A stretch of 64,000 nucleotides of DNA from Rhyzopertha dominica (lineage: Eukaryota > Arthropoda > Insecta > Coleoptera > Bostrichidae): contig QCXZ01000001.1 of the NCBI GenBank assembly GCA_025024175.1, positions 33,846,942-33,910,941 of the forward strand, read 5' to 3'. Under the pieces are notes generated by a model. That model made no database searches. It worked only from the letters and a program-made list of their open reading frames with translations, and was not told the origin of the DNA. This document shows, piece after piece, positions 1-64,000 of the stretch. Both the position numbers and the translations under genes were made by a program. Position 1 is the first letter of the stretch; every line of letters starts with the position of its first letter.

Positions 1-39
1 AGACACCTAGGAATTAGCAGACACACACACACACAAGTG

Positions 40-200
40 AAAGATTCCTGGATCAATGGATTCAAAGGAGATACTTCATCGAATGTCCCACAAAATCCCT
101 GGACTTGACCCCATTGTATTTCTTGTGGGGCCATTTAAAAAATAAACCCCAATTCTTAACAAGATTTAAGGCAACTTATCATAGACGAATGCCATCAACC
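40..200 (+). pseudogene. Mariner-like transposase C-terminal scrap (left copy)
   Basis: A short frame reads like the end of a mariner/Tc1-type DDE_3 transposase: RRYFIECPTKSLDLTPLYFL followed by WGHLKNK. That matches the familiar SPDLTPLDFFLWG block of the family, which contains the last catalytic acid. No start, HTH or first catalytic aspartate is present. The same scrap is at 27971-28131 in the right duplicate. It is a decayed remnant with no coding capacity. Confidence 0.6.
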
Positions 201-1004
201 ATTTTGAGCATTTAATAAAGTAAATGAAATGTAATTATTAAAACTTGATTTCTCGCTCTCTATTGTATCTTATTAAAAAAAAAATCTTTTTGTAAGAAGA
301 TATTAATGGCTTTAAAATAAAATCCTATTTAAGTCTTTGCAATTCAAGAAAATAATTACATACTGTCCCCCTTGAGGTGTTAAAGTAGAGCTAGAGGGAA
401 GTACACCTTTAGGTGCTCCACTTAAATATAAAATTGACTTATTTTAGTTTTTCCATTCAAATGGTCTGTTTTTATTGGGCCACTGGGTAACAGCTAATAG
501 AAGCAAACTTTACAACCTATTTATAGTTCACGAATCATGCATCATTTCAATCTGCTGTAGATTAACACATCACTTGCTATTAGTTTTCGTTTGCCAGTAT
601 AAAGTTTGCATTAAACTATTAATTTTTAGGCAGGTACTTACTACATAGTTTGTTATCTATATTTTTTAAAACAAACAGAACTATTAACTATTTTTATTAA
701 CATCATACAACAAAAAATTACATAACAATAGAAGTATTAAAAACACAGATAATTATCAATATCTTCTTTGATTATCCATATCGGAAGTTTTCTATATTCA
801 AAGCTACCATCTATAGGTAAGCCTGCAAATATCTCTATGTAGAAAATGTTTAAGACCCAAGAGTGATGAAAATATAAGGTGTAGCTAGTATACTCAGTCA
901 AGCCAAACAAACAACAGTATCAGTTAAAAAAAAAGTCATTAAAATCTCAGATATGTATAAAAAAACAATGTGGTTAATACGAAGTTTGACCTGATGGTTT
1001 AGTT
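201..1004. other. Intronic DNA without recognised genes (left copy)
   Basis: AT-rich sequence inside the intron after exon 5 of gene C. I see no ORF with family resemblance, no TIR pair and no tandem array. The same DNA recurs at 28132-28936. Confidence 0.5.
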
Positions 1005-2318
1005 GTGGTTATTTTTATTTGGGATACAGTTCTTCCAATACTTAGGTTGTTTTAATATATGAACATTTCGTCCCTGGTTTGGGCCTTTTTCAACATTTAT
1101 TTACAATAAACTTTAAGGCTTCTAGAACATATTAAAATATACATGTATATAATTATTTGTAAAAAAAATTGCTAGAAATACCTCAAAAGGAGTCCGTCCG
1201 ATTGTAGAAGTATTATATTATTCGATATTTATAAAAACCAGCAGATGTAAATATTTTATTTAAAAAGTTCGTTAATTTAAATTTGATGTATATGTGACAG
1301 AAAGGTATATGATTGTCAGTGTTAAAATTTAGTGAGGATGGACTGATATATTTTAGATAAGTTTCTTATTTCTGTACAGTTGTTAATGCAATGTTCGTCT
1401 TTTTGTATAAGTATCATTTCTAAAATTTTGTGTTCGTATATGTTCCGTTCTGTATATATAATAGTTGTGTTTTGGTATTTGAATTCGTGGAACAGGTCTT
1501 TTTTGTGGTTGTTTAAGGCTGTAATTGCATTTTCTTGTAGGTTGTTAGATTTGACCTACATAAGATTTATTACAGTTATTACAGGGAATTTTATAAACTA
1601 CATGAGTTTTTTTTAAAGTGTGAATTTTTGATTTTAATGGATTGTGCAGGTTTTTGATTTGGTTTTGGCTAGAATGAGCAATGTTAATTTTATGATTGTT
1701 ATAAATACATGCTATTTTTTCGAAAGATATATATGGCAAAGCGACATAATTTTTAATTTCTCTGTCTACAGGTTTTTGATTTTTATTATGAAATGCATAC
1801 ATATTTTTTTAATAATTTGGTTTATTTGTTGAAGAGGGTAATTATTAAAAAACTCCTAATAAAAATTAGGAGTTGTTTGACCTTTCTGATGGATTCTGGA
1901 CCATATAGTGTACTTGTGAGTTCGATATGTGATCAATAAGTGTGGTCATAACTGACCTTTTGTGTGATAAATGGTGGTGAAAGTGATAGTTTAAGTAACA
2001 TCCTGACGATATTGTCTTGTTCTACCATTTTGCAGTTATTATGTTGTTGTTTCTGATAAGGAGTTAGATCAAGAAAATTAATTTTATTGTTTTCTTCTAT
2101 TTCAACAGTAAATTTTAGTTTTGGGTGGTAGTTGTTGAAATAATTTTGTATATCTCAAATTTTGTCTTTATGTACGCATATATATTTTAATATGTTTTAG
2201 AAGCCTTCAAATTTATTATAAATAAATGTTGAAAAAGGCCCAAACCAGGGCTGAAACGTTCATATATTAAAGCAACCTAACTATCTGAAGAACTGTATCC
2301 CAAATAAAAATAACCACA
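1005..2318 (-). mobile_element. Penelope-like element remnant PLE-A (left copy)
   Basis: About 145-bp inverted terminal arms (1005-1150 against about 2178-2318) enclose a decayed minus-strand coding region. A frame at 1802-1545 ends with VVYKIPCNNCNKSYVGQ, the start of a GIY-YIG endonuclease domain, preceded by the usual linker that begins near NQKPVDREIKNYVALPYI. Upstream, 2150-1850 retains pieces such as NNKINFLDLTPYQKQQ from the end of the reverse transcriptase. RT plus GIY-YIG is diagnostic of Penelope-like elements. The arms hold a degenerate hammerhead-like string (GGCCC loop GGGCT then GAAAC). The element is broken by stops and lies in the intron between exons 5 and 6. Confidence 0.8.
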
Positions 2319-2456
2319 TCATACAATTAAAGGTTCAATAACTATTACAATACTCATGGTTTAGGTAGATCTGTATATATAAATATGATAATGCAATGAA
2401 AACATGCACACAAATATTAAAAAATAAAAGTGTGTAAATACAAAAACAATACTTAC

Positions 2457-2652
2457 CAAATGTCTCACAAATTTTTTGTATCCTTTTTCTATTGTATGTT
2501 GCTGCTTATGGTTATATCCATCCACATGACAAGGTGGGCCAAAATATGCAAAACCAATTTTGTCTTTTAAATATGTGTGCTCACTACCATTAAATTTGTC
2601 ATAATCTCTGTCACCCAGCATATCAAACATTATCTGCTGAAAGCGCCTAGAG
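2457..2652 (-). pseudogene. Gene C exon 5, one-base deletion
   Basis: Encodes RRFQQIMFDMLGDRDYD and KIGFAYFGPPC; one t is missing from a homopolymer near 2470 compared with 30390-30586, which shifts the last dozen residues. Donor GTAAGT is kept. Confidence 0.75.
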
Positions 2653-2706
2653 CTAAAAACAGATTATTTTAAAAAAACAATTGTTTGTGCAACTAGTCGC
2701 TAGTAC

Positions 2707-3104
2707 TTTATAATTTCTTCGCCATCATTTGATTTGTCCAATTCGTCTTCTACATTCATCTCATCCATGAAATACTTATGAGTAGTTGTAAGCTTTTCAA
2801 TTAAAGTTGATAGCTTCAGTGACCCATGCAGGACAGTGAATATGTTTATCATGTCCCTGACAGCTATTATTAAGAATAATCCTGATCTTTTTGTAACCAA
2901 TCTTTCTTTAAGCAAATCCATTTCACTGTATGCCTCGAGCATACTTTTCATCAAATCATTATGTAGGTCATTTCCAATGTCCCAACCCAAAAAGTAGAAA
3001 TGCTCTTCAATAAGTTTCAGTACTTGCTGTTCTTTCAAGTACTGACAGAAAGTATTAGAAAAACCATCGGTAGCATTATGGAAATACAGAGCCAAAACTT
3101 TTCG
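2707..3104 (-). CDS. Gene C exon 4 (UAS domain 2)
   Basis: 398 bp, frame intact: RKVLALYFHNATDGF, EHFYFLGWDIGN and SGLFLIIAVRD are the UAS landmarks. Identical in layout to 30640-31037. Ends at donor GTACTA. Confidence 0.8.
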
Positions 3105-3156
3105 CTGGAAAAAGTGAGTCTGTCGATTATGTAAAACCCTTGCAGTGATCACTTAC

Positions 3157-3290
3157 ATGCTGTTTATCAGCGAGACAGGAGTTATTAATTGCCTCTCCCA
3201 AACAAGACTTTCTAAAAATTGTGTGTTGAGTACCATATGTTTTAACATAGGATTTAATAAATTCTGCAGCCGGTTTTTCGTATTCATTTT
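3157..3290 (-). CDS. Gene C exon 3
   Basis: 134 bp, the same length as in genes A and B. Encodes EYEKPAAEFIKSYVKTYG through ADKQH, the lead-in to UAS domain 2. Acceptor CAG at 3293-3291, donor GTAAGT. Confidence 0.75.
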
Positions 3291-3342
3291 CTGGAAAGAA
3301 GCATTATGAGAATTTATACAAGTATTTAATAATTCTATATGA

Positions 3343-4425
3343 ATGTAATTGTAGGGTATCTCGGTAACTATTAATGTTAGAATGTTGCAGTTTCGACATT
3401 ACTCTATTACATTTTTGTTGTGAGTTGAGCTGCTCGATCACCATTATTGTATCGTCTTTTGTTTTAAAGCTATAGCCAACTTTTGAAAAATGTAACATTT
3501 TTTCAGTTCCCAATATCTCGATTGACTATATGTAGATACAAAAAAAACTGTGGAGTTTGATTTATAGATATTTTTATTCTAAATCCAGTGGCGTACTCAC
3601 AATGTTTTAGGAAATCACATTTTGGAGATATAATACAAATTGCATTTTTAAAAATGGAAACCATAGTTGGCTTTGCTATGGTTAAAAAGACGTATTTTTT
3701 TAGGTTTATTTTTACCAATTTTGATATTATTGCAACTTTTGTAATAATTTAATCAGATTATACATTTTTAGTCAAAATGAACGTAAATAGTTGACGATAA
3801 ACAATGCATAGGTACTTATCTCCAAATAAACAATTATTTTCATTAGTTACATGGTCCTCTTGCTTGAGCGCTCTTAGGAGTGTTATGTATGTATTCAAAT
3901 ATGCATATATTATTCGTAATGGATTAAAATTTTTACTTAATAATATAAATTATATTGTGTGTTTCTCATTTCATAGCCTCCTGGATGTAAACATAAAATC
4001 TGATTAAATTACTAAAAAAAATTTGAATATTTCTAAAATTCGTAAAAATAAAGATAAAAATCATACATTTTTTAATCAGAAAAAATAGATCTTTTTAAAG
4101 CTATAGTTTCCATTCTAAAAATGCAAGTTTGTGTTATATCTCAAAAATGTGACCCCCGTTAAAATTTCTGAGTACACTAGATAAAATTAAAATTTCTATC
4201 AAAAATGTTCTTTTTGTATCCACATACCCAAGTGAGAATATTGAGATTTAAGAGCTGAAAAAAGTTGGCTATAGCTTTAAAACAAAAGACAATACAAAAA
4301 TGGTGACGGTACAGCTCGACTCACAACAAAAATGTACTACAGTAATGTCGAAAAAGCCACCCACTAGTATTAATAATTATCGAAGATACCCTACAATTAC
4401 AACGAAAATGGACACCCTGTACTAG
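3343..4425. mobile_element. Foldback MITE in intron 2-3 (left copy)
   Basis: Two long, diverged inverted arms (about 3343-3700 and 4085-4425) flank an AT-rich centre. Pairing can be read in gggtatctcggtaact against the complement of aattatcgaagataccc, and in aaagctatagccaac on both sides. The right arm continues into acaccctgta, a terminal string common in insect MITEs. No protein coding. The same element is at 31276-32358. Confidence 0.65.
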
Positions 4426-4468
4426 ATCAGTTATCATAGGGACACCAAATACTTTACTATATACATAC

Positions 4469-4863
4469 CTTCAGGTAAATTTTTGTTCTCAGCAGCATTA
4501 AGATTTTCGTTTTTTAATCTTTATCTCCAAGTACATATTCACATCAGTTAATTTTTCAACAAATCATGTAAGTCTGAGAGTTTGTAAAATCCTTTAAATA
4601 TGTTCAGACTATTTTGAATATATACTATCAAAAACAATCCTGATCTTTTTAATGCAAGTCTGTCCTCAAGCAAATCAAACTCATTGTAATTGTTCAAACA
4701 TATCCAGGAGTACCTCATGATGCTGTACTTCCCCTACATCCCAACCCAAAAAATAGAATTTATCATCCATTAAATTTATTACATCTTCTTTTGTCAGTAA
4801 CTGACAAAGGGAATGTGAAAATTCGTCAGATTCATTGTGAAAGTATAAGGCTAGAACTTTCTG
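4469..4863 (-). pseudogene. Gene C exon 2 (UAS domain 1), frameshifted
   Basis: Begins QKVLALYFHN and keeps KFYFLGWDVGE. Three single-base indels relative to 32403-32796 break the frame: extra a near 4697, missing a near 4565, extra t near 4515. The donor GTATGT is kept. Confidence 0.75.
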
Positions 4864-4919
4864 CTGCAAAGCACACTCATTAGAATAAAATCATCTACTT
4901 GTTGTTATTACCTATGTAC

Positions 4920-5063
4920 CTCCAGTCGTGCTGTGCTGCACAAGTTGGTAATGGCCTTTTCCAGAGAAGATATCCTAAAATTGACATGCTTCTCTCCATA
5001 GATACTGAGAAATTTTGCAACAAAGCTCACAACTGGTGTACAACAATCCATCTCACAAAACAT
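4920..5063 (-). CDS. Gene C exon 1
   Basis: Starts at ATG 5063-5061 (MFCEMDCC), just after an acceptor-like tattccag, and ends at donor GTACATAGG. Encodes the lead-in of UAS domain 1 (SSLEEAITNLC). Matches 32855-32998. Confidence 0.7.
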
Positions 5064-5128
5064 TTACTGGAATATTAAAATAACCAGTGCTCATGTACCA
5101 TATAAACTATCTTATCACAAGATAAAGT

Positions 5129-5732
5129 AAATCATACATAACCATAAACAGGTACCGGTTCTAACTTAAAAAGCTAAAACTTATTAGGTATGACAAAGTA
5201 TGTTTTAACTTTGATTTTTAAAATGATTCATACAAGCGCACTAAGTCATTAGGCTTTTGAAAACACGTGACTTTCTAAGTGACTGTAGAAGGACATCCAT
5301 CAAAATAATCATAGGAACATCATTACTTAATGTTAACGAAAAGAATTACATAGTTACCTAGAAGTTTATAGCAATGATAAGATATTGTGATAAATGATAC
5401 CAAATACGATTCTATAATAAGACTGTCCAACAATTAATTAATGCGTTGACACATGACCTTGTCATTGTCACTGGACCGGCAGTACGGCAGTACTGCGGCA
5501 GTAGTAGCAGTACCGTTATACCCGTTACCGTTACCGTTATCTCTGTATGGTGGCGGTACGTAGCGGTAAACATCAGAACTGCTTCATGGTATTAAATGCG
5601 GTAAATCCGAGCTTTAAATTTCGTTAAAGGGGAATATCAGACTGTACCCCTTCCATCAAACGTCTGTATTACACGACCAAGACCATGGAGCGCGGTTGAG
5701 GGAACGCGGGGGATCAAACAACTTCTAATAAC
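5129..5732. other. Unique DNA beside the assembly gap
   Basis: No gene recognised. A short GC-richer patch around 5460-5600 contains repeats of the type gttaccg and gcagtac. It does not resemble the sequence that follows the right duplicate at 33062. Confidence 0.5.
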
Positions 5733-5830
5733 NNNNNNNNNNNNNNNNNNNNNNNNNNNNNNNNNNNNNNNNNNNNNNNNNNNNNNNNNNNNNNNNNNNN
5801 NNNNNNNNNNNNNNNNNNNNNNNNNNNNNN
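5733..5830. other. Assembly gap (98 n)
   Basis: Ninety-eight consecutive undetermined bases. Contig order, orientation and true distance across this point are uncertain. Confidence 0.99.
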
Positions 5831-5945
5831 TTATTACAACAAAGACCTTAAAAAAGTGCGAGTGCTGAATGCAAAGGGAGGATTAACAATTGAAGAATTC
5901 AACAAAATTAAGCAGAAAGCATTATATTTACATGATAATTTTTAA
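5831..5945 (+). pseudogene. Unrecognised ORF tail truncated by the gap
   Basis: Open from the gap to a stop at 5945, reading NKDLKKVRVLNAKGG then LTIEEFNKIKQKALYLHDNF. Composition looks protein-like but I do not recognise the family. It could be the end of a host exon or of another element; the LINE 5' region starts shortly after. Confidence 0.35.
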
Positions 5946-6034
5946 ACGTCCTGTTAATATTGACTTAGACTACAAAATAAAGTGCAGATGAGGCTATAGT
6001 TAAGCTATCGAGTTTTAGTATATTATGCGCCAAG

Positions 6035-6448
6035 ATGGCGGACGATGTGGATGTTGATCTTGAGGTACAGGGATATAAGTGTAATTATTGTAAAGGAAAT
6101 GTTTCGAAAAAGTTTGTAACATGTGGAACNTGTAAAAAAGTGTATCATGGCAGCTGCATAGGTAGAAAAAGAGGAGCCCGACAAACAACAACTCCAGGAA
6201 TTGTGAAATGCTGCCTTGGTGATAAAAGTGAGGTTAAGATAAGTGAAGAGGAACCTTTGAATATGAAAGGTAGTACTGTGGACAACGAAAAAGAAGCCCT
6301 GTTAAATGAAAATTACTTGTTGAGAAGGCTTGTAAAGGAACTGGAAGACAAGAACACTCTATTGGAAGCAAAAGTGTTAGCAACTGGAGGAGAATTTCAA
6401 CAAAACAAAAGAAACCGCTCTCTAAACAGACTTACTCAGCAGCAGTGA
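6035..6448 (+). CDS. LINE ORF1 N-terminal part: PHD-like finger plus coiled coil
   Basis: 137 residues from MADDVDVDLEV. Residues about 15-45 show the spacing of a PHD/treble-clef zinc finger: CNYC, then CGxC, then YHGSC. Residues about 90-120 (NENYLLRRLVKELEDKNTL) are a coiled-coil heptad stretch. PHD-type ORF1 proteins are known in several animal LINE groups and bind nucleic acid in the RNP. The ATG at 6035 follows a stop-rich leader (gccaagATGg context). It ends in a stop just past a QQQ run; the frame resumes at 6595, so ORF1 is interrupted or split. One codon contains an n. Confidence 0.75.
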   Translation: MADDVDVDLEVQGYKCNYCKGNVSKKFVTCGXCKKVYHGSCIGRKRGARQTTTPGIVKCCLGDKSEVKISEEEPLNMKGSTVDNEKEALLNENYLLRRLVKELEDKNTLLEAKVLATGGEFQQNKRNRSLNRLTQQQ

Positions 6449-6594
6449 GAAGCTGTGAAAAGGATGCAGGCGTAACAAAACGAATGCGTGCCTAAATTAA
6501 TAATCAAACCAAAGGTACAACAAACAGCAACCATAACAAAACGGAGGTACAGAAAAAGATCCGTCCAGAAAACTTGAAGGTCGGATAAATAAGA

Positions 6595-7089
6595 GTGAGT
6601 GAGACAAAAAATGGTGCCATGGTAATCAGATGTAAAAATCTGCATGACCTCGACAAACTACAAGAAAAAATGACTGAAGAACTGAGAAACTCGTATGAAA
6701 TTCATAGAGAAGAGCTATTGAATCCTAGGTTGAAGATAATTGGTATAGAGGAGGAATACAGCCCAGAAGAATTAACGAGAACATTATGTAGTCAAAACAA
6801 TGCACACCAACATGAAATAGTTGTGAAACATATAGCACGACTTAAAAATGGCACATATACAGCATATGTGGAGGTTAAACCAAACACATTTGCTAAATTA
6901 ATGTCAACAAAAAAGGTTTTGGTNGGATGGNAAAGATGCCCCTGCTATGAAGATCTGAACTTGAACAGATGCTTTAAATGCAAGGGATANCGGCACAGTG
7001 CAAAGAAATGCAATAATAACAATACTTGTGGAAGATGTGCTAAAGAACATACCGACAGTGAATGCAATAACATTGAAAAAACTGTATAA
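6595..7089 (+). CDS. LINE ORF1 C-terminal part: RRM-like and CCHC knuckles
   Basis: 164 residues. The first hundred, with AMVIRCKNLHDLDKLQEKM and LKIIGIEEEYSPEELTRTL, look like the paired RRM-like folds of LINE ORF1 (Gag-like) proteins. The end carries two zinc knuckles, RCFKCKGxRHSAKKC and CGRCAKEHTDSEC, for RNA binding. The first in-frame methionine follows a stop, and the upstream 130 bp between the two ORF1 parts holds decayed frame, so the two pieces probably were one protein. Three codons contain n. Confidence 0.75.
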   Translation: MSETKNGAMVIRCKNLHDLDKLQEKMTEELRNSYEIHREELLNPRLKIIGIEEEYSPEELTRTLCSQNNAHQHEIVVKHIARLKNGTYTAYVEVKPNTFAKLMSTKKVLXGWXRCPCYEDLNLNRCFKCKGXRHSAKKCNNNNTCGRCAKEHTDSECNNIEKTV

Positions 7090-7369
7090 ATTGTGTAAGA
7101 TNAAATCAAAGATACAAAAGCAAGTATGACACAAACCACTCAGTATATGACACGGACAGATGCTCCAACTACTTGCTACTGGAAAAGCTACAACACTCAA
7201 GAATAAACTATAATTTTTAAATTACAAGATATTCTACTTCTAGAACTCAAAAAACTAGAGACAAAGACAAGCTTGGTGGACAAGGTGGAGGATCTTGTAA
7301 ATGCCTGTTGTGTTCAAAACTTGGGATACGACACACATCAATCCCACATAAACACTTTTAAGATCAAAA

Positions 7370-8150
7370 ATGACTATGGTAAACCTAATGGCTAGTAGTA
7401 TACCAGAAGTTAACATGTTATTTGATTTGGATGGAACGAACAATACCATCCAGGAAGTGCTTGAGTGTGATAGTGTACGTGTAAAACTTGCATCGGATGG
7501 AAGACTGCTAACAGTGATGCATATCAATATTAGAAGTATACAAAAGAACTTCGACTCTTTTCTTGTATTTTTCAAACTGTATAAATTGGATATCTGTGAT
7601 GTAGTAATCTTAAGCGAATGTTGGAACATAACAAACCCTGAATATTTTAACATTGTAGGTTACAATATTTATTATAGTGGTGCTAAATATAATAAGAGTG
7701 ATGGATTGGTTATCTATACAAGACTAAATATGAAAGTCGATATTAATATATTTGATCTCGCTCTATCTAAACTATCCTTAACTAGACTGAAATTTCATGT
7801 AAATGGTATGCCCTTTGGACTAACTTGCTGTTATCGATCACCCTCTTCAAATACACAGCATTTTTTACTTGATTTAGAGCAGTATTTAGGCACCATAGAC
7901 AAAATGCAAAATGAACTGTTTGTGGGTGATATAAACATAGACCTGTTGCAGGAAAACAACTGCAGTGTTGCATTGTACTTGTCAATCATGTCATCCTTTG
8001 GATTTGTGTCAGTTATAAATGGAGAAACACGTGTTACCTCCTCGAGCAGCACATGTATTATATATATCATATCTTCATAAATAATAAGAGTAAAAGCATT
8101 ACTTCTGCATCTTTTATAATGGACACAGACATAACTGATCATTTCCCAGT
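7370..8150 (+). pseudogene. LINE endonuclease (APE/exonuclease-endonuclease-phosphatase) domain
   Basis: Reads LLTVMHINIRSIQKNFDSFL, then VVILSECW, CCYRSPSS, VGDINIDLL and, after a frame change near 8080, ITDHFPVV. These are the EEP landmarks: N of HINIRS, E of SECW, D and N of GDINID, and the final DH of TDHFP. The enzyme nicks target DNA to prime reverse transcription. The frame shifts near 8050-8090, where a string of taataagag-like bases links the frames. Catalytic residues appear kept. Confidence 0.8.
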
Positions 8151-10332
8151 TGTGCTAAATCTTAAAGACAAAAACCAAAATCACACAGTAACACACAATG
8201 TAAGCGTAACACAAAAAGTAACTGACTACCAGAAACTGGATAGAGCCATTAAAGCAGAAAACTGGGATTGTGTAACACAGAATTACAACACCGAAACTGC
8301 TGCAGATAATTTTTTGTAACCGCCTGCAGATGATAATACAGGACTCGACTGTGGATAGAATATCCAGAGGCAGAGCAAAGAGAAATAAATGGATTACCTA
8401 TGGCTTAATAAAATCAATTAAAGAAAAAGATAGATTGAAAAGAATATTCCGATCTCACCCTAACAGACAAAATGAACAAACATATAAAAATTACCGAAAC
8501 ACTTTAAACAAACTAATAAAAAAATGTAAATATAATTACTATAAACTTCGGATTGAAGAAAATCATAATGATTATAAAAAAATTTATAGAATTATTTCTG
8601 AGTCTACAAATGAAAATATAAAAAAACAATCGAATAAACTGTTAATTACTGATAATGATAACATTCCCTTTGAAAGCGACAAAGATATGGCAGATTTCTG
8701 CAATTTGTTCTACAATAAAATAGGTATTAACATGCTAAAAAAGATAAATGACCCTGGGAAAGTATATCAAGTGGGAATAAATAGCATGAAGTCAATGTTT
8801 CTGGAGCCAGTGGAACATGCAGAAATAATCAAACACTTAAAATGGGAAGTGCATCAGGAGCTGATGGCATCAGCACATTAATTTTAAAGAAATATCACTT
8901 AGACTTAATTAAACCATTGCGACACATTATTAATTTGAGTTTCACAACGGGTGTAGTGCCATCCTGCTTTAAACTGGCTGTAATAACACCCATTTACAAA
9001 TCAGGTGATCAGACTGATATCACAAATTTTAGACCTATAAGTGTCATAAGCAATGTGGCAAAAATATTTGAGAAATGCCTAAAAAGTAGACTCCAAAAAT
9101 ACCTCCTAGATAATAATATGCTATCTACCAAACAGTTTGGTTTCTTGCCTGACTCGAACACAGCTGATGCGATTTATGAACTTGTTAGAGTGATCACAGA
9201 ACATGTTGACAGTGGCAGGAAGTGTATTGCAGTGTTTTTAGACCTTGCGAAGGCCTTTGACACTGTGCCCCATGAGACGTTATTAGATGTATTATATGCA
9301 CATGGAGTTGTGGTATAGTTTTGGAGGCTTTTAGGAACTATTTAGCAAATAGACAGCATGTAGTGAGAGTTCAAAATGCCATAAGTGAGCCACTCACCAT
9401 GCAGATTGGTATACCGCAGGGAACTGTTCTGGGGCCCCTCTTATTTATTACCTACATTAACTAGTATGACTTTTCCACAAGGTGAGATTATATCATATGC
9501 CGATGATACGGCTGTCGTTTTCGGTGGAGCCTCCTGGGATGAGGTAGCGCAGTCAGCTTTTTGTGGTGTGGGTGCAATTATTGATTGGTTGAACTCATTC
9601 AAACTAACAATAAACATTGCCAAATCAAAATATATAGTCTTCTCGTTGACAGCATCAAACAGACCTAACTACACCAGGCTTAAGATACAAGGAACTGATT
9701 GGACAATTGACGAAGTTAGGGATATCAAATATCTAGGTATTCACATAGATAAACATCTCAAGTGGGACAAACATATTATAAAACTTAGTAATAATATCCG
9801 TAAACTAATACACAAATTTTACGTTTTAAGAAAAATTCTTAGTCCAAAATTACTAGTAATAATTTACAAAACAACAGTAGAATCCCTAATTAATTATGGT
9901 ATTGTGGTGTGGGGAGGTTTGGGTGGAACTTGCTTGCGGCAACTGAACATCACACAAAACTATATTCTAAAAATTATTTACAAGCTCAGCAGATATTTCC
10001 CAAATGATTGCCTTTACAATGACAACATACTTAATGTTAGAACTTTATATATAATAAGTGTTTGCCGATATATTCATCTATACAAAACTCGTAGGGAATA
10101 TATTGACCACTCCTATAACACGAGAAGTCATAGTCGTAAACTGTTGAAAACTCCAACTAGTAATACCAACTTAGGCACACGCTTTTTGAATTTCTTGGCA
10201 CCTAGGTTCTACAATATGTTACCAACAGACATAAAACAGATAAAAGAAATAAAAACCTTTATTAAACAATGTAGAACATATGTTGTGCAACATCTTGATA
10301 AATTTATGACATACTTTTCTGTTTCTGCATAG
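8151..10332 (+). pseudogene. LINE reverse transcriptase and C-terminal region, frameshifted
   Basis: Frames follow one another at 8053-8319, 8330-8881, 8842-9318 and 9385-10332. RT landmarks: SGADGISTLILKKY, TPIYKSGD, NFRPISV, FLDLAKAFDTV, IPQGTVLGPLLF and ISYADDTAVVFGG, then thumb and a C-terminal tail with HSYNTRSHSRKLL and FLAPRFYNMLPTDIK, the usual end of Jockey/CR1-group proteins. At least three frameshifts inactivate it. The catalytic aspartates FLDL and YADD remain, so the copy is not very old. Confidence 0.85.
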
Positions 10333-10610
10333 CATGGCTTGAATGTGACATGTTGTTAATTCTGCTATTAAATGTTGTTTCTCTTTTTTCTCTTTGTGAG
10401 TTCTAATTTTGTGTTATACTAAATAAGGTAATGTATCTCATTAATAATTTTCGATTATTAATAAATGTCTTTGTTTTATGCACGCACAGATGTTTACTCA
10501 TCTAGGTGCAAATTATAAAACAACTTAGTGATGTAATACTAATGATGTAATAATATTGCCAGTTGTCTATTATGCTAAATATACTGAATGTATAAATATT
10601 ACTTGCTTAA

Positions 10611-11445
10611 TTATTGTGGTTTAAAATACATTCCTCCACATATCTGGCATGTTACATATACACCCCTATTTTGGACAGTTTCTGAATTCTCAGTGTCTCT
10701 TTCATAATTTATTATCAACTCGGTTAGTGTAGTCATGAAAGCTTTAGCTAGTGTTTCCAGAACAAATTTAGATAAGCTGCCTTCAGAGAAAGCTTCATTC
10801 ACTGCCCTGACAACAAAGTCAGTTGCTCCGTCCAAATATGCCTGCTTGATTTGTGAACCCATCTCTTGAAAATAATTCACAACGAAGCGTAAAATTGCTG
10901 TCCAGCTATTTACATTAGGTAAAATTTTTTGAAGAATGCCAAACACATCAAAATCTCTGTTTCTTAAATACTTAACCAATTCTTGCACTACTATCACAAT
11001 CTTTTCTTGAATGGGAGCTTGAAAAACATTCAAAATTGATGAAAGTGATATTTTTGTTTCGGTTAAATTTTGAACTGCACTCACATTACTTCCACTGAAT
11101 ATGTTTTCGATTAATGTACTCATAGATAAGCTATTTACAGAAACAGTTTCAGTAGTACTGGCAGGAATTTTAGGTAAACTAAGAAGATAATTTGACATCT
11201 CCGTCTGCCGCATATTTCCAAATTCCAATATATCCACAGGAACCCCATTCAGTGTTATTTTTCCATCACTAGCAGCAAATCTGACATTTTGCCTATTAAA
11301 GAGCTTATTTGAACGTGTGAGAATACCAAATACTTCATCTCTATTTGGTATTTTATGTATTGTTGAAATTACTTCAGCGTGACCAGCTGCCCTATTGCCT
11401 CCTTGTTGACGAACTGATTCAAGCTTCAGTTTGTTGAAGATTTTC
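10611..11445 (-). CDS. Gene A exon 9 (last)
   Basis: 835 bp from KIFNKLKLESVRQQGG to the stop at 10611-10613. Contains AGHAEVISTIHKIPNRDEVF, FAASDGKITLNGVPVDILEF and a helical C-terminal half, ending CQICGGMYF (a CxxC pair of possible metal-binding use). Gene B keeps CTVCSGVYF at the same place. Confidence 0.92.
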
Positions 11446-14400
11446 CTGCAACACACCATTGCACATCATGATTTTAATATATTCCTTTTATTCTCATTAT
11501 GTGATTTCTTGTAAGTGATTTATATTTTATTATATACAGGGTGAGTTTTTTCAATACCAGTATGGGGATCTTGAAACCTAACTCAATGCACGTTTTGGTA
11601 TTTAATAAAAGTTTATGGCTTGCTAGATGTTTTGAAAAAACTAAATTTTGAATATTTCTTTAAATTCTTTTATCTCGTTTATTTTTGATGTTACAAAAAA
11701 TATAAATACAAAAGTTGTAGATAATAGTACTTTTACCCTTAATAAAGTAGTGTACTCCAGTTTGTTATGCGTTTTGTCATATTTGAGGTATGACAAACTT
11801 ATGTTTTTTTAAACAGAAACTATAGTTGGCTATGGATTCATAAAGTCAGCGATTTTTTTACCTATATGATATGACATTTGGTATAGTTATTTTGAAAAAT
11901 ATCAGAATTGTGGCCAATTTTCTGTATTAGGCTGTCCAGAACACGTATTTGTCATCCAGCCGCCATCTTTAAATGTTCTAATAAGATGGGAAAAACAGTT
12001 CGTTTTGGAGAGCCAGTTCGCGCAAGCGAGCCGTTATTCGTTTCAATAGTTCGTTCGCGAACTGAAACAACCACTGATCTCTAAATAATTAGAGATCAGT
12101 GGAAAAAACAGCTGTTTGTTCGCGAACGACGAACTTACATTGTCACCAACCAGTTCGCGCAGTTCTCACCCGAGAGCCATTCTTTTTAACAGTTCGTTCG
12201 CGACCGACCCACCTCTACGTAATTTAGGTTATTTTTTTTATTGTTAATGGCCCTGCCAGCTTAGGGCAATTAGCCAGCTCATTAGGTATATCTTTAATTA
12301 ATTCTTCAAAAGCAAATATTCTTATTGGTATTAATTTGTATTACATTGCATAATTAAACATTCACAACATCCATGCCTTACGCGGGATTCGAACCCGCAG
12401 CCTACCTGGCATAGGCAGTCGCGCTTCCGCGCTACCCACTAGACCAGCTAGGCCGGCATAATTTAGGTTATGTTTGTCATCCAGCCGCCATTTTTGACAG
12501 CATTCTGGATAGGCTAATTATCCCAGTAAACACAAGTACGTTTAAATAACGTACCTTCAACGTGTCATAGGTTGAAATACCGTGTACGTTGAGAATGTGT
12601 TATGCAGTAAACGGTTTCTATATGGTTAAGAAAAAAACGGTTTCAATGTTTCGTTAAAAATACGTATAGTGAGACGATTGGTTACAATGATCTCTCAATA
12701 TACGTAATCTTAACGTCACAAGAAAATGTATTTATTATTCCCACTATAAACGTGAAAAGAATGTATTATTTTAACTCATTGGTTTAAAACAACGTTTTAA
12801 CAAGGTGTTGATATGGGATTTATAATTACTATCTACAAAACGTGGCTTACACGTTTTAATAGAGCATTCTCGTCATTATAATTGCTATATTAAAATTAAA
12901 CATGTGAACTGTGTAGACCATTTTGCATTACACTAATAAACCTGCTACAGATTTATACACATAGTAAAGAGAGAGAATTTTATATTAATCTACTGACCGT
13001 TTATCACCGTAGTTTATTATTTCATTATTAAATTGTATGTCTATGTGTGACTCAACGTTCCTTTATGCACTGAAGTGAGTAAAGAAATATACGTTTTTTA
13101 AACGTGAAGAACAATACTTGCCACGAACGAAATGATTTCATTGGCGCAATAGTTGGTGGTGGTGGCAGCCTGGCAGCTGCGCATTCTTATTATAGAACTA
13201 ACAGCTGCCTGCAAACTGCGTAACTAGAAGCGACGAAACGTGCTGCTCGATATTGGTACTTTACTGTGTTTTTATTTTATGTAAGGTGAGTACCCACACA
13301 TTTTTAGTAGTTCTGTGTGTTAAATATGTGTTTTGAGGACAAGTATCTATCTTTGATTAGTTATTTTGTTTCTAAGTAATCCAGTGTCGCTTTAGGTTTT
13401 AGACAAAAAAATAACATTAATTACTGCGCATACCACCCGATTGTAACGAAATTTTGTCTTTACTCCCAAAATGATCCCCTAAACGCGAAAGGAAAGGGAT
13501 CTTACAAGAGGCGATACTCCATTAAATTATTTTGTTGTTTGGAAATGCCGACCAATAACCTTGAACGTTGAACGCGTTCGTCTCTTTAAATCGGAGTCAG
13601 AACCGGCGCGAAATTCAAACTACAGACAGACAGAGACCCATCGACTGAACCCTTTTGCGAAAAACATTCCTTCACAGCTTCATTATTTGTGAATCATTTT
13701 AATTAAACAACAAAATACGTTAAATTATTCCAAAAATACTTAAATCTGTGCTTAGTTATCATCTAATCAACATTTCTTTCTAAGGGGTCCTGCATATCTT
13801 TAATGTTGCATCAGTTACAACTTTTGTTTCTAAATTAAATAGTGGTAATACTTCTACTTTATATTTTGACTTGTAAATAACGTTAAAAACGTCAACTAAG
13901 TAATTAATATTATGTTTACATTTTTTACATTTCCATTTCATTTTCAAATTCCATCGGTCCCATTTACAAAAAAGGAGATCTATACAACATGCAATCATTT
14001 GAAAAAAGGTTATCTGATAAATTCTTAATTGTTCATTTAGTGATGTATTTACTTCTACCTATCTGTTACACAAATTAGATTGTTTGTTTTTCTTTAGCAC
14101 GAATATTAAATTCAACGATAATATTTATTAATTAGGCATAAAATCTATAATATAAACGTTAAACTAATCATAAAGTTCATACAACTACGTGTTAAATTAG
14201 AATAAACATATTTACAGAAGCAGCAAATTTAACTTTCCGGCCAATGAACGTAACGATCTACAGATTGCTTGGGTGGTTAAAGAATGGCTAAAGCACTCAG
14301 CAACACGACTCAGCCAAGGGCGGAAGAAATAGTTAGCAGAGGAATTTTAGTGTGTTTTTATTTCAAGTTTTTTATGGCTTTTATGTATTTTTTTATAATT

Positions 14401-17400
14401 TTTCATTTAATAAAACATATAAAATAAGCAAAATGAGCTTTTTTAAATAGGTGCTTCCATAACGTATTTTACACGTGTTTTCTACCGCTCACTTATCATA
14501 ATAAGAATACGTTCAATAAACATTTAAAATATACATTTATAGAACCAATAAATAATNAGTGTGATAGACGTTGAATCAATACCATTATAAAACGTAGAGA
14601 ACAACGTAAAAATTTAGACATTGTTCAACTTATTTCTCACGTTATTATAACACTAAGAAAAACGTGTATTTGTTCGTGTAATCTTACGTGAAAATCAGCG
14701 ACATCTAAGAGTTGATTGTACGTATTAGTTACACGCATTCTATTAATACGTGTATTGACTTAAAAAACGTTTTTTTAAACGGACTTGTGTTTATTGGGAT
14801 GTTTATATTGTTTTTAAATAGTTAGCCATGGAACAATTGTTTCTTGTATCTGACAGAACAGCACTAAAAATTCATGTATTTGTAAGTTGAAAAAGGAGTT
14901 TTCAAATCTAGAAAAGCTTAATATGGTTGAATGCTAATCATATGCCGCAAAAATGCTGCTCGAGCATCTGAAGAATACTTTGATCGCTACCAAGATCGCC
15001 ATCAGCTTTTTTTAAAAGCAATTTAAGAGGCTTTACGATAGCTTAGGTCGATATGGCTCTTTTTGTAAATCAAGAAATCAGTCCAGGGGTATAAACGAAG
15101 CTACACAAATAAACATTTTGGCAAGTGTAAACATAAAACCATCATGTTCAACCCGTGACATTGTGATAACTGTTGTTAAAACATATTAAGATCGGCGTCT
15201 GGAGTTTTGTAACTGATATAGAAACATGTGCGCAGAAGACCCACAGTTTTTTTTAAGATTATGTGGTCAGATGAAATAAAATTTACAAACTGTGTTTAAC
15301 TGACATAATGAACATCTCTGGGCACAAGGAAACCTTCGCAATGTACAGCAAAGAAGACCTCAAATCAGATTTGGGTTTAATGTTTGGTGTGGTATTATAT
15401 TTCGGCGTGCAGTCCTCGATATCATTATAATTGTACATTCTGTAGTACGCGCCATCTACACTTCCCGCGCACAAAGTTGAAAGATAGCAAAACAACACGT
15501 TCCCTCTCCCAAGTACTCCTACTCCCCGCTCGGTTGTTCCCTCATTACAGAAAGTATCTTAGATTTTCCTTTGATAACTGTTTATTCCAATTTACTTGCC
15601 TTCCGTTTGGCCTGACCTCGGCTCCCTATACTTTTACAAAGCTTATAAAACCTATCGTTCTAGAGGTGTAGTACTGGTTAACTATTTAGATCATTTTTTA
15701 ATTATAAGCAGTTCTTTTAAGGAGTGTGTTCACCACACTCAATTAGCATTATCTCTATTAGAATCTTTGGGCTTTATAATAAATAAGGAAAAAAGCATAC
15801 ACCAAGTACTAAATTTAATTTCCTGGGATTTGTTTTCAACTCCTTAAAAATGTCTATAGAGCTTCCAGTTGAGAAGCATAAGAAACTTCTCAAGGTTATA
15901 AAAAAGTTTTCCCGTTGTCGCTCTTGTAAAATTCAAAAATTTGCCCAATTTGTGGGCCCCCTAACTTCAGCTTGCCCAGCAATTAAATACGGGTGGCTCT
16001 ATACTAAGGGATTTGAGCGCGATGAGTATTTTGCACTGCAACATAGTCGGGGGAATTTCAATGCGGTTATGAAAATGAATCCAGAATGGGAAGCAGATTT
16101 TGAGTGGTGGCAAAGAAAAGTTGTCAGTTCTTTTAATGACTTGAAAAACGATAACTTCCAAATTGAGATCTTTACTGATGCCAGCCTAACTGGATGGGGA
16201 GCATACTGTGATGGTGAAAAAACTTATGGGGGTTGGACTAAGGTTGACCAGGACAACCACATTAATTTTTTGGAGTTAAAAGCCATTTTCTATGGCCTAA
16301 AATATTTTGCAAAACATCTTACAAATACTAATATCTTGATTCGAACAGATAACACTACAGCATTATCATACGTAAATCGAATAGGCAGTGTCAGGTTTCA
16401 CAGCTTAAATCAGTTGGCAAGAGAAATTTGGACATGGTGTGAGCATCGAAATTTGTTTATTCTTGCATCTTATATTAGTTCTCTGGAAAACACATATGCA
16501 GATCAAGCATCTCGTATGTTACTTTCAGAAACTGAATGGTCTTTAAGAAATCAAAATGCTTTTTCAGAAATAATAAGTGTCTTTGGAAATCCCGAAATTG
16601 ACTTATTTGCCTCTCTAGCTAACCACAAATGTAATAGGTACATTTCTTGGCAAAAGGATCCAGGCTCGGAAGCAGTGGATGCTTTTACCTTAAACTGGTC
16701 AAAAGTTTTCTTTTATGCCTTTCCCCCTTTTAGCTTAATCTTGCGAGTTCTGCAGAGAATTCAGAATGACCAGGCATCTGGCATTTTGGTAGTTCCTCTT
16801 TGGCAGTGTCAGCCTTGGTATCCAATTTTTGTAAAATTAATGACCGACCCTCCTTTTGTTCTTTAGACCTGCGTCTAATTTATTAACTTCTCCTTATAGC
16901 GGAGCGCAACACCCACTTTCCTCGGAGCTTATCCTGGTGGCCGCGAGGTTGTCAGGGAGGCCCTTACGCTAAGGAACATCCCAACAGCAGCTATAAATAC
17001 TTTGATTGGTTCCTTGGCGGACTCAACCCTTAAACAGTACAGCGTTACCTTCAAGCTTTGGTGGAGCTTCTGCAAAAAATCTGACATTTCACCTTATCGA
17101 GGAGAGATTAGCCATGTAATTGCTTTACTTCAAGAACTACTGGAAAAAACTAACAATAAATATGGTTCATTTAATGCCCATAGATCAGCATTAGCCTTAA
17201 TAAGTACTGAAAACCTATCAACGGATCCACTGCTTAAGAGATTCTTAAAAGGAGTATTTAGAATGAGACCCTCTCTCCAAAATATGAAAAAACCTGGAAC
17301 CCACAGACCGTTCTGCAGTATTTAGAAGAGGAATAGTCATCAAGCCTGAAGTTGTTGTCTTACAAGGTAGTTACATTACTGGCCCTAGCAACAGCTCAAA

Positions 17401-20400
17401 GAATGCAGACAATTTTTCTTATCAAAAGGAATAATATTAAAAAATTAGACTCTGGACTAAAAATTTTTATTCCAGACTTGATTAAATCTTCAGGACCAAC
17501 AAGGAAACAACCGTGTTTGTGGCTGCCATATTTTGAAAACAAAAAGTTATGCGTAGCATCCTTTCTGATTGAGTATTTATCCCAAACTGAGACTATTAAA
17601 CCTGCTAACTGTAACTTCGTTTTCATAACTTTCCGCAGGCCATTTGGACCGGCTTCCAAGCAAACACTTAGCCGATGGGTAAAGAATACTCTTAAACGAG
17701 CTGGAATAGATGTCTCTCTTTTTACAGCTCATTCGACCAGACACGCATTGGTGTCTTCCGCCTTTCGAAAAGGTATTTCCTGGGACACAATTAGGAATTC
17801 AGCAGGATGGACTGAGAATTCATCGGTCTTTGCACGATTTTACAATCGGCCATTGGAACAAGAAGACCTCTACTTTCAAACAGTGTTTAATAAAATCTAA
17901 GATTTTGTTTTGGAATGATATATTATTTAGTTTCTTTGATACTGATGGCATTATACGTACTTGTTTTGTCATTTGCCAAAACTCATTGCAAAGAATAAAT
18001 ATTTTCTTATATTGCCTTGTTTTATGCCAACCAATTCTTTTAACAGCTACAGAGTGTACAATTATAATGATATCGAGGACTGCACGCCGAAATATAATTA
18101 AACGTTCAAAAGAACTTACCTGAAGTTCGATCGTAATTATATGAGGCGTGCAGTCCGAAGATATCATTACCCTCCCACCCCTTATTACCCTCATTTCGGT
18201 TGTCATAAAACTACTTTAAACATAATGAGGGAACAACCGAGCGGGCAATAGGAGTACTTGGGAGAGGGAACGTGTTGTTTTGCTATCTTTCAACTTTGTG
18301 CGCGGGAAGTGTAGATGGCGCGTACTACAGAGTGTACAATTATAATGATATCTTCGGACTGCACGCCTCATATAATTACAATCGAACTTCAGGTAAGTTC
18401 TTTTGATCGTTTAATTATCTATCTATCTATCTATTTAAGCTCGAGTATGGCAGTTATTTGGAACCCTCATTATCATATTTATATTGTCCTTATTGAACGT
18501 GTTCAGAGAAAATTTTATATTTATTTGTATTTTACAAAGGACTGTGCATTTCTTGTTCGCCATGTTCTACTACATTTTTGTTAAATGATTTTGGTTTGTC
18601 TACCTTACATTTTAGAAGAAAAGTGGCATGTAATTTACTCTTCTACAATCTAGTGCATGGGTGTATTGATAGTCCATGGCTTTTGGACAAAATAAATTTT
18701 CTTTCATTGCCTTGACTGGAAGGGAGGTTGTTATGTAATACAAGTTTTTCTTTGCCACGATTTAATAGTCAACACCATTTCTACTCACCACTTGTTAACA
18801 AGTGATGTAATTGTAATCATGTGAGTGTGACGCCGACATATTTCTTTCTAACAAGAGAGAATTTCTTCAAATGTGTAATAACATAATATTTTAGCAACAT
18901 ATATATTGTCAGTATAGTTTAGTTTTGTTTATATGTATGTAAACTAAAAAGTTTTCTGTTTTATTTTGTATGAATATATAGGTTCCTGTATGGGCTTTGC
19001 CTGTGGGTTTAAATAAATATTATTAGTATTAGTAGTAGTAGTACTTAAGTACATTTTGCTTATACTTGGCTCAGCTGTGGTTAATGATAATGTTCGACCA
19101 AGACATACATCAGTTTTGAATTTTGCACCCAAGATGATGACATACACAGTAGATTCATGAAATCTGTCACCTGTGTGGCAAACCATACTTTATTCTCACC
19201 ACATATTTACAGAAACATCAATACCATTGTCAAATATGACGAGGTAGCTCTACACTATAATACCTAATATAATTTTGTAAAATATTTGTTTTAATGTAGT
19301 TAAAATGTGAAATCTAAAATATCTACCGATAGGTTATGAAACAAAAATCAAGTTTATATTAAAGAGGCAAAAATATTCTGCATTTCACTTTAACATACCT
19401 GTGCCTGTTACTTCGCAAACTGTCCTGGTAATCCTGTAACACCTGCGTTTGAGTTTCTTCGACAATAACACTTGCAGACCGGAAGTTGTACACGGCATTT
19501 CCAAAGAACAAAACTGATGATGTCAGTTGTACAACTGCAAGTAAGGAAGGGGCAGCATTTTCTCTGCGCCACTGATCGATCATCTCATAAGTATTGTTGG
19601 CTACACCTAAACCATTAACGCCTATGTTACTAACGGTAATTACATTAACGGTCACTTGAGCTGCCTGCAATATAAAATAATCATTTCTCTGGAAATTAAT
19701 TATACTACTGTAGAAAAGATTACCCTTCCAATGTTGCTCCCACGAGAAACTAATTGTGTAACAACTGTAGTCGCCCCTGCTCCAACAAAACCAAGAGTTC
19801 CACCTACTATGTTAATATATGCAGCCCGTGCTTCAGAGTCAAAGATGGTTAAATCCTTGTTAAACAGAAAAATTTCAAATTATGAATCAAAATTTATAAA
19901 AAGTTTTTTTTTTATTCAAAATTTTTTAAAAAACTTCTAGGCACATTATGATCATATTATATGGTAGCCTAAAAATAAATTACTATGTTCGTGAGCCTAA
20001 ATAAATAACTAAAACTGATTTTAAATAACACTGAAAAACTTGTTTTAGCAAAGAAAAAATAATATACAATTCTCCAAGTCTGTAAATTTTGGAATGCAAA
20101 ACCTTAGCAAATGGTTGTTTAAAGATATCTATACCGCGCTGCACCCCCCCCCCCATCCCAAACTTTTTTTACATTAATTTGTCATTATTTCAAAAAAAAC
20201 AATTAAAGATGGGTGTAGGAAATGCTGCCAAAGTTACCTTAGATTCTTAAGATAAATTCAGAAAAATACAAAAACAAAAATTGTAAAGAAAAAAGAGAAA
20301 TGGCTTATAGAGTAGTTCAAGAGAAACATCAGATCGATACAAAAGAGGGTGAAGTAAAAAAAGACCACAGTTAATATAAAAAGAGGAAATGCTGTGGAGC

Positions 20401-23400
20401 AAGACTAAGTTTTAAAGAGTATGGAACCAGAAAAGAGAACAGTGCTAATAAAAATATTTAATATGGCATAGAATCAAGGAACTGTATCATAGGACAGGAA
20501 AATGGGTATAATTTTACCAATACATACCTCATGGAACTACATTAATCCAATTTTTTTTCAGATTTTTATCTCTGACAATTTTCGAGAAAAAAAACGATGA
20601 AAATGTTTTAAAAAGCACCCTCTATAATTGGAACAAATCCAAACTTGTTATTGCTACACATGTAAAATCTTCTGCAAACTTTTACGGTTCAAACGAGACC
20701 AACTTGATAAAAGTACATTAAACCGTTCACAAACTATTTACTATTTATTTAACATTTTAAAGAAATCACGATCTTTTGTGTTCACATTGACAATTGTGCC
20801 CTTGTGCGATAGACGGAGAAAGTTAATATTATTTTAAACAAATTCATCTAGATCACTTTTTTTGTGTAATTTTTTTCTAGAGATTCTACAAATAGCCATT
20901 CACGAGATACAGCCACTTACAGACTAACTTGATAAAAGTACATTAAACCGTTCACAAACTATTTACTATTTATTTAACATTTTAAAGAAATCACGATCTT
21001 TTGTGTTCACATTGACAATTGTGCCCTTGTGCGATAGACGGAGAAAGTTAATATTATTTTAAACAAATTCATCTAGATCACTTCTTTTGTGATTTTTTTT
21101 TCTAGAGATTCTACAACTAGCCATTCACGAGATACAGCCACTTACAGACTAACTTGATAAAAGTACATTAAACCGGTCACAAACTATTTACTATTTATTT
21201 AACATTTTAAAGAAATCACGATCTTTTGTGTTCACATTGACAATTGTGCCCTTGTGCGATAGACGGAGAAAGTTAATATCATTTTAAACAAATTCATCTA
21301 GATCACTTTTTTTGTGATTTTTTTTCTAGAGATTCTACAACTAGCCATTCAGGAGATACAGCCACTTACAGACTAACTTGATAAAAGTACATTAAACTGT
21401 TCACAAACTATTTACTATTTATTTAACATTTTAAAGAAATCACGATCTATTGTGTTCACATTGACAATTGTGCCCTTGTGCGATAGACAGAGAAAGTTAA
21501 TATTATTTTTAACAAATTCATCTAGATCACTTTTTTTGTGATTTTTTTTTCTAGAGATTCTACAACTAGCCATTCACGAAATACAGCCACTTAAAGACTA
21601 ACTTGATAAAAGTACATTAAACCGTACACAAACTATTTACTATTTATTTAACATTTTAAAGAAACCACGATCTTATGTGTTCACATTGACAATTGTGCCC
21701 TTGTGCGATAGACGGAGAAAGTTAATATTATTTTAAACAAATTCATCTAGATCACTTCTTTTGTGATTTTTTTTCTAGAGATTCTACAACTAGCCATTCA
21801 CGAGATACAGCCACTTACAGACTAACTTGATAAAAGTACATTAAACCGTTCACAAACTATTTACTATTTACTTAACATTTTAAAGAAATCACGATCTTTT
21901 GTGTTCACATTGACAATTGTGCCCTTGTGCGATAGACGGAGAAAGTTAATATTATTTTAAACAAATTCATCTAGATCACTTTTTTTGTGTAATTTTTTTC
22001 TAGAGATTCTACAAATAGCCATTCACGAGATACAGCCACTTACAGACTAACTTGATAAAAGTACATTAAACCGTTCACAAACTATTTACTATTTATTTAA
22101 CATTTTAAAGAAATCACGATCTTTTGTGTTCACATTGACAATTGTGCCCTTNTGCGATAGACGGAGAAAGTTAATATTATTTTTAACAAATTCATCTAGA
22201 TCACTTTTTTTGGGATTTTTTTTTTCAGAGATTCTACAACTAGCCATTCACGAGATACAGCCGCTTACATTCCTTGTTGCACTGTATCACCCTATATATC
22301 CACACATAAATATTAGGTGTGCTATTTAAAAATGGAACTGCTAATAACAGATGCCATGATATAACGCAGAATTCAACACCTTGTGGCATAAAACAGCAGT
22401 CTGTGATCATCAATTCATTGGATATTTGTACCTGAAGAGTCCAACAAGGAAGAAATTCAAAGCTATTCGATCGGAATGGATTGACCAGAGCAGATGTTAT
22501 TTATATCAAACTTTGAAATGCACCCTACCTTTGTCAAACTTAATTTTAATATTTTTTCAAACATACACAAATGCCTCACTCTGTATACAGCACATAGTGT
22601 ACTTACCGCATCATGCTGTCCCCTGTCAACTATAGTTGCGATACTTCTACCAATACTGTAAGCACCAACTGCAGCCCCTACGATACCAGCACCAGCTAGA
22701 ACCAGCGGTCCCACAGTTATTGCAGGAATCAGTGCAGCTCCAAAAACACTTGCACAACCAACGCCAAGCACAGTACTTGTTATATCCAAACCTTTCAGCA
22801 CCTGTGCAGATACTTGACATGCTGGAGATAGGTGGCGTTCAAGTATCACATCACCTGCTTTGTTCCCTTGGTACTTTCCGCCTTTTGGAAGAACCATTAC
22901 ACATGCATGTAATTTATTGTTGTTTATATAATCGAACCAGTCTGTATATACTCTCAAATCATGATCTATGAATATACGGCAAGGATTACCAGTCTCATCA
23001 TTGATGCATTTCCTTAGAACAAATATTGGATGTGGGCATATATCTGTTTCAGAGTTATACCCGGGATCCTTTCTTTTTTTTTTTTCTTTTTCATGTGGCA
23101 AAGGTTCCAGGCAGTTGTATATAAATGAGATAACGATTCTTTTGGGATTTTGAGAAAACTTTTCTGCAAAAAAAATTAAACTAACTATAAAATTATGTGA
23201 TAATGTGAGTAATGATAATGTGGATAAGTACTCTCTAGTATACAAAAATTGAACAATATTTGTTGAGCCTATAATAATGTAGCCAGGTGTTCATATGAAA
23301 ACGTTGCTATTTGTTGTTTATTTTATAACAGCCTGTACATAAAGTACCGAGACATGAAATTTTTGTTTGCAAAAGAATTAATAATAGTTTTTTTTTCATA

Positions 23401-26400
23401 ACTAAAGAAGCTTTATTTTTGACTTTCCAGACAGGCTTCACAAAATATGAGAACAATATAATAGTAAAGTTAGAGTATTTGAGTTGCTGTTAAATGCTTT
23501 CAAAGTACCTCAGTAATCAAGTTAACAAGAAAAGAATGACCTGATATGAGAGACTAAATTTTTGCCTGATTTTGAATGGGAGCACCTCAAGGATTTATAT
23601 TAGAAATGAAATGAAATGTATTTATTTAACTAACTAAACACATTATTATTCTTTACATAACATAAATTCTTTTAAATACATTAAAGGTACATCGCAGAAG
23701 CCTAGAGGCTTGTATGCAAGTGATACAGTAACAATAATAATAGTGTTGCATTGTGCATATATGAAAAAATAAGAAAGAAAAATTACTACTTCCACACCAT
23801 AATATGAAATATGATAAGATCAATTAAAGGTCACATTTTTAGCTTTATATTCTATTCCATAACAAAGAATTAACTGATCTTTACGTGCCGCAGGATGGAG
23901 CTAACGAAAAGGCTATTGGCAAAAACTACCTAGGAAAAATACATATATGTATGTATATTTTGTAAAACAAAACTGATCTGAGATAAACTGTTTGCTCTAC
24001 AGACAATCAATTAAATTACAAAACTTATGGTGATGGTTATTCATGATCATGGCTTTGACTTTCTTCCAAAATAGCTTGTAATTATTGCAAGATTTTATTT
24101 TTTTTTAATTTTATTCAAATCAGATTATTAATCTTATCTTCACAAATGTGATCATAACGAACATCAANAGAGAAGAACTTTCTACGGTCAACAGAGTTCA
24201 CGATTTGAAATATAATATTTGGTAATATTCCACAACCATATACAGAGCATTCAAAGCGAACTTATCTAGTTTTCGTTTGTTCAAGAAGAAAAGCTGGAAT
24301 AACAAAGCTTTAATAATATTTTCTTTATACTGCTGATAACAAGCCTTTAAGTTGACATTTTTGACTCAATTTATCAAAAATCGTTCAAAAGGTCAATTTT
24401 ATATTCAATGTGAAATGTGTGCTACTGACAATAAAACAACACTGATTCTTTCAGTGGCGTAGCCAGAAAATTAACTGGGGGGGGGGCAAAGCTCCAAACA
24501 CAAGAAAAATGTTAAGTACAAAGAAGAAAAAACCAGAAGAGGTGTGACTTAAATTTTAATATTTAATTTGCTAAAATGTTTATTATACAACAAACGAATA
24601 GTGCAACAACTTTTTATTGTTAAATGTAAAAAAACTGCTATTCCATTATCAAAATAATTTAGTTCCTGGGGGGGGGGCAATTGCCCCTCTGCCCCCCCTT
24701 GGCTACGCCAGTGGATTCATTAAATATTATGTTTGACAACCATAAAAAGAATGCCGATTATATTTTTTCAGTCATCTTTCAAAATATGTAATGAAAAAGA
24801 AACTCAATGTTGAACTTAAAAACCACGTTCTGGACTCAATAATACCTTCTATAAAATCCAAATCTACAACGGACTCCACATAGCCCTTTTTTTATCTTAT
24901 TTTATCCGTTAGTAATCAAAGAGAAAAATATTCTCAGTGAAGGTTAGTCAACAATAGTATCTAAAAGATTTGTAGTTAAAAATTTGTGGGCTGAATATAA
25001 TGACTTGGAAAGGCAGAGGGCTTTCTGGCGATATTTCAAAACCTGTGATAGAAGACTTCCATTTGTTCCATAACATTAAAACTTATTTGAAATTGAAATT
25101 TTTTAATTATGCTGCTGTGCGATTGAAAGGTCATTTAGCACTCTGAGAGGAGTCAAGGAAAGAACGCCTCTCCTGAAAAAATAAATTAAATTAAAAAGGT
25201 GATTAATTTAGTTTTAGTTTATAGAATACCCTTGCATTTATGTATTTACCAATAATTTTTAATCCGAAACTGATTCTTGCCCCTCCTAAGACCTAGGTCA
25301 AATGGTGCCCATGGCTGCAGCTACTTTACGAAGTATAAAGCAAAAGACTTCAGATGCTTGTAAGAACTAAGAAGAAGATGATTCTAGTGCGCCTAAAAAT
25401 GGAGGCAATTCAATCTTTTAGTCACCAGTAAAGAAGAGCAAAGAAAAGAGTAGTATGATGAAAGATTTAGCGGAGTATAAGGTGAAGGTGACCGATTTAA
25501 GACATATTGTGCATGAATTTCAAAAAATGGAAGAAAATCGTGTAACACTGTCGAAATTTTACCAGAAATTAAAGACCGACTTAATAAGACATAGTTCGAA
25601 TGAAACGTTGAGAGTATTTTGTTACATAATATCAAATTCAGGTGGCGCAAAATGCAGAACAGCTGAAAAGTGCTTATTGAGAAACGTGGTACTAGATCAC
25701 TTCGAATTTGATACTCAGGAAATAGTAGGCAGATATTTTCGCAGCAATGATATGTCGATCATTTACTTGGATGAAACTTATGTGTATAGTGGACATACTT
25801 TTTCGAAAAACTGGACGAACGTATCCACAAAAGGTTTATTTGTTAATATTTATATCCAGAGGGCAAAGATCTATTATTGTACAAGCCAGATAATAATAAA
25901 GAGAATGATAATGAAAGTGATAATAATAATTAATAAAGGTTTATTGAAACAACATTATGTACAATAAACAGTGACAACAGTTATACACATAAGCATAAAA
26001 CTTGTAAGTGCAAAATATAATTAAAAATTTATAAAAGATAGAGAGGAGAAGAAAATTAATGTAATTGCAGATAAATTGCCATTACATAAAAAAACATGCC
26101 TTAAAGTAAACTCAACAGAAAAAAAACATTCTCTTCTACAAATTTTTTTGCGTTTCAAAAATACCTGTGAGGATTTACATTCTCTGACATGAACGCTAAG
26201 TAAGTTATACATATATATTATATAAAATATTTAAGTATAATACTTTTTGATTAAATATATAAATTATAATTTGAACATATATATTTTTCTGTATAAATAT
26301 ATAAATTTCAATTGTGGAAATATATAAATGTAATAATTACTTTATATTTAAAAATATATTATTAACTCGATTTTAAATATATTTTTTTTCGTTCCTTTGA

Positions 26401-29400
26401 TATCCGCTAGGAGCATGATTGAACCCCATATTAGCGATCCGACAACACCAAATTGTCAGCTGATTGCACATTGCGCCGGCTGTTATAAACTAGTTTATAT
26501 GCATGAACCATTTATAAAAACCCTGTATTTGATACTAAGTAGTGGATCTGTAATTTTAAAGCCCGTTCTGAAAAGATCCTTATGTCTTTACTAAACAGGT
26601 GTTTGTGGCTCTCTTCAAAATCCTGAATTAGGATACTAAAATAGTCCACTATGTCCATTTCGCTTTCGTTTAAAACTTAGAAAACTAGTATTTTGTGTCC
26701 ATATAAACAAGTTATAAAAGCAATCAGCTGGCAATTCAGTGTTGTCGGATCACTAATATGCGGTCCATCAAAGAAACTAAAAAATATATGTGTTTAAAAT
26801 CCAGTGAATTTAAATATATAAATATTTCTTTAAATATATATTATTTTTGTATATAATATAATTAATACAATTATATATTTCCTTAATTGAAATTTATATA
26901 TTTATACAGAAAAATATATATTTGCAAATTATAATTTATATATTTAATAAAAAAATATTATACTTAAAGACTTTATATTATTAATGATAATAATGTATAT
27001 ATTTGTAAAAAATATTAATGACACAAACGGTGCCTCATAATTAAATACCATGTAATGCTTATTTGCTATCTGTCTAGTACAGTGGTATGTTCTATTTGTC
27101 TAAATGAAAGTAAATTTTTATATTAGCACAGCCACAGTAGACTTAGTAGTAATCTTTATCGTATATGATTTTCAAAATACGGTTTTGAAGAACTTCTGCC
27201 ATCCTGGTGTAACAGTTGGTAACACTACCACAACCAACTAAACTGTGGAATGTTTAGGATATTTTTAAGTTGTTTAAATCAAAATAATAGACATCTCATC
27301 TTTGTCATCAAGCCTTTTAGTTGGACATGCCATTTTAGATTTATGTAAAGCTAGATACTTAAATTCTTTGTATAATTAACTCTTCCAATTTCTGTTGTTT
27401 TATTTGAGAGGTTTATTCTTAAAGTTTTAAAAATGGGTTGTGTATTGTTATAGCATGTGTAAGTGATAAACTTAGTTTTGGTTACATTAAAAGATAAAAC
27501 TCTGTAGTGAAACCACATCTCTTTCTACTGTCACCTTCATCACGTTCCAACCCACCGTCCTGAACACCACTGCCACGTCATCTGCATATGATGGGGAAAA
27601 AGTTTTACTGAAAAATTATTCTATTCTTATCATTGACAATGCACCTTATCAGTTATCACAATGTACAATCAAACCTAACACCATCATCCAGTTGTAAGAA
27701 AGCTGATGTGATCAAATGACTAAACACTGGAAATATTTATTTCAATTCAAATAGTTTTAACTTGTTATATGAAATTATAAAATGCCATATGAGACAATAC
27801 ATAACTTATAAATTCGACAGGTCACTACACACAGTTTTATGTTAACTGCCTTATCATCCAGATCTAAACCTTATCAAGTTAATATGGGCGACAGTTAAAA
27901 ACAAACACAAAGACACAACATTTAAGTTAGAAGACACCTAGGAATTAGCAGACACACACACACACAAGTGAAAGATTCCTGGATCAATGGATTCAAAGGA
28001 GATACTTCATCGAATGTCCCACAAAATCCCTGGACTTGACCCCATTGTATTTCTTGTGGGGCCATTTAAAAAATAAACCCCAATTCTTAACAAGATTTAA
28101 GGCAACTTATCATAGACGAATGCCATCAACCATTTTGAGCATTTAATAAAGTAAATGAAATGTAATTATTAAAACTTGATTTCTCGCTCTCTATTGTATC
28201 TTATTAAAAAAAAATCTTTTTGTAAGAAGATATTAATGGCTTTAAAATAAAATCCTATTTAAGTCTTTGCAATTCAAGAAAATAATTACATACTGTCCCC
28301 CTTGAGGTGTTAAAGTAGAGCTAGAGGGAAGTACACCTTTAGGTGCTCCACTTAAATATAAAATTGACTTATTTTAGTTTTTCCATTCAAATGGTCTGTT
28401 TTTATTGGGCCACTGGGTAACAGCTAATAGAAGCAAACTTTACAACCTATTTATAGTTCACGAATCATGCATCATTTCAATCTGCTGTAGATTAACACAT
28501 CACTTGCTATTAGTTTTCGTTTGCCAGTATAAAGTTTGCATTAAACTATTAATTTTTAGGCAGGTACTTACTACATAGTTTGTTATCTATATTTTTTAAA
28601 ACAAACAGAACTATTAACTATTTTTATTAACATCATACAACAAAAAAATTACATAACAATAGAAGTATTAAAAACACAGATAATTATCAATATCTTCTTT
28701 GATTATCCATATCGGAAGTTTTCTATATTCAAAGCTACCATCTATAGGTAAGCCTGCAAATATCTCTATGTAGAAAATGTTTAAGACCCAAGAGTGATGA
28801 AAAATATAAGGTGTAGCTAGTATACTCAGTCAAGCCAAACAAACAACAGTATCAGTTAAAAAAAAAGTCATTAAAATCTCAGATATGTATAAAAAAACAA
28901 TGTGGTTAATACGAAGTTTGACCTGATGGTTTAGTTGTGGTTATTTTTATTTGGGATACAGTTCTTCAAATACTTAGGTTGTTTTAATATATGAACATTT
29001 CGTCCCTGGTTTGGGCCTTTTTCAACATTTATTTACGATAAACTTTAAGGCTTCTAGAACATATTAAAATATACATGTATATAATTATTTGTAAAAAAAA
29101 TTGCTAGAAATACCTCAAAAGGAGTCCGTCCGATTGTAGAAGTATTATATTATTCGATATTTATAAAAACCAGCAGATGTAAATATTTTATTTAAAAAGT
29201 TCGTTAATTTAAATTTGATGTATATGTGACAGAAAGGTATATGATTGTCAGTGTTAAAATTTAGTGAGGATGGACTGATATATTTTAGATAAGTTTCTTA
29301 TTTCTGTACAGTTGTTAATGCAATGTTCGTCTTTTTGTATAAGTATCATTTCTAAAATTTTGTGTTCGTATATGTTCCGTTCTGTATATATAATAGTTGT

Positions 29401-32400
29401 GTTTTGGTATTTGAATTCGTGGAACAGGTCTTTTTTGTGGTTGTTTAAGGCTGTAATTGCATTTTCTTGTAGGTTGTTAGATTTGACCTACATAAGATTT
29501 ATTACAGTTATTACAGGGAATTTTATAAACTACATGAGTTTTTTTTAAAGTGTGAATTTTTGATTTTAATGGATTGTGCAGGTTTTTGATTTGGTTTTGG
29601 CTAGAATGAGCAATGTTAATTTTATGATTGTTATAAATACATGCGATTTTTCCGAAAGATATATATGGCAAAGCGACATAATTTTTAATTTCTCTGTCTA
29701 CAGGTTTTTGATTTTTATTATGAAATGCATACATATTTTTTTTAATAATTTGGTTTATTTGTTGAAGAGGGTAATTATTAAAAAACTCCTAATAAAAATT
29801 AGGAGTTGTTTGACCTTTTTGATGGATTCTGGACCATATAGTGTACTTGTGAGTTTGATATGTGATCAATAAGTGTGGTCATAACTGACCTTTTGTGTGA
29901 TAAATGGTGGTGAAAGTGATAGTTTAAGTAACGTCCTGACGATATTGTCTTGTTCTACCATTTTGCAGTTATTATGTTGTTGTTTCTGATAAGGAGTTAG
30001 ATCAAGAAAATTAATTTTATTGTTTTCTTCTATTTCAACAGTAAATTTTAGTTTTGGGTGGTAGTTGTTGAAATAATTTTGTATATCTCAAATTTTGTCT
30101 TTATGTACGCATATATATTTTAATATGTTTTAGAAGCCTTCAAATTTATTATAAATAAATGTTGAAAAAGGCCCAAACCAGGGCTGAAACGTTCATATAT
30201 TAAAGCAACCTAACTATCTGAAGAACTGTATCCCAAATAAAAATAACCACATCATACAATTAAAGGTTCAATAACTATTACAATACTCATGGTTTAGGTA
30301 GATCTGTATATATAAATATGATAATGCAATGAAAACATGCACACAAATATTAAAAAATAAAAGTGTGTAAATACAAAAACAATACTTACCAAATGTCTCA
30401 CAAATTTTTTTGTATCCTTTTTCTATTGTATGTTGCTGCTTATGGTTATATCCATCCACATGACAAGGTGGGCCAAAATATGCAAAACCAATTTTGTCTT
30501 TTAAATATGTGTGCTCACTACCATTAAATTNGTCATAATCTCTGTCACCCAGCATATCAAACATTATCTGCTGAAAGCGCCTAGAGCTAAAAACAGATTA
30601 TTTTAAAAAACAATTGTTTGTGCAACTAGTCGCTAGTACTTTATAATTTCTTCGCCATCATTTGATTTGTCCAATTCGTCTTCTACATTCATCTCATCCA
30701 TGAAATACTTATGAGTAGTTGTAAGCTTTTCAATTAAAGTTGATAGCTTCAGTGACCCATGCAGGACAGTGAATATGTTTATCATGTCCCTGACAGCTAT
30801 TATTAAGAATAATCCTGATCTTTTTGTAACCAATCTTTCTTTAAGCAAATCCATTTCACTGTATGCCTCGAGCATACTTTTCATCAAATCATTATGTAGG
30901 TCATTTCCAATGTCCCAACCCAAAAAGTAGAAATGCTCTTCAATAAGTTTCAGTACTTGCTGTTCTTTCAAGTACTGACAGAAAGTATTAGAAAAACCAT
31001 CGGTAGCATTATGGAAATACAGAGCCAAAACTTTTCGCTGGAAAAAGTGAGTCTGTCGATTATGTAAAACCCTTGCAGTGATCACTTACATGCTGTTTAT
31101 CAGCGAGACAGGAGTTATTAATTGCCTTTCCCAAACAAGACTTTCTAAAAATTGTGTGTTGAGTACCATATGTTTTAACATAGGATTTAATAAATTCTGC
31201 AGCCGGTTTTTCGTATTCATTTTCTGGAAAGAAGCATTATGAGAATTTATACAAGTATTTAATAATTCTATATGAATGTAATTGTAGGGTATCTCGGTAA
31301 CTATTAATGTTAGAATGTTGCAGTTTCGACATTACTCTATTACATTTTTGTTGTGAGTTGAGCTGCTCGATCACCATTATTGTATCGTCTTTTGTTTTAA
31401 AGCTATAGCCAACTTTTGAAAAATGTAACATTTTTTCAGTTCCCAATATCTCGATTGACTATATGTAGATACAAAAAAAAACTGTGGAGTTTGATTTATA
31501 GATATTTTTATTCTAAATCCAGTGGCGTACTCACAATGTTTTAGGAAATCACATTTTGGAGATATAATACAAATTGCATTTTTAAAAATGGAAACCATAG
31601 TTGGCTTTGCTATGGTTAAAAAGACGTATTTTTTTAGGTTTATTTTTACCAATTTTGATATTATTGCAACTTTTGTAATAATTTAATCAGATTATACATT
31701 TTTAGTCAAAATGAACGTAAATAGTTGACGATAAACAATGCATAGGTACTTATCTCCAAATAAACAATTATTTTCATTAGTTACATGGTCTCTTGCTTGA
31801 GCGCTCTTAGGAGTGTTATGTATGTATTCAAATATGCATATATTATTCGTAATGGATTAAAATTTTTACTTAATAATATAAATTATATTGTGTGTTTCTC
31901 ATTTCATAGCCTCCTGGATGTAAACATAAAATCTGATTAAATTACTAAAAAAAATTTGAATATTTCTAAAATTCGTAAAAATAAAGATAAAAATCATACA
32001 TTTTTTAATCAGAAAAAATAGATCTTTTTAAAGCTATAGTTTCCATTCTAAAAAATGCAAGTTTGTGTTATATCTCAAAAATGTGACCCCGTTAAAAATT
32101 TCTGAGTACACTAGATAAAAATTAAAATTTCTATCAAAAATTTCTTTTTGTATCCACATACCCAAGTGAGATATTGAGATTTAAGAGCTGAAAAAAGTTG
32201 GCTATAGCTTTAAAACAAAAGACAATACAAAAATGGTGACGGTACAGCTCGACTCACAACAAAAATGTACTACAGTAATGTCGAAAAAGCCACCCACTAG
32301 TATTAATAATTATCGAAGATACCCTACAATTACAACGAAAATGGGACACCCTGTACTAGATCAGTTATCATAGGGACACCAAATACTTTACTATATACAT

Positions 32401-32998
32401 ACCTTCAGGTAAATTTTTGTTCTCAGCAGCATTAAGATTTTCGTTTTTAATCTTTATCTTCAAGTACATATTCACATCAGTTAATTTTTCAACAAAATCA
32501 TGTAAGTCTGAGAGTTTGTAAAATCCTTTAAATATGTTCAGACTATTTTGAATATATACTATCAAAAACAATCCTGATCTTTTTAATGCAAGTCTGTCCT
32601 CAAGCAAATCAAACTCATTGTAATTGTTCAACATATCCAGGAGTACCTCATGATGCTGTACTTCCCCTACATCCCAACCCAAAAAATAGAATTTATCATC
32701 CATTAAATTTATTACATCTTCTTTTGTCAGTAACTGACAAAGGGAATGTGAAAATTCGTCAGATTCATTGTGAAAGTATAAGGCTAGAACTTTCTGCTGC
32801 AAAGCACACTCATTAGAATAAAATCATCTACTTGTTGTTATTACCTATATGTACCTCCAGTCGTGCTGTGCTGCACAAGTTGGTAATGGCCTCTTCCAGA
32901 GAAGATATCCTAAAATTGACATGCTTCTCTCCATAGATACTGAGAAATTTTGCAACAAAGCTCACAACTGGTGTACAACAATCCATCTCACAAAACAT
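10611..32998 (-). CDS. Gene A: two UAS (FAF1-like) domains plus DUF4781-like region
   Basis: Nine coding exons on the minus strand: 32855-32998, 32403-32796, 31090-31223, 30640-31037, 30390-30586, 22607-23163, 19724-19855, 19399-19664, 10611-11445. All introns have GT/AG ends and all phases close, giving about 1018 residues. Residues 1-180 and 180-356 are two UAS-like thioredoxin-fold units (SSLEEAITNLC...KVLALYFHN...FYFLGWDVG...GLFLI), similar in pattern to the UAS domain of FAF1. Residues about 357-1018 (FDMLGDRDYD, IFVLRKC, FIDHDLRVY, TIFDSEARAAYIN, SVLFFGNAVYNF, SNRHRKIFNKL) resemble the insect DUF4781 family as I remember it. There are hydrophobic Gly/Ala-rich stretches in exons 6-7 and a final CxxC. 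Function unknown. Introns are swollen by transposons. Start at the ATG in exon 1 is probable; a 5' UTR exon is not excluded. Confidence 0.88.
11985..12219. mobile_element. Probable hAT-type MITE with internal 30-bp hairpin
   Basis: Ends resemble each other in inverted orientation (aagatggg...cagttcg on the left; cgaac...cccacctcta on the right), and gttcgcg motifs recur. At about 12072-12104 lies a near-perfect palindrome ccactgatctct...agagatcagtgg. No coding. Exact ends and target duplication are not resolved, and the right edge is overlaid by a SINE insertion. Confidence 0.45.
12233..12458 (-). mobile_element. tRNA-derived SINE with 13-bp target duplications
   Basis: Read on the minus strand, the head near 12455-12375 contains an A box (TGGTCTAGTGG) and a B box (GGTTCGAATCC), so it has the internal RNA polymerase III promoter of a tRNA. 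The acceptor stem no longer pairs fully, and a 150-bp unrelated body and a terminal A-run (seen as t-run at 12233-12240) follow. Direct repeats taatttaggttat at 12220-12232 and 12459-12471 flank it exactly. This is a retroposed SINE, not a working tRNA gene. Confidence 0.88.
12521..14799. mobile_element. 2.3-kb TIR element with ACGT-rich ends, unclassified
   Basis: Terminal inverted repeats tcccagtaaacacaagtacg (left) and, reversed, tcccaataaacacaagtccg (right). Both subterminal regions, about 400 bp each, are crowded with AACGT/ACGTATT motifs, probably transposase binding sites. A minus-strand frame at 13998-13780 (MKWKCKKCKHN) has a CxxC pair but no family I know. No transposase catalytic motif found, so likely non-autonomous. 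Target duplication is at most the dinucleotide AT. Confidence 0.65.
14825..15392 (+). pseudogene. Mariner/Tc1-like transposase remnant cut by the DIRS element
   Basis: Shifting frames spell the N-terminal half of a transposase: CRKNAARASEEYFDRYQDRH (helix-turn-helix part), LYDSLGRYGSF, then KIMWSDEIKFTNC with the first catalytic D of the DDE_3 fold, HNEHLWA and FGFNVWCGI-like scraps. It ends where the DIRS terminal repeat begins, and no continuation was found on the far side of the DIRS. Many stops; a fossil. Confidence 0.65.
15393..15545 (+). repeat. DIRS left inverted terminal repeat
   Basis: From ttatatttcggcgtgcagtc to cggttgttccctcattacag. It is the reverse complement of 18222-18370 with a few differences (tcctcgat here, tcttcgga on the right). 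The outer 40 bp reappear in the internal complementary region. Confidence 0.9.
15545..16866 (+). pseudogene. DIRS reverse transcriptase (partial) and RNase H
   Basis: RT: FQFTCLPFGLTSAPYTF (box 4), then after a frameshift VLVNYLDHFLII where the YxDD aspartate is replaced by H, then GFIINKEKS. The next frame from 15850 holds the connection, and RNase H with FTDASLTGWGAYCDG, NFLELKAIFYGLKYF, IRTDNTTALSYVNR and NTYADQASR, which keep the D-E-D-D catalytic acids. It makes and degrades the RNA/DNA hybrid in DIRS replication. Two frameshifts (near 15665 and 15847) and the D-to-H change disable it. The N-terminal RT boxes are absent. Confidence 0.88.
17002..17900 (+). pseudogene. DIRS tyrosine recombinase
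   Basis: N-terminal SAM-like part LADSTLKQYSVTFKLWWSFC and, after a one-frame shift near 17325-17350, the catalytic domain: first R in LATAQRMQTI, HxxR in FTAHSTRHALV and the nucleophile Tyr in FARFYNR; a GWT-like NSAGWTENS precedes it. These are the R-H-R-Y residues of tyrosine recombinases that integrate circular DIRS DNA. It stops at 17898-17900, and the next 150 bp lead into the internal complementary region. Apart from the frameshift the domain looks complete. Confidence 0.9.
18050..18178 (+). repeat. DIRS internal complementary region
   Basis: Its first half (tgtacaattataatgatatc... to gaaatataatt) is complementary to the left outer end at 15394-15437; its second half (taaacg...ttacctgaagttcg...) to the right outer end at 18345-18417. 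The join records the circle junction used as template to complete the ends during DIRS replication. Confidence 0.9.
18222..18417 (+). repeat. DIRS right inverted terminal repeat
   Basis: Inverse of the left repeat (aatgagggaacaaccgagcg to tgtacaattataatgatatc) plus about 60 bp of right-specific end with caggtaagttcttttgatcg. Immediately followed by a (tatc)n run at 18415-18437. Confidence 0.88.
18431..19050 (+). mobile_element. 5'-truncated LINE 3' end (CR1/Jockey group)
   Basis: Frames read LEYGS, AVIWNPHYHIYIVLIERVQ, FRRKVACNLLFYNLVHG and IDSPWLLDKINF, the RT-distal C-terminal region of Jockey/CR1-type LINEs. It ends with ttaaataaatattattagta and a (tag/tat)n tail near 19045, the usual 3' terminus. 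Stops and shifts break it. A 5'-truncated insertion is expected for LINE retroposition. Confidence 0.7.
19399..19664 (-). CDS. Gene A exon 8
   Basis: 266 bp. RAAQVTVNVITVSNIGVNG, AVVQLTSSVLFFGNAVYNF, IVEETQTQVLQDYQDSL, SNRHR. Donor GTATGT; the split AG|G arginine codon joins exon 9 across an 8-kb intron filled with transposons. Confidence 0.92.
19724..19855 (-). CDS. Gene A exon 7
   Basis: 132 bp, identical in length to gene B. DLTIFDSEARAAYINIVGG then TLGFVGAGATTVVTQL; Gly-rich and hydrophobic. Acceptor AAG, donor GTAATC. It is too short to stand out as an ORF and was found by homology with 51779-51910. Confidence 0.88.
19941..20696. other. Intronic DNA before the tandem array
   Basis: AT-rich, with a c(12) run near 20146. 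No ORF or repeat pair recognised. Confidence 0.5.
20697..22268. repeat. Tandem array, seven units of about 225 bp
   Basis: Unit starts (aacttgataaaagtacatta) at 20701, 20926, 21151, 21375, 21600, 21824 and 22049; unit length 224-225 bp. Each unit includes cacgatcttttgtgttcac, a ctagatcacttt box and cattcacgagatacagccac. Units differ by few substitutions, so the array is young or homogenised. It sits in the intron between exons 6 and 7 of gene A. Small ORFs in it are chance. Just beyond is tcaccctatatatcc, a MITE-like end. Confidence 0.97.
22607..23163 (-). CDS. Gene A exon 6
   Basis: 557 bp. Encodes EKFSQNPKRIVISFIYN, a Lys/Arg-rich linker, DICPHPIFVLRKC, CRIFIDHDLRVYTDW, HLSPACQVSAQVLKGLD, then a Gly/Ala-rich hydrophobic stretch (FGAALIPAITVGPLVLAGAG) that could be membrane-active. 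Acceptor tttgcag, donor GTAAGT. Confidence 0.9.
23470..23610 (+). pseudogene. Possible LINE RT scrap
   Basis: Short frames spell KYLSNQVNKKRM and, in another frame, MGAPQGFILE, which recall the SYLSNR and GVPQGSILGP boxes of LINE reverse transcriptases at the right spacing. Too decayed for certainty. Confidence 0.35.
23611..24443. other. Intronic DNA, nothing recognised
   Basis: AT-rich sequence upstream of exon 6 of gene A. No family resemblance or TIR pair seen. Confidence 0.45.
24452..24713. mobile_element. 262-bp hAT-type MITE
   Basis: Terminal inverted repeats cagtggcgtagccag and (reversed) cactggcgtagccaa flank G-runs and C-runs. 8-bp flanks gattcttt (24444-24451) and gattcatt (24714-24721) are a target duplication with one mismatch, the hAT size. 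No coding. A relative lies at 35628-35888. Confidence 0.85.
25455..25905 (+). pseudogene. DDE_3 (IS630/Tc1-mariner-type) transposase, 5' part
   Basis: From MMKDLAEYKVKVTDLRHIVH through LLRNVVLDHFEFDT to MSIIYLDETYVYSGHTFSKN, then after a frame change SRGQRSIIVQA. IYLDETYV holds the first catalytic aspartate of the RNase H-like DDE fold. The frame continues after a gap of about 1.65 kb at 27560. Not functional: frameshift and interruption. Confidence 0.75.
26231..26967. mobile_element. 737-bp MITE bounded by TTAA
   Basis: Inverted arms of about 230 bp start ttaagtataata and end tattatacttaa. Outer arms are tatata-rich; inner arms pair gatccgacaacac with gtgttgtcggatc. TTAA at both edges suggests piggyBac-type insertion, although it could belong to the TIR. 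It lies in the gap that splits the DDE transposase. Confidence 0.75.
27560..27930 (+). pseudogene. DDE_3 transposase, 3' part
   Basis: Continues the transposase of 25455-25905: TSSAYDGEKVLLKN, then ILIIDNAPYQLSQ with the second catalytic D, NTGNIYFNSN, and LPYHPDLNLIKLIWATVKNK, where the third catalytic acid of the family motif (NPIELIWA) is replaced by lysine. Stops and shifts present. Confidence 0.72.
27971..28131 (+). pseudogene. Mariner-like transposase C-terminal scrap (right copy)
   Basis: Same SLDLTPLYFLWG block as at 40-200. It lies directly after the end of a different split DDE transposase remnant (25455-27930), so two transposon relics abut here. No intact frame. Confidence 0.6.
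28937..30250 (-). mobile_element. Penelope-like element remnant PLE-A (right copy)
   Basis: Duplicate of 1005-2318 with a few substitutions, for example Phe/Glu to Phe/Gly near the end of the YISF string at 29734-29477. It has the same inverted arms, GIY-YIG start and RT scrap. It sits in the 7.2-kb intron between exons 5 and 6 of gene A, on the same strand as the gene. Not autonomous: stops and frameshifts throughout. Confidence 0.8.
30390..30586 (-). CDS. Gene A exon 5
   Basis: 197 bp, same size as in gene B. Encodes RRFQQIMFDMLGDRDYD, KIGFAYFGPPCHVDGY and KKICETF. One n at 30531. Donor GTAAGT; next exon is 7.2 kb away. Confidence 0.88.
30640..31037 (-). CDS. Gene A exon 4 (UAS domain 2)
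   Basis: 398 bp, RKVLALYFHNATDGFSNTFC, HFYFLGWDIGN, SGLFLIIAVRD. Ends at donor GTACTA after EEII; reading on would hit TAC TAG at once, which confirms the splice. The equivalent donor in gene B is GTAATA. Confidence 0.9.
31090..31223 (-). CDS. Gene A exon 3
   Basis: 134 bp, ENEYEKPAAEFIKSYVKTYG to ADKQH. Joins exon 2 through a split GAA codon and is homologous to exon 1, so a UAS unit was duplicated with its exon pair. Confidence 0.88.
31276..32358. mobile_element. Foldback MITE in intron 2-3 (right copy)
   Basis: Duplicate of 3343-4425 in gene A, between exons 2 and 3. Arms about 31276-31633 and 32018-32358. Reading frames within it are fortuitous. Confidence 0.65.
32403..32796 (-). CDS. 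Gene A exon 2 (UAS domain 1)
   Basis: 394 bp. Reads QKVLALYFHNESDEFSHSLC, FYFLGWDVGEVQHHEV, RSGLFLIVYIQN, matching beta-strands of the UAS thioredoxin fold. A CAGCAG repeat at the acceptor allows two starts one residue apart. Donor GTATGT, phase 1. Confidence 0.88.
32855..32998 (-). CDS. Gene A exon 1
   Basis: ATG at 32998-32996 (MFCEMDCC) lies two bases after an acceptor-like attacag, so a 5' non-coding exon may precede. Encodes FVAKFLSIYGEKHVNFRI and SSLEEAITNLC, the usual lead-in to a UAS domain. Donor GTACAT. 144 bp, phase 0. Confidence 0.8.
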
Positions 32999-33061
32999 TT
33001 ACTGTAATATTAAAATAACCAGTGCTCATGTACCATATAAACTATCTTATCACAAGATAAA

Positions 33062-33378
33062 TAAAGATAAAGCTGAGATTAAATGCTATGCTATTTCGTC
33101 AGGTCAAATTAATCCTAAAGCGAATTTTTGTAGCTTCACTACTAAATTCGCTTAGAGCTAAAAATTAGTGTGCCAAAGGTCTCAAAAATAGTTTTTTCGC
33201 GTTTTTCAGCAAAACGGTAAGTTTTATCATAAAATTAGATCAGAAAAAAATATTACATGAAATTATATGTTTAAAAAAATATTTCAATACTTTTTTCCTA
33301 AGAGCCACCGTTTCTGAGATATACCGATTCCAAAAGAAAATAATATGCACACGTTTCCACGCCACTTGTGATGTAGTG
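33062..33378. other. DNA between gene A exon 1 and the inverted-repeat element
   Basis: Probable promoter or 5' UTR side of gene A. No clear TATA/Inr pair can be assigned. Nothing else recognised. Confidence 0.4.
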
Positions 33379-35574
33379 TACACTCAAAGACTTAATTGAA
33401 GAAACGCCTAGCTTTGGCACACGAATTGAGTAACGGTAGATGGCGGTAACCAATTCGTTACAGAGCCGATAAACGGCATTGCGCTTTCCTCTGCTAGGAA
33501 GCGGTAGAGTAGTTTCCCTAAATATAGAACGAGTAATCAGGGCAACGTTCTATCAGATGATTTATTAGGCTATTAGGGTAATATTTGCATATTTAAATGG
33601 GCATTATGGATCCGTCCGCAACCACACGTAAAGTTTTAACAAAGCAGTTTCTTTGAACCGCCGGTACCGTGTTATGAGAATGCAAAACGGATTGCTAACT
33701 GAGGAAAGTGATGACTAATATTTGTCTTGAAAATCAAAACCCACACATTTCAATATTTAAACACTGCAGGAACAAAATATCATTTTTGTATTTTTTTTTG
33801 CTAGTTATTTCTGTTATTATGTTGGTGGACCGCCTTTAACGACAAGTTTCCAATAATGAAATTCTTTATCTTCTTTAGTGTTAGATTTATATTTTTGATT
33901 GGCATAATTTTGACGTAAGCTTGTTTTGCGATCACCTTAGCACATATGTTGTTAGTTACTAGTTACTGAAACCCATTTATTTCTTAAATATAAAGATCCG
34001 TTTTTCCTGAATTTCCGTATATTTAACACCATGTTCGGATACTCATCTGGCCTACGCAAACTTAAACCAATTTGATCATATTTTTGTGTCAGAAAAATAG
34101 CTTTCTCGATAAGTTGTTCGGTGTTAAAATAACTATTGATTCAGTTTTCAAACTTTAAGTTTGGTGTGTCACAAATTCGTATTTGCATTCCACAGAATAT
34201 TTCAATATACAAGTAGGTTAAGCAATTGCATTAATAACATTTCAAACGTCTATCAGCTTTATTTAGTTTACCTGTATTTCATTTAATTATATATCATGTT
34301 CTGAAAATATTCTTTACAACAAAACCAGATTAACCAGTGATGGTCATAACATAAGATGTCGCCTCAGTAGAGAGCGTTTTTTTGAGCGATCATTCTTATA
34401 CGTCAATTTACTTGGAGCTTTGTTTCGGACAATGAACAAAAATATTTTTTAAATGAAGATGTATCAAACAATTACATTACATCGTTGTTTCGTAGTTTAA
34501 CATTTTGTTCTCATTTTATTGTATTGTTGCAGTTGGTGCTTTAGTTGTACGGTAGTATTGTTATTAATGCATATTTATATTTTCCTCTCTCTCTTTCATT
34601 GTGTGTCATTAGTTTTCCTGATACTATATATACTTATGCCGAGACTATCTAGTCGCTTCCTTTATATTTTCCATCAATAGTTTTCACTTTTGTATGTGTA
34701 TTATTATTACTATTTTATTTATTATCAACTTTAAGAAGCACAAGTGAAACGATCTTTTGTTAAGCTGCATATTAATGAACGTGCCTTTCTTTTTCCATTT
34801 AATACATCTTTATCTAAACTATTAACAAAAATAGCCGATGCAAAAAAACACATGAAATTGATTCGGATTAGAACAGATTTAGAAAATTAAAAAGCGTTAA
34901 CTTCTTCATGTCAACACAACGTTTTGGCTTTTACAGACACGTTTAATGAAAAACATTGCCTTCTCTAAGAAAAAGTATACAAACTATATATCTAACTAGT
35001 ACATAACAAAACATTCATGCTAAAGTGACAGCAAAACAAGCTTACGCCAAAATTATGCCAATCAAAAATTAAATCTAACACTAAAGAAGGTGAAGAATTT
35101 TATTCTTGGACACCTGTCGTTAAAGGTCCACCAACATAATAACAGAAATAGCTGTAGCAAAAATAATACAAAAAATGATATTTTGTCCCTGCATTGTTTA
35201 AATATTGAAATGTGTGGGTTTTGAATTTCAAGACAAATATTACCCATCACTTTCCTCAGTTTGCAATGAGTTTTGCGTTCACATAACACGGTACCGGCGG
35301 TTCAAAGAAACTGCTTTGTTAAAACTTTACCTATGGTTGCGGACGAGTCCATAATGCTCATTTATATATGCAAATATTACCCTAATAAATCATCTGGTAG
35401 ACCGTTGCCCTGATTGTTCGTTCTTCTATATTTAGGGAAACTACTCTACCGCTTCCTAGCGGAGGAAGGCGCAATGCTGTTTATCGGCTCTGTAACGAAT
35501 TGCTTACCATCATCTACCATTACCCAATTCGCGTGCCAAAGCAAGGAGTTTCTTCAATTAAGTCTTTGAGTGTA
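33379..35574. mobile_element. 2.2-kb foldback element with ~590-bp inverted arms
   Basis: Left arm 33379 to about 33970 and right arm about 34985 to 35574 are inverted copies with modest divergence (ends tacactcaaagacttaattg and its complement). The 1-kb spacer has a minus-strand coding-like patch near 34200-33960 (ICDTPNLKFEN, YDQIGLSLRRPDEYPNM) of unknown family with one internal stop. No target duplication is clear beyond about 2 bp. It lies directly upstream of gene A. Confidence 0.8.
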
Positions 35575-35627
35575 CTTAGCGTGTTAGGAATATTCCACTG
35601 TCTACTATGATCATGTTTAATTCAAAA

Positions 35628-35888
35628 CAGTGGTGCAGCCAGAAAAGTGTCTTGGGGGGGCAAAGTTCCATACACAAGAAAAATGTTAAGTACAAACAAG
35701 AAAAAACAGAAGAGGTGTGACTTAAATTTTAATGTTTAATTTGCTAAAATGTTTATTATACAACAAACCAATAGTTTGCAACAAATTTGTACTGTTAAAT
35801 GTAAAAAAGCTGCTATTCCATTATCAAATTAATTTAGTTCCTGGGGGGGGGGGAATTGCCCCTCTGCCCCCCCCTTGGCTACGCCACA
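35628..35888. mobile_element. hAT-type MITE, second copy
   Basis: About 85 percent like 24452-24713 by eye: cagtggtgcagccagaaaag at left, long G and C runs, ttggctacgccac at right. Outer bases and target duplication have decayed. Confidence 0.75.
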
Positions 35889-36395
35889 GATATAAAATGG
35901 TAGACCTTGTCTGAGTTTAAAGCTGTTGTCTGCTTACAAGGCCTATTCGACTACTACAGGTTGCAGCATTCGAGCTCCAGCCTCACACCCTCTCGCTTAG
36001 ATTCACAGTTCTTATGGACGCGTGTATCACACACTAACGCAATACATGGCATGTAGAAGTACCTACGAAACATAATCCACAATATTTCGAATAATTATGT
36101 TTGTGGATTCGATTTATAAGTTTGCTTGGGGGCAGAATGAGTGATAATGGGAAGATTTCACTTATTCTAGTTTTAGCATATGTATTAAGTACGTCAGAAA
36201 CAAAACCGCGTGGTGCAAACGAAAAATTCAAAATAAAATCCTTCGGCTAGTTATGTGCATTTGAAATTTGTCGATCGGAGAGAGGCTAGAAACGTTACCT
36301 CGTAGCGAGTCTAGAGGTCTGACGTCAGTAGCGCGCTTTAGCTCATGCATTACCGTCGCTGCCACGGCTTGCATCGCGCTCCCGGGTTACTCAAC

Positions 36396-36578
36396 ATGCC
36401 TTTGCGAAAGTGGTGTTTTGTTCCAAAAGGCCAAAGCACTACTTATTCGACTTCAAACAAAATATTCGTCACGGTATTCAAGGAGAAAAAAAAGAAGAAA
36501 GTTTGGTTTGCTGCTGCGCAGCGTTTACTCTCCGATGTTTCCGAAAAAACTATTTTTTATTGTTTTATTTTAACGTAA
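36396..36578 (+). pseudogene. THAP-like zinc-finger frame in the TIR element
   Basis: Frame MPLRKWCFVPKGQSTTYSTS then NKIFVTVFKEKKKKKVWFAA and SEKTIFYCF follows the pattern of THAP-type DNA-binding domains common in insect transposons (C at start, KLFxxVPK, W, then CCEDHF). The second cysteine and the C..H pair are lost. A third frame continues PAWEEDMENYLKHEL (36620-36676), as in those proteins after the THAP. Disrupted directly afterwards by the nested PLE. Confidence 0.55.
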
Positions 36579-36677
36579 GTCAAGAGATAAATACTGTAAA
36601 GGGCGGAGTTATATCTGGGTATATTCCAGCTTGGGAGGAAGACATGGAAAATTATTTGAAACATGAGTTATTTTAAT

Positions 36678-37283
36678 TCTTGTAAAATAACTTTACCAAG
36701 TTAAATCCACAATACATATGTATATTTCGATAAAGCGCTTTCGGCTAATATGCCATCGTCAATACCATATAATAAATTATCGGAAAAAATTATGACATTT
36801 TCAAAATTAAAAATCTAAACAAGCAATCTTGACTAAAAATGGAAAAAGTTCATTCAAACCAGCATCAGCAACGTAAAAATTAGCGTTCAAATAAAAAATT
36901 TAGAATGGAACAAAATTAAACTATTTGGAAATATTAGAGATATACAAAATTTTACATGACCAAAATTGGACAATACCAAATGATTTTTGCAATTCCAGTT
37001 GTCCCGTTCTAAATTTTTTATTTGAACGCTAATTTTTACGTTGCTGATGCTGGTTTGAATGAACTTTTTCCATTTTTAGTCAACATTGCTTGTTTAGATT
37101 TTTAATTTTGAAAATGTCATTTTTTTTTCCGATAATTTATTATATGGTACTGACGATGGTATATTAGCAGAAAAAGCTTTATCTAAATAAATGTAATGTG
37201 GATTTAACTTAGTGAAGTTATTTTACAAGAATTAATTCAAGATTCAATCCACGTAGAGCACAATGGATCAGTTTTCAACATAT
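36678..37283 (+). mobile_element. Short Penelope-like fragment with inverted arms (PLE-D copy 1)
   Basis: Arms 36680-36895 and about 37005-37235 are inverted copies; between them lies the frame KLNYLEILEIYKIL...NDFCNSSCPVLNFL, the C-terminus of a Penelope RT/GIY-YIG protein shared with 47480-47600 and 59880-60005. Flanks gttattttaa (36669-36678 and 37284-37293 approx.) suggest a 10-bp target duplication. The arms carry hammerhead-like cores (tgacgatgg...gccgaaagcgc). Tail gatggatcagttttcaa is shared with the copy at 60230. Confidence 0.75.
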
Positions 37284-37293
37284 AAGTTATTTT

Positions 37294-39317
37294 AACGAAA
37301 CGTATAGCTAGTGTAAGAATTCATATTGAACGGATCATTAAACGTATTCGGGATTTCAAGATCCTAAGCCCCCATGCCACTGTTAATTCAGAACTGCTTC
37401 AAAAAATTGATAGTTTGATTGTGTTAGCATGTGCTATAATTAATTTACAAAAACCCATATTGAAGAAGAAGGTAGTTAGGCAGATACTTAATGTTGTCAT
37501 AGTAAATGTAGTTATACATTACATACTTCATATTGTCAGAGTAAATAATGTATAGGTAGGTAGACGTAGTGGTTTGTTTCGGTTACGATTAGCGTAGATT
37601 ATATTTTCTTTGGTTTCTAAAGTTGCTTGTTGTTTGGTGTTGTGAACGAGTACTGATTATGTACTAATAAACAATGAAGATGAGTCTGTAAAAATATATT
37701 CAGTAACAATATGTGCTTAATAAAAGGTATGTTATTTTGCGAATACAATTAAAATAATTTAATTTACACGAAGTTACATTTCCTGCTACAAAAAAATTGT
37801 TGCGATAGGTGTCTCATTTACCACCAAACTAGTGCGTTTATTATGTCTGTTAAATATTTTGCATTCTCCCTATTATATAAAACCAAACAAGAGGGACGTA
37901 AATGTCAGATACGGCCGTATATTCATATAATATAAAGCAGAATTGCCAGCGCTACTTGTTACAATTATTGCAGTAGACGTATTTTACATTTCAAATTCGT
38001 CCCGTACGCTATGGCACCTTTCACAATCCTATTACATTTTTGTAATTTATTTTATAAAACATTTTCGTTTCCTATTTTATTCAATGTTATTATAACCAAT
38101 TTTTTATTTAGAATATATTTTTTTTATTTTCGTACATATGTCTACCTACTATAGACACTACATGTGTGATTCTCAATGATAATTATTAACAGTTGGGTTT
38201 TTATGTAATTTAAATGTTAAATAAAAGTTGCATACCTACTATATTTTATAATGTAAGAGCAAAGATTGTATCGCCTGAAGGTATTTTATTATAATTATAA
38301 ATGTAGCGCATGTAAATTTATAATTTGTTTTGGACTATGCTTTATATCCGTTTTTATTACAAATAGTTAAAATAAGTTTAAAACAGAAAGTCTATGTTAC
38401 AGTAGGTATATTATGGTATCGGTATCTTTGATTATAACATTCTATATTATCCGTACCCCGATATATTATATTACTATAGTCAGTGTTGATAGAAAACTCA
38501 AATTAAGTAGGCAGTTCACAAAGCTTATAGTAATAAAGCAACAATGAAATCAAAAGAAAATACCTAAGTAGGCAACATGTTTTACTTATAAGTGCATTTT
38601 TGGCTGTAACTAATGCAACTGAACAAAAAAAGTTCATTTTTTTGTATTTTATATATACATATAATTTACACTCTAATATCTCAACAATACAATTAGAAGC
38701 TAACAGTTAACAAAATGCTACGTTGATTTGTACCGTAATTACTAGCATTTAAATAAGAACAAAACAGATGCCAGTGCTATTTGCAATAATACATCGCACA
38801 TTGATTAATTGGTTAATTAGTTTATCAGTTTACGGTATTTTTGGACTAGTTCTTACGATTCAGATAAATCAAGTGTGCGGGTGCAATTATTTGTTGAAAA
38901 TTTAAAAATTTAATACGAATGCATACATATTTGCTTTAGCGGTTTGTCTTTAGATCTAAGGCGGGATATTCGTAGTCCCGCGCGATCAGTCTTCTTTGCC
39001 ATCATTACACACAGCAATGATAAACAAAATTAATTACTTATTTCTAATAACAAAATAATCTTTATCTGGAGCTCAAAATACTGCTAAACTTTTATAGGTA
39101 TTCAGGTATTCTCTTGCGCCTTTTTCAGATGAAGTTCATAGGGCTACAAAAAGCTCGTAAGCATCTGTAAGTGCAAGAGAGTCGGTTAACGAGCAATAGA
39201 CCGTTGCGACAGAGATGCCCTGAGGCGCTCGCATACGTCATTTCTTACGTCCTCCCCGCATTTACCTCGCCCGTAAACCGACCGATTGATGCAACCTGTA
39301 GTGTAAAGTAGACCTTG
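37294..39317. other. Non-coding interior of the 9-bp-TSD element
   Basis: 2 kb of AT-rich DNA with a GC-richer end at 38940-39317. No ORF longer than chance, no inner repeats recognised. Confidence 0.5.
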
Positions 39318-39326
39318 GTCTGCTTA

Positions 39327-41100
39327 TGGGATTCACAATGTAAATTTGACAAGGAATATCTTCAAAAGAATTTTTAACTCATTCTTTTTTAAAATTTTTT
39401 GGTAACACATTGGGAAGGTCGTGTGCAAAATTTTATTTTAAAAGATAAGATCTCTAGCGTGCGGTCCGATCCATTCGCTAAAAGTCGCAAGGCGTTACCG
39501 ACCCCTTATAAATTTCAGCCTATTCACAAACCTATATAAACACTAAATATCAAATACCGGTTACCGGTTGTGCTGGACCTTTTTGATCGCAAATTCGTAA
39601 TAATAACTTTCAACTAGCAATTGTCCACAAATCCTATTATGAATGTCTTGTTTGAGGGACATCATCAACAATATTTTGGTTTTTTAATTGCCACTGGGCA
39701 TCGGATACTTCCCTTACTGTTTATAATTATTTAAACAAAAATATTAAAAATCACTAGTTTCGTACAGACATGTAATAATGATTATAATTTGCGGGTATAT
39801 ACAGGGCGATTCACTAACGCTATGGAGCAGCTGCATCTTGAAAATCCCTCACACTTTCGCTTTGGGGGAAAAATTTTTTTGGTAAAAACTTATCAGGGAA
39901 ATTCACTAAAAATATTTCGAAGTTCCGAAGTATCCCATTAGAGGGCATATTTGAAATCGTGTTACAAATAAAAAGCAAATGAATCCGTGATTTCCTGATG
40001 AAATGTGCAGGTGGAAAATAGAAATTTTAGAATACGTTACCTCTTTTCTCTAGTTGGCATCGTAACGGCTCTACAAAGCAAAATAACATCGAAACTTCTA
40101 GATGCTGTATGTTCTAAACAATAATCAATCAATGTTAATTATTTAGCGAAACTTTTTGATGGACTAATTGCTGGTGTTGAAAGTAGTAGATTTATACATA
40201 AAATACTAATCAGTATAGTTAATAGTGTACATACATGTTTAGTTAGCAAACTTTCCAACTGCGCTGAAAATTTAATTGTACAAATATAATCATATAAAGA
40301 AGATTATCCTTATTTGTGAAAAAAGTAAGAGTGCAAATGCAATGAAGAAATGTAACAAAATACGTATTGTGTACTGTTGTAGAAATACAACTAGCAACAA
40401 TTTATGCCCTTCACTTCCAATAGATTATTGCAAAAATATTGCATATTTCTTAAATATGATGGTGTGGTGAAAGTAAAAATTATTAATAAATAAATAAAAA
40501 ACAACATCAAATTGTTAACAACAAAAGGGTTAACAGGCACTTCAAACATTTTATTTAAATGAAGAATTGTCTACTTTTTTTTGTTAAAAAATGTATATTT
40601 CGTTTTTTGCTAGTATTTAGTACATACGTTGTTTGCTTAAGTGAGCGAATTTTGTTCAAAAAGTTGTTATATAATGTAAAATTCAATAATGTTGTACCTA
40701 ATGAAATTTCAATCATCAAAACATCTATCGAAATGCTTAAATACATGTAGGGGTTTAGGGGGAGTTGCCATTAAAAAAGTTCGACGACTTATTACTAAAA
40801 AACAAAAAAGTGTAAAAACTTAAATTTAGTTGAGAATAGTAAGCTTTTCAAAGAGAAAATTAACTTTGTTCAACCATTTTATTTCAAATCTAATATTTTC
40901 ATTTTAATAAATTATTTATTCCATAGTGTTACTCTCATATGATAAACTGATAATGTATTGTACTTTGTCATAATAATTAGATTCCTTTTGACTAATATAG
41001 CGTTTGATTTCATATAATTATGTAGAACAAAGAAGTATAAAAACAATTATTTTCTTATAATGACAGTGATACATGTTGGAAGAAGATGATTAGAATACTA
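39327..41100. other. Intergenic DNA between genes A and B
   Basis: No gene recognised. At 39805-39830 acagggcgattcacta resembles ends of insect MITEs, without a partner found. Small frames at 40276-40750 show no family. Confidence 0.45.
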
Positions 41101-41132
41101 AATTTGAAGAATTAGGATTTATTCTACAAACT

Positions 41133-41423
41133 GTGAGAGGCGAGCCTAAGCTGTCTTTCTATACTGGATTCCAAACCCAACAGTGTCTTTACATTTTATG
41201 GAGGTTTTATGGTCCTGTCAATCATTCTCTGCCCACTATTCAGACAAGTGATATCCCATTTAATTTTTACATTATGTTCAACAGTTATTTACCGTTAAGA
41301 AAAGAAAGGAATCCCCTTAAAGTCTTTAATACCGGTAGGGTCAGATCGTTCAATTTCTCGCAAATTTTATCCTGGTACTTTGATAAATTAAATTATGTTT
41401 GTGATATATCTGCTACAAGTTAA
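41133..41423 (+). pseudogene. Harbinger/ISL2EU-type transposase fragment
   Basis: LSFYTGFQTQQCLYILWRF followed by FYGPVNHSL and, further on, MFNSYLPLRKERNPLK resembles the N-terminal HTH_Tnp_4 region that precedes DDE_4 domains in insect THAP/Harbinger-like transposases (pattern FYTGF...F...L.P). No DDE part seen. A frame-degenerate remnant. Confidence 0.5.
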
Positions 41424-41429
41424 TATTTT

Positions 41430-42500
41430 TTATATTTATTATTTACAGTCAAGATTACTAACGCATCGCGTTTAACACATCCATATTTACGTGTAGGTTG
41501 TTATAAATAATGATTATGGTTGCAAGTTTGGGCAATAAAATGGCACCGCTCCTTCCACTTCAGTTTTAGAAACTTTCAGGGAAACCTAATCTCCGCCATT
41601 GACTGACTACGTATAGGTTGTACATACATGAGTAATATAGTCACAAATGTCTCGGCCGACCGCACTGACTGGCATTCTAGGATCACAAAATGCGCATGGC
41701 AATATCACAGTTACGCACAACTAAGCACGCCAGGGATTGGTGCCGTCACAGATTCGAACTTTAAAAATTATTAATTTATTAAGCATTAACTAAACTTTGC
41801 GAAAAATAAAAGACACAGGTCTATTTCTTTCATATTCTGCAATAAAAAATGGGGGCTACAGGCCCGTTGTATTAAGTAAATAGTGTTATTTTTATGTATA
41901 TGGTTTGAAATTTGAAGTTTTGATTACACACAGATTAATGACAAGATCTGAAAGTTGCAACACATAGCTACCACAACTGTCATAAATTTATCCCTGCAAT
42001 TTTACTAAAATTTTCATTTTATTAACTATGATTTTGTTTATACCTAGATAATTCTTATTAGGTGCTATCAGTATATTATATGTATGTAAATATTTCTACA
42101 CTTACCTTTAAGAGCATTTATACTTCCTATTTCTTTGATATCATCTGTAATGTAATGCCAGTAATATACAATTAATCATTTTAGATCCAGTAATCAGCGG
42201 AATTAAACAAATAATTCACAATTTACCATTACATTACGATTGTGTTTTTGAAACATATTTTTTAAAGTGATTTTAGAATCACAAATGGTTTCTTTATTCT
42301 CTAGCATCACTATGGTGATTACAAAAATCCTGTATTTGTCAATTAATCAGAAAAACGAATAATTAGTAAATTTTATTGGTTCTGCATTGAAAACAATATA
42401 CAAAATACAAAAGGCACTACAATAAAATAAATAAAATTACGAGAATATGGATATGTTTGAATTAGTTTTTTTTTTGCTTATTAAGATAAGGCACTGCTAT
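41430..42500. other. Intergenic DNA downstream of gene B
   Basis: AT-rich; nothing recognised. It contains the 3' flank of gene B; several aataaa/attaaa strings on the minus strand could serve for polyadenylation but none can be singled out. Confidence 0.4.
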
Positions 42501-42509
42501 ACAGAACTA

Positions 42510-43428
42510 TTAAGATGTGAAGTAAACACCACTGCATACTGTGCACTGTACTTTATTTCTAGCATAGCTTGTTTCTGGTGAATCTTTATTTTTCTGTGAT
42601 TCTTCATACTCCACAATTCTGTCTAATAAGAATGTCATAAATTCCTCTGACAACTGTCGCAACATAAGTTCATTGATGATGCCATTACAGAATACTGAAT
42701 TCACTGCTTTCTCAAAAAAATCAGGTACACATTTCATTTTACTTGGGTTCACTAGATAGCGCTCATGAAACTTGTTTTCATCAAAGTCAGGTAATGACTT
42801 GGCTTCATTTAACTCATTTAAATAGCATTTTTCATATTCAGCAGCTGTGCGTTGAAAGAAATTGGCAACAAATCGCAAAATGGTGACCCATCCCCTAATT
42901 TGAGGAAAAACTTTTTCAAGTGTACCAAGGATATCAAAGTTATATATTTTTAGGGATATTAATAAATCTCGCATTACTACAATAATCATTTCCTGAATGG
43001 GTTTTTGGAAAGCATTCAAAATCGAGGCAAATGATCCAATGTCCACATGTGCTAAACTAGTTATTATGCCTGCAACATCTGTCTCTCTCAGTATGTTATA
43101 AATGATTGCCTTCAGAGAAGAGGTATCTGAACAAGCAAGAACAGGTGGTGATTCCGGCAGACTTGTAAGGAAGCTCAGCTTGTCAGTTTGTTTCATAAGT
43201 CCAAATTCGATTATATCAACAGTAACTCCATTCAGTGTTATTTTACCATCACTAGCAGCCAGTTTCACATTTTCTTTATTGAACAGCTTACTGGATTTGG
43301 TAAGAATAGTAAATATTTCATCCTGGTTTGGTATTTTGCGTATAGCTGATATTACTTCTGCATGACCAGCAGCTCGGTCACCTCCCTTCTGACGTACTGA
43401 CTCTGACTTCATTGCGTTGAATATTTTT
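42510..43428 (-). CDS. Gene B exon 9 (last)
   Basis: 919 bp; KIFNAMKSESVRQKGGD, AGHAEVISAIRKIPNQDEIF, LAASDGKITLNGVTVDIIEF, a longer helical region than gene A with an extra segment near YLNELNEAKSLPDFDENKF, then CTVCSGVYFTS and stop. Confidence 0.92.
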
Positions 43429-46400
43429 CTGAAACAAAATGAGGTACCTTATTTAGAGTGTATGTTACTAATAGTGTTTGTTCTTATTCTTCACGTTTAA
43501 TGTTTAAGATACAGCTATTTACATATCAAACACAGTAATGTCCGCTTATAATGAACCTCAACGGACAGATGAAAACGGTTCGCTATAAGCGAAGTTCGCA
43601 ATAAACGATAAATGTAGTATCAGATTTTTTTTTGAATGATAGATACATACATATTTCGAATACATTTAAGTATCTTATTAAAAAAATTTTTTTTTCATTC
43701 ATTCTCAAAAATCTTGGAGGTTATCCAAGTGCGCCAAAAATATCTCCGTTAAAAACATAGCATAAGGCAAAAACTTCAGTGTAAGTATTATATATTTCTA
43801 GTTATGTATTAAACATTGTACGGATCGCTACACTGGTACTTACTCAACTACTACATTAATCTGATTCATCTCACTCTGTATAATTTGTAATTTCAGTTCC
43901 TCAGTTTTTTTATGAACATTTGAGCAAATTAATAGCCTTTACCTTCTTCATGCAAATGAGACAAACTACTAAGGACATTATCACAGCCATTGCAACTGTT
44001 ACCTACCTTGGTATTAATAATTATTAATATATGTTATTTTAACAGCAAAAATTGTTATTCCATGCCTACTTTAGATCCCAATAAAAAATTTTCTTTAACC
44101 GTTAGAATTTTCGAATACAAAAAATGTATTGTAATATATTATATTAAATATTATTATATAAATGAATTTTTCACCAGTTTAATCTGCTTTAAATATGTGA
44201 ACAGTCACATTGTAATATTTAATCATTTTGAAAAAAAATCGATATTTCGGTAGAACATTCTGAAAAAAATACATTATTTTATTACTTTTAGTAATATCTT
44301 ATAATTCTATTTCATGTTTTAACAATTCCATTTTGTTCAACCTTTAATATTTTCAAACACCCAAAAACATATTAAAATGCTGTTTTTATCAGTTTAATCT
44401 GCATTTCATTTTCCTTTTAATTACGTAAAAAGGTACAACCTTTGGTAAATTATCAGATTGTTCTTTCACAAAGCCTAGCTCCACCATAAACAAATTGTAT
44501 GCATCAACAATGTCCACCAAGTAGGCATGTAAGTACTAATCAACTAATCTGGCAAATGCAAGATTAGACTTGGAATATAAAAAACACCGCTACAAAACAT
44601 AATGTACAAATACTTAGCTAAAACACAAATCAAAACAATAATATTGGCGGGTAACACAAAAGAGTGCTGTAGGTATTAGATGGGTAACGGTATGTTACAC
44701 TACAATCAACTGCACGATGACCTATTTCAGATAAAGGGTTTGTAAATATATTATTTATTAATTATTTTCTTTGTATAAAATTATATATTATTTATGGGCC
44801 GTGCAGGATATTTATAACAACAATTTGCCATGATTTAAAAATCAAGCAACTTCTCCATTACGATTTGTACATAATTTTATTCACTGTTCTTCTTAATAAT
44901 TAATAATTGATGTAGACGATAGGTAGCCACATGAATACATCAAATCCACAAGAAATACTGCAAAAGCTAAAACTATTGTCCTACATTTACTTCCAGCAAT
45001 GTATTGACATATAATACGAGAATGCAAAGAACCTGATGGCTAAAAATTAAGATCCAGGGGTCTTCAAGTCTCGGATGGTTAGTAGTTTGTTTTAACCATG
45101 GTTTTCTGAACAGTTTGTGTCAAATATGAATNAATATTCGAAAAAAACTTGGTCATTAAGGAAGAGGCCGTTGTTGTAGGANAATNCCCCAGCTCATCCA
45201 AACCAAAATAATATAAAAAGGCAGTAACAGGGATCTTTAGCTTCATCTGAACATTAGCTACTGTTAAAAATAATATAAAATCAAATGGAGCAGAAACAGC
45301 TTCAAAGTTTTAGTGTTAGTATCATCAAAAATCATGGAAGAAACTAATGAACATAAAAGAACATGTGATTGGCTGAAAGTTGATAACCAAAATAAGCAGA
45401 GCTTTTCCAAATGCTTTTGACAATGAAGAAGAAGTAAACACCATTATATTTGCTATGTTGCTGAACAACAACCAAATGCAATAGCATGTCTCATATATTC
45501 TTGACTAAGAGAAAGAAACATTGTGGCAAAAAGCATAACCCAAGTGAAACATAAACAACTAAAAACTTTGTAAATTGTGTCTCGTTGATGAAAACACTGA
45601 TATATTACTGATATATTATTTCAAACATACCTGGATTTGTTGTTACGTAAGCCTTCCTGATAACTCTGTAAAATCTTGGTCTGAGTCTCCTCGATTAACA
45701 CCTTTGCAGACTTGAAATTGTAAACAGCATTTCCAAAGAAAAGAACTGATGATGTCAGCTGTGCAACTGCCAATGGTGAGGGTTTAATATTTTCCTTATG
45801 ATACTGATACAACATTTCGTAACTGTTATTTAGTATTCTCAAGCCATTGACTCCAACATTAGAGATGTTAATGACGTTAATTGCCATCCTGGCAGTCTGA
45901 AAAAAATGATAACTTAACGATTTGTATAGTTTCAAATTGTCTTTATTTTTAGTTTTCTAGTTTTGATATATCTACAGGATTTATGAGATATTTCTGTTTT
46001 TTTACATATGCTTTTATATTTGTTATCTTCTTTAGATGGCACTCAGAGGGGATCTGCGCATCCTAAAAGTGCTGATAACATGTATTACTAAAGTTATAAA
46101 TAAAAAAAAGGATCCAAATAGACCAGTAATTTACAACCTAGTGAAGCTTATGTAAATTTTTTAATAATCAGTAGGAAAATATTGATTAAAATCAGTAATG
46201 AAGGTGTACCAGCAGGCAGCTCTTTTGATTAGATAGTATTTATTGAATTCAAATCTTTCATTAAAGAAAGTTTACATAAACATTAAATAGAAATCAGCCT
46301 ACTGTAAACTTATGACTTTAACTATTTTTATTTTAGGAACTATTTATCAAGAACTGATCCATTCTCTAAGAGTATTTTTTATAATAATTAATATTCTTTA

Positions 46401-49400
46401 AAAATTAACTTTAAGTTAAATCTTCTTTATTACTTATTTTAAGGTAAAGCGCTTTCAATTAATACATAGTCATTGTCAGTACCAGAATAATAAGGAAACT
46501 TTTACAAAATCTTGACAATGTCAAAAATATAGAGATAAGCAAACTTGACTCCAAACCTTCTAAACCAGAAAGCAATCTACATGCCAGCAACATACTTAAT
46601 ATGACGTTTTGTGTCTTTTAGATGATCTAAATAATTTTCTTACTTTTATAAATTCATTACATGCTTCTATAAATTTTAGTTTTGAAACATAAATTAATTA
46701 TAAGATTTCCTTTTTAGATTTATTAATTTTACGTAACGAAATCCACTTGTACAGGCAATGTTATTTCTTCCAATAATAATTTTCCAAATTATTTAATAGA
46801 AAAGCTATATTTGAAATATTTCAACAAATTAAAATTTTCTTTCAGTACCACTTATTTTGATGAAAATGTGAAGGTTTGGTTTTCTCTTATGTTTGCTGTT
46901 CAAGTCTCAGTAAGCCCATCTAAATTATTCTTATCTCATGGATTAAATATTGTCAGTAGGCAAAGCCAAACAATCTCAGGGAGCGACATCCACCGGCAAG
47001 CCGATGAGCGCCGCCCCAACGAAACGTCTGGGATCGCTAGTGCGTCTAGAAGGGAACTCCATTAACAAGGTGTTCTACACTGGGACTATAGCCGAGCTGA
47101 AGAGATCTAATAGATCGAAACAGCTGTCCTCGGATTGTTTCTAGTGTACACAAAACAGCGCACACCTTTGTGATTAAATATTGTTTTTTCTACTATGGGC
47201 AGAGTGTTTTCCCAATTTGTCCACAATAAAGACCAAATTTCAGTTTTCAATCATTCAGGTGTTTACCTATAGTTTTTCATGCAGTGATTGCAATTCAGTT
47301 TATTTTGGACAAATGAACAGATCTTTTTTAATTAGGGGTAAGGAACATTTAAAACAATTCGAAAAGTATAAAAATACAGATATTGTAACACCAAATTCTT
47401 CATTAGCTAACCATTTATTGGTAAATAAACACACTACCACACTGGACAATTTAAATTCGTTACATTTATGCAGTAAATAATCAAAATGAAATTATTTGGA
47501 AATTTTAGAAATTTATAAATGTGATAGGGAACAAAATTTGACTATTCTAAATGACTTTTGTAATTTCAATTGTCCTGTTCTAAATTATTTATTTGATCCA
47601 AATTAATATTACGTATGTGTTTCTGGTATGTAGGCTGCTTTTTGGTTTGGAGTCAAGTTTGCTTGTTTCTACATTTTTGACATTGTCAAAATAATTTTGT
47701 AAAAGTTCCTTTATTATTATGGTACTGAAAATGACTATGTATTAGTTGAAAGCACTTTACCTTGAAATAAATAAAAAAAAGTTAATTATTGAAAAAGATT
47801 AATCATTAACTATTATTTATCAGATCAAATAAAGAAAAATGACGTTTTAAAGACAATTTAGTATGCTTTAATATAAGTTTAAATTTATTAAAATTTATTT
47901 TGGTTTCTTGTGTTTAACATAGTTAACTGATGAAACAAACCAACTATTTTTATTACCAATCAACTTTTTTATTACTTTAACAAAAAAGTTGTTATCATCA
48001 AAAAAAAAATTATTGACAATTATCTCAATTAACAATTAATTTTTAATAATGNGTATGATCCACTCTTGCCCTAATAAAATATCTCATACGATTAGGCATA
48101 GATCTAATCAAGTTTGCTATTGTTTCGTAAGGTCAGGTCAGTTCGTGCTCCCAAAAAAATTGTACCCCAGATCATGCAGGAACCACCTTCATACGCAGTC
48201 TGTTCTTCAATGCAGCATTCTGCAAATCACTCCCTTGATCTCCGGTACACTATTCTTCTTCGGTCACTACCACAGAGGCATATTCTGGTCTCATCTGAGA
48301 ACAGAACGGACCCCCATTGTTCCAACATTCAATTTAAATGATTCTTTACAAAATGCAAGTGTGCTTGACGATGAGCTGGGGGTAAGTTTTTGATAAACTT
48401 CAAGCATCTTAGGGGTAAAGTCACTTTCCTGCAGTCTTACTGATGTCCACTGACTAATAGTCACTCTTCGTAATTCAAGGAGCTATTAATTAGTGATGGG
48501 AATAATCGAGGTGCAATAATCGGTTTAGTCGATTATCAAAATTTCTCGAAATAATCGATCATACCATCCAAATTAGTAATACTAATATTAGTGGTCACGC
48601 GGGTCAACGCTAGCGCTGTATGAACGAATACTTCGCGATGTCGGGATGGGAACAATGGAGATGCAATCATCGAATTAGTATGTGGTTTATATCATCGACG
48701 AACCTACATAAGTAGAATTTCCTGCGTGTGGATCGATTATTCGTTAATCATTCGTTCCGACCAACTAATACAACTTCTCGTAATGGATTGATGCTCAGTT
48801 ATATTATGATATTGTGATTATTATTTCAATATTATTGTTCAGCTAGAACATTTAATGTAAAATTTTAATGAGATAATTGATTGTTGGCGCATTGTTTAAC
48901 TAAGGATAAAATACAAAATATTGAATTTAATAAATGGGATAAAAGGTAGTAAAATGACAATATATAGGTAATCTATATATGTACAGAATTTATTATTGTC
49001 CTAATTTACATGTATGATAATAATATAATTCAGAACTATAATGCAACAACAATTAATAGATTCGCATACCAATATAAACTTGAAAAAATACTATTCACTC
49101 TTCCTTCAACAAAAAAAAACATCTTAAAAGGTTAAATTCTAATAACAAAATAAATGTAAGGAGTCCTTTATGAATTAGAATATGTATAAAATATATAAAT
49201 GCCATATGCTAAAAAATAATTTAATGGAAAAACAACAGAAATATGTATTAGAAAATAAAATGTTTTTATCGTTATACACAAAATTAAACAAAATTTTTAA
49301 AGCTGTTTAAAAATAGAATTTGATCTAGGTTTTTTGGCGATAATCTATTCCTAGGCGTTAGTAAGCTGTCCAGCTTTTGAAAAAGCACGTTCCGATGGCA

Positions 49401-52400
49401 CTGAAGTTGCAGGAATCGATAAACAGTAGTAAGTACTCAAATGTAAATTCGTGAAAATGTATATAAGAATATCGAGCATTAAAAAGACAACGATGTAGCA
49501 TGAATACTGGTTATCGCACTACCTATGCCCTATAAAACTAAAGATGTAGTACTACTAATGTTTAACTACTAATATTAGTCGATTATTAAAATATATGGAT
49601 ACGAAATAATCGATTATTGAAATATCTCGATTATTCCCATCGCTACTATTAATAATAATAACTTTATTTGCATTAAAATGCATGTCTATGCTGTGCTGTC
49701 TACACCTCAACCAACTGCAGATAGTACTATTTCGTTGTGATTACAGCTCATCAGTGCAGTTTAGGTCTAGTGCAGACAACACGGCATAGAACTGGTTTTG
49801 CTTATATACCAAAGCAATGGTATGATGAAAGTAAGAATTTAGGATGGCAATGCCATCTGTCAGCATTACACTGACATGATGACAAAGCCACCTAGCTGCC
49901 TTAACGGGTACTACTTCCTAAAGGAAGTGCCCTATTGCTTTGGTATATAAGCAAAACCAGTTCTATGCCGTGTTGTCTACACTAGACCTAAACTGCACTG
50001 ATGAGCTGTAATGACAGCGAAATAGTACTATCTGCAGTTGGTTGAGGTGTAGACAGCTCAGAATAGACATGCATTTTAATGTATGTTGGTTCTTGCCCGT
50101 CAGCAAAAAGTGCCGTGGGGGCTTGCTGTCAAGTCAAATTGAAGTATGCAGTTGCATGCCAATTTGTCAGGCTACAGGTCACTTCCTTTAGGAAGTAGTA
50201 CCCGTTAAGGCAGCTAGGTGGCTTTGTCATCATGTCAGTGTAATGCTGACAGATGGCATTACCATCCTAAATTCTAACTTTATTTGCATAATAACAAAAT
50301 ATGTATATACAATGTTTGTGTATCGTCACAAAAAAAAAAAAAGAAATCAAGTTATAATTAAGATATTCATCAATTGTGTATGAACACATCTAAATCAGTA
50401 AATTAGTTATCTCAGATTTAAATCTTCCTACTGGTAGTGTTTTTAGTTCCTTAGGTAACTTGTAAACTTTTACCGCTTGTATTTTAAATCTGGTTGACTT
50501 GAATGGCATATTGGGCAAATTATTTAGTGTGTGGCAAAATCTCTTTGTCAGCGATGATTGCATTTTTGTTTTTAATTAAGTCTTTTAGTAATATTTATTT
50601 TGTTCTCGGAGAAACATTTCTTGAGTAGTATCTCGGTCATGTCATGCCGAGTGTTGTAACTCGCCTTTTGACCGTACAAGGTTGTCTGTGAAAGGATCCA
50701 GTCTCCCTATAATGTTGGAACATTCTTCGGACTACGGCACATGTCATATCAAGTTGTCTATAGCAACAGCTGGCTGGCTAAGTCCATTTTCGATTAGAAC
50801 ACAAACTTGGGAGGCTTTTTGTGGTGCAGAATGTATGAAGCTAAGACTCTCAAAATAGTCAAATTATGAAGTATGAATAATGTGCAAATTTCAAATGCAA
50901 AAGCAATAATTACAATCCGTCACAAATTTATTCTCTTTATCACCACCACATAAATACTTTCGTTTTTGTTTACCGGTTGCCATGCCTATAACTGATAAGC
51001 AATCTTGATAAATTTAAACTCATATTATAATATATTAAATTGTCTTTCAAACAGCATATTTCTTTATATGACTTCATAAAGTCAAAAGTTTCCAGTAGGC
51101 CAATTTCTATGCATGCAAGTTTATAAACACATACTTTAATTATTTAAAGAGAAGTGAGATTGCTACACTACAAATGTCAGAGGAATATAGTGGTATCGGT
51201 AAAAGTGGTTACAAACACAAAATTGATATTCAGCATTTGCAAGTGGATTCTTAAATTTTCCAATAGATATCTTCTAGGCAAATGCAAAATATCAACTTAA
51301 ATATGACTAGTTAAATTTTATGGAGCAATTTGAAATATTGGTTTGTGATTTTATGCCAAACTGTCATAGAGCTATTGCACTGGTTGATGAAGTCATAAGG
51401 TCACCTTTAATTACTTAACTGGAAATTTCCTTACAATAAATCATTAATATCATCATTTTAAATAGCTCTGTAGGTACAAAGAAATGAGATCAGCCCCATC
51501 AGAGGAGAAACTGTATAGTGCGGAGTATACTGCTGCATTCACTGACAAAATAATAATTAAACTATAGTCCAAAAGATCTCACTCTACAACCACTTAGGTA
51601 ANTAATAGTTATGTAGTAGCAATTACTCATATTATTGGTATCTTGCATTGCTGCTCAGAATAATGCATCAGTAGTGATTTTAAAAACAACTTGCAAAATT
51701 CACAGAGCTCTATTTAACAAAATCTATAGTTAAAATAGCAACTGACATTCCAGTAGGAGCATCCTAAACATTCAGTACCTTTCCAATGTTGACACCTCTT
51801 GAAATCAACTGTGTGACTGCAGTTTGTGCTCCTATTCCCACAAAACCAAGGGCTCCGCCTAGTATGTTAATGTATGCAGTGCGTGCTTCTGGGTCATAGA
51901 TACTCAAATCCTTAAAAAAAAAAATTATAATTTTTTTAAACAAATCTAAATGTGCAGAGTTGTATTATAGTATAAACATATTTTCAAATAATAATAAATA
52001 ACACACATTACTTTATCATTATTACTGTCAAATCATTTGTTTTTGTTTTAAAATGCACCCCATTTAGATGTCCTTGTCATAACGTTTACTACATGCAAAT
52101 ATAAAAGGGTCTGCTGAGCCCACTAAAAAGATGTATTAGAGCTTTATGAATATTTTTTCTATTACTGGAAACGAAACAATTGTCTGAACTGTGTCAAGCG
52201 AATTAATGTAAAAAAAACCTATTCTGAATCTTATATCTTTTAAAAGAAGCTAAATAATGTAAACAGGCATACCTCATCATGTATGTGTCTATCAACAAGG
52301 TTTGCCGAGGTTCTAGCAACAGTGTATACACCCACAGCAGCAGTAACAATCCCTGCAGCTAACGGGGCTATAGTTATTGCTGGAATTACAGCTGAAGCAC

Positions 52401-55400
52401 AAACACCTATAGAGCCTAAACCAAGAACAGCAGTCGTGACATCCAAGCCTCTCAACACTTTTGCAGAAACTTGACAGGCAGGAGAGAGATGCTTTTCAAG
52501 CAATACATTCCCGGTTTCATTACCTTGATACTTCCCATTTCTCGGAAGGACCATTACACACTTATGTAATTTAATGTTATTGATGTATTTCAACCAGCTT
52601 TGGTATACTCGCAAGTCATGGTCAATGAACACTCGACAACCGGTGGTACCATCAGGTTTGATGCATTTTCTCAAAACAAATATCGGAAGCTGACATATGT
52701 CTGTTTCAGGATTGTATGTGCTGTTCTTTCTCCTTTTTGCTTTCTTTTGACTAGGCAATGACTCAAGGCAATTCCATATAAATGATATAATTACTTTGCC
52801 AGGGTGTTCAGCAAATTTTCCTGAAAAAAAAATGGATAGTTTAATGTACTTGGGTGTGTCTGAAAAAATATTTCAAAATATAGAGGCAAAAATAAAAATT
52901 TCATGCTGTAGTAGAAATCTACATTCTCTATAGGTTAGAATTCTGATAACACACTAGTTCACGTCTTGGCTCAGAAAACGAATTTCATCAATTGGTGTCT
53001 AAACATTGTCGGCTCTTTTATAACCAGAAATAACAAACAATGAATATAGTTAATTCCATTTCTATAAAACCAGCAGTGTTGTTAGTAATTAATTACAATT
53101 ACTTGAAAAAGTAATTAAATTACTTTCATTGTAATTGTAGCTATAATTAATTACTTAATGTACAATTGTAATTGATTTGTAATTGAATTACCCATTTTGT
53201 TACAATTACAATTACATTTTCACAATTACATTCAATAGAACTATTATCAATATGTTGAAAGTTTAAATCCAATTGTAAATCAGTGGGTAGGTAGATATTG
53301 AAAATACTGTTTCAACAAGCAAAACTTTTTCACATAAAATTCATTACGGTGCTTTAGCAAAACTTAATTTACTTGGATTAGTGTCAGTAGATCGACTAAA
53401 GCTTCCGATGAAGTAGAACATGTTTGCACTACAAAAATGAATGTACCATACCCTACAAGATGGAATTCACATTTTGACTGTTTCAACTATAGTCACTAAA
53501 AATAAGCACTTTGATTCCATTTGCAGTGCACTCAATGCAACTAAACCTAATCGGCTAAATTAGATTTTTTGCAAGAATATTTAAATATTATAAAGCTATT
53601 CGCTAAGCTATCACAAGTACTTCAAGGGTAAAAGCCAGTTATATCTGAGATGCGCTTTGCCAACTATTTTTTCAGTTAACCCAAAGGTAGTGAACAAAAC
53701 AGAAAATTTGCAATTTTGTGTCGAGCTCCGGGATTCAATTATAACAAATATTAAAAATGTTTTTTATATATTTTAGATTTCAATCAGGTATCCAGAAGAC
53801 CCTACATTTAAGCAAATTATTCCTTATCACAGTTTAAACATAACTTGATTAATTCTGAGAAAGATAAAAGAATTATGTTGCAAGTAAGAATTTAGGATGG
53901 CAATTCCATCTGTCATCATGTCAGTGTAATGCTGACAGATGGAATTGCCATCCTAAATTCTTACTTTCATCATACCATTGCTTTGGTATATAAGCAAAAC
54001 CAGTTCTATGCCGTGTTGTCTACACGAGACCTAAACTGCACTGATGAGCTGTAATGACAGCGAAATAGTACTATCTGCAGTTGGTTGAGGTGTAGACAGC
54101 ACAGCATAGACATGCATTTTAATGAATTATGTTGCAGTTAGAATGAAGTCCAAGAACAGTTTTTGTTTTCAAGTGATAACAACCAAAGTCCTTGCGATTC
54201 ACCTCTAGAATATATATTGTCAAATTTTTGATTATATAGATATTCCAGAGCTGGATGAAGTCAGCAAAAATGCTTAACATATAGAATTTTTAGTTTATCT
54301 GAAAGTAAAAAAATCACTGCCTGTAAAAGGACAATTGTGTCATATATGCTTATGATATGGCAATTTTGAGCACTGAAAACTCTTGGGAAGATACTCAAGA
54401 TAAAATGACCCTTAAAAAAGTTAGTGTCTAGCTTGGGTCAACCAACTTTCTTTAAATTAGCAAAAACAGATTTTACGACTTTTGTAATATATAGAGATAA
54501 TGTCTCCAACAACATTAACATACACATAGATAGACAACCCATAAAACAAGTTAAATACTAAGGATTTTATAATGACTACAATATGAGATAGGATAGGCAG
54601 GTGGAACAGGTGATTGGTAGAACTAGGTATTTGCTGCCTGTTTTCGCTAAACTTGCTAAGATTATGCATTGTAGTACACTTTTAACTATTAACTATGCTC
54701 TTTTTCATAGTGTGTGCACTTACAGAATCATAGCTTTGGGGAGGTGCCCATAACAACATAATACTTCNTTTACAAAATAGAATTTAAAAAATAACATTGA
54801 TGGATAGTGCGGGTAGTAAACTGCCTTTAAATTTTAAGCAAACTTTTGCTTTTAATTCGCTTTTACACCATTACCGGCAATTAAGTCATAAATATTCCCA
54901 GTCTAACAGCATAACCAGAAACAAAAGTTTAATAAAACCCAAGATATATAAAAATATTAGTACTAAAAGCAGTAGAATTGTGGCTGTTAAATATTTCAAT
55001 GAGTTACCTGAGAAATTAAAAAATTTAACAGCCAGTAAAGATACTATTAAGCAACAATTATGGAAGTGGATTGTGGTATACAAAATGTAATTTTAGGTTT
55101 TGTGTTAAGATAATACAGTTTAGCTTTCATCTTCAAGAAAATATACTTTTTTGGTATCTATAATATTTTATGATATTATATTCCCCCCCTCCCCCCGGAC
55201 TTATGTGCAGGTATTATATACCTCTATAGGACTTGCATACATAATGTATTTTTCAAGGATGAAACGCCTATAATGCTGCAAAAAAAACGGCATGCCAAAT
55301 GTCAATAGATACTTACCAAATGTAGTACAAATTTTGTTAAAGGCCTTGTCTATCTTGATTTTTTGTTTGTTGTCGTATCCATTTTCTTGACATGGAGGTC

Positions 55401-56139
55401 CAAAGTATGCAAAACCAATTTTACTTTTCAAGTGGTCATGATCGTCATCATTAAACTCGTCATAATCTCTGTCACCCAACATGTCAAACATCATTTGTTG
55501 GAAGCACTGAGAACTAAAATGCAAAATTTTAGCTGAACATGATGTGGACAAAGTTCTGATATTACTTTATACACTGCTCTTTGCCATTGGCTAAATCATT
55601 TTCAGTTTTGATTTCTTCTTTAAAATGCTTGTGCACATGTGTCAGCTCTTTAATTAAAGTTGATAGTTTCAGTCTTTCCTGCAAAGCACTACAAACATTC
55701 AGCATTTCTTGTATAGCTATTATTAAAAATAGACCCGGCTTTTTAGCGGATACTCTGTCTTTAAGTGAACTGAGTTCACTGTATTCTTCAAGCATCGTCT
55801 GTATCGTTGCGTTATCTGTTTCGTCCGTGATATCCCATCCCAAAAAGTAAAAGTTGTTACTTAGCTGTAATACTTGTTGGTCGTTCAGACACTGACAGAA
55901 AGTGGCACAAAAAGGGTCAGCATCTTTGTGTAAATATAAAGCTAAGGCTTTTCGCTGAAAGAAACCATCTTTAATTAACTTATGGATCTAGTTAAGGTAA
56001 CTTACATTCTGTTTTTCATTAAGACAGGAGTTGTTGATTGCTTCTTTCAATGAAAACTCTCTAAATAGTGTGTGTTTGGTGTCATAAGATCTAGCATACT
56101 TTTGAATGAATTTAAGGGCCGGCCTTTTAAATTCGATTT
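42510..56139 (-). CDS. Gene B: paralogue of gene A (exons 3-9 seen)
   Basis: Seven coding exons: 56006-56139, 55566-55954, 55317-55513, 52273-52820, 51779-51910, 45631-45896, 42510-43428. All GT/AG, all phases close, no stops, so it looks functional. It begins inside the protein (EIEFKRPALKFIQKYARSYD), so upstream exons carrying UAS domain 1 and the start codon must lie beyond 64000 or have been lost. Domain order as in gene A: UAS domain (KALALYLHKD, NNFYFLGWDITDE, PGLFLIIAIQE), FDMLGDRDYDEFN segment, DUF4781-like remainder, CxxC end. Exons 3, 5, 7 and 8 have exactly the lengths of gene A; exons 4, 6 and 9 differ slightly. Clearly diverged from A, so an old tandem duplication. Confidence 0.88.
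43533..43610. mobile_element. Solo pogo/Tigger-like transposon end
   Basis: cagtaatgtccgcttataat with aacctcaacgga and gttcgctataagcgaa nearby resembles the inverted ends of pogo/Tigger elements (cagt...cgcttataacga). No second end or transposase found. Confidence 0.4.
43611..45620. other. Intron 8-9 of gene B
   Basis: AT-rich with three scattered n bases. No gene or paired repeat recognised. Confidence 0.45.
45631..45896 (-). CDS. Gene B exon 8
   Basis: 266 bp; TARMAINVINISNVGVNG, AVAQLTSSVLFFGNAVYNF, LIEETQTKILQSYQEGL, NNKSR. Donor GTATGT. Preceded by a 5.9-kb intron full of transposons. Confidence 0.92.
46440..47780 (+). mobile_element. Penelope-like element with inverted ends (PLE-D copy 2)
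   Basis: Inverted ends: 46440-46550 (aaggtaaagcgctttcaatt...) against 47640-47780 (...agcactttaccttg). A frame at 47250-47480 reads FSCSDCNSVYFGQMNRSFL, GKEHLKQFEKYKN and SSLANHLLVNKH, a GIY-YIG nuclease with Y-F-G in place of Y-V-G, and continues in another frame NYLEILEIYKC...NDFCNFNCPVLN to a stop. RT is absent. A GC-rich foreign-looking block sits at 46955-47144. Lies in the intron between exons 7 and 8 of gene B. Confidence 0.78.
46955..47144 (+). other. GC-rich coding-like block inside the PLE
   Basis: Frame SVGKAKQSQGATSTGKPMSA continuing APTKRLGSLVRLEGNSINKV and FYTGTIAELKRS to a stop at 47142-47144. GC content is far above its surroundings. It is preceded by an acceptor-like tattgtcag. 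I do not recognise the protein. It may be a host exon captured or retroposed into the element, or part of a nested host gene. Confidence 0.45.
48040..48482 (-). pseudogene. Tc1-like transposase remnant
   Basis: On the minus strand, frames give VLFSDETRICLCGSDRRRIV (first catalytic D in FSDE), then EEQTAYEGGSCMIWGTIFLG and ARTDLTLRNN, matching the FSDE...GGSVMVWGAIS block of Tc1-family transposases. A stop follows YRRSRE. It ends where a hAT element has inserted at 48491. The plus-strand ORF here is a shadow. Confidence 0.72.
48491..49645 (-). mobile_element. 1.16-kb hAT element with 8-bp target duplication
   Basis: Inverted ends tagtgatgggaataatcgag and (reversed) tagcgatgggaataatcgag; exact 8-bp repeats ctattaat at 48483-48490 and 49646-49653. 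Minus strand 49440-49340 reads LSIPATSVPSERAFSKAGQL then, after a frame change, PRNRLSPKNLDQILFL: the hATC dimerisation motif at the C-terminus of hAT transposases. The rest of the transposase is deleted, so it depends on a helper. Confidence 0.92.
49684..49790 (-). ncRNA. Type I hammerhead ribozyme (minus strand)
   Basis: Core CTGATGA (49754-49748), stem II gctgt/acaac with one mismatch, GAAA (49733-49730), short self-complementary stem III tagtacta, then TC with predicted cleavage between 49720 and 49719. Stem I pairs aactgca with tgcagtt and further out a second helix. Stem II is the weakest of the three copies. Confidence 0.8.
49962..50067 (+). ncRNA. Type I hammerhead ribozyme (plus strand, copy 1)
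   Basis: CTGATGA at 49998-50004, perfect stem II gctgt-aatg-acagc, GAAA at 50019-50022, stem III tagtacta, TC with predicted cleavage after 50032. Stem I: aactgca/tgcagtt next to the core, internal loop, then gtctacac/gtgtagac and an outer extension. All conserved core residues are present. Confidence 0.88.
50290..51770. other. Intron 7-8 of gene B, right part
   Basis: No gene recognised. It contains an a(12) run near 50330 and AT-rich DNA; one n at 51602. Confidence 0.45.
51779..51910 (-). CDS. Gene B exon 7
   Basis: 132 bp; DLSIYDPEARTAYINILGG, ALGFVGIGAQTAVTQLIS, RGVNIGK. Acceptor AAG, donor GTACTG. Short exon found through homology with gene A. Confidence 0.88.
52273..52820 (-). CDS. 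Gene B exon 6
   Basis: 548 bp; KFAEHPGKVIISFIWNCLE, basic KKAKRRK linker, DICQLPIFVLRKC, CRVFIDHDLRVYQSW, HLSPACQVSAKVLRGLD, then Gly/Ala-rich hydrophobic residues. Donor GTATGC. Confidence 0.9.
53074..53235. mobile_element. Solo hAT-type terminus
   Basis: cagtgttgttagtaattaat followed by repeated taatta/gtaattg strings is the typical end of a common hAT group in animals. No opposite end was found nearby; probably a truncated copy. Confidence 0.5.
53883..54123 (+). mobile_element. Hammerhead-ribozyme retroelement, simple copy (13-bp TSD)
   Basis: 241 bp flanked by gaattatgttgca at 53870-53882 and 54124-54136. Begins with a perfect 33-bp hairpin (53883-53915 with 53933-53965), then a linker with ttggtatataagc, then a hammerhead ribozyme, ending gcattttaat. 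No tRNA A/B boxes, no ORF, no A-tail. Shares both ends with the 601-bp copy at 49674-50274. Confidence 0.85.
54005..54110 (+). ncRNA. Type I hammerhead ribozyme (plus strand, copy 2)
   Basis: CTGATGA 54041-54047, stem II gctgt-aatg-acagc 54048-54061, GAAA 54062-54065, stem III tagtacta, TC with predicted cleavage after 54075. Stem I aactgca/tgcagtt, asymmetric internal loop, then about 21 further pairs (tctatgccgtgttgtctacac against its partner, with G-U pairs). The compensating differences between copies keep the outer helix. Confidence 0.9.
54330..55090 (+). mobile_element. 5'-truncated LINE fragment
   Basis: ICLYAYDMAILSTENSWED shows the RT YADD box mutated to YAYD. The final frame 54797-55090 has SITRNKSLIKPKIYKN and VAVKYFNELPEKLKNL, typical of the C-terminus of Jockey/CR1-type LINEs. 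Stops between. One n at 54769. Confidence 0.7.
55317..55513 (-). CDS. Gene B exon 5
   Basis: 197 bp; SQCFQQMMFDMLGDRDYDEF, KIGFAYFGPPCQENGYD, FNKICTTFG. Acceptor gcattttag, donor GTAAGT. Confidence 0.9.
55566..55954 (-). CDS. Gene B exon 4 (UAS domain)
   Basis: 389 bp; RKALALYLHKDADPFCATFC, LSNNFYFLGWDITDE, KPGLFLIIAIQEML. Donor GTAATA after KEQCI; the frame would stop there if unspliced. Confidence 0.9.
56006..56139 (-). CDS. Gene B exon 3
   Basis: 134 bp; EIEFKRPALKFIQKYARSYD through LNEKQN. Acceptor tttcag, donor GTAAGT. The first base completes a codon whose G must come from an unseen upstream exon. Confidence 0.85.
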
Positions 56140-57931
56140 CTGAAATAGTAATATCAGATTATATATTTTTTAACTTGAGTAAAAAAATATATTTTATCAG
56201 CTAGCATGTCACAAACATTTATAAAAACAAAAACGTAAAGTTTATTAATTGAAAAACTCAATAAGCCATTACAATTACTTTGGTTATATTATTCTTCGTC
56301 CCAGTTATAAACTATACGTAATACACAAGTTAGTTTTGGGATGGGGACATTAATAAATGATGTATCTTTGCCGAAGTTTCGAAGTCATTTACTTCTTTAT
56401 CAAGGGCAAAAGCATAGCACCAGATTTGCAATCACCATGACATAAAATGCTAAACAGATATCTGACATTACAAACTAAGACTCTGTCCATTATTTTTTGA
56501 CATCGAAGAGAGTAGGGAGAGTATAACGTTACAATATCAACATATGATCTTTAATAAAATGAGTTAGAATAACCATTAAACAAGTATAAAAATTGTAGTC
56601 CACTTAAATTAAACATAAACATATTATTTAGCTCCCTATTCATAATAGTAACATTATTAAAATCTAAGCAAACATGGTTTTATCTCTTTTATGAGAGTTG
56701 ATCACATTACAATCGTATTTGTGTTGTTTAATTATATTGCATAAGTATTGTTTTGTTCGTCCCACCTAAAATTTATCATAATTTATAGCGTCAATTCTGT
56801 AAACAACATTAGATGATTGCTCATTAGGAACTTTATCTTTAAGCTTGGAATACAATTCTTAATAGAATTATAATTATAAGGTACTAGTTTACAATTAGTG
56901 TTAGTGAAACAGCATGATATTTTCTTATATAAACCTCGTACATATGAAAACTTAGCAAAGGATCTATTATCATCATTATAGGTTTTAATAGTGTTATTCA
57001 GCATGTTTTTGGTTTTTAATACATTATTCTGTTTAACTATAAGTTTTGTAGGATAGTTGTTACCTTTATTACATGAAAGTCAGGGGAGCTAAGATTAAAT
57101 ACCCTGTAGAGTAGGTTTAGGTTTAGCAGGCTTATTATACCAGTTGGTCTTCAAAAGTCCAGTATTTTATCTATATACAATTACATCTAAGAATGAAATA
57201 GTTGAATTTTTGACCTCTGTTTTGACAGTAAACTGTACTGCTTTATGGTAGTTGTTACAGTTATTAAGTGTGAATTGAATGTGAATTTTGGGGACATCCA
57301 ATATAGTATCCTCCACATATAGCTTGAAGAAAGGTATAGTTTCGTCGAAACTGTTTCTATTAGATCATGCATCACAAAATTAGCTAGTTTTGGGCTAGCC
57401 AGATTACCCATAGGAGATCTGTCCAGAAACAACTTATTGTTAAAACTAAAGTAACTGGTGTCAAAATAAAAATTCAGTTAATGAGCGACAGTGCCTCTCG
57501 ATATGTTTGTATAATTAGTTATGAACGTCCATTCCTTTTTTATTACACTTATAACAAGTTCTTTAGGGATGTTAGTAAATAATGAGATAACGTCCAATGA
57601 TATCAACATATAATCATCAAGAATATAGACAGTTTTTGTGAATTCCACAAATTCAAAAGAATTTTTTACATTATATTGAAATGTTACCATATGTAACAAA
57701 GTTATGTATAAGTCTTGAAATGTTATAAGCTGGGGAGCCAGAGCAACACCCAATTGGTAGAAAAAAAAGAAAGGTCCTTAGACCATACATTTTAGGTGGC
57801 ACTGCATTATGAATGGTTAGTTTATAAGCTTCTAAAGAATTTATAATCCCTTCATTTAATAGGTCTTTAAGTAACATGTTGGCTCTTTTTTTGGAACTGA
57901 TGTGTTGGATCTTTATTTAATAATTTATATT

Positions 57932-59230
57932 CAGTGGCGGCTGGTGAGGGAGGGCTGTGGGGCGCCGCCCTCCCGACGCAAATGACTAGGTACATCAAAT
58001 TCAATTAAATTAAAACATTTATTTACATTTACATCAAATGATCTAATAGATTTGTTCGCGGACTACTTTACGGACCGATTCTGAACTAATTCTGAACCAG
58101 TTCAGGACTGCTTTAATGCGCATGCGTAGTTATTTACCAGTTCTGGATTTCTACTTACCGCGAACGGTATAATTTTAAATAAGGTACTTTTGCTTACATT
58201 AAACCTATCTGAAACAACCCTATATGAAGTTGCGTCATTTGCAGAAAACCACAAAAAACCGTTATATATTTAAGTGGTGTGACTTTTTCAGAATATCCTT
58301 CCTGTCATTTATAATATTCTCAATCAGCAAATCAGTTTGATAACTCCTCTGTCATTTCTTGCGAAAATGTTGCATGTATTTTTCTCCACTAAATTGTGGC
58401 AACACTTCTTCATGTCCTCATCACTAGACGATAACTGATCCATGTCCGACATAGTGCATTGAGTAATAATTAATTAACAAAACTCTAAAATTCACTTTAC
58501 AAAAAACTAGAGGTTAGTTTTCGTGAAAATTTGCCAGAACGGCTGATGATAAGTTGATAATGCGCATGTGCGGCAGAACCGAATTTTTAATTCTAGCGAA
58601 AATTCCAGGACTGCTATAACTAATTCTGAACGAATAATGAACACATCCAACGTGATCCGCGAACACAGAACTGTTACTAAAAATCCAGAACTTTTTATCG
58701 CGAACGCATCTTTTTGAACTGCGCATGCGTATAGTCCCTGAATTGGTTCAGAATTGCATCCACGAACAAACCTAATATACCCATTATCAGTTATTACCCA
58801 TAGGTATTTAATTTGCAATCTCATGTAGAGCGGTTATTAAGCGTACATACAGGTGTTTTTTTTTTGTGGAAAATTGTATTCTAGACAAAAATGAGGGTGT
58901 GTGATTTAATTGAATTAAACTTCAGTTCTATGAGTTTTGCGGACAAAGTAAACATTAAGGAAAACGAAACGCCCTATACCTGTATTAAATTTAAATCAAG
59001 TACAACCCAGTTACCAAAAATCGAAAAGGATTTACCACAAAGTTTGATGCAAATGTTTATGAAAAGACTTCATGGTTGCATGTATGGGAAGAGACAATAA
59101 ATAATTATTGTTTGATGGCAATGATAACTGGACATTTCTAGGAAATAAAAGGAAAAGTTTTTAAAATAGGAATATTTTTGTACTATTCAATCAGCGCCCC
59201 GCCAGATAAAAATGCCACCAGCCGCCACTG
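57932..59230. mobile_element. 1.3-kb hAT element inserted in PLE-B
   Basis: Ends cagtggcggctggtg and, reversed, the same 15 bp; exact 8-bp target duplication tttatatt at 57924-57931 and 59231-59238. A small plus-strand frame at 58891-59100 (MRVCDLIELNFSSMSFAD) has no recognised domain. Contains a nested MITE. Removing it restores continuity of the PLE-B frame. Confidence 0.92.
58049..58772. mobile_element. Nested 724-bp MITE inside the hAT element
   Basis: Ends gatttgttcgcgga and, reversed, ggtttgttcgtgga; flanked on both sides by taata (58044-58048, 58773-58777). Subterminal gcgcatgcg and ttctgaac motifs recur in both halves. Non-coding; superfamily uncertain. Confidence 0.7.
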
Positions 59231-59703
59231 TTTATATTTTGTAGTATCTTGTATTTTCCATATGTGTAATATAGTCAAACCTATTCAAAATTACTCTAGA
59301 GTTGCCTTTATCTGATTTTGAAACAAAAATGTTAAGGTGGGTTGTCAAAAATCTTCTAGTGAGTCTGACATTCCGAATGAGTCTGTGCTCTACAGCAGTA
59401 AGTATTAAATTATTTGCATTATGATTGTTTACACAGTTAAAAGCTTTAGACCTGACATTATCCTTCTCTTCGGATGCTGGACGCCTGCTAAATTTTTACT
59501 CTAACCACCCTTTAAAACAGAAACTTTCCATAATCAACAACCTACTCAATATAGCATTTAATCTTAGCTCTCATGAGTTTCATGCTCATAATGTAATAAA
59601 GATAACAACTGTCCTGAAAAAGAACAATTATCCTACGAAACTTAGCTTATAGTTCTTCAAAAGAAAATATTCTTAAAGTGAACTTCCACTTTATTTTTCA
59701 ATT

Positions 59704-59745
59704 GTAAAGCGCTTTCGGCTACATGTTAGCCATCGTCAGTACAAA
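59704..59745 (-). ncRNA. Minimal PLE-type hammerhead core (minus strand)
   Basis: On the minus strand CTGACGA (59739-59733), stem II tggct/agcc, GAAA (59716-59713) and a GCGC loop closed by a single A-T pair as helix III. Matches the minimal hammerhead reported in Penelope-like elements as I recall it; stem I is only about 5 bp (ttgta/tacaa). Confidence 0.65.
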
Positions 59746-60109
59746 AGTTAAAAGGAAACTGACAGTTTGACAAAGTCAAAAATCAGAAACAAGCAAACTT
59801 GACTACAAAGACATGATGATGATTTAGTACACAAATGTAATGAATTTAGATTGTCTAGCGTGGCAGTGTGTTTATTTACTAATAAATTAAATTATTTGGA
59901 AATTTTAGAGATTTACAAAATTATTAACGAACAAAATTTTACTATTCTAAATGATTTTTGTAATTTCAATTGTCCTATTCTAAATTCTTTGTTTGATCTA
60001 AATTAATGTTTCGTTTGAGTTACTGGCATGTGGGTTGCATTTCAGTTTGTAGTCAAGTTTGCTTGTTTCTGATTTTTGACTTTGTCAAACTGTCAGTTTC
60101 CTTTTAACT

Positions 60110-60155
60110 TTTGTACTGACGATGGCTAACATGTAGCCGAAAGCGCTTTACAATT
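60110..60155 (+). ncRNA. Minimal PLE-type hammerhead core (plus strand)
   Basis: CTGACGA 60116-60122, stem II tggct-aacatgt-agcc, GAAA 60139-60142, loop GCGC with a one-pair helix III. The palindromic loop could let two transcripts form a dimer ribozyme. Inverted partner of 59704-59745. Confidence 0.68.
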
Positions 60156-60540
60156 GAAAAATAAAGTGGAAGTTCACTTTAAGAATATTTTCTTTTGAAG
60201 AATTAATTAATAACTCCACTTAGAGAAGATGGATCAGTTTTCAATTTTTAACTTATAGTTATACAGATTAATATATTCAAAACCAAAAACGTGTCGAATA
60301 ACGCTTAAAACCAATAATGATGATAATAGTTCCTCTATATTAGCAAAGAAATTTATTAATTTGTTACTTTTCACATGTCACTAAATTGAGCAGCACCAGA
60401 TAAAAATCCATTTATATTTATTCGTGCAATCTGAAAAAATCTAATAAAAAAACTAGTCTAGAAGTTAACATAAAGCATTTCGAACATCTTCTAAATAAAC
60501 GAGGGGATATTAATTTACGTATTAATATGGTTATTATTAT
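60134..60540. repeat. 407-bp direct duplication, unit 1
   Basis: Begins tagccgaaagcgctttac in the PLE terminal repeat and runs to attattatt at 60540; repeated immediately at 60541-60947 with one visible substitution (atttatt against atttgtt). Confidence 0.95.
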
Positions 60541-60947
60541 TAGCCGAAAGCGCTTTACAATTGAAAAATAAAGTGGAAGTTCACTTTAAGAATATTTTCT
60601 TTTGAAGAATTAATTAATAACTCCACTTAGAGAAGATGGATCAGTTTTCAATTTTTAACTTATAGTTATACAGATTAATATATTCAAAACCAAAAACGTG
60701 TCGAATAACGCTTAAAACCAATAATGATGATAATAGTTCCTCTATATTAGCAAAGAAATTTGTTAATTTGTTACTTTTCACATGTCACTAAATTGAGCAG
60801 CACCAGATAAAAATCCATTTATATTTATTCGTGCAATCTGAAAAAATCTAATAAAAAAACTAGTCTAGAAGTTAACATAAAGCATTTCGAACATCTTCTA
60901 AATAAACGAGGGGATATTAATTTACGTATTAATATGGTTATTATTAT
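60541..60947. repeat. 407-bp direct duplication, unit 2
   Basis: Tandem copy of 60134-60540. The junction falls at a ttattatta/tagccg boundary, consistent with slippage, unequal exchange or assembly duplication. Confidence 0.95.
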
Positions 60948-61051
60948 TATAAATATAATGCAAAGACAGCAGAGCTGTTATATTGCATGTTACATAATTT
61001 TGTAATACACATGATTTACAACAAGAAGGAATAATCAAAACAGCAATCCTG

Positions 61052-61300
61052 ATGCAACTGATGTGTTTGATGCATATACAGATCAAAAACACCCAACCAA
61101 AAGCAAAGTCCCCATCAAACAGCAACAAAAACTTACAAAGCACCAACTACGCCTTCCGGAAGATCGTTCCAAAAATCAATGACATGGACAGAGAAGAAGT
61201 GCTTACGGGCATTTATATGGAAACTTGGCTTTGCCTACTTCAAAGAATGTCCTCTAAGATTGTCATTACCACTACGCTTAAAAAGCTTGTGAAGTTTAAC
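61052..61300 (+). pseudogene. Possible LINE C-terminal scrap
   Basis: Frame with NLQSTNYAFRKIVPKINDMD resembles the tail of LINE proteins, followed by att/tta-rich DNA like a LINE 3' end. Weak; no other domain. Confidence 0.3.
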
Positions 61301-61499
61301 ACAATTATTTATTATTTGGTATTATTACTATTATTGTTATTCCTCTTCATATTGTATTTTGTGCTGTTAATGAGATTTACTCTTCNATCATAGCTTTCTT
61401 TAGAAGAAGGTCAGGCCACAGNAGAACTGGCAACAGGGCTTATACTTCCTGTTAGACTGTCGTCAGAGTTTTGGTAAGTTAGTTAAAGTGTGAAAGATA

Positions 61500-63150
61500 T
61501 ATGTATGCATGGCGTAAAAACATTGTATGTGAAGGTAAAAAAAAACAAATCATTAAATAAAAATATGAAATATCTTGTCATCCTAAGTTAACATATTTAT
61601 TATTCTACCTGTCTAGCTAAATAGAAAAAAGATCTATAGTGGACCGAAGTTTATATAGACAAAAATCGAAATAGAAATAAATTATTTCACCATGAAAAGC
61701 CTGTTTCATGAAAGGAAGCCATACCAATTCTATTTTTTAACGGGTTGTAATTAATGCCCAGTAATGTAATGTAGTTTGCAAATTAAGAAAATACTTAATG
61801 GTCGATAAAAAAATGCAGGATAAAATAATAGAAAATGCCTTACATTTTTTTTATAAAATCATAATATAAAATATCATATTTGCATGCTAAGTTATGGTTG
61901 GTATTTTACTGTAATGTGCACTATAAAAATATATAAGTTGCTTGATAATTTACGTTCACTATTGAATTAAATTTAGCATTTAACAGCAATGCATTAGAAA
62001 AAATATATAAATACTCGATAAGTCATGTCACTGTTAAATCAAATTTGCATGTTATAATAATTTGAAATGCCTTATTTCGCATCACAAATAAACAGCTGCT
62101 TGTTGTGTCTATTTCCCAATGCTAAACCTTATTCTGTTTGGTGAAAAAAAGAAAAAGCAATTCCAATCGGAAGGAAGAGACTGTGTGGGCGACCAGCCAA
62201 ATCTGAAAAAGCTCTTTTAGTTTAATAGGTAAGTGACAGGTTAATATTTCCCCGATGTATGTTGTACATATGCCATTTTACTTCCACGTCCAACGGATGG
62301 AAAGTATTGTATCGCAAAAAAAATTTTCAAAAATTTGGCAAACGTATAAATCTCAACTACCCAAAGTGACCTATTGTTTGTGGGATAAGTAGGATATCGG
62401 GAAGGGGGAGAAATTGGGGGGTAACTACACTTTTTGCAAATTTTTATTTTTTTATATTTTTTTCGTTTTATAATGTGATTAGTAGTATAACTGCGAGGAT
62501 TATTCGCTCTTATAAATTTTCGGTGCTGTAAACTGTTTAGAAGATATTAGCAAGAAAGCGTCACTTAAAGAAAACATTTTCGAAATATTTCCAAAAAACT
62601 TATTTTGGTCTCTGCTCCTACGATTTTTTTAAAATTTTGGTATTATATAGAAAATCAAATCTCTGATCATAAAGCACTCTTGTATTTTTTTTGTTAAGTT
62701 AATAATTTTCGAGCTATTTGAAAAAAGCGATTTTTATATAATTTTGCTAATATCACGAGGACTTGTCTTAGAAAAACTGAGAGACAAAATGCTCAAAATC
62801 TGATTACTAATCGTACAGTATAAGAAATAAAAACGTAAATGTCATTTTGACAATTGGATGTGGAAGTATTGATTCAATTTGCAGCGGTTTTTAATTCAGA
62901 TTGAAGTTTTGTTAGTGTACCTACCAAACAATATTTTAAGTTCTTTGTGCAAGTACATTTTGTTTTTGCAATTATGTAAACATCAATTACCAAAAAATGT
63001 GCTTGTTTAGTCAATTAAGTATTTATTTTGTTTCACATTTTTTTTTATTTTCGATGAAAATATCTGTACATATGTTAATGTTTAAAAGTGTTGTACAGCT
63101 ACTGCTTAAAAGTTGATGGAGAGGCCACTTTTGTTGAGGGCAAGTACCTA
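61500..63150. other. AT-rich DNA, nothing recognised
   Basis: Upstream side of gene B. I searched for its missing exons 1-2 (patterns KVLALYFHN and GWD) by eye on the minus strand and saw none. Confidence 0.45.
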
Positions 63151-63480
63151 TTCTTACCGAGCATTTATTATATTTTATCTAATATTAACTAATTCGAATC
63201 TGGTACTCAACATTCGTTAAATTAATCGAACATCTATTACTTGTTTAACAAATATTTTTAAGAATTCAGGAAACATTTAAATTTATATCGAGCATTCATT
63301 ACATTTACCGAGCGTCTATGATATTTTCGAGTGTTTGTTATTTTAACATGCGTTAAAATTTTATACCGAGCATTCATTATATTTATCGAGCGTTTATTAT
63401 TTTTATCGAATATTTAGTTTTTTGTCATGCATTTCATTTGGAATATGCGTTGTAAATAAAATATCGAGCATTTAATTTGT
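63150..63480. repeat. Degenerate short repeats of tatcgagcattcattat type
   Basis: At least seven imperfect copies of a 16-25 bp motif cgagc(a/g)tt(c/t)attat spaced irregularly. Probably an old, decayed tandem repeat. Confidence 0.55.
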
Positions 63481-64000
63481 TCACTTTTCTAACTTGCCAT
63501 CTAACCTTATGTCACATGTAATAAGCAGACATATCTTGAAGAAAGAAAAACAACATTGCAAAAGTTATGAGAAAAAGAGAATGTAATATCAGATTTTGAA
63601 GGTTTGGCAATTAATATAACAACAAAATTATTAACTAGATTTTATATTTAAGTTATAATCACTCTATATGTACTTATTTATAAACTAGATGTGCAACATA
63701 GGCCTGTTATTGATAGAAGGGTAATGACAATCAAAGATTTAAAAGTAGAAATGCATGTTAACCAATTAATTTTTCACCTTAGTAATATGATACATTTCTT
63801 TGTAACTGTAAAATAAATAGTTGGAATCAATGAAGAAAACTTGTGAAGAATTTCTCAGATTAAGCAGAAGATTTTTCTCAAGCTAATTTGTGTTCTTTGA
63901 TTTAATCATAGTGCTCATAATTAATGTTCTTTATTTTATCTTAAACACTGAATTGTTATTATATTATTTATACAGTCTATTTCATAATTTTTCTTTAGTT
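63481..64000. other. AT-rich DNA, nothing recognised
   Basis: No ORF, repeat or RNA motif supported to the window end. Confidence 0.45.

Follow-up and report, generated by a model that had tools for sequence, protein, structure and literature searches.

The 241-bp sequence at 53883-54123 of the window (the 64,000-nucleotide stretch of Rhyzopertha dominica DNA that was analysed) is probably one retrozyme insertion made by the machinery of a Penelope-like element (PLE), in which the nicks of both target strands would prime reverse transcription at different sites of the retrozyme RNA. The insertions of this family have head-to-head arms, two fixed and different ends (sites A and B), target-site duplications and recurrent junction palindromes. 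On its sequence features the family itself is of a known kind, a high-copy, insect member of the metazoan non-LTR retrozymes, as its unit, hammerhead and duplication features match those described by Cervera and de la Pena (2020, PMC7229834). The insertion architecture points to two-sided priming of the PLE type; no description of such retrozyme ends was found in the open-licence PMC literature, a scope outside which most subscription journals lie.

The insertion is directly enclosed by an exact 13-bp target-site duplication, GAATTATGTTGCA, at 53870-53882 and 54124-54136, as described in the original prediction, which had been made from the letters alone. Also borne out is the perfect 33-bp terminal hairpin, formed by 53883-53915 and 53933-53965, which are fully complementary over 33 nt; these two stretches share a variant that is missing from a second insertion in the window. 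The left half of the hairpin (53883-53915, minus strand) is a 33-nt inverted copy of the end at site A, and is taken to be the arm primed at A. The putative B-primed arm (53911-54123, plus strand, mapped by BLAST to the segments P and D of the repeat unit) consists of the end of the body segment D and then the whole of segment P with the hammerhead, up to site B; segment P, as delimited by the repeat unit analysis, covers the 158 nt from A to B (53966-54123, plus strand). The two arms meet at a head-to-head junction at 53911-53915, where 5 bp, TGTCA, are common to both, as found from the comparison with the second insertion and with other loci. The 241-nt strand has a predicted minimum free energy of -116.3 kcal/mol (z -13.1), and none of 200 shuffled sequences is as stable.

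Several other identities were considered and rejected. The predicted lack of a tRNA promoter and of an A-tail is confirmed, ARAGORN giving no tRNA gene in the window and the letters containing no A-tail, and this speaks against a tRNA-derived SINE. A foldback or MITE DNA transposon is rejected because the ends A and B differ in sequence and are not inverted copies of each other. A microRNA precursor is rejected as well, the best match, mir-7131, having 51.2 bits against a gathering score of 74, and such matches below the cut-off fit many long hairpins. From within 29477-54136, a PLE fragment and the insertion at 53883-54123 recur on another contig (C3:24267491-24295255, loci L009 and L117). 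Since L009 has the same 13-bp duplication and flanks that are 99.4% alike, it is, judged by these flanks, the same insertion in duplicate, arising from a recent segmental duplication or an uncollapsed haplotype.

The type I hammerhead that had been predicted is complete in its core, with CTGATGA, stem II, GAAA, a palindromic stem III and TC at 54041-54075 (plus strand) and the predicted cleavage after 54075. The extended stem I, for which about 21 outer pairs had been claimed, is formed by 54005-54025 and 54090-54110 (both plus strand), where 20 of the 21 positions are paired, one as G-U. When the whole window is compared with Rfam, no family reaches its gathering score; the best hammerhead match, HH9, which aligns with the core and the stems, scores 28.1 bits (E 1.4e-5 for 124 bases), where the cut-off is 52. 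In form, the covariance search proposed together with the prediction thus goes against it, the score being below threshold. Stem covariation across the family is the better evidence for a hammerhead. When the pairs are counted in 107 near-full-length P units, ignoring the relatedness of these units, pair 57-128 is AT in 89, GC in 8 and GT in 5, and pair 86-93 is GC in 97 and AT in 4, so that both pairs are changed on both sides; such both-sided changes are seen in stems I and II. Taken together with the A and U on its flanks, stem III forms a perfect 10-nt palindrome in 98 of the 107 units. Two variants of this palindrome occur, ATAGTACTAT in 75 units and ATAGATCTAT in 23, which are separated by a double change, and the loop of stem III is GTAC or GATC. 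A type I hammerhead with a complete core and a weak palindromic stem III, suited to dimers, are both properties of the metazoan non-LTR retrozymes. The core is intact in 93 of the 107 units. In the test of core substitutions against the neutral rate, also named beforehand, the mean divergence of the core is lower (0.0115, compared with 0.029 outside the core and stems II-III), but not significantly so, since 557 of 10,000 sets of random positions reach an equally low value; selection on the core is at most suggested by these values. The hammerhead patterns gave 0 matches in the viral and prokaryote collections in which they were sought.

The genome (479 Mb, 138 contigs) contains many copies of the family. 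The pattern of the 44-nt 3' half of the hammerhead, with at most 3 mismatches, occurs at 4794 sites, and its reversed control at 0. When P and D are mapped onto the loci retrieved, they recur in tandem every 351-353 nt. The unit of ~353 nt is made up of P, which runs over 158 nt from A to B and includes the hammerhead, and D, which covers the 195 nt from B to A. Insertion sizes are roughly 0.1-1.7 kb. One 351-nt unit has a GC content of 43.6% and a fold z of -7.6, with none of 100 shuffles as stable. The longest open reading frame inside the unit has 47 codons' worth of residues (47 aa), and a 62-aa frame on the other strand crosses the unit boundary; no frame over 62 aa overlaps the unit, and the frame with reverse transcriptase and GIY-YIG domains that characterizes a PLE proper is absent from it. 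The units are therefore tandem, non-coding, within the 170-400 nt of retrozymes and below 50% in GC, and duplications longer than 4 bp, as expected for retrozymes, are found at 78 of 107 loci. The units of one locus are alike in a way that fits a shared template in segment D (0 of 5000 shuffles), whereas in P they give no such support (1200 of 5000). Tandem repeats are also seen elsewhere in the window, as an array at 20696-22269 (225-bp period, 7 copies, 96% matches) and as a duplication at 60134-61102 (407-bp period, one pair 99% alike).

The ends of the insertions follow a rule, when site A is defined as ...AATTCTTACT and site B as ...CATTTTAAT. In 58 loci, 41 have one A end and one B end, 14 are one-sided (12 B, 2 A), 3 are other, and A/A or B/B is seen in none. 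These loci come from two samples. The first comprises 18 loci outside the class of the hairpin query (L029-L045 and the second insertion in the window), with 15 A/B, 2 one-sided B (L033, L045) and 1 unclear (L039). The second comprises 40 consecutive clusters on contig 1 (L076-L115; the cluster at 12590015 is skipped, being already in the set as L023), with 26 A/B, 10 one-sided B, 2 one-sided A (L099 and, less surely, L082) and 2 other, namely the ambiguous L093 and L103, in which one end is at A and the other lies 27 nt past B, at what may be a third start site. The ends of these 40 loci are scored by eye from segment strings, with the short A arms of L090 and L112 taken from the flanks, and as an exact near-B sequence was needed for this sample, A/A is under-ascertained in it while B/B could not be missed. 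In all resolved two-sided insertions except L103 the arms run outward from the head-to-head junction, one to A and the other to B. The direct repeats at the 78 loci, from automatic scoring of all classes, are 8-19 bp long (mode 13-14 bp) and 80% A+T, and the seed-verified ends at these loci are A/B in 39, B only in 34, A only in 3 and none in 2. B starts are sharply placed, 69 of 73 being within 2 nt, and 42 A starts are spread over 14 positions. When neighbours no more than 2 kb apart are compared in the first 100 retrozyme places, 12 are -/+, 0 are +/- and 8 are on the same strand. Mobilization by a PLE would leave a head-to-head inverted insert flanked by a duplication and two distinct ends per insertion; both are observed, the latter as insertion ends. 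From these positions, sites A and B would be the start sites of reverse transcription.

The second insertion in the window illustrates this rule. A search of the window with the core pattern finds three hammerheads, and the two besides that at 54041-54075, located at 49720-49754 (minus strand) and 49998-50032 (plus strand), both sit in an insertion at 49674-50274, one on each strand, enclosed by an exact 15-bp duplication, TAACTTTATTTGCAT, at 49659-49673 and 50275-50289. Its putative B-primed arm (49674-49929, minus strand; the inner edge is approximate) consists of P with the hammerhead and then the end of D, and its putative A-primed arm (49934-50274, plus strand) consists of most of P with the hammerhead and then the whole of D, up to site A. 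Body sequence D 1-94 is present in the A arm and missing from the B arm, so that snap-back copying of the B arm cannot have produced this A arm.

PLEs are present in the same genome, and degenerate GIY-YIG fragments (YKIPCNNCNKSYVGQ), which we take by their motif to be of this type, are located in the window near 1583 and 29515. Pfam returned no PLE family for the PLE pieces submitted, including one of these two fragments, and the PLE unit gave nothing informative against Rfam at E up to 1. A 4.07-kb segment that includes FAF1-like and PLE fragments occurs twice in the window, at 1-4067 and 27932-32000 (99.6% identity). The window also contains, at 15787-17900, an RNase H-like frame (E 9.5e-4, below the Pfam cut-off) together with tyrosine recombinase frames, probably a DIRS-like element, and gene fragments of DUF4781, a mainly arthropod family and as such what an insect source would lead one to expect, at 22463-23290 and 45621-45956 (both minus strand; E 2.8e-42 and 2.3e-20). 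When the genome is searched with the GIY-YIG fragment and the best 150 of 3309 candidates are scored, eight are in open frames of 826-864 aa, and among the 28 pairs of neighbouring PLE matches within 5 kb from these 150, 23 are -/+ (head-to-head), 0 are +/- and 5 are on the same strand. In one PLE family, 44 matches (from the best 40 of 154 candidates) end at query 221-231 in 31 cases, at 182-188 in 4 and at 244 in 1, and 8 run to the query end. Three compact PLE copies (L121, L122 and L123) show head-to-head arms between duplications of 12, 15 and 12 bp, with one end carrying a tail of 34-37 nt and the other end untailed. L121 was chosen for its compactness, and as L122 and L123 were picked after their differing ends were already visible, these two confirm the existence of the pattern and the duplications, not its frequency.

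These observations agree with the PLE insertions described in PMC3846280, which have an inverted 5' pLTR, a duplication and an optional tail on one end, and with the biochemistry in PMC11167929, where a purified anole PLE was found to cut both strands and extend them, with internal starts at two sites, one on either side of the tail. The earlier assignment as a retrozyme-like or PLE-dependent element is well supported by the unit size, the type I hammerhead and the palindromic stem III, and also by the tandem units, the duplications and an insertion signature common to the PLEs of this genome. PLEs are named as a strong candidate for moving animal retrozymes in PMC7229834, and animal retrozyme repeats are stated to have no conserved motif from which an autonomous partner could be deduced (PMC7761336). 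The PLE ends in L120-L123, compared by eye, show no resemblance to the retrozyme sites A or B, and for this reason the family is assigned to no partner PLE; between L121 and P or D, BLAST gives chance-level matches only. The spacing of the start sites, 34-37 nt in the PLEs and 195 nt in the retrozyme (or 158 nt round a circle), counts against the PLE reading.

In the reading that we prefer, the PLE endonuclease would nick both target strands, and from each nicked 3' end a sense retrozyme RNA, either multimeric or circular, would be reverse-transcribed, starting at A from one end and at B from the other, after which the two same-sense cDNAs would be joined head to head. Some 30 nt from A lies the inverted repeat TGTCA...TGACA, at which two cDNAs that both extend this far could anneal, and this would generate the perfect 33-bp hairpin seam. 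Cleavage of the transcript is presumably the work of the hammerhead, which probably acts as a dimer via the palindromic stem III, as suggested by the sequence and the literature. We infer the priming by both nicks on sense RNA, the PLE protein as the enzyme and the dimeric action of the ribozyme from the sequence patterns. Arms of about 2.5-3 units (L036, L040, L096, L115) cross the predicted cleavage site, which would imply an uncleaved, multimeric or circular template and not a cut linear monomer, although as evidence on the form of the template such long arms are loose hints. It is an evenly balanced question whether a stricter version holds, in which PLE-type retrotransposition proceeds without a classical second-strand step, each nick being obligatorily extended from a different start site and the cDNAs being fused head to head, as would happen with a dimeric enzyme that grips the RNA in two places, with annealing of the palindrome where available. 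Two results of PMC11167929 count against the preferred explanation: no difference in start site was found between the top and bottom strands, by which an obligatory pairing of A and B is not predicted, and ribozyme cleavage is not needed for insertion in vitro. The 14 one-sided insertions among the 58, the core conservation that falls short of significance and the missing template signal in P also weigh against it.

It is also conceivable, but unlikely, that a cDNA begun at B jumps to an antisense retrozyme RNA and ends at A, which would be the 5' end of that RNA. An antisense template is the route favoured for PLE inverted repeats in PMC3846280, and a plant retrozyme is said in PMC9695139 to replicate from RNA to RNA. 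This route requires an antisense RNA with a fixed end, and in vitro, synthesis on both strands begins at the PLE sites that seem to be the counterparts of A and B (PMC11167929); the one-sided A insertions (L099 and probably L082) also argue against it.

The nature of the hairpin bears on two further explanations; the alternatives to the preferred reading do not all exclude one another. The hairpin junction pattern, CCATCTGTCATCATG...CAGATGG with up to 2 mismatches, is found at 50 places (reversed control 0), of which nine are left out: L044, L067, L069, L070, L072 and L073, which are not palindromic hairpins or have other junctions, L051, which has an aberrant A arm, and L009 and L055, which duplicate insertions already in the count, their flanks being 99.4% and 97.9% alike. 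Of the 41 independent palindromic copies, 25 carry the loop in forward and 16 in inverted orientation, and both orientations are present in both D-end subfamilies. The 1-nt deletion that marks a subfamily is present in both arms of 12 copies, in neither arm of 28 and in one arm of 1; in this last copy, L052, the difference may reflect two template RNAs in one insertion or a later change. Of 33 positions, the two arms of one copy differ on average at 1.61, compared with 4.65 across copies. The hairpins thus arise anew and are not passed on as a module, given the two loop orientations and the agreement of the arms in the deletion in 40 of 41 copies. The original description of an element built from a hairpin plus a hammerhead does not hold on this point, the hairpin being a recurrent insertion junction. 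It is probably the seam at which two cDNAs were joined head to head: TGTCA of one same-sense cDNA would pair with TGACA of the other, in two ways that would give the two loop orientations. In the 40-locus sample, junctions other than the hairpin prevail.

One of these explanations is that priming is one-sided, at B, and that the cDNA then snaps back and primes itself, giving the hairpin, with A as a mere copying stop. The perfect arms and the TGTCA/TGACA repeat suit such self-priming, which was invoked for PLE palindromes in PMC3846280, but snap-back predicts forward loops only, and as 16 of the 41 are inverted it is contradicted as a general route. It further predicts that the A arm has no body sequence beyond that of the B arm, which the second insertion violates. 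Both counts speak against it as a general origin of the hairpin, and it is quite improbable as the explanation of this insertion, though it may be the source of some copies.

The second, very improbable explanation is the layout originally proposed, in which the 241-bp hairpin-hammerhead is itself transcribed and propagates. It would account for the 21 matches, including the window copy, in which 237 bp or more of the 241 bp are aligned at 94-100% (among the best 40 of 1134 candidates scored), 17 of the 20 others having flanking repeats of at least 11 bp. The two loop orientations within each subfamily and the shared deletion state of the arms argue against it; in addition, the position of the A end differs from copy to copy, other junctions exist (L021, L023), and L009 is the same insertion duplicated. 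Twin priming by a LINE on a SINE-like RNA is likewise very improbable: LINE-1 twin priming yields inverted 5' parts with similar duplications, but here an A-tail and a tRNA gene are lacking, both ends are at fixed internal sites, and the PLEs of this genome carry the same kind of two-site signature.

If the stricter version of two-sided priming by a PLE is correct, retrozymes would exploit a two-site rule of the PLEs and expose it in thousands of small readable insertions. With sizes of roughly 0.1-1.7 kb, the insertions preserve a record of the two end sites, of how the arms were joined and of the cut in the target. The two-ended A/B signature is structural evidence on the enzyme that moves animal retrozymes, pointing to PLEs, and it bears on the mode of PLE insertion, which is left open in PMC11167929 and PMC3846280.

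When compared with known systems, the family resembles the Dolichopoda pDo500 satellite (PMC2837043) in being an insect repeat with a hammerhead, and differs from it in that pDo500 is a satellite. The Schistosoma W-elements (PMC8490949) are likewise satellite-like repeats that carry a hammerhead, and one W-element may have a duplication, but no head-to-head rule or fixed two-end pattern was found in the available text on them; similarly, no hammerhead or retrozyme was found in the available text of PMC12910113 on D. virilis elements. With the metazoan non-LTR retrozymes (PMC7229834) the family shares the type I hammerhead, a weak stem III with a palindromic tetraloop, tandem units of 170-400 nt, a GC content below 50%, duplications longer than 4 bp and co-occurring PLEs. 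It differs from them in the extended outer stem I of 20 pairs, in the lack of a match at the Rfam gathering score and in its head-to-head insertions with two fixed, different ends, which are not described there; the words "inverted" and "target site" are absent from the main text of that paper as available. The mode of insertion resembles that of the PLEs (PMC3846280, PMC11167929), with inverted arms, a target duplication and two start sites that give one tailed and one untailed end, while the retrozyme is distinguished from them by having no long open reading frame, a fuller, not minimal hammerhead, and putative start sites that lie much further apart.
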